This document shows, in pieces, positions 1 through 22,829 of a DNA stretch of 22,829 nucleotides (positions are counted from its first letter, which is position 1; every line of letters begins with the position of its first letter). Both the position numbers and the translations under genes were made by a program. This stretch comes from an uncultured Alistipes sp. GTDB lineage: Bacteria; Bacteroidota; Bacteroidia; Bacteroidales; Rikenellaceae. Location of the stretch: NCBI GenBank assembly GCA_947174575.1, contig CAMWJM010000001.1, forward strand, positions 1 to 22,829. The letters are read 5' to 3'. The notes below the pieces were generated by a model. That model was given only the letters and a program-made list of their open reading frames with translations, did not search any database and had not been told where the DNA came from.

Positions 1-86
1 GCGTATGACAGGTCTTCAGCGGCTCGCTTTCCCCGACGGAATGCGGAAAATTGCGGCCGACGAATCTCGGTATCGTGAAATTTTTC

Positions 87-94
87 TAACTTTG
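87..94 (+). promoter_or_regulatory. candidate -7 promoter box for pheS
   Basis: The sequence TAACTTTG matches the Bacteroidota primary sigma factor -7 element TAnnTTTG. It lies 51 bases before the pheS start. I see no clear TTTG -33 element at the usual spacing. Nothing else is recognisable in bases 1-145. Confidence 0.55.
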
Positions 95-145
95 CACATT
101 AAAGGCATTGGCCAAAAGTAGGGAAAAAGGATAAACATTCAAAAT

Positions 146-1171
146 ATGACCGACAAAATCAACGAACTTCTGCGACGGGTCGAAGAGTTCAAGCCCAAGG
201 CCGCCGCCGAGATCGAAGAGTTCCGCATCCGCATCCTGGGCAAAAAGGGCGAGTTGACCGCCCTGATGGAGGAGTTCAAGACGGTGGCTCCCGAGCTGAA
301 GCGCGAGCTGGGCCAGCAGCTCAACCGCCTCAAGAACGAAGCCACGTCGCGTATCAACGCCCTGCGCGAGGAGCTGCAAAATGCGGCCTCCGACGCTTCG
401 GCGACTTCCGGCGACCTGACACGTCCCGGCACGGCCGAGGAGCTGGGTTCGCGCCACCCCATTTCGTTGGTGAAGAACCGCATCGTCGAGGTGTTCGAAC
501 GGTTGGGCTATACGGTGGCCGACGGCCCCGAGATCGAGGACGACTGGCATGTCTTTTCGGCGCTCAACTTCCCGCCCGAGCACCCGGCGCGCGACATGCA
601 GGACACGTTCTTCGTGGAGAAAGACCCCGACATCCTGCTGCGCACCCACACCTCGTCGATCCAGGTGCGCACCATGGAGCGGCAGAAACCGCCCATCCGC
701 GTCATCTGCCCCGGCCGCGTCTTCCGCAATGAGGCGATCTCCTACCGTGCCCACTGCATCTTCCACCAGATCGAGGGCCTCTACATCGACGAGGGCGTTT
801 CGTTCGCCGACATGAAGCAGTCGCTGCTCTACTTCGCCAAGGAGATCTTCGGCGAGCAGACCGCCATCCGCATGCGGCCGTCGTACTTCCCCTTCACCGA
901 GCCGTCGGCCGAGGTCGACGTGTCGTGCAACCTCTGCGGCGGCAAGGGCTGCGCCGTGTGCAAGGGCACGGGGTGGCTCGAAATCATGGGCTGCGGCATG
1001 GTCGACCCCAATGTATTGAAGGCCAACAATATCGACCCCGAGAAGTATTCGGGCTTCGCCTTCGGCATGGGTATTGAGCGTATCGCCATGCTCCTGTACG
1101 GGGTCAAGGATTTGCGACTCTATTTCGAGAACGACGTGCGTTTTCTGCACCAGTTCGACAAGGCGCTGTAA
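146..1171 (+). CDS. pheS: phenylalanyl-tRNA synthetase alpha subunit
   Basis: This is the catalytic subunit of the (alpha-beta)2 class II synthetase that charges tRNA-Phe in the cytoplasm. The 341-residue length is normal. An N-terminal coiled coil (about residues 1-100) is followed by the class II core, with the substrate-loop sequence FHQIEGLY, the motif PSYFPFTEPSAEVD and motif 3 GFAFGMGIERIAMLLYG. Four cysteines (C261, C264, C269, C272) form a CxxC-x4-CxxC insertion just before GTGWLEIMGCGMVDPN. Enterobacterial PheS lacks it, but I recall it from Bacteroidales enzymes; it is a plausible zinc knuckle. pheT is not adjacent, which is common in Bacteroidota. The ATG start follows a candidate promoter 51 bases upstream. 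The downstream TPR gene begins within 20 bases. Confidence 0.97.
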   Translation: MTDKINELLRRVEEFKPKAAAEIEEFRIRILGKKGELTALMEEFKTVAPELKRELGQQLNRLKNEATSRINALREELQNAASDASATSGDLTRPGTAEELGSRHPISLVKNRIVEVFERLGYTVADGPEIEDDWHVFSALNFPPEHPARDMQDTFFVEKDPDILLRTHTSSIQVRTMERQKPPIRVICPGRVFRNEAISYRAHCIFHQIEGLYIDEGVSFADMKQSLLYFAKEIFGEQTAIRMRPSYFPFTEPSAEVDVSCNLCGGKGCAVCKGTGWLEIMGCGMVDPNVLKANNIDPEKYSGFAFGMGIERIAMLLYGVKDLRLYFENDVRFLHQFDKAL

Positions 1172-1186
1172 ACCCGTTTTTTGCCT

Positions 1187-3004
1187 TTGAAACGCTCGAC
1201 GGCCATATCGTGTTTGTGCGCGGCGCTCCTGGTCTCGGCTTTCGCGGCCGGAAAGGGCGTCGGGCCGGCTTCGGGGCGCAGGGATGCCGCCGCGCAGCCC
1301 ATGCCGGAGTGGGCCGATTCGCTGCCGAGCGTCTATTTCTACACCGAGGGGATCAAGGCCAATGCCATTGCCGGCGATTCGGCCCAGGCGCGCGAGTGCT
1401 TCATGCAGGCCGTCCGGTGCGATTCGACTTTCGCACCCGCCTATTACGAGTTGGCCGTGGCCTGCATCGAAAGCCGGCCCGAGAGTGCCGTGGAGTTTGC
1501 CCGCCGCGCCCATGAGCTGGATACGGCCAATCTGTGGTACCACGCGCTTTACGGACAGGCACTGCTCTACTCCGAGCAGTACGATCGGGCGCTGGCCGTG
1601 TTCCGCGAGCTGCGCCGGCGCGATCCGTCGAACCCCGACAACTACCGCATTCTGGCCGCCCTTTACGAAGTGGGGCAGCAGCCTTTTTCGGCCATCGCCA
1701 TGCTCGATTCGGCCGAGCTGCGGTTCGGGCGCATCCCCATGTTGAGCGCTTCGAAGCGGCGGTTGCTCGTCGCCACCCGCCAGACCGACAAGGCGATCGC
1801 CGAGGCGCGCGCACTGGTCGACGCCGTGCCCTACGAGGCCGAGCACCGCGTGGCGCTGGCCGGGCTTTACGCCCTTGCGGGCAAGGATTCGCTGGCTCTG
1901 GGCGAGTACGAACGGGCGTTGGCGATCGACTCCGCCTCGCTGTCGACGCTTGCGGCGCTGGCCGATTTCCACAACGACCGCCGCGATTTCCGCCGCATGC
2001 TCGCCGTCGTGCGCCGCATGTTCGACCTCGACGCCATGCCGCTCGACCGCAAGGTCGCCCGCTTCGAGCAGTTCACCTCCGACATGCGGTTCTACCGCGA
2101 ATATTACTTCCAGCTCGACGACCTGGCTTCGGCGCTGGCGATCCGCTATCCGCGCGACAAACGCGTGGTGGAGCTTTACGCCGGGCACCTGATCGCTTCG
2201 GGCAAGCTGGAGCAGGCCCTCGCGCTCTACAAGCTCCACACCGCCGACACGCCGCCCGAGGAGGCGTATTTCCGTTCGGTGATCGACATCGAAACCTATC
2301 TCCAGCGGCCCGATTCGGTCGACCGCTATGTCGACATGGGACTGGCGCTCTTTCCCGGCAATCCGGTGTTCCACATCGCCAAGGGCAATGTGTTGAGCTA
2401 CTCCAAGCACTATGCCCCCGCCGTCGAGGCCTACGAAGCGTCGCTGCGCTATGCCGATACCGATTCGTTGCGCGGCGTGATCTGGGGGCTGACGGGCGAT
2501 GCCTGGCACCAGCTGGCCGAAAGCAGCGTGCCCGACGGCGAAGTGCGCCTCCCCGGCGAGCCGCACCGCGATACTCCGACCCGGCGCAAAGCGCTCAAAG
2601 CCTGCTACGGGGCATACGACCGCAGTCTGAAGTTCTGGCCCGACAATCCGCTGGTGCTCAACAACTATGCCTACTTTCTCGCGGTCGAGGGCCGCGATCT
2701 GGAGAAGGCTCTGGCCATGTCGAGCCGTGCGATCGCCCTCACCGATAACAACCCCACCTATCTCGATACCCATGCCTGGGTGCTCTTCAGGCTCGGGCGC
2801 GCCGAGGAGGCCAAGCGCGTCATGCAGCAGGCCATAGCGCTCGACAGCCGCAACAGCCCCGAGCTGCTGGTGCACTACGGCGACATCCTCGACGCCCTGG
2901 GCGAGCGGTTCATCGCCGAGACCTACTGGCGCAAGGCGCTCGAAAAAGGGTATCGGGCCGAAGCGATCGTCCGGCGCATGGAGTCCGGCAAAACCGAGCA
3001 ATGA
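1187..3004 (+). CDS. exported tetratricopeptide-repeat protein
   Basis: This is a protein of about 605 residues built almost entirely of TPR-like helical pairs. Consensus-like stretches include CFMQAVRCDSTFAPAYYEL near the N-terminus and ALAMSSRAIALTDNNPTYLDTHAWVLFRLGRAEEAKRVM near the C-terminus (cited as landmarks only). No ATG gives a signal peptide. A TTG at 1187 (or 1181) gives MKRSTAISC followed by a hydrophobic run, a plausible export signal, so I chose 1187. The first ATG is at 1302 and would give a form without a signal. TPR proteins are scaffolds and the partner cannot be read from sequence. The stop overlaps the start of the envC-like gene (ATGA at 3001-3004), so the two are probably co-translated, suggesting a periplasmic cell-envelope role. 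Confidence 0.8.
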   Translation: MKRSTAISCLCAALLVSAFAAGKGVGPASGRRDAAAQPMPEWADSLPSVYFYTEGIKANAIAGDSAQARECFMQAVRCDSTFAPAYYELAVACIESRPESAVEFARRAHELDTANLWYHALYGQALLYSEQYDRALAVFRELRRRDPSNPDNYRILAALYEVGQQPFSAIAMLDSAELRFGRIPMLSASKRRLLVATRQTDKAIAEARALVDAVPYEAEHRVALAGLYALAGKDSLALGEYERALAIDSASLSTLAALADFHNDRRDFRRMLAVVRRMFDLDAMPLDRKVARFEQFTSDMRFYREYYFQLDDLASALAIRYPRDKRVVELYAGHLIASGKLEQALALYKLHTADTPPEEAYFRSVIDIETYLQRPDSVDRYVDMGLALFPGNPVFHIAKGNVLSYSKHYAPAVEAYEASLRYADTDSLRGVIWGLTGDAWHQLAESSVPDGEVRLPGEPHRDTPTRRKALKACYGAYDRSLKFWPDNPLVLNNYAYFLAVEGRDLEKALAMSSRAIALTDNNPTYLDTHAWVLFRLGRAEEAKRVMQQAIALDSRNSPELLVHYGDILDALGERFIAETYWRKALEKGYRAEAIVRRMESGKTEQ

Positions 3005-4137
3005 TCCCGCCCATGAAACCTTACCGAAGTCTGCTGACCCTGCTGCTCGTGCTTTCGATGATTCCGGCCGTCGCCCAGAATAGCCGCAAAATCGAGGAGC
3101 AGAAGCGCGTCATCGCCTCGCTCGAAAAGAAGATCGCCGACGAGGAGCAGCAGATCGCCCGGCTCAAGAAGGGACGCGCCGCCACCGAGGAGCGCGTGCA
3201 GCGCATGGCGCGGCAGCTCGATTCCCGCACCCGGCTGCTCGACGAGACGCGTCAACAGGCGATGCTGCTGCGGCGCGAAATCGCCGGCAAGGACAGCCTC
3301 GCCGGGCGTCTTTCGGCCGACTGCGAGCGCCGCCGCCGCGAGTATGCCGCCATGGTGCGCGAAGCCTATCGCAACTACAGACATCAGAACTACATCACGT
3401 TCATCTTCTCCTCGCGCAGTTTTTCCGACATGGCGCGCAAGATCGCTGTGCTGCGCGAAGTGGCGGCCGTGCGCGAGCGTAAGTTGCAGGAGATCATGTC
3501 GCTTTCGGAGCGGGTGAAGATCGAGAAGGCCGAACTCGACGCCCGCCAGCAGGCGCTGGGCACCGTCACCAAGAAACTCGCCACGCAGAAAGCCGAACTC
3601 GAACGCAGCACGCGCGACGCCAAGCTCGAAATCCGGCGCATGTCGCAGAAAGAGAAGAGCGCCCTGCAGCGCAAGGTGGCCCAGGAGCAGCAGTTGAGCG
3701 TGGCGATCAGCGAGTTGCGCAAGCTCACCAAGGGCAACAAGACCGGCGCTTCGTTTTCGTCCAACACCTCGGGGCTGCGGCTGCCCGTGGCTTCGGGGCG
3801 CGTGAAGCGCTACAAGGGCAACATGGCCGAGATCGTCGGCCCGAAAGGGGCGCGCGTGGTCTCGATCTACGAGGGCAAGGTGGTGGAGATCAAGCGCAAC
3901 CGCATCACCGACAAGTTCGACGTCTTCATCGCCCACGGCGAATACATCACCTCCTACGCCAACTTGGGGTCGGTGTGCATCGAAAAGGGGCAGAACGTAG
4001 CTAAAAATCAGGCGATCGGCACCATCGGCTCGGCGGTGGACGTGCTGACCATGCAGACCGAATACAAACTGGTGTTCGGCATCTATCCGCCCAACCCCTC
4101 GCAGAAGATGCTGGCCGAAAACTGTTTCAAGAAATAG
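3001..4137 (+). CDS. envC: EnvC-like murein hydrolase activator (degenerate LytM/M23 domain)
   Basis: A signal peptide (MKPYRSLLTLLLVLSMIPAVAQ, from the second Met at 3013) is followed by a long coiled coil (about residues 30-245) and a C-terminal LytM/M23 fold (about 259-375). All the usual zinc ligands are missing. HxxxD aligns to G273...E277, the YAHL histidine is Asn in SYANL, and the final HLHFE is YKLVF. That is the state of E. coli EnvC, which does not cut peptidoglycan but activates amidases at the division site. I therefore infer a periplasmic amidase activator for daughter-cell separation rather than a peptidase. It overlaps the TPR gene by ATGA and precedes ybeY by 48 bases. Start choice between 3001 and 3013 is open; 3013 gives the cleaner signal. 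Confidence 0.88.
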   Translation: MIPPMKPYRSLLTLLLVLSMIPAVAQNSRKIEEQKRVIASLEKKIADEEQQIARLKKGRAATEERVQRMARQLDSRTRLLDETRQQAMLLRREIAGKDSLAGRLSADCERRRREYAAMVREAYRNYRHQNYITFIFSSRSFSDMARKIAVLREVAAVRERKLQEIMSLSERVKIEKAELDARQQALGTVTKKLATQKAELERSTRDAKLEIRRMSQKEKSALQRKVAQEQQLSVAISELRKLTKGNKTGASFSSNTSGLRLPVASGRVKRYKGNMAEIVGPKGARVVSIYEGKVVEIKRNRITDKFDVFIAHGEYITSYANLGSVCIEKGQNVAKNQAIGTIGSAVDVLTMQTEYKLVFGIYPPNPSQKMLAENCFKK

Positions 4138-4185
4138 ATCGTACCGCACCCCTCGACTGCGGGGACGGATCGATGCTTATGGATC

Positions 4186-4620
4186 ATGAGCGTACGTTAT
4201 CATACCGACGATTGTACTTACCGTCTGCCCGCGAAACGGCTGACGGCGGCATGGCTCGCCGACGTGGCCCGGGCCGAGGGCTATGAACTCGGCGAGGTGA
4301 ACTATATTTTCTGTTCGGCGCGCAAGCTGCTCGACATGAACCGGCAGTTTCTCGGGCACGACTACTTCACCGACGTCATCACGTTCGACTATGGCGACCG
4401 GCGCCGAACGCGCGTCGTCGCGGGCGACATCTTCATCGACGTGGAGACCGTGGCCGACAACGCCCGGCTGTACGGCACCACGCGGCTGGAAGAGATGCGG
4501 CGGGTGATCGTCCACGGCGTCTTGCATCTTTGCGGACAGAAGGATAAAACCCCCGCCGCCAATCGGCAGATGCACCGCAAGGAGGATAAATACCTCGATT
4601 TCTGGCGGCTGAAGCGCTGA
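4186..4620 (+). CDS. ybeY: rRNA maturation endoribonuclease YbeY
   Basis: YbeY is a small metal-dependent RNase acting in 16S rRNA 3'-end maturation and ribosome quality control. The 144-residue length fits. The family signature HGxLHLxGYDH is read here as HGVLHLCGQKD. H110 and H114 are kept, but the third histidine position is Asp (D120), followed by KTPAANRQMHRKED. Upstream, FTDVITFDYGD matches the conserved strand before the active site. From memory a GYKDKT version is common in Bacteroidota YbeY, so I treat this as a lineage variant and not as inactivation. The gene lies between envC-like and comEC on the same strand. Confidence 0.93.
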   Translation: MSVRYHTDDCTYRLPAKRLTAAWLADVARAEGYELGEVNYIFCSARKLLDMNRQFLGHDYFTDVITFDYGDRRRTRVVAGDIFIDVETVADNARLYGTTRLEEMRRVIVHGVLHLCGQKDKTPAANRQMHRKEDKYLDFWRLKR

Positions 4621-4655
4621 AACGTTTTCGGGTCGCTCCTTTTCCTGCGTTTTTT

Positions 4656-6119
4656 ATGAAGTCTTTGCCGATGCTCCGGGTGCTGGTGCCGTTCGTCGTC
4701 GGCATCGCTGCGGCCGAGCGGTTCGTGCTGCCGCTGTGGTTCCTCGCCGCGGCTTTTTGCGTGTGCGGCGGGCTTGCTTTGGCGTTTCGGTCGGGTGCGG
4801 CTCTGGTCGGGATGCTGGCCGCGGCCGGTTTCGGCCTCGCGCAATACCGCATGCCCGTGCGGAGCGTGCCGCTGGGGGTCGGCGGTGTGTGGGCGATCGA
4901 CATCGAGGGAATTCCCGTCGACAGGGGCCGTTATTCGTCGGTCGACGGGGTGATCCGGGCGTGGCGCCCCGGTTCGGGCGATGCAGAAGCCGGACGGTGG
5001 CATGTCGCGTGCGACCGGGTGTCGTTGATGTGCGATTCGCTCGTCGACCTTGCAGGCGGCGACCGCATTTGCTGCGCCGGAACCTTGAGGCCTTTGCGGG
5101 GCGTTTCGGAGGGCTACCTGCGGGCCATGGCGCGGAGGGGATATGTCGGCTCGCTTTTTATCGGTGCGGGCGACGAGGTGCTGCGCGTGTCGGAGGGGCG
5201 GCCGAATCTGCATCTGCGGGCCGCCGCCCGACTCAAGGAGCGGTGTTCGCGGTCGGATGCCGGCGCTGTCGTCCGGGCCATGACCGTGGCCGATCGCAGC
5301 GAGCTTAAGCCCGGGTTGCGCACGGCCTATTCGCGCAGCGGCATGTCGCACCTGCTGGCCGTGTCGGGGTTGCACGTGGGGATCGTCTTCTGGTTGGTCA
5401 ACTGCGCGCTGCGATGGACGACCCTGCTGCGGCGCGGCCATTTGTGGCTCGATGCGGCCGTGCTCCTCGCCGTGTGGGGCTATGTCGCCATAGCCGGATT
5501 CCCGCCCAGCGCCGTGCGGGCCGCGGTCATGGCGTCGTTGTTGCAGGGTGCGTTGGCTGCGGGGTCGGCCTATGTGGGGTTGAACGCCCTGGCTGCCGCG
5601 GCTTTCGGCATGCTGGTGTGGAATCCCGCCTGGCTCGGCGACGCGGGGTTCCGGCTCTCGTTCATCGCCGTTGCAGCTATTCTGGCCTGGGGCGTGCCGC
5701 TCTGCCGGCGCCTGCGCACCGGGTGGCGGGTCGTCGACGCGCTGGTCGATACATGGGTCGTAGGCTTTGCGGCGTCGCTCGCCACCGCGCCGCTGGTTTC
5801 CCATATCTTCGGGATCGTGCCGGTCGCGGGGCTGTTGCTCGGGCCGGTGGTCATCCCGCTGGCCGGAGTCGCGGTGTTGTCGGGATTGTTGGTGCTGCTC
5901 ATGCCCGTTCCGGCCTGGGCGACGGTGTGGCGGTGGTCGGGCGAGGGTGTCGCCGAGCTGCTCGACCGCATGGCCCGGCTGGTCGCTGCGATGCCCGGCG
6001 GAGCTTTCGACTACAGGCTCTCCGAGGGTTGGACGGCGGGGTGTTATTGCCTTTTCATCGTCGTAACGGCGATCGCCTGGCGGTACGAACCGAAAAAAAC
6101 CATACATTTGTCCTCATGA
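4656..6119 (+). CDS. ComEC/Rec2 family membrane protein, short form
   Basis: ComEC proteins form the inner-membrane channel that passes single-stranded DNA during natural transformation. This 487-residue protein has N-terminal membrane segments and a soluble OB-like part (about residues 20-190, DUF4131 position). A polytopic Competence domain follows (about 205-470), with the hallmark HLLAVSGLHVGI starting at H232 and GFPPSAVRAAVMA. The C-terminal metallo-beta-lactamase domain of full-length ComEC is absent; the protein ends shortly after the last membrane segment. Many Bacteroidota homologues lack that domain, so this need not be a truncation. Transport activity is inference. Its stop overlaps the next start (ATGA, 6116-6119). 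Confidence 0.88.
   Translation: MKSLPMLRVLVPFVVGIAAAERFVLPLWFLAAAFCVCGGLALAFRSGAALVGMLAAAGFGLAQYRMPVRSVPLGVGGVWAIDIEGIPVDRGRYSSVDGVIRAWRPGSGDAEAGRWHVACDRVSLMCDSLVDLAGGDRICCAGTLRPLRGVSEGYLRAMARRGYVGSLFIGAGDEVLRVSEGRPNLHLRAAARLKERCSRSDAGAVVRAMTVADRSELKPGLRTAYSRSGMSHLLAVSGLHVGIVFWLVNCALRWTTLLRRGHLWLDAAVLLAVWGYVAIAGFPPSAVRAAVMASLLQGALAAGSAYVGLNALAAAAFGMLVWNPAWLGDAGFRLSFIAVAAILAWGVPLCRRLRTGWRVVDALVDTWVVGFAASLATAPLVSHIFGIVPVAGLLLGPVVIPLAGVAVLSGLLVLLMPVPAWATVWRWSGEGVAELLDRMARLVAAMPGGAFDYRLSEGWTAGCYCLFIVVTAIAWRYEPKKTIHLSS
6103..6110 (+). promoter_or_regulatory. candidate -7 box next to the methyltransferase start
   Basis: TACATTTG matches TAnnTTTG and ends only five bases before the ATG at 6116, inside the 3' end of comEC. 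If used, transcription would start at or very near the start codon and give a leaderless mRNA. No -33 TTTG is seen at the usual distance. Confidence 0.3.
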
Positions 6120-7267
6120 TCGATGCTGCGGAATATCTTTTGCTGGTCAGCGACGAACTGACGCATGCCGTGGCCGCCAACCGGCATCGCGACCACCTGG
6201 AGGTGGCGCTCGACCGTCGCGTGCCGCATGCTCGTGCGGTCGCCACGCAGGTCAAGTATCTGGCCCGCGCACTCGACAAGTTGCCCGCCTATGCCGCAGC
6301 GCAGTGCATTCTGCCGCCGCGGGCTTTCGAGCAGGCGTCGAGCGAGCGGTGCGCCGTGCACAAGAGCATCGGGGGCGACAGTGTGCTCGACCTCACGTGC
6401 GGATTGGGCGTCGATGCCTGGGCGTTGAGCCGGCGGTTCCGGCGCGTGGTGACGCTCGAACGCGACGAGGGGTTGGCCCGCATCGCGCGGGAGAATTTCC
6501 GGCGCCTGAACATAGACAACGTCGAAGTGGAGGCGACCTCGGCCGAGGAGTATCTGGCGGGTTGTCGCGAGCGGTTCGACTGGGTTTATGCCGATCCCGA
6601 CCGCCGTGCGGCCGACGGACGCAAGCTCGTGCGGCTGGAGGATTGCTCGCCCCGGGTGCTCGATCTGCTGCCCGCGATCCGGCGGGTCGCCGGGCGGCTG
6701 TGTCTGAAGAATTCGCCGCTTTTCGATGTCGACGAGGCGCTGCGCCTGTTCCCCGACTGCCGGGTGGAGGTCGTGTCGCTCGACGGCGAGTGCAAGGAGG
6801 TAGTGATCTGCGACGACGGCACCGGCCCCTCGGTCACCGCCACGGCTTTGGGCGATCCCGACCGCAGCTTCACCGCCCGGCCCGATGCCGCGGTGCCGCA
6901 GCCGGGGAGTTTCGATCCGGCGCGTTACGGGTGGCTCACGGTGCCCGATGCGGCGCTGCAGAAAGCCCGCCTGACCCGGCAGCATCTGGCCGGCCGGGCC
7001 GACGTGTGGAGCGACGGCGGTTTCGGCTTCTCGGTCGAGCGGCCCGAGGGGGCGATCGGCAAGGTGTGGGCCATAGAGTCGATCGAACCCTACGATCCGC
7101 GCAGCCTCAAGCGCGCCTGCAAGGGGTGCGGCGCCACGATCCTCAAGCGCGATTTCCCGTTGCCGGTCGAGGAGATCATGCGCCGCACGGGGCTGCATGC
7201 CGGCGACGATGTGCGGCTGGCATTCACGCGAATCGAGGGTCGTTTTTGGACGATCCGTTTAAAATAG
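6116..7267 (+). CDS. class I SAM-dependent methyltransferase with THUMP-like C-terminus
   Basis: This is a 383-residue protein. Residues about 85-230 form a Rossmann methyltransferase domain with the SAM-binding loop VLDLTCGLGVDA (D92, G96, G98) and the acidic strand end TLERDE. A DPDRR motif at D160-P161 sits where RNA and DNA amino-methyltransferases carry (D/N)PP(Y/F/R). The C-terminal part (about 310-383, with KRACKGCGATILKRDFPLP) matches what I know as the THUMP-like domain of Bacteroidota proteins, pointing to an RNA substrate. The substrate is unknown. The longer in-frame reading back to 5414 is a shadow of comEC. The ATG at 6116 overlaps the comEC stop, suggesting coupling. Confidence 0.85.
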   Translation: MIDAAEYLLLVSDELTHAVAANRHRDHLEVALDRRVPHARAVATQVKYLARALDKLPAYAAAQCILPPRAFEQASSERCAVHKSIGGDSVLDLTCGLGVDAWALSRRFRRVVTLERDEGLARIARENFRRLNIDNVEVEATSAEEYLAGCRERFDWVYADPDRRAADGRKLVRLEDCSPRVLDLLPAIRRVAGRLCLKNSPLFDVDEALRLFPDCRVEVVSLDGECKEVVICDDGTGPSVTATALGDPDRSFTARPDAAVPQPGSFDPARYGWLTVPDAALQKARLTRQHLAGRADVWSDGGFGFSVERPEGAIGKVWAIESIEPYDPRSLKRACKGCGATILKRDFPLPVEEIMRRTGLHAGDDVRLAFTRIEGRFWTIRLK

Positions 7268-7276
7268 TTACCTTTG
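7245..7276 (+). promoter_or_regulatory. Bacteroidota-type promoter for the yihY-DUF2520-kdsC group
   Basis: TTTG at 7245-7248 and TACCTTTG at 7269-7276 are separated by 20 bases, which matches both elements and the spacing of the Bacteroidota consensus (TTTG ... TAnnTTTG). It overlaps the end of the methyltransferase gene and leaves a leader of about 100 bases before the ATG at 7379. Confidence 0.65.
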
Positions 7277-7378
7277 TATAGCTTTTCGGAACGAGGGCGG
7301 AAGTCGAGGAAACGCATTCCCGAGGCCTCCTAAACTCCGATCCGGCGAGTATGTATTTTGTTCTTGCAGCGGTGGCTT

Positions 7379-8737
7379 ATGAAACCGAACGAAATCGTCT
7401 CCTACTTCACCGACACGATCTTCCGGCGCGACGCCAGCGAGTGGCGCAGCCCCGTGGTGCGGTGGTGCGTGCAGCAGTACAAGCTGGTCTTCTACACGGC
7501 CCGCGGCCTCGTGGAGCACGGCACCATGATCCGCTCGGCCGCGCTGACGTTCTACACCCTCATGTCGCTGGTGCCCATTCTGGCCGTGGTGTTCGCCGTG
7601 GTCAAGGGGTTTGGGCTGGCCGACGGCCTGGTGCAGAGCCTCTATTCGCTCTTTCCGCAGAGTCCCGAGTTGATCGACTACGTCGTCGCTTTCGCCGAAA
7701 AGGCGCTGGCCCGCACGCAGGGCGGCGTGGTGGCCGTCGTGGCGCTGGTCATGCTGTTCTGGGCCGTGATCCGCGTCTTCGGGTCGATCGAAAAGGCGTT
7801 CAACAACATCTGGGAAGTCAAGGTCGAGCGCAGCATCGCCCGGCAATGGAGCGACTACATCGCCATCGTGATGATCGTGCCCGTGCTGTGGGTCATCGCC
7901 GGCGCCGTGGGCGGTTATGCCCGCGAGTGGCTGGGCTTCGGCGACGGGTGGGGCTATAAGCTGCTCTCCAAGGCCGTGTCGTTGACGGTCGTCTGGGTGA
8001 TGTTCGTCTTTCTGTATATCGTCATCCCCAATGCCCGGGTGCGTTTTTCGAGCGCCCTCACGGCCGGCATCGTCGCAGGTACAGCATTCGCGCTTTTCCA
8101 GTGGGGCTACCTCTATGTGCAGCGGTGGATGACTTCGTATAATGCGATCTACGGCAGTTTCGCGGCGCTGCCTCTGCTGCTGATTTGGATGCAGACCTCG
8201 TGGCAGATCCTGCTTTTCGGCGGCGAGCTGTCGTTCGCCTACCAGAACATCGCCCGCTTCGGCGAGGAGCGCGAGTCGCTGCGCATCAGCTACGACCAGC
8301 GCCGCAAGGTGCTGCTGGCCGTGATGCTCACCGTCGTCGAGCAGTTCCGCGACCGAGGCGGCGCCACGCCGTCCGAAGTCGTCCGCGAGCGTCTGGGCCT
8401 GCCCACGCGCATCGTCAACGACGTACTCTACCAGCTCGTGCAGGCGGGGCAGCTGGTCGCCGTGCCGATGAGCGACAACGAGCGCGACATGGCCTTTATC
8501 CCGGCGCACGACATCGCGACGCTGACCCTGTGCGGCATTCTCGAAGCGGTGGAGCAGTCGGGCGAAACGCTTTTCGCCCTCGACTCCGCGCCCCAGCTGG
8601 CCCGCATCGACCGCGAGTTGGAGCGGATGAAGACTTCGACCCGCTGCTTGCCGGAAAACGGAAAAATCGTGGAACTGCTGGAAAATTCACAATGCACAAT
8701 TCATAATTCACAATTGTCGGGCGCTAAAAAATTATGA
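7379..8737 (+). CDS. YihY/BrkB family (UPF0761) inner-membrane protein
   Basis: This polytopic protein of 452 residues belongs to the family once misnamed ribonuclease BN. About six membrane segments lie between residues 40 and 300. Family landmarks include HGTMIRSAALTFYTLMSLVP, SIEKAFNNIWEV and SYNAIYGSFAALPLLLIWMQ. Residues from about 310 look like a winged-helix C-terminal domain (TPSEVVRERLGLPTRIVNDVLYQL region). The molecular function of the family is unsettled. I chose the ATG at 7379 over the TTG at 7358. The last residues, NSQCTIHNSQLSGAKKL, are translated from an inserted heptad repeat (8684-8715) and are probably not ancestral. The stop overlaps the next ATG by four bases. Confidence 0.9.
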   Translation: MKPNEIVSYFTDTIFRRDASEWRSPVVRWCVQQYKLVFYTARGLVEHGTMIRSAALTFYTLMSLVPILAVVFAVVKGFGLADGLVQSLYSLFPQSPELIDYVVAFAEKALARTQGGVVAVVALVMLFWAVIRVFGSIEKAFNNIWEVKVERSIARQWSDYIAIVMIVPVLWVIAGAVGGYAREWLGFGDGWGYKLLSKAVSLTVVWVMFVFLYIVIPNARVRFSSALTAGIVAGTAFALFQWGYLYVQRWMTSYNAIYGSFAALPLLLIWMQTSWQILLFGGELSFAYQNIARFGEERESLRISYDQRRKVLLAVMLTVVEQFRDRGGATPSEVVRERLGLPTRIVNDVLYQLVQAGQLVAVPMSDNERDMAFIPAHDIATLTLCGILEAVEQSGETLFALDSAPQLARIDRELERMKTSTRCLPENGKIVELLENSQCTIHNSQLSGAKKL

Positions 8738-8747
8738 ATCGTGCATT
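8684..8747. repeat. inverted pair of AATTCAY heptad arrays, yihY/DUF2520 junction
   Basis: The left arm (8684-8715) is four 7-base units, AATTCAC, AATGCAC, AATTCAT, AATTCAC, then AATT. The right arm (8730-8747) holds the inverse units ATGAATC and GTGCATT after AATT. The arms can pair around a 14-base spacer. The array encodes the end of the YihY protein and spans the DUF2520 start codon. It is strongly AT-rich against GC-rich neighbours. Confidence 0.8.
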
Positions 8748-9519
8748 GAATAGAGTTGTAATTATCGGCAGCGGCAATGTCGCCGAGGCATTAGCCCGGG
8801 CCGTGGCGGACTGCGGGTTGCAGCTGGTGCAGCTTTGGGCGCGTAACGAGGCCCGGGCGCAGGAGGTCGCCGGGGCGGTGGGGTGTCCGTGGGCGTGCCG
8901 GCCCGAACGACTGGCTGCGGCGGACCTGTATTTGCTGGCTGTCAGCGACCGGGCCGTGGCCGAAGTGGCGGCGACGCTTCCTATTCCCTGCGGGGCCGTC
9001 GTGGCCCATACGGCCGGGAGCGTGCCGCTGGAGGCGTTGCCCGCGAAGTTCGCCCGCCGGGCGGTCTTCTATCCCCTGCAAACGTTCACGCGGGGGCGGC
9101 GGGTCGAGTGGTCGGAAGTGCCGATCTTCCTCGAAACTTCGACGCCCGAGCTGCTGTCCGAGTTGGAGGCGTTCGCCCGCCGGCTTTCGCGGCAGGTCTT
9201 CGTCGCCGATTCCGGCAGGCGCGCGCAGCTGCATCTGGCGGCCGTCTTCGTCTGCAACTTCGTCAACCACATGTATGTCGTGGGCGAGCGGGTGATGAAG
9301 GGCGCGGGACTCGACTTCGAGCTGCTCAAGCCTTTGATCGCCGAGACCGCCGCCAAGGCGCTCGCCGCGGCATCGCCCGCCGCCGGGCAGACCGGCCCGG
9401 CCGTGCGGGGCGACCTGCCGACGCAGCAGCGCCACACAGCGATGCTCGACGACGAATTATTGCGAACCGTTTATTTATCTGTTAGTCGTAGCATATGGGA
9501 AACTTCAAAGAAGATATAG
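8734..9519 (+). CDS. Rossmann-fold protein with DUF2520 domain
   Basis: This is a 261-residue protein. The N-terminal half is an NAD(P)-binding Rossmann domain (VVIIGSGNVAEALA, residues 8-21), resembling pyrroline-5-carboxylate reductase and ketopantoate reductase. The C-terminal half is the DUF2520 helical domain, with HLAAVFVCNFVNHMYVVGE and a terminal QQRHTAMLDDELLRTVYLSVS. The substrate is unknown; an oxidoreductase role is inference. The first residues, MNRALNR, lie in the right arm of a heptad repeat, so the start may have been remodelled. The gene overlaps the yihY stop by four bases and the following HAD gene by 25 bases, indicating tight co-expression. Confidence 0.88.
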   Translation: MNRALNRVVIIGSGNVAEALARAVADCGLQLVQLWARNEARAQEVAGAVGCPWACRPERLAAADLYLLAVSDRAVAEVAATLPIPCGAVVAHTAGSVPLEALPAKFARRAVFYPLQTFTRGRRVEWSEVPIFLETSTPELLSELEAFARRLSRQVFVADSGRRAQLHLAAVFVCNFVNHMYVVGERVMKGAGLDFELLKPLIAETAAKALAAASPAAGQTGPAVRGDLPTQQRHTAMLDDELLRTVYLSVSRSIWETSKKI

Positions 9520-10040
9520 CCCGCACCGAAGCCTTCGTCTTCGATGTCGACGGCGTGATGACCGACGGGGGCATCGTCCCCACGGCCGAGGGCGATTTCA
9601 TTCGCCGCTACAATGCCAAGGACGGCTACGCCCTGGCCTATGCGATCAAACTGGGCTACAGGGTGTGCGTCATTTCGGGCGGCCGGGGCAGGACGCTGGA
9701 GAATAGGTTGAAGATGCTCGGAATCAAGGAGTATCACCTCGACTGCATGGACAAGATCACCACCCTGCACGACTATTTCCGGCGCGAGGGTCTCGACCCG
9801 GCGCGGGTGATCTACATGGGCGACGACATCCCCGATCTGGAGTGCATGCGCGAGGTGGGGATCCCGGTGTGCCCGTCCGATGCCGCCCCGGAGGTGATCG
9901 AGGCGTCGCGCTATGTGTCGCAGTTCGCCGGGGGTGCCGGCGCCGTGCGCGACATCATCGAACAGGTGCTGCGGGCACGCGGCGACTGGGCGCGCGACTC
10001 GCAGGGCGTGACCCCCTCGACGCTGGCGGCGTCGAACTGA
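9495..10040 (+). CDS. kdsC: KdsC-like HAD phosphatase (3-deoxy-D-manno-octulosonate 8-phosphate phosphatase)
   Basis: This 181-residue protein is of C0-type HAD length and is cytoplasmic. Motif I is FDVDGVMTDG (nucleophile D17, acid/base D19), motif II is ISGG, and motif IV is MGDDIPDLECM. These match KdsC, which removes phosphate from KDO-8-phosphate on the way to the lipopolysaccharide inner core. Related HADs act on other sugar phosphates (for example the phosphatase half of NeuA-like fusions), so the substrate is an inference. It overlaps the DUF2520 gene by 25 bases. A strong hairpin with a T-run follows the stop within four bases, so this is the last gene of the group. Confidence 0.88.
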   Translation: MGNFKEDIARTEAFVFDVDGVMTDGGIVPTAEGDFIRRYNAKDGYALAYAIKLGYRVCVISGGRGRTLENRLKMLGIKEYHLDCMDKITTLHDYFRREGLDPARVIYMGDDIPDLECMREVGIPVCPSDAAPEVIEASRYVSQFAGGAGAVRDIIEQVLRARGDWARDSQGVTPSTLAASN

Positions 10041-10043
10041 AAC

Positions 10044-10070
10044 AAAAAAGGGCGATTTCCGCCCTTTTTT
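10044..10070. terminator. bidirectional intrinsic terminator between kdsC and the acyltransferase genes
   Basis: The 11-bp perfect stem AAAAAAGGGCG / CGCCCTTTTTT has a five-base loop ATTTC. It has A6 on one side and T6 on the other, so it can end transcripts from both directions. The kdsC stop lies just upstream and the convergent acyltransferase stop codon overlaps its right edge. Confidence 0.92.
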
Positions 10071-11080
10071 CATTTCGTTTTCTGTTTCTTCTTGATCCGC
10101 TCCAGGTGGTCGATCAGTTGGAGGCGGAACGCTTCGCGCCGGGCCTTCAGATCGCGGCGCCACCCTTTCCAGCGCGTGTAACGCTGGCGCTTCTCATCGT
10201 AAATATCGCTGATGGTCAGCAAAATGCCTGTTTCCTCGACGCCTCCGAAATCGGGATTCGACACCGTGTCGAACACCCGCATCGTGGGCGATAGATTCAT
10301 GTAGGCGTTGATCAGCGGCGGAATGTGCTCGTTGAACTCGCGGATTTTCTGGATGAGAATGCGGTAGTTCTCCTGGTAGTTCGTGCCCGAGAACAGCTGT
10401 TCGTAGTAGGGGTCGTCCAGATCGAGCTGCAGGGGGTGTATGCCCTCCACCAGGCGGTCGCGGTCGGGGAAGTAGCGGCGCAGGAACCAGATCAGGGCGT
10501 TGCGCGCCACGGCCTGGTAGGAGGTGTACATCGTGACCTTGCCGAACAGATATTTCACTTTGGGATTCAGCACGATGAGCGCCCCCAGACCGTCCCACAG
10601 ATTGTCCAGCGCATAGAGGCTCTTGGGGTTCTGCCGCGCCTGGTAGGCCGGCTGCACGAACGAGCGGCCCAGTTCGATGGTGCGGGGCAGATAGCGGCGG
10701 CGGAACTTCTCGCTGAAGCGGAAATAGTGCTCGGTCGAGAGGTGGCGCGGATGCGACGTCGTGCAGACGATGAAGCGGTAGCCGCCCACGATCTCTTCGG
10801 CCGCGGGGTCCCACACGATGAGCTGGTAGTAGCCGTCGCCGGCCAGGTCTTCTTCGTCGATGTCTGCCTCCTTGCCCGTGCCGCCGCCCGCGCCGCGGAA
10901 CGCCTCCTCGCGCAGCCGCCCGATTTCGCGCATCAGCGCCGGGCATTCGGCCGCCGGGAAAATGTAGATTTCGTTCGACGCCTTGTTCGTGTCGCGCACC
11001 TTGCGCTCGGGAATCAGTTCGGCCCGCAGCAGCGCTCGGTCGACGGGCGGGAGGATCGGTTGTTCGGATTTTTGTTGCAT
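10070..11080 (-). CDS. glsB: OlsB/GlsB-like N-acyltransferase (GNAT fold, aminolipid synthesis)
   Basis: This 336-residue protein is of the hemolysin-like GNAT family that includes OlsB (ornithine lipids) and Bacteroides GlsB (glycine lipids). These enzymes attach a 3-hydroxy fatty acid to the amino group of an amino acid. Landmarks are LREEAFRGAGGGTGK, the DGYYQLIVWDP strand, IVGGYRF and the ELGRSFVQPAYQ segment. The C-terminal tail is rich in Lys and Arg, ideal for membrane binding. In B. thetaiotaomicron the glsB and glsA genes are neighbours, as here, which supports glycine lipid over ornithine lipid; the amino acid is not provable from sequence. The gene lies 28 bases downstream of glsA-like on the same strand and converges on kdsC. 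Confidence 0.8.
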   Translation of the reverse strand: MQQKSEQPILPPVDRALLRAELIPERKVRDTNKASNEIYIFPAAECPALMREIGRLREEAFRGAGGGTGKEADIDEEDLAGDGYYQLIVWDPAAEEIVGGYRFIVCTTSHPRHLSTEHYFRFSEKFRRRYLPRTIELGRSFVQPAYQARQNPKSLYALDNLWDGLGALIVLNPKVKYLFGKVTMYTSYQAVARNALIWFLRRYFPDRDRLVEGIHPLQLDLDDPYYEQLFSGTNYQENYRILIQKIREFNEHIPPLINAYMNLSPTMRVFDTVSNPDFGGVEETGILLTISDIYDEKRQRYTRWKGWRRDLKARREAFRLQLIDHLERIKKKQKTK

Positions 11081-11087
11081 AGCGGAA

Positions 11088-11095
11088 CAAAAGTA
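11088..11095 (-). promoter_or_regulatory. candidate -7 box just before the glsB-like start
   Basis: Read on the minus strand this is TACTTTTG, a TAnnTTTG match ending seven bases before the ATG at 11080. It could give a leaderless internal transcript of the second gene. There is no visible -33 element, and chance is possible. Confidence 0.28.
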
Positions 11096-11108
11096 GTCAT
11101 TTCGGCCG

Positions 11109-11936
11109 TTATTGGTGCGGTGCGACGAGCGTTTTTTCCAAAAAATAGGTTTTTGTACGTATGGCTTCGGCCTGTTCGCGCAGCGATCCGAGGCTTTGCA
11201 GTTCGGCGGTGGGGATCGGATCGCCCACGACGATGCGGAAGTGCTTGCCCTGCTGCGAGAACATCTCGTCGGGCAGCCACAGCATCTCGATGTTGAACTT
11301 CACGCCCAGCCATTTGCGCACCCGGTCGACCCCATAGAAGAAGTTCGACAGGCGCCCCTCGACGAACACCGGCACGATCTGGCGGCCCGACGCGGCGGCC
11401 TTTTTCAGGAAATTGGTTTTCCATTCCAGGTCGGTCACGCGGCCTCCGATGCGGCGCGAACACAGCCCGGCCGGGAAGGTGAGGATCGGCAGATCGCCGA
11501 AGAAGGCTTCGTCGAAGCGCCGGGCGTAGTCGCTGTTCTGCGCGCCGTGCTTGTTGACCGGCACCCACAGCGGCCGCAGCGGCTCGACGTGCATCAACAG
11601 GTCGTTGACCACCACCCGGGCGTCGCCGAAGCGGTCGATGAGTTTGTCGGCCAGCATCATGCCGTCCATGCCGCCGAACGGGTGGTTGGCCACGAAGAGG
11701 TAACGCCCCGTCGGATCGAGCCGCTCCAACCCCTGGGCCGAATAGGTCACGCCCCATTCGCGGAAGCAGGCGCGGATGAACTCCTGGGGCGGCAGCTCCC
11801 AGTAGGAGGCCAGAATGTGGTTGATCTCGGCTTCGTGCACCGTGCGGCGCAGCCATTCGACCGCCGGCCGCGGAATGCGGCGGGCCAGCTTGGGGGCTTT
11901 CTGGCGGAGGACGTTTCCGATGTCGATTCGAGGCAT
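11109..11936 (-). CDS. glsA: OlsA/GlsA-like O-acyltransferase (PlsC family)
   Basis: This 275-residue protein is of the lysophospholipid acyltransferase fold, associated with the inner membrane. The catalytic block is NHPFGGMDG (H85, D91), an H-x5-D spacing instead of the usual H-x4-D. Block III is FPAG at 154-157, with Ala in place of the common Glu of FPEG, followed by LCSRR. I recall these variants from the OlsA/hemolysin-like branch, so they are probably normal for it. The expected reaction is esterification of the 3-hydroxyl of the lyso-aminolipid made by the neighbouring N-acyltransferase. It is the first gene of the minus-strand pair and diverges from rsmH. A candidate promoter lies about 136 bases upstream. 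Confidence 0.8.
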   Translation of the reverse strand: MPRIDIGNVLRQKAPKLARRIPRPAVEWLRRTVHEAEINHILASYWELPPQEFIRACFREWGVTYSAQGLERLDPTGRYLFVANHPFGGMDGMMLADKLIDRFGDARVVVNDLLMHVEPLRPLWVPVNKHGAQNSDYARRFDEAFFGDLPILTFPAGLCSRRIGGRVTDLEWKTNFLKKAAASGRQIVPVFVEGRLSNFFYGVDRVRKWLGVKFNIEMLWLPDEMFSQQGKHFRIVVGDPIPTAELQSLGSLREQAEAIRTKTYFLEKTLVAPHQ

Positions 11937-11996
11937 AAACGAGTGCGGATTTACGTTGCGACTGAATTGCCGGAGATTCCGAATTTCCGGCGCAAC

Positions 11997-12058
11997 CTGC
12001 GGCCGTCGGTCGTTCCCGTCCCGACGGATGCGATCGTCGGGCGGGTTGCGGGCCGCAG
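11997..12058. repeat. nested inverted repeats in the glsA/rsmH divergent region
   Basis: The outer arms are CTGCGGCC (11997-12004) and GGCCGCAG (12051-12058). The inner arms are CCGTCGG (12003-12009) and CCGACGG (12021-12027). A smaller repeat, GCCGGA / TCCGGC, lies at about 11969-11991. All fall in the predicted 5' leader of the glsA-like transcript. They could form a structured leader; no known riboswitch is recognised. Confidence 0.4.
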
Positions 12059-12071
12059 AAAAATATATCTA

Positions 12072-12079
12072 CAAATATA
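12072..12079 (-). promoter_or_regulatory. candidate -7 promoter box for the glsA-glsB pair
   Basis: On the minus strand this reads TATATTTG, a full TAnnTTTG match in an AT-rich island. It predicts a leader of roughly 130 bases before the ATG at 11936. No -33 TTTG is seen at the usual spacing. Confidence 0.5.
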
Positions 12080-12101
12080 GGTATTCTTTTCGAATTTTAC
12101 C

Positions 12102-12109
12102 TAACTTTA
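12102..12109 (+). promoter_or_regulatory. candidate -7 promoter box for the rsmH division cluster
   Basis: TAACTTTA matches seven of the eight positions of the pheS box TAACTTTG and differs from the consensus TAnnTTTG only in the last base. It sits 29 bases before the rsmH ATG, in an AT-rich island facing the divergent glsA box. Confidence 0.5.
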
Positions 12110-12138
12110 CACCCAAATAGTCTTTTGCCGTCAATCCT

Positions 12139-13086
12139 ATGTCCGCCTATCATACACCGGTGTTGCTGGAGGAGTCCGTGGAGCTGCTCGCCGTCGATCC
12201 GCGGGGCACCTACGTCGATCTGACGTTCGGCGGAGGCGGGCATTCGCGCCGTATCCTCGCGGCGTTGGGCGAGGGGGGACGGCTGTATGCGTTCGACCAG
12301 GACAGGGATACGCGGGCGAATTGCCCCGACGACGGGCGTTTCTGCTTCGTGGAGAGCAATTTCCGTTTCCTGCGCGGGGCGCTGCGGCTGCGCGGCGTCG
12401 GCCGGGTCGACGGCATCCTGGCCGATCTGGGGGTCTCGTCGCACCATTTCGACGACCTCGGGCGCGGGTTTTCGTTCCGCGGCGAAGCTCCGTTGGACAT
12501 GCGCATGAACCAGCGGGGGCGCCTGACCGCCGCCGAGGTGGTCGGCAGCTATCCGGCCGAGGAACTGACCCGCGTTTTCGGCGACTGGGGCGAGATCGAA
12601 ACCCCGTGGAAAGCGGCCAACTGCGTCGTCCGCGCGCGGCAGGCGGAGCCGATCCGCACCACCGCGCAGCTGGTCGAGGCCGTGAAGCCCTGCACGCCCC
12701 GCAAGGACGAGGCGAAGTTCCTGACCCGGCTTTTCCAGGCGCTGCGCATCGAGGTCAACGGCGAGATGGAGGCTCTGAAGATGGCTTTGGAGCAGAGCCT
12801 CAAGGTGTTGAAGCCCGGCGGGCGGTTGGCGGTCATCTCCTACCATTCGCTCGAAGACCGGTTGGTCAAGAATTTCCTGCGCAGCGGCAACTTCGCGGGC
12901 GAGGTGGAGAAAGATTTCTTCGGCCGGGCGCAAACCCCGTTCGAGCCGGTGACGCGCAAGGCCGTGACCCCTTCGGCCGAGGAGCTGGCGCGCAATCCGC
13001 GGTCGCGGTCGGCCAAGCTGCGCGCAGCGGTGAAAAAGGCGGACGCGCCGCAGGGCGGGGGCGTCGGAGGCGTTCGCAGCAAGTAG
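12139..13086 (+). CDS. rsmH: 16S rRNA (cytosine1402-N4)-methyltransferase
   Basis: RsmH (MraW) methylates C1402 of 16S rRNA in the decoding centre. The 315-residue length is normal. The N-terminus MSAYHTPVLLEESVELL and the SAM loop DLTFGGGGHS (residues 27-36) are diagnostic, as are GRVDGILADLGVSSHHFDD, FSFRGEAPLDMRMN and the C-terminal ISYHSLEDRLVKNFL. It opens the division/cell-wall cluster here. mraZ, which often precedes it, is not present; the upstream neighbour is the divergent lipid gene pair. The ftsL-like gene starts nine bases after its stop. Confidence 0.97.
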   Translation: MSAYHTPVLLEESVELLAVDPRGTYVDLTFGGGGHSRRILAALGEGGRLYAFDQDRDTRANCPDDGRFCFVESNFRFLRGALRLRGVGRVDGILADLGVSSHHFDDLGRGFSFRGEAPLDMRMNQRGRLTAAEVVGSYPAEELTRVFGDWGEIETPWKAANCVVRARQAEPIRTTAQLVEAVKPCTPRKDEAKFLTRLFQALRIEVNGEMEALKMALEQSLKVLKPGGRLAVISYHSLEDRLVKNFLRSGNFAGEVEKDFFGRAQTPFEPVTRKAVTPSAEELARNPRSRSAKLRAAVKKADAPQGGGVGGVRSK

Positions 13087-13095
13087 GTAGAGTGT

Positions 13096-13611
13096 ATGTA
13101 CGACCACGAATTCGATACCGGCGTTTCCGAGCAGGAGACCCAGTTGCGGCAGGACGAGGAGTTCGCCCGGCGCGTGCGGCGCGAAGTGCTGCGCATGGAT
13201 CGGGGCGAAGCCGAGGAGGATATTCGCGCCGATCTGGAGCGGGAGGCTCTGGAGCGCGCCGAGGTCGAGGCTCGCGAGCAGCGCGAGCGGCGGCGCAAGG
13301 CCAATGTGCTATGGCAGTTCTTTTCGGGGACGATCCTCGTGCGGGCCGGCGTGTCGCGCTACTATCCCTACATGCTCTGCGTGGCGGGCATGTTTTTTTT
13401 GAGCATCGTCGTGATGTTCACGGCTCTGCATCTGGATGTGAAATATTCGCTCCTCGACCGTGAGGTGCAGATGTTGCGCGAGCGCTCGCTCCGACTGGAG
13501 GAGGAGCGTTTCCGCCGCACGACCCATTCGGCCGTCAGCGAGCGGCTGCGCGAGCGGAACATTCCGCTCTACGACCCCCCGGCTCCGGGCGAGCGGATCG
13601 AAATTCGGTAG
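13096..13611 (+). CDS. ftsL: FtsL-like cell division protein
   Basis: This is a 171-residue bitopic protein. A long, highly charged cytoplasmic N-terminus (residues 1-88) precedes one membrane segment (about 91-111, starting PYMLCVAGMFFLSIVVMF). A short periplasmic coiled coil follows (VKYSLLDREVQMLRERSLRLEEE). Size, topology and position between rsmH and ftsI match the Bacteroidota FtsL-like family. FtsL in other bacteria bridges FtsB/FtsQ and activates the FtsW-FtsI septal synthase. Sequence conservation in this family is low, so the assignment rests largely on context. The cytoplasmic part is long compared with E. coli FtsL. The stop is two bases before the ftsI ATG. Confidence 0.88.
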   Translation: MYDHEFDTGVSEQETQLRQDEEFARRVRREVLRMDRGEAEEDIRADLEREALERAEVEAREQRERRRKANVLWQFFSGTILVRAGVSRYYPYMLCVAGMFFLSIVVMFTALHLDVKYSLLDREVQMLRERSLRLEEERFRRTTHSAVSERLRERNIPLYDPPAPGERIEIR

Positions 13612-13613
13612 CG

Positions 13614-15875
13614 ATGAAAGGGACGCGTTCGAAGATCAAAAGCGATATTCTGCTGCGGGTGAGGCTGCTGTATGTGGTCTTCATCGCGGCGGGCATGGTG
13701 GTGTCGGCCCGTCTGATCTGGGTGCAGCTCTTCAGTCGCGAGGTGGCGTTCAACGCCGAGCGTCTGGCCAGCCGCATCTTCACCGAGGAGGTCGTCCCCG
13801 CCCAGCGGGGCAGCATCCTGGCCCGCAACGGCGATCCGCTGGCCGCGTCGATCTTCCGCTATAGGGTGGCTTTCGACTTCGCGTCGGAGGGGTTGGATTC
13901 GCTCAAGGTCTACCGCGAGCAGAGCGATTCGCTCGCCGGACTGCTCGCTGCGTTTTTCAAGGACAGGTCGGCCGCCGAGTATCGGCGCATGTTCCGCGAG
14001 GAGCATGCCCGGCACTACCGCCTCGTGCGGCCGCGCGATACGACTTATGCCCGTTCCGAGGGGTGGCTTTCGCGTCTGGGCGACCGGCTGCGGGGCGAGG
14101 AGTTCATCACCCGCACCGTCTACGACACGATCCGCGACCATACGCCCGTCGACATCTTTCCGCGCGACGTCGATTTCGCCGAGTGGGAGGTGTTGCGGCG
14201 CTATCCGCTGCTCAACTGGAACATGGGCATGGTCTACCGGCTCGTGGAGAGCGACGAGCGCATCTATCCCCAGGGCGAACTGGCTCGCCGCACGATCGGC
14301 AAGCAGGGCGAGCAGGGCAACTACGGCATCGAGGACGCCTACCGCGAAGAGCTGGCGGGGCGCGACGGCAAGACCGTGCGGCAACGCATCGCCCGCGGGT
14401 TCCAGGGGCGTGTGGCCGGTGCCGGTTATCAGGAACCCGAAGACGGGCTGCATGTGGTCACCACGCTCGATCTCGATCTGCAGGAGGTGGCCGACAAGGC
14501 GCTGCGGCAGCAGCTCGCGGCCCAGAACGCCAACTGGGGCACTGCCATCGTCATGGAGACCCGCACGGGCGAAATCCTCGCCATGGCCAACCTCGGGCGC
14601 ACCTCGTCCGGAACCTATGCCGAGCGCGAAAACTACGCCTTGAGCCGCAGCATGGAGCCGGGGTCGACGTTCAAGTTGGCGACCATGCTGCTGCTGCTGG
14701 ACGACGCCGGGATGTCGGCCTCGACGGTCTACGACACCAACGACGGCGATCCCGTGACGATCGGCCCCGCCGAGAACATCCGCGACGATCATCGCGGCGG
14801 CAGACGCATGGATTTGCGTCGGGCCGTGGCCGTGTCGTCGAACGTCTATTTCGCTCGCGCCGTGTGGGAGCGCTATGGCATCACGGGCAAGAAGCAGCGC
14901 TACAGCGATTTCTTGCACGACAAGCTCGCTCTGGGGCAGACCGTGGGGCTGGAGCGCCTGGGCGAGCGGCCGCCGGAGATCACCTCCGACTGGAAAGTCG
15001 ACGACCCCGGGGTGATGCTCGTCAAGATGTCGTACGGCTACCGCGTGCGGATGACGCCGATACAGATGATTACGTTCTACAACGCCGTGGCCAACGGCGG
15101 GCGGATGATCTCGCCCGTGCTGGTCAAGGAGTTGCGGCGCGGCTCGCGGGTCGTCGAACGCTTCGAGACCCGCACGATCCGCCGTTCGATCGGCTCGGTC
15201 GCCGCGCTGCAGGAGGTGCGGCGCGGTCTGGAGGCGGTCTGCACCGAGGGTACGGCGCGCGACTATTTCGGCGACACGCTGCGTCTGCGGGTCGCGGCCA
15301 AGACCGGTACGGCCCAGATCACCGACGCCCGCCGGCTCCAGGGGCGTTACTACCTGGGTTCGATGGTGGCGTTCTTCCCCGCCGATCACCCCCAGTTCAC
15401 GGTCTTGACCGTCATCGAGACCCGGGCGCAGCCCGGCAAGACCTTCTACGGCGGGCCGCTGGCCGGGCCGGTGGTCAAGCGGCTGGTCGACTACACCTTC
15501 AACCGCTACGGGTCGCGCAATGCCCGCCCCGCGACCGGCGTTCCCGCTTGCCGGCCCCGGCAGGTGAAGGGGGGCGACATTGCCCAGATCCGGCAGGTCG
15601 CCGAGCGCTTTGCGTCGGAGGTGGTCTCCGAGCGCCGGGCGGGCTGGGGCACCGTGCGGGTCGACGAGCGGTCGAACGTGGTGGTCGAGGGTTTCGGCGA
15701 GGAGCGCAAGACCGTGCCCGACGTGCGCGGCATGGGCCTCAAGGATGCGCTGTTCCTGCTGGAGAACTACGGGCTGCGCGTGCGCTTTTCGGGCACGGGC
15801 ACCGTGGTTTCGCAGAGCATCGCGCCCGACACGCCGCTGCGCAGCGGGACGACGATTCGAATAGTTTTGGAATAG
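13614..15875 (+). CDS. ftsI: penicillin-binding protein FtsI, division transpeptidase with C-terminal PASTA domain
   Basis: This 753-residue class B PBP cross-links septal peptidoglycan in the periplasm. One N-terminal membrane helix (about 16-40) leads to the dimerisation/pedestal region (PAQRGSILARNGDPLA). The transpeptidase domain carries SxxK at S351-K354 (GSTFK), SxN at S408-N410 and KTG at K563-G565. The last roughly 55 residues (from TVPDVRGMGLKDALFLLENY) are a single PASTA domain, absent from proteobacterial FtsI but known in Bacteroidota division PBPs. Its partner FtsW is encoded 4 kb downstream. murE starts nine bases after the stop. Confidence 0.96.
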   Translation: MKGTRSKIKSDILLRVRLLYVVFIAAGMVVSARLIWVQLFSREVAFNAERLASRIFTEEVVPAQRGSILARNGDPLAASIFRYRVAFDFASEGLDSLKVYREQSDSLAGLLAAFFKDRSAAEYRRMFREEHARHYRLVRPRDTTYARSEGWLSRLGDRLRGEEFITRTVYDTIRDHTPVDIFPRDVDFAEWEVLRRYPLLNWNMGMVYRLVESDERIYPQGELARRTIGKQGEQGNYGIEDAYREELAGRDGKTVRQRIARGFQGRVAGAGYQEPEDGLHVVTTLDLDLQEVADKALRQQLAAQNANWGTAIVMETRTGEILAMANLGRTSSGTYAERENYALSRSMEPGSTFKLATMLLLLDDAGMSASTVYDTNDGDPVTIGPAENIRDDHRGGRRMDLRRAVAVSSNVYFARAVWERYGITGKKQRYSDFLHDKLALGQTVGLERLGERPPEITSDWKVDDPGVMLVKMSYGYRVRMTPIQMITFYNAVANGGRMISPVLVKELRRGSRVVERFETRTIRRSIGSVAALQEVRRGLEAVCTEGTARDYFGDTLRLRVAAKTGTAQITDARRLQGRYYLGSMVAFFPADHPQFTVLTVIETRAQPGKTFYGGPLAGPVVKRLVDYTFNRYGSRNARPATGVPACRPRQVKGGDIAQIRQVAERFASEVVSERRAGWGTVRVDERSNVVVEGFGEERKTVPDVRGMGLKDALFLLENYGLRVRFSGTGTVVSQSIAPDTPLRSGTTIRIVLE

Positions 15876-15884
15876 ATCGATAGT

Positions 15885-17348
15885 ATGATGAAACATCTTT
15901 CGCGATTGATCGGAAATACGCCGGTGCTCCGCATGGAGGGGGCCGGCGATGCGGAGATCGGGTCGCTGACCTACGACTCGCGGGCCGTGGTGCCGGGCGC
16001 CTGCTTCTTCGCCGTGCCGGGTACGCGCTGCGACGGCCACGACTTCATCCCTGCGGCGGTGGAGAAGGGGGCTGCGGCGATCGTGTGCCGGCAGTTGCCC
16101 GACGTGCTGGCGCCCGGCGTGGCCTATGTCGCGGTCGACGATCCCGCTGGAGCCATGGCCGACATGGCCGCGGCGTTCTACGACCACCCGAGCCGCGAAC
16201 TGCGGTTGGTGGGCGTCACGGGCACCAACGGCAAGACCACGACCGCCACGCTGCTCTACGATCTGGTGCGGGCTTTGGGCCGCAAGGCGGGGTTGATCTC
16301 CACGGTCGTCTACAAAATCGACGACCGCACCGTCGAGGCCACCCACACCACGCCCGACCCGATCCGGCTCAACGCCATGATGCGCGAAATGGTCGACGCC
16401 GGGTGCGAGTATTGTTTCATGGAGTGCTCGTCGCATGCGATCGTGCAGGAGCGCATCCGGGGGCTGCGGTTTGCGGGCGGTCTGTTCTCCAACATCACCC
16501 ACGATCATTTGGACTATCATAAGACCTTTGCAGCTTATATCAAGGCCAAGCAGCTCTTTTTCGACGCCCTGCCGGCCGATGCTTTCGCGCTCACCAACAT
16601 CGACGACCGCAACGGCCGCGTCATGGTGCAGAACACGGCGGCGCAGGTCGGAACCTATTCGCTGCGGTCGATGGCCGACTTCCGCTGCCGGATCGTCGAG
16701 CAGCACCTCGACGGGATGCTGCTGCGCATCGACGGCGACGAAGTGTGGGTGGCGCTGCCCGGGCGATTCAACGCCTACAACCTGCTTGCGGTCTATGGCG
16801 CCGCCTGCCTGTTGGGTTTCGATCGGGCCGAGGTGCTGCGCGTGTTGAGCGCTCTGCACTCGGTGGCCGGCCGTTTCGAAATCGTGCGTGCGGCCGACGG
16901 TACGACGGCAGTGGTCGATTATGCCCACACGCCCGATGCCCTCGAAAACGTGATCCGCACCATCGAGGAGATCCGCACGCCCGCGCAGCAGCTCATCGTG
17001 GTGTGCGGGTGCGGCGGCGACCGCGACCGCACCAAGCGTCCCGAAATGGCGGCGATCGCTGCGAAATATGCCTCTGCGGCGATCTTCACGTCGGACAATC
17101 CGCGTCACGAGTCGCCCGACGCGATCCTCGACGAGATGATGGCCGGCCTCGACCCGGCGGCCCGCTGCTTGCGCATGGTCGATCGTGCCGAGGCCATTCG
17201 TGCCGCCGCGATGCTGGCCAAGCCCGGCGACATCGTGCTCGTGGCGGGCAAGGGGCACGAGGACTACCAGATCGTCGGCGACGAAAAACGTCATTTCGAC
17301 GACCGCGAAGAGGTGAAAAAAGCGTTGGAAACGATTCACAATTCATAA
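15885..17348 (+). CDS. murE: UDP-MurNAc-tripeptide synthetase MurE, mDAP type
   Basis: This 487-residue cytoplasmic Mur ligase adds the third amino acid of the stem peptide. The P-loop [11 protein letters not shown] has K117. [11 protein letters not shown] and [12 protein letters not shown] bind the substrate and the carbamylated lysine region follows. DNPR (404-407) followed by HESP is the signature for meso-diaminopimelate rather than lysine, so the wall is mDAP type. The start is ATG at 15885 or 15888. The final residues, IHNS, and the stop are read from heptad repeat units (17333-17353), so the C-terminus has probably been remodelled. mraY begins 26 bases on. Confidence 0.97.
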
Positions 17349-17353
17349 ATCAC
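17333..17353. repeat. short heptad array at the murE/mraY junction
   Basis: Three units in 7-base phase: GATTCAC, AATTCAT, AAATCAC. They encode the last murE codons and its stop (TAA at 17346-17348). There is one arm only, with no inverted partner. It is the most degenerate of the five arrays. Confidence 0.6.
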
Positions 17354-17374
17354 TATCGAATTTTCATATACTCT

Positions 17375-18619
17375 ATGTTTTACTCTCTTTTCCGTTTTCT
17401 CGACCGGGCCTACAACGTTCCCGGTTCGGGCATGTTCCAGTACATTTCGTTCCGCGCCGCCGGGGCGATCATCGTGTCGCTGTTGATCGCCGTGATCTTC
17501 GGCCGGTCGATCATCGATTTTCTGCGGCGCAAGCAGATCGGCGAGGACATCCGCGATCTGGGTCTCGACGGGCAGCTCGAAAAGCGCGGCACCCCCACCA
17601 TGGGCGGCGTCATCATCCTGCTGGCGATCCTCGTGCCGATGCTGCTGTTCGGGCGTCTGGACAACATCTACGTGCAGCTGATGCTCGTGTCGACCGTGTG
17701 GCTGGGTTTCATCGGCGGGCTGGACGACTATATCAAGGTCTTCCGCCACCGCAAGGAGGGCCTCAAAGGGAAATTCAAGGTCGTGGGGCAAGTGGGCCTC
17801 GGCATCATCGTGGGCACCGCCATGTGGCTCTCGCCCGACATCGTCGTGCGCGAGAAGGTCACGCAGCCCGTGGAGACGGTATTCGTCAATCCCGACGGCT
17901 CGACCGAGCAGAGCATTCAGCTGCGTTTTCTCATCAGCTCCGAGGCGGTGAAGACCACCAGAACGACCATTCCGTTCTTCAAGAACAATTCGTTCGACTA
18001 CGGGTGGCTCACCGGCGGCCGCGAGGCGGCGACCTGGCTGCTCTATGTGCTGGTGGCGATCTTCGTGGTGACGGCCGTGTCCAACGGCGCCAATCTCACC
18101 GACGGTCTCGACGGTCTGGCCACGGGCGTCTCGGTGCCGATAGTCGTGGTGCTGGGCATCCTGGCCTATCTGTCGGGACACATCGTCTATGCCGACTACC
18201 TCAACATCATGTTCATTCCCCACAGCGGCGAGCTGGTGGTCTTCGCCGCGGCCATGGTCGGGGCGCTGGTGGGTTTCCTGTGGTACAACTCGTTCCCCGC
18301 GCAGATCTTCATGGGCGACACGGGGTCGCTGTCGATCGGCGGCATCATCGCCGTCTTCGCGCTGTGCATCCGCAAGGAACTGCTGTTGCCGCTGCTGTGC
18401 GGCGTCTTCCTGGTGGAGAGCTGCTCGGTGATGCTGCAGGTCGGCTGGTTCAAGTATACGAAGCGCAAGTATGGCGAGGGGCGCCGCATCCTGCTGATGT
18501 CGCCCATGCATCACCACTACCAACTCAAGGGCCAGTTCGAAACCAAGATCGTCCTCCGCTTCTGGATCATCTCGCTGCTGCTGGCCGCCATGACATTGGT
18601 GACGTTGAAGATACGCTGA
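17375..18619 (+). CDS. mraY: phospho-N-acetylmuramoyl-pentapeptide transferase
   Basis: MraY transfers phospho-MurNAc-pentapeptide to undecaprenyl phosphate, making lipid I in the inner membrane. Diagnostic motifs are [22 protein letters not shown] with the following KEGLKGKFK loop, [24 protein letters not shown] and [12 protein letters not shown]. At 414 residues it is longer than the roughly 360 of E. coli. The excess is a segment between [14 protein letters not shown] and [11 protein letters not shown], probably periplasmic, which I recall from other Bacteroidota MraY proteins. The ATG at 17375 was chosen because upstream in-frame sequence is murE shadow. Confidence 0.97.
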
Positions 18620-18632
18620 CGGGCGAAAGATA

Positions 18633-18664
18633 AATGCACAATGCACAATTCATAATTCACAATT
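18633..18664. repeat. heptad array at the mraY/murD junction
   Basis: Four perfect units, AATGCAC, AATGCAC, AATTCAT, AATTCAC, then AATT. Only one arm is present. It lies between the mraY stop and the candidate murD promoter. Confidence 0.8.
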
Positions 18665-18688
18665 AAAGGTCGCGTGTAGCGTGTAGTT

Positions 18689-18696
18689 TATCTTTG
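18689..18696 (+). promoter_or_regulatory. candidate internal promoter for murD-ftsW
   Basis: TATCTTTG is a full TAnnTTTG match located 20 bases before the murD ATG, in the 97-base gap after mraY. It could uncouple murD and ftsW from the upstream cluster promoter. No -33 TTTG is seen at the usual distance. Confidence 0.5.
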
Positions 18697-18716
18697 TTTC
18701 GCTATAAATTTCGAGT

Positions 18717-20063
18717 ATGAAAAATATCGTCGTATTGGGCGGCGGCATCAGCGGCTACGGTTCCGCGATCCTCGCCAGGAAGCAGGGTTTCGGGGTCTTC
18801 CTCTCCGACATGGGGCGCATCGCCGAGCGTTACAAGCAGAAACTCGACGAGTGGCAGGTGCCCTACGAGGAGGGCGGACACAGCGAGGAGCGCATCCTCG
18901 CCGCCACGGAGGTCGTCAAGTCGCCCGGCATTCCCGAGACGGCGCCCATCGTGCGGAAAATCCGCGAGGCGGGCATTCCCGTTATCTCCGAGATCGAGTT
19001 CGCCGGTCGTTATATGGGCAAGGCCCGCTGCATCTGCATTACCGGGTCGAACGGTAAGACGACCACCACGTCGCTCATCTACAAGATCATGCGCGATGCG
19101 GGGCTGAACGTCGCTCTGGGCGGCAACATCGGCGAGAGCTTCGCCTACTCGGTCGCTACGGGCAGCTACGACTGGTATGTGCTGGAGTTGAGTTCGTTCC
19201 AGCTCGACGGCATGTACCGCTTCCGTGCCCATATCGGCGTGTTGATGAACATCACGCCCGACCACCTCGACCGCTACGACCATTGTTTCCAGAACTACGT
19301 CGATTCGAAGATGCGCATCACGCAGAACCAGACTTCGCGCGATTTCTTCGTCTATTCGGGCGACGACGAGACCATCTGGCAGCAGCTCCCCAAGTACGAC
19401 CTGCGCATGCGGCAGCTGCCTTTCGCGGCGCGCAACGCCGTGGCGAGCGGTGCCGGCGACGCGTTCCTGTGCGACGGCAAATTTACTGCGACGGTCGGCA
19501 AGAGTTCGGTCGAAGTCGACATGGCCAAAATGCGGATCGGAGGTCTCCACAACGCCTACAACGCCATGGCCGCAGCTTTGGCGACGCTGGCGGCGGGCGT
19601 GGCCCCGGCGAAAATCCGCCGCTCGCTCTATGACTTCGCGCCCGTCGAACATCGCCTCGAACCCGTCGCCGAGAAAGGGGGCGTGCTGTGGATCAACGAC
19701 TCCAAGGCCACCAACGTCGACTCGGTGTGGTATGCGCTCGAAAGCATGAAGTGCCCGCTGGTGTGGATCGCCGGCGGCACCGACAAGGGCAACGACTACG
19801 GTCCGCTGAAAGAGTTCGCGCGGCAGAAAGTGCATACGTTGGTGTGCATGGGGCTGGACAACGCCAAGCTGGTGCGCGAATTTACGGGCATTGTCCCTGA
19901 AATCGTCTCCACCGATTCGCTCGACGCGGCGATGACGGCGGCGGCCGCCGCCGCCCGCCCCGGCGACGCGGTGCTGCTGTCGCCCGCCTGCGCGTCGTTC
20001 GACCTGTTCAAGAACTACGAACAGCGGGGCGAGCTGTTCAAGGAGTGGGTAACGAACAATTGA
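18717..20063 (+). CDS. murD: UDP-MurNAc-L-alanine:D-glutamate ligase
   Basis: This cytoplasmic 448-residue Mur ligase adds D-glutamate to UDP-MurNAc-L-Ala. The N-terminal Rossmann domain (NIVVLGGGISGYGSAIL) binds the nucleotide sugar. The P-loop is CITGSNGKTTTT, with LELSSFQLDG and NITPDHLDRY in the central domain. GGLHNAYNAMAA, EHRLEPV and NDSKATN lie at the central/C-terminal hinge, and SPACASFDLFKNYEQRG is the C-terminal signature. The stop TGA (20061-20063) lies inside the first heptad unit, AATTGAA, of the following repeat. A candidate promoter precedes the gene. Confidence 0.97.
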   Translation: MKNIVVLGGGISGYGSAILARKQGFGVFLSDMGRIAERYKQKLDEWQVPYEEGGHSEERILAATEVVKSPGIPETAPIVRKIREAGIPVISEIEFAGRYMGKARCICITGSNGKTTTTSLIYKIMRDAGLNVALGGNIGESFAYSVATGSYDWYVLELSSFQLDGMYRFRAHIGVLMNITPDHLDRYDHCFQNYVDSKMRITQNQTSRDFFVYSGDDETIWQQLPKYDLRMRQLPFAARNAVASGAGDAFLCDGKFTATVGKSSVEVDMAKMRIGGLHNAYNAMAAALATLAAGVAPAKIRRSLYDFAPVEHRLEPVAEKGGVLWINDSKATNVDSVWYALESMKCPLVWIAGGTDKGNDYGPLKEFARQKVHTLVCMGLDNAKLVREFTGIVPEIVSTDSLDAAMTAAAAAARPGDAVLLSPACASFDLFKNYEQRGELFKEWVTNN

Positions 20064-20134
20064 AAATTCATAATTCACAATTCATAATTGGTGTTCCCGT
20101 TTAATTGTGCATTGTGAATTCTAAATTGTGAATT
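20058..20134. repeat. inverted pair of heptad arrays, murD/ftsW junction
   Basis: The left arm (20058-20089) is AATTGAA, AATTCAT, AATTCAC, AATTCAT, AATT. The 13-base GC-containing spacer is followed by the right arm (20103-20134), which is AATT plus inverse units GTGCATT, GTGAATT, CTAAATT, GTGAATT. The left arm contains the murD stop, and the right arm ends one base before the ftsW ATG. The first 32 bases and the first 25 of the right arm are identical to the copy after ftsW. Confidence 0.9.
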
Positions 20135-20135
20135 T

Positions 20136-21380
20136 ATGAATAACGCTGCCGAGCTGCCCAAGCGGCATCTTTTCACCGGCGACCGCGTGCTGTGGATTAT
20201 CGTCGCCACGCTGGCGGTGATCTCGGTGCTGGTGGTCTATTCGTCGACCGCCAAAATGGCCTACGACGCCCACATGGTGCGCACGACGACCCATTTTCTG
20301 CAGCAGCAGCTGTTGATTCTGATCGTCGGCCTGGCCGTGATGCTCGTCGTGCAGAAGATCGACTGCCGCATCTACGGGGTCTTCGCCAAGCCGATCTACA
20401 TCCTCTCGGTGCTCGCTACGGTCGCCGTCTATTTCGTGGGTTCGACCGTCAACGGCGCAGCCCGCTGGATCCCGATCGGCGGCTTCCAGTTCCAGCCCTC
20501 CGAGGCGCTGAAAGTGGCTACGGTGCTCTTTCTCGCGCAGCAGCTGGCGGGCCGGCAGCCCCGCATCGACAAAATTCTGATCCTGCCGTCGTGGCGGTTC
20601 TGGACGTGGAACCGACCCGAGCAGCGGCGCATCTGGAGCGAGGGCACGCGGCCCATTCTGCTGCCGATGCTCGTGTCGTGTCTGGTGATCTTCCCGGCCC
20701 ATTTCTCGTCGGCCATGCTGGTGTTTCTGGCGTCGTGGGTGATGATGTTGATCGCGCGCGTGAGGTTCGGCGAGTTGATAAAGCTCCTGGGGGTGACGCT
20801 GGTGGTGGTGGCGGTGGTTATGACTTTCAGCCTGGGACGCAGCGAGACCGCCGAGGGACGCGTGTCGACATGGGTGGACTATTGGACGCAACCCCAGACC
20901 GAGAAACCTATCGAACAGCTCACCGATTCCGAGCGTTCGATGATCGCCATCCATAACGGCGGCATCCTGGGTCAGGGCGCCGGCCAAAGCGCCATGCGGG
21001 TGGAGATGATCCACCCCGAGAGCGACTATGCCTTCGCCTTTTTCGTCGAGGAGTACGGTTTGCTGCTGGCCGTGGTGCTGCTGATGCTCTATCTGTGGAT
21101 TTTCTTCCGCGCGATCGAGATTTTCCGCCGCTGCGGCACGGCGTTCCCGGGGTTGCTGGTGCTGGGTCTGGCGCTGCAGATCACCTGTCAGGCGCTGCTG
21201 CACATCATGGTGACGGTCAACCTCATCCCCGAGACCGGGCAAACGCTGCCCCTCATTTCGCGCGGCGGCTCGTCGGTGCTCTTCACCGCCGTAGCTCTGG
21301 GCATGATTCTGAGCGTGAGCCGCCAGAACGAGGAGCAGTCGCACGTCAAACCCAAGGCGGAAACACTCTACGGGAATTGA
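20136..21380 (+). CDS. ftsW: SEDS peptidoglycan glycosyltransferase FtsW
   Basis: This 414-residue polytopic membrane protein polymerises septal glycan strands with FtsI. Landmarks are STVNGAARWIPIGGFQFQPSE, the catalytic-aspartate region HPESDYAFAFFVEEYG (D297) and the C-terminal NLIPETGQTLPLISRGGSS. A cytoplasmic loop (about residues 145-175, RIDKILILPSW onward) is longer than in E. coli. FtsW and RodA are paralogues; the position behind murD and after ftsI supports FtsW. The stop lies inside a heptad repeat unit. murG, the usual next gene, is absent. Confidence 0.95.
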   Translation: MNNAAELPKRHLFTGDRVLWIIVATLAVISVLVVYSSTAKMAYDAHMVRTTTHFLQQQLLILIVGLAVMLVVQKIDCRIYGVFAKPIYILSVLATVAVYFVGSTVNGAARWIPIGGFQFQPSEALKVATVLFLAQQLAGRQPRIDKILILPSWRFWTWNRPEQRRIWSEGTRPILLPMLVSCLVIFPAHFSSAMLVFLASWVMMLIARVRFGELIKLLGVTLVVVAVVMTFSLGRSETAEGRVSTWVDYWTQPQTEKPIEQLTDSERSMIAIHNGGILGQGAGQSAMRVEMIHPESDYAFAFFVEEYGLLLAVVLLMLYLWIFFRAIEIFRRCGTAFPGLLVLGLALQITCQALLHIMVTVNLIPETGQTLPLISRGGSSVLFTAVALGMILSVSRQNEEQSHVKPKAETLYGN

Positions 21381-21454
21381 AAATTCATAATTCACAATTC
21401 ATAATTATTGTTTTCAGTCTTTAATTGTGCATTGTGAATTCTAAATTATGAATT
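21375..21454. repeat. inverted pair of heptad arrays, ftsW/S4 gene junction
   Basis: The left arm (21375-21406) is identical to the left arm after murD. The 16-base spacer is followed by the right arm (21423-21454), AATT plus inverse units GTGCATT, GTGAATT, CTAAATT, ATGAATT. It contains the ftsW stop and ends four bases before the next ATG. The expected cluster order breaks at this point. Confidence 0.9.
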
Positions 21455-21458
21455 GTTT

Positions 21459-21854
21459 ATGGATGCCGTTCGTTTGGACAAATACTTGTGGGCCGTGCGG
21501 GTGTTCAAGACCCGCAGCGATGCGGCCGATGCCATCCGCAACAACAAGGTCACGGTCGACGGAGCCTATGCCAAGCCGTCGCGCGAGGTGAAGATCGGCG
21601 ACCGCATCGAGGTGCGGCGTCGGCAGGTGACCTATTCGTACAAGGTGCTCGATCTGGTTTCGAGCCGCCAGCCCGCCAAGAACGTTCCCGACTACTGCCT
21701 CGACATCACGCCCCAGGAGGAGCTGGACAAGCTCGATATGCCGCGCGAAACGATCTTCGTCTTCCGCGACCGCGGCACGGGGCGCCCCACCAAGAAGGAG
21801 CGCCGCGACCTCGATTCGCTCATGGACGGCATCTATTACGACGACGAGGAGTAG
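21459..21854 (+). CDS. hslR: S4-domain RNA-binding protein, Hsp15-like
   Basis: A 131-residue cytoplasmic protein. The S4 domain occupies residues 1-60 (VRLDKYLWAVRVFKTRSDA, IRNNKVTVDG, KPSREVKIGD). A basic and acidic tail follows (GRPTKKERRDLD, ending YYDDEE). E. coli Hsp15 binds stalled 50S subunits carrying nascent chains; the same role is inferred here. I chose the ATG at 21459 over an in-frame TTG at 21453. In Bacteroidales this gene is usually close to pth, which fits the gene found 0.5 kb away, although here the two converge. Confidence 0.9.
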   Translation: MDAVRLDKYLWAVRVFKTRSDAADAIRNNKVTVDGAYAKPSREVKIGDRIEVRRRQVTYSYKVLDLVSSRQPAKNVPDYCLDITPQEELDKLDMPRETIFVFRDRGTGRPTKKERRDLDSLMDGIYYDDEE

Positions 21855-21941
21855 CATCTGGCTGGCCATGCCCCTGTCCGAGACGCTGACCCTGCTGTCG
21901 ATAGGACTCTATCGTCGATGCAGACAACTGCGGTGAGTACG

Positions 21942-21970
21942 AAAAAAGCGATCGCCGTTACGCGATCGCT
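21942..21970 (-). terminator. intrinsic terminator of the pth-mmcQ pair
   Basis: The 9-bp stem AGCGATCGC / GCGATCGCT has a six-base loop. On the minus strand it is followed by a T6 run (21942-21947 as A on the plus strand). It starts about five bases after the MmcQ-like stop. For plus-strand transcripts it lacks a U-run. The rest of 21855-21974 shows only a weak 6-bp hairpin at 21899-21914. Confidence 0.85.
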
Positions 21971-21974
21971 CGAT

Positions 21975-22349
21975 TCAAAGATTTTTCAGCGCTTCCCGCT
22001 CCTTTTTCGGCAGGGAGGCTACGACCGAATCGTATGACTGCCGGACAAGCTCCCGAATCATATCGTCTGGCACGTCCTTGTCGAAATGGAGGCTGATCCA
22101 ATGCCGCTTGTTCATGTGGTAGCCGGGTGTCGCGCCGTCGTACTGCGCCTGCAGCTCGCCGATGCGATCCGGATCGCACTTGATGCAGCAGAAGTCGAAA
22201 ACATCGATGTTCACGAAGCAGAACCACTTGCCCGCCACTTCGAAAACCAGCACGTTGCGGTCGTACTCGGAAGCTACCTTTCCGAACGGCATCTTTTCGC
22301 TTGCGCCCTCGAACGAAAGACACCACTCCCGGAACTCCTCGATGTTCAT
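21975..22349 (-). CDS. MmcQ/YjbR family protein
   Basis: A 124-residue protein of the MmcQ/YjbR-like fold (CyaY-like, often labelled DNA-binding). Typical features are the N-terminal EEFREWCLSFEGASEKMPFG, the WFCFVNIDVFDFCCIKCDPD strands and the family-typical GYHMNKRHWISLHFD near the C-terminus. Its biological role is not established. The start is the ATG at 22349, which shares one base with the pth stop (TGATG); the GTG just upstream is the alternative. A terminator follows directly. Confidence 0.88.
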   Translation of the reverse strand: MNIEEFREWCLSFEGASEKMPFGKVASEYDRNVLVFEVAGKWFCFVNIDVFDFCCIKCDPDRIGELQAQYDGATPGYHMNKRHWISLHFDKDVPDDMIRELVRQSYDSVVASLPKKEREALKNL

Positions 22350-22757
22350 CACTTCTTATTATAGAGGTTCATCGTGCGCTCTACGCCTATCGTGGCGAAT
22401 GAGAGGATCGCCTCGCCGAAGATTTCGAGCCGCTCGGGCAACGCTTCGCGCTCTTCGGACGTCCACTCGCCCAGCACATAGTCGATCTGGTGGCCGCGCG
22501 GGAAATCGCCGCCCACGCCGAAACGCATACGGGCGAACTCCTCGCTGCCTAAAAGCTCGGCGATGTTCTTGAGGCCGTTGTGGCCTCCGGCGCTGCCCTT
22601 CTGACGCATCCTCAACGTGCCGAACGGCAGGGCGATGTCGTCGGAGACGACCAGCAGGTTCTCGCGCGGAATCTTCTCCGCATCGAGCCAGTAGCGCACG
22701 GCCTTGCCCGAGAGATTCATGTAGGTCGAGGGCTTCAGCAGCAGCAGGGTGCGGCCC
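22349..22757 (-). CDS. pth: peptidyl-tRNA hydrolase, 5' end missing (adapter junction)
   Basis: Pth frees peptides from prematurely released peptidyl-tRNA in the cytoplasm. About 135 native codons remain, against roughly 190 in the family. Present are [17 protein letters not shown] (the catalytic-region Asn), [13 protein letters not shown] (conserved Asp) and [12 protein letters not shown]. The N-terminal third, with the catalytic His region (VGLGNPGxxYxxTRHN type), is missing because native sequence ends at 22757. The open frame appears to start at an ATG at 22774, but those first codons come from sequencing adapter and are not a real start. This is an assembly-end truncation, not a pseudogene. 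Confidence 0.93.
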
Positions 22758-22829
22758 CTGGCTCTTATAAACATCTGACGCTGCCGACGCCTAGTCGAGT
22801 GTAGATCTAGGTGGTCGCCGTATCATTAA
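22758..22829. other. Illumina Nextera adapter, index and P5 sequence (artefact)
   Basis: Bases 22758-22776 match the Nextera mosaic end CTGTCTCTTATACACATCT except at 22761 and 22770. Bases 22777-22790 match GACGCTGCCGACGA except the last. Bases 22791-22798 (CTAGTCGA) fit an 8-base i5 index, the reverse complement of TCGACTAG, which I recall as Nextera XT S513. Bases 22799-22827 match the reverse complement of P5 except at 22809. Two A's follow, as in reads running past the fragment end. None of this is genomic. Confidence 0.97.

Follow-up and report, generated by a model that had tools for sequence, protein, structure and literature searches.

Heptamer repeats are, to our knowledge, present in several bacterial groups, and we know of no agreed origin or function for them. 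MITEs form a further class of short, dispersed, non-coding sequences with inverted ends. According to the introduction of MacGregor (2015; PMC4679880), heptamers outnumber other long simple repeats in most genomes, and that paper describes TAACTGA units as heptamer direct repeats, mostly intergenic and in some cases lying over stop codons, which are patchily distributed across the Beggiatoaceae, the Cyanobacteria and five Bacteroidetes, with some orthologous junctions being repeat-free. That set is built from one unit, mostly forward and ahead of start codons, with one inverted repeat in 170 sets. The cyanobacterial STRR repeats, as described in PMC2670836, are likewise usually of 7-bp units, and one STRR in the hoxW promoter region is capable of forming a hairpin. 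REPINs are portrayed by Bertels and Rainey (2011; PMC3116915) as extragenic inverted doublets with a spacer and predicted hairpins, with singlets found beside the doublets.

The repeats of Alistipes described here share with STRR and TAACTGA repeats a tandem 7-base unit in strict register, thus upholding the resemblance to cyanobacterial heptad repeats proposed in the first-pass annotation of this DNA, and share with REPINs the extragenic inverted doublet with a spacer. Like MITEs they are short, non-coding and dispersed, with inverted ends, but they have neither a target-site duplication nor a conserved body. From STRR, compared by description only, they differ in that their regular form is a pair of convergent arms of the same unit class at gene boundaries, with the unit varying between species at one junction; from REPINs, in that the arms are tandem heptads rather than palindromic REPs and the RAYT-type transposase is missing. 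In contrast to the TAACTGA set, inverted pairs recur regularly, and a single architecture is common to several unit classes (AATKCAY, AATKAAR, RTGAAAR, AATGAAT and others, with TAACTGA itself not among them), and arms are not confined to one orientation ahead of start codons: 52 of 94 face a stop and 37 a start, many of them in convergent pairs. No paper on these units was found among the matches listed in the open-licence literature, where the two papers containing one of the five strings deal, judging by their titles, with flax repeats and human DNA methylation.

The window, by which we mean the whole stretch of 22,829 nucleotides analysed, is Alistipes-like and carries the following arrays and neighbouring genes, with the basis for each array in brackets.

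7358..8737, plus strand: BrkB-family gene (PF03631), next to the 8684 element on its upstream side
8684..8715, plus strand: arm of units AATTCAC, AATGCAC, AATTCAT and AATTCAC followed by AATT, encoding the end of the BrkB-family gene (sequence, ORF list)
about 8730..8752, minus strand: degenerate inverse arm, within which the following gene begins (start codon at 8734) (sequence, ORF list, RNA fold)
15885..17348, plus strand: murE-type Mur ligase gene
17333..17353, plus strand: decayed arm at the murE-mraY junction (sequence, cross-species comparison)
17375..18619, plus strand: mraY
18633..18664, plus strand: solo arm of units AATGCAC, AATGCAC, AATTCAT and AATTCAC followed by AATT, at the mraY-murD junction (sequence)
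18717..20063, plus strand: murD
20058..20089, plus strand: first arm of the murD-ftsW pair, containing the murD stop codon (sequence, ORF list)
20103..20134, minus strand: second arm of the murD-ftsW pair, in inverse orientation and 1 nt ahead of the ftsW start codon (sequence)
20136..21380, plus strand: ftsW/rodA-type gene
21375..21406, plus strand: first arm of the ftsW-S4 pair, containing the ftsW stop codon (sequence, ORF list)
21423..21454, minus strand: inverse arm of the ftsW-S4 pair (sequence)
21453..21854, plus strand: S4-domain gene, whose listed start is a TTG within the arm

The first-pass annotation had described five arrays in exact 7-base register, three of them as inverted pairs. 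The register is strict at 8684, 18633, 20058 and 21375; at 17333 it is weak, with a single perfect unit flanked by damaged units and no call from the scanner. This array looks like a decayed copy of a site at which G060 and G139 hold a pair. The pairs at 20058 and 21375 are equally strict, with AATT-to-AATT spacers of 13 nt (murD-ftsW) and 16 nt (ftsW-S4), whereas at 8684, where the spacer is 14 nt, the inverse arm is degenerate and escapes the scanner, yet is paired in the predicted RNA fold (z -3.35). The arrays were also said to lie only between cistrons. This is nearly so, but arms run into coding sequence. By the ORF list, the last residues of the BrkB-family protein are encoded by the 8684 arm, its inverse arm carries the opening codons of the gene that follows, and murD and ftsW each have their stop codon within an arm; for the S4-domain gene, an ATG at 21459 is the likelier start than the listed TTG inside the arm. 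Element pairs occur within the mur/fts gene run too.

That the repeat extends beyond one contig is borne out by 81 strict matches of AATTCAYAATTCAY in the genome of the window, the reversed-pattern control giving 0; a point of practical importance is that several contigs of this genome (C10, C25 and C84) have an array at an end. In 156 kb of loci from G000, picked for holding arrays, 20 arrays were found at period 7 and 5 more at period 14, with 0 at periods 5, 8, 10, 11, 13, 16 and 17. Plain periodicity counts in G139 stood at about 11 at every period owing to stretches of unknown sequence (N), for which reason a filtered list was used instead. When 800 kb of two related genomes, G139 and G115, was sampled without choosing array loci, 45 arms were found, against 7 in the reversed sequence. 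All 11 neighbouring arm pairs no more than 400 nt apart in this sample were convergent (plus then minus), and in all 11 both arms were of the same unit class, for which the chance was 0.42 and 0.46 per pair. Across the elements seen, spacers ranged from 7 to about 360 nt.

Outside the genus, 1038 kb of loci (L058-L110) held 2 arrays at period 7, 3 at period 10 and 1 at period 5, so that period 7 is not prominent there. Relatives elsewhere in the Bacteroidota, as had been supposed, do exist, with CAY arrays in 25 of 197 genomes of the phylum outside Alistipes; AAR arrays are likewise recorded in 25 of 197, their near-palindromic units meaning that the reversed control is not independent. No convergent pairs or constant polarity were seen at 20 chosen loci in 8 non-Alistipes genomes (CAY arms only), and the paired form is thus shown for Alistipes alone.

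In the unselected 800 kb, 40 of the 45 arms lay mostly outside called genes, against a called coding fraction of 83.5-87.8%, and the AAT end came within 40 nt of a gene end in 28 of 45, the opposite end in 2 of 45; together with the convergent neighbours, this confirms that place and orientation are not random. In the array-chosen set of 94 arms, whose facing counts omit three arms located within called genes and two that lack a called neighbour, the AAT end lay within 30 nt of the gene end in 49 of 52 stop-facing arms (median -2) and in 22 of 37 start-facing arms; the figure for the 3' side was 8 of 87. Gene calls came from our own simple scripts, and start codons and distances are therefore approximate. 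The docking points are stop codons, start codons and, in certain conserved promoters, a position that lies 5-8 nt above the -7 box: TAnnTTTG occurred within 35 nt past the AAT end in 14 of 37 start-facing arms, 0 of 52 stop-facing arms and 3 of 89 inner flanks of the array-chosen set, and 11 of the 14 start-facing matches were spaced 5-8 nt from the AAT end. General docking at -7 boxes was nevertheless rejected, as the unselected stretches show the motif (25 nt) in only 2 of 21 start-facing arms. The promoter consensus of Bacteroidota differs from the sigma-70 type, and, although some could still be promoters, no weight is given to the sigma-70-type matches, of which 11 are listed in 8000-22829 (2.7 +- 1.5 when shuffled), 7 of them in arms.

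Ten orthologous junctions, chosen non-randomly from G060 arrays with conserved neighbours, were examined across as many as twelve species. Nine of the ten show more than one unit class (two or three), and the recognised pairs were of one class in 23 of 23 cases. The ftsW-S4 junction holds an AATTCAY pair in G000 and G060, a GTGAAAR pair in G115, G012 and G007, and nothing in G009, G106 and G086; the comparison of syntenic junctions suggested by the first-pass annotation thus does reveal empty sites. The spacers of G000 and G060 differ here despite nearly identical arms. All species compared at rpsO (12 of 12) have an array of exactly 28 nt, though its unit class differs. At position 4 of the units, several species of both classes have T,T,T,G in common, so that substitution in place fits as well as replacement in blocks. 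This difference in unit between species at one junction, the docking on stops, starts and some -7 boxes and the presence of other units genus-wide had all gone unnoticed in the first-pass annotation.

The reading we favour, with about even confidence, is that of a dispersed family of non-coding inverted-pair elements with heptad arms found across the genus, REPIN-like in shape without being REPINs. Each element consists of two arms of one unit class in opposite orientation, separated by a spacer; an arm is made up of some four 7-base units and an AATT, and solo arms would mostly be remnants. It may spread as a unit, persisting only where no gene or promoter is broken, and existing arrays may be re-spelled as blocks, perhaps via conversion between arrays of common 7-base register. 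Counting against this reading are the searches for target-site duplications and a Y1 transposase, which found neither, the differing spacers and the terminator-like hairpins in some of them, the weak statistics of arm copying in G000, the rpsO pattern and the non-random choice of the ten junctions. Once in place, an element would supply a stop codon, an AT-rich gene boundary and a predicted hairpin in readthrough RNA. An essential benefit to the host is unlikely, because some species are without elements at most of the compared sites.

A classical MITE or REPIN-type element, its arms being terminal inverted repeats moved or copied by a transposase encoded elsewhere, would account for the inverted pair with a spacer, the solo arms, the intergenic placement and the empty sites in relatives. 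It would also suit the inner sequence which, by eye, is common to three G086 elements, and the pair in G060 whose arms, about 360 nt apart, surround a broken 23S_rRNA_IVP gene. Signs of copying are also seen in one 31-base AAR arm that recurs exactly at no fewer than four places in G054 and at least two in G139 and, weakly, in 16 identical arm pairs in G000 (6.7 +- 3.6 expected; 32 of 1000 simulations as high). However, no target-site duplication was detected in 26 pairs (mean match 1.77 versus 1.65 +- 0.24 shuffled, longest 4), and spread of a REPIN via a Y1 transposase (PF01797) is rejected, none being found in 43 genomes of the genus by a search whose control was positive in 5 of 14 named genomes. 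Most spacers are unlike one another, including those between near-identical arms, in contrast to a mobile unit with a fixed body, and other unit classes refill the same junctions. The MITE-like option of the first-pass annotation keeps its support in shape and in some signs of copying, and we rate this classical form as possible, though rather improbable.

The arrays could instead be selected cis-elements, that is, gene-boundary hairpins acting as transcription terminator, stabiliser of mRNA 3' ends or insulator separating a stop codon from the promoter that follows, with an arm above a -7 box serving as an AT-rich upstream promoter region. Docking at stop codons and some -7 boxes, the invariant length at rpsO and the single class of every recognised pair agree with this, as do the predicted folds, which are stable in eight hand-picked elements (z -1.75 to -9.51). 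Beyond class, though, arms within an element match no better than arms of different elements (pairing 0.902 versus 0.908 permuted, 26 pairs), and a hairpin preserved by compensating changes is accordingly rejected; the mRNA hairpin that had been offered as an option stands on predicted folding. The scarcity of -7 boxes beside unselected arms, the several species without an element at most compared sites and the pairs inside the mur/fts run also count against selection. The terminator pattern scan listed none in the arms, although it requires three G-C pairs and so is blind to A/U-rich stems, and Rfam families gave 0 matches at the gathering threshold within the window. By eye, some spacers contain terminator-like hairpins, and part of the spacer may thus be native. 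A selected role of this kind seems to us unlikely.

Plain simple-sequence repeats, arising when the polymerase slips in 7-base steps on AT-rich seeds at the edges of genes and switches template to make the inverse arm, would explain the strict register and the other heptads of the genus, and would be in keeping with the general abundance of heptamers stated in the introduction of PMC4679880. Longer arrays made up purely of AATTCAC (6 to 11 units) fit as well, as does L137, an rpsO-like promoter site at which G009 and G139 have a single unit whereas G060 and G000 have four. Against this, four units is the commonest arm length, seen in 48 of the 94 arms of the array-chosen set, and the rpsO length is fixed; slippage alone, moreover, gives no account of the convergent pairs, the polarity or the same unit class at many loci, and on these grounds it was set aside as the main account, being decidedly improbable. 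Telomerase-like templated addition was also set aside, as units within an array vary. The recombination site, another option of the first-pass annotation, gained no support: that the arms let the spacer invert and switch promoters, as Bacteroidales invertible promoters do, is hardly credible even with inverted arms around spacers that in some cases lie beside promoters, since many spacers are too short for a promoter, the arms are not exact copies, and the tilS-site spacer, the sole one alignable between sister species, has the same orientation in G115 and G007.

To the known heptamers, the inverted-pair family that we favour adds a fixed convergent same-class architecture, a gene-directed polarity and a unit that differs between species at orthologous junctions, and with these features the sequence of strain collections alone can test both the arrival of pairs and the conversion of arrays. 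It is a tentative and rather doubtful further suggestion that the 7-base unit acts as a swappable code. On this reading a junction would retain its register, length, pairing and docking while positions 5 and 7 of nearly every unit change jointly (AATTRAR against AATTCAY), and this would hold for several sites and for more than one lineage. If true, this would imply a factor that moves along nucleic acid in 7-base steps, reading or copying it, and that co-evolves with the arrays much as binding proteins do with their sites or, alternatively, conversion machinery that rewrites arrays in blocks. In supplying stop and start codons, the arms alter gene ends in a common gut genus.

The strict 7-base register claimed for the repeat arrays in the first-pass annotation was borne out by direct reading and scanning, which resolved four arrays in the window as 32-nt in-register arms, that is, runs of about four units. 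Three inverted pairs had also been described; two arms do have a clear inverse arm, the third inverse arm (8730) is degenerate, and a further array proposed at 17333 reads as a decayed remnant. The arms at 20058 and 21375 both begin with the unit AATTGAA. Pfam scans of nine proteins identified, among the window genes, BrkB-family, DUF2520, MraW-type methylase, murE, mraY, murD, ftsW and S4-domain genes; the nearest named relatives by MurD are Alistipes MAGs, with a top identity of 92% among the 80 loci kept. Of 11 sigma-70-type promoter-like matches in a scan of 8000-22829, 7 fell inside arms (8679-8735, 20060-20132, 21377-21431); Bacteroidota use another consensus. Other features of the window are:

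10044-10070, both strands: a terminator-like hairpin between two convergent genes, heptad-free
18672-18686: two copies of a different heptad, GCGTGTA, beside the 18633 arm
22760-22829 (contig end): what looks like Illumina/Nextera adapter joined to a truncated gene, presumably assembly contamination

The arrays belong to a repeat family of the genome, as had been proposed: AATTCAYAATTCAY matches 81 times in the window's own genome (G000; 256 contigs totalling 1.44 Mb, 72% complete) and the reversed-pattern control 0 times. Over the genus, at least one match was found in 35 of 151 genomes and ten or more in 11, with controls summing to 4, and these eleven array-rich genomes imply at least five state changes on a midpoint-rooted tree of one gene, murD, from 36 of the genomes. 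When the pattern is relaxed to five AATs at 7-base intervals, 109/151 genomes match, with many controls above 0 and those of G059 outnumbering its matches, and RTGAAAR units occur in 22/151, again with some controls above 0; the genus thus uses several unit classes, namely CAY (AATKCAY), AAR (AATKAAR), GTG (RTGAAAR), AATGAAT and others. G106 (84% complete) has 0 matches to the relaxed pattern, which is found many times in G060 and G012, both closely related to it; this reflects either loss in G106 or gain in the others. A period of 7 is prominent within the genus: array-chosen loci of G000 hold 20 arrays of this period, a further 5 of period 14 and 0 at periods 5, 8, 10, 11, 13, 16 and 17, and 27 loci of named relatives hold 9 at period 7, 1 at 10, 2 at 13 and 1 at 14. 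There was no such excess in the 53 remaining loci (1038 kb; 2 at 7, 3 at 10, 1 at 5).

Placement at gene junctions, also noted at first pass, proved to have a polarity. The 60 sources (the window and 59 loci of G000, G139, G086 and G115 chosen for their CAY arrays) yielded 94 arms, 48 of them with four strict units, and it is the side carrying AAT that adjoins the gene end. This end lies within 30 nt of the gene in 49/52 stop-facing arms, at a median of -2, so that many arms supply the stop codon partly or wholly, and in 22/37 start-facing arms, counts that omit three arms lying within called genes and two with no called neighbour on the AAT side; the other side does so in 8/87. The primary sigma factor of Bacteroidota has the -7 consensus TAnnTTTG, according to PMC7366714. 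This motif follows within 35 nt of 14/37 start-facing arms, 11 of these at 5-8 nt, compared with 0/52 stop-facing arms and 3/89 inner flanks. At L160, L191, L197 and L242, loci of four species at seemingly one gene, the arrays stop just above a TATCTTTG box, which a conserved CAGGCGGAAATGGGAT stretch follows.

As these loci had been picked by their arrays, unselected stretches of 400 kb each from G139 and G115 were scanned for four unit classes, yielding 45 arms against 7 in reversed sequence. All 11 adjacent arms at most 400 nt apart are convergent, + then -, and all 11 share their class, for which the chance per pair is 0.42 and 0.46. Forty of the 45 arms lie mostly outside called genes, at 83.5-87.8% called coding, and the remaining five overlap gene ends. 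On the AAT side a gene end lies no more than 40 nt away in 28/45 (stop 19/24, start 9/21), on the other side in 2/45; TAnnTTTG was found within 25 nt of only 2/21 start-facing arms.

Comparison of syntenic junctions revealed the empty sites that the first-pass annotation had suggested looking for, the murD-ftsW pair being present in G000 only among the species read. Between ftsW and the S4-domain gene, G000 and G060 have almost identical arms with differing spacers, a GTGAAAR pair occupies the junction in G115, G012 and G007, and G009, G106 and G086 are without a pair. Flanking sequence from G060 served to locate ten further junctions in G000 and ten other genomes (an eleventh probe, L267, had too few clear counterparts and was excluded from the count). 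Two or three unit classes occur across species at 9/10 junctions, and in 23/23 script-recognised pairs both arms are of one class. Occupancy was 8/10 in G115, 7/10 in G139, 2 of 9 found in G086 and 1/10 in G106; the neighbours of L268 in G106 and of L242 in G139 differ, and these are therefore not the same junction. The script counts only two or more clean units and so misses damaged arrays, such as that of G012 at rpsO. With each of the 11 pairs counted once, the 45 arms amount to about 34 elements over 611 called genes; against this background the ten junctions, a non-random sample of G060 arrays whose neighbours are conserved, are occupied far above chance. At the rpsO promoter the heptads span exactly 28 nt between matching flanks in 12/12 species, under a pattern admitting 27 to 30 nt; the array is CAY-like in five species, AAR-like in five and damaged in the remaining two, G054 and G141. 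The pattern T,T,T,G at the fourth base of the unit is shared by several species from both classes, and substitution in place and block conversion are therefore indistinguishable here. At two junctions in G012 (L303 and L301, contig C77) another kind of repeat, GC-rich and about 200 nt long, lies inside or beside the heptads, as if the arrays served another element as landing sites.

As to how the elements arose, copying is favoured by three lines of evidence: three G086 elements, one in L189 and two in L194, have a common inner sequence by eye; an AAR arm of 31 bases is found in identical form in at least four places in G054 and at least two in G139; and G000 has 16 identical arm pairs vs 6.7 ± 3.6 when units are simulated by a Markov model (32 of 1000 simulations reach that number), the last a weak sign. 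A classical transposon is countered by the absence of target duplication in 26 pairs and of a Y1 transposase from 43/43 genomes. Arm matching is no better within an element than between elements, which counts against selection for an exact hairpin, although the predicted folds of eight elements of our choosing are stable (z -1.75 to -9.51). An essential role is opposed by several species lacking elements at most compared sites. Two larger arrangements were seen in G060: at L248 (1494-1898, contig C1) a pair of CAY arms with about 360 nt between them surrounds a broken 23S_rRNA_IVP-family gene, one piece of which matches PF05635 (E 2.7e-19), and L252, L254, L255 and L256, with a common coding flank, similarly ordered arms and an inner GTCATTCTGAGG-type repeat, are perhaps a larger repeated unit.

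Similar AT-rich sequences had been mentioned for Bacteroidota genomes at first pass, and CAY arrays do occur in 25/197 other genomes of the phylum, as do AAR arrays (25/197). At 20 loci chosen from eight array-bearing non-Alistipes genomes there was neither a convergent CAY pair nor a constant polarity towards genes, and the paired, docked form is demonstrated for Alistipes only. The closest known kinds are the cyanobacterial STRR heptads, the TAACTGA repeats (MacGregor, 2015) and REPINs, each of which has part of the anatomy in common but lacks another part. The Alistipes elements are accordingly filed as dispersed intergenic repeats, outside STRR heptads, TAACTGA repeats and REPINs.
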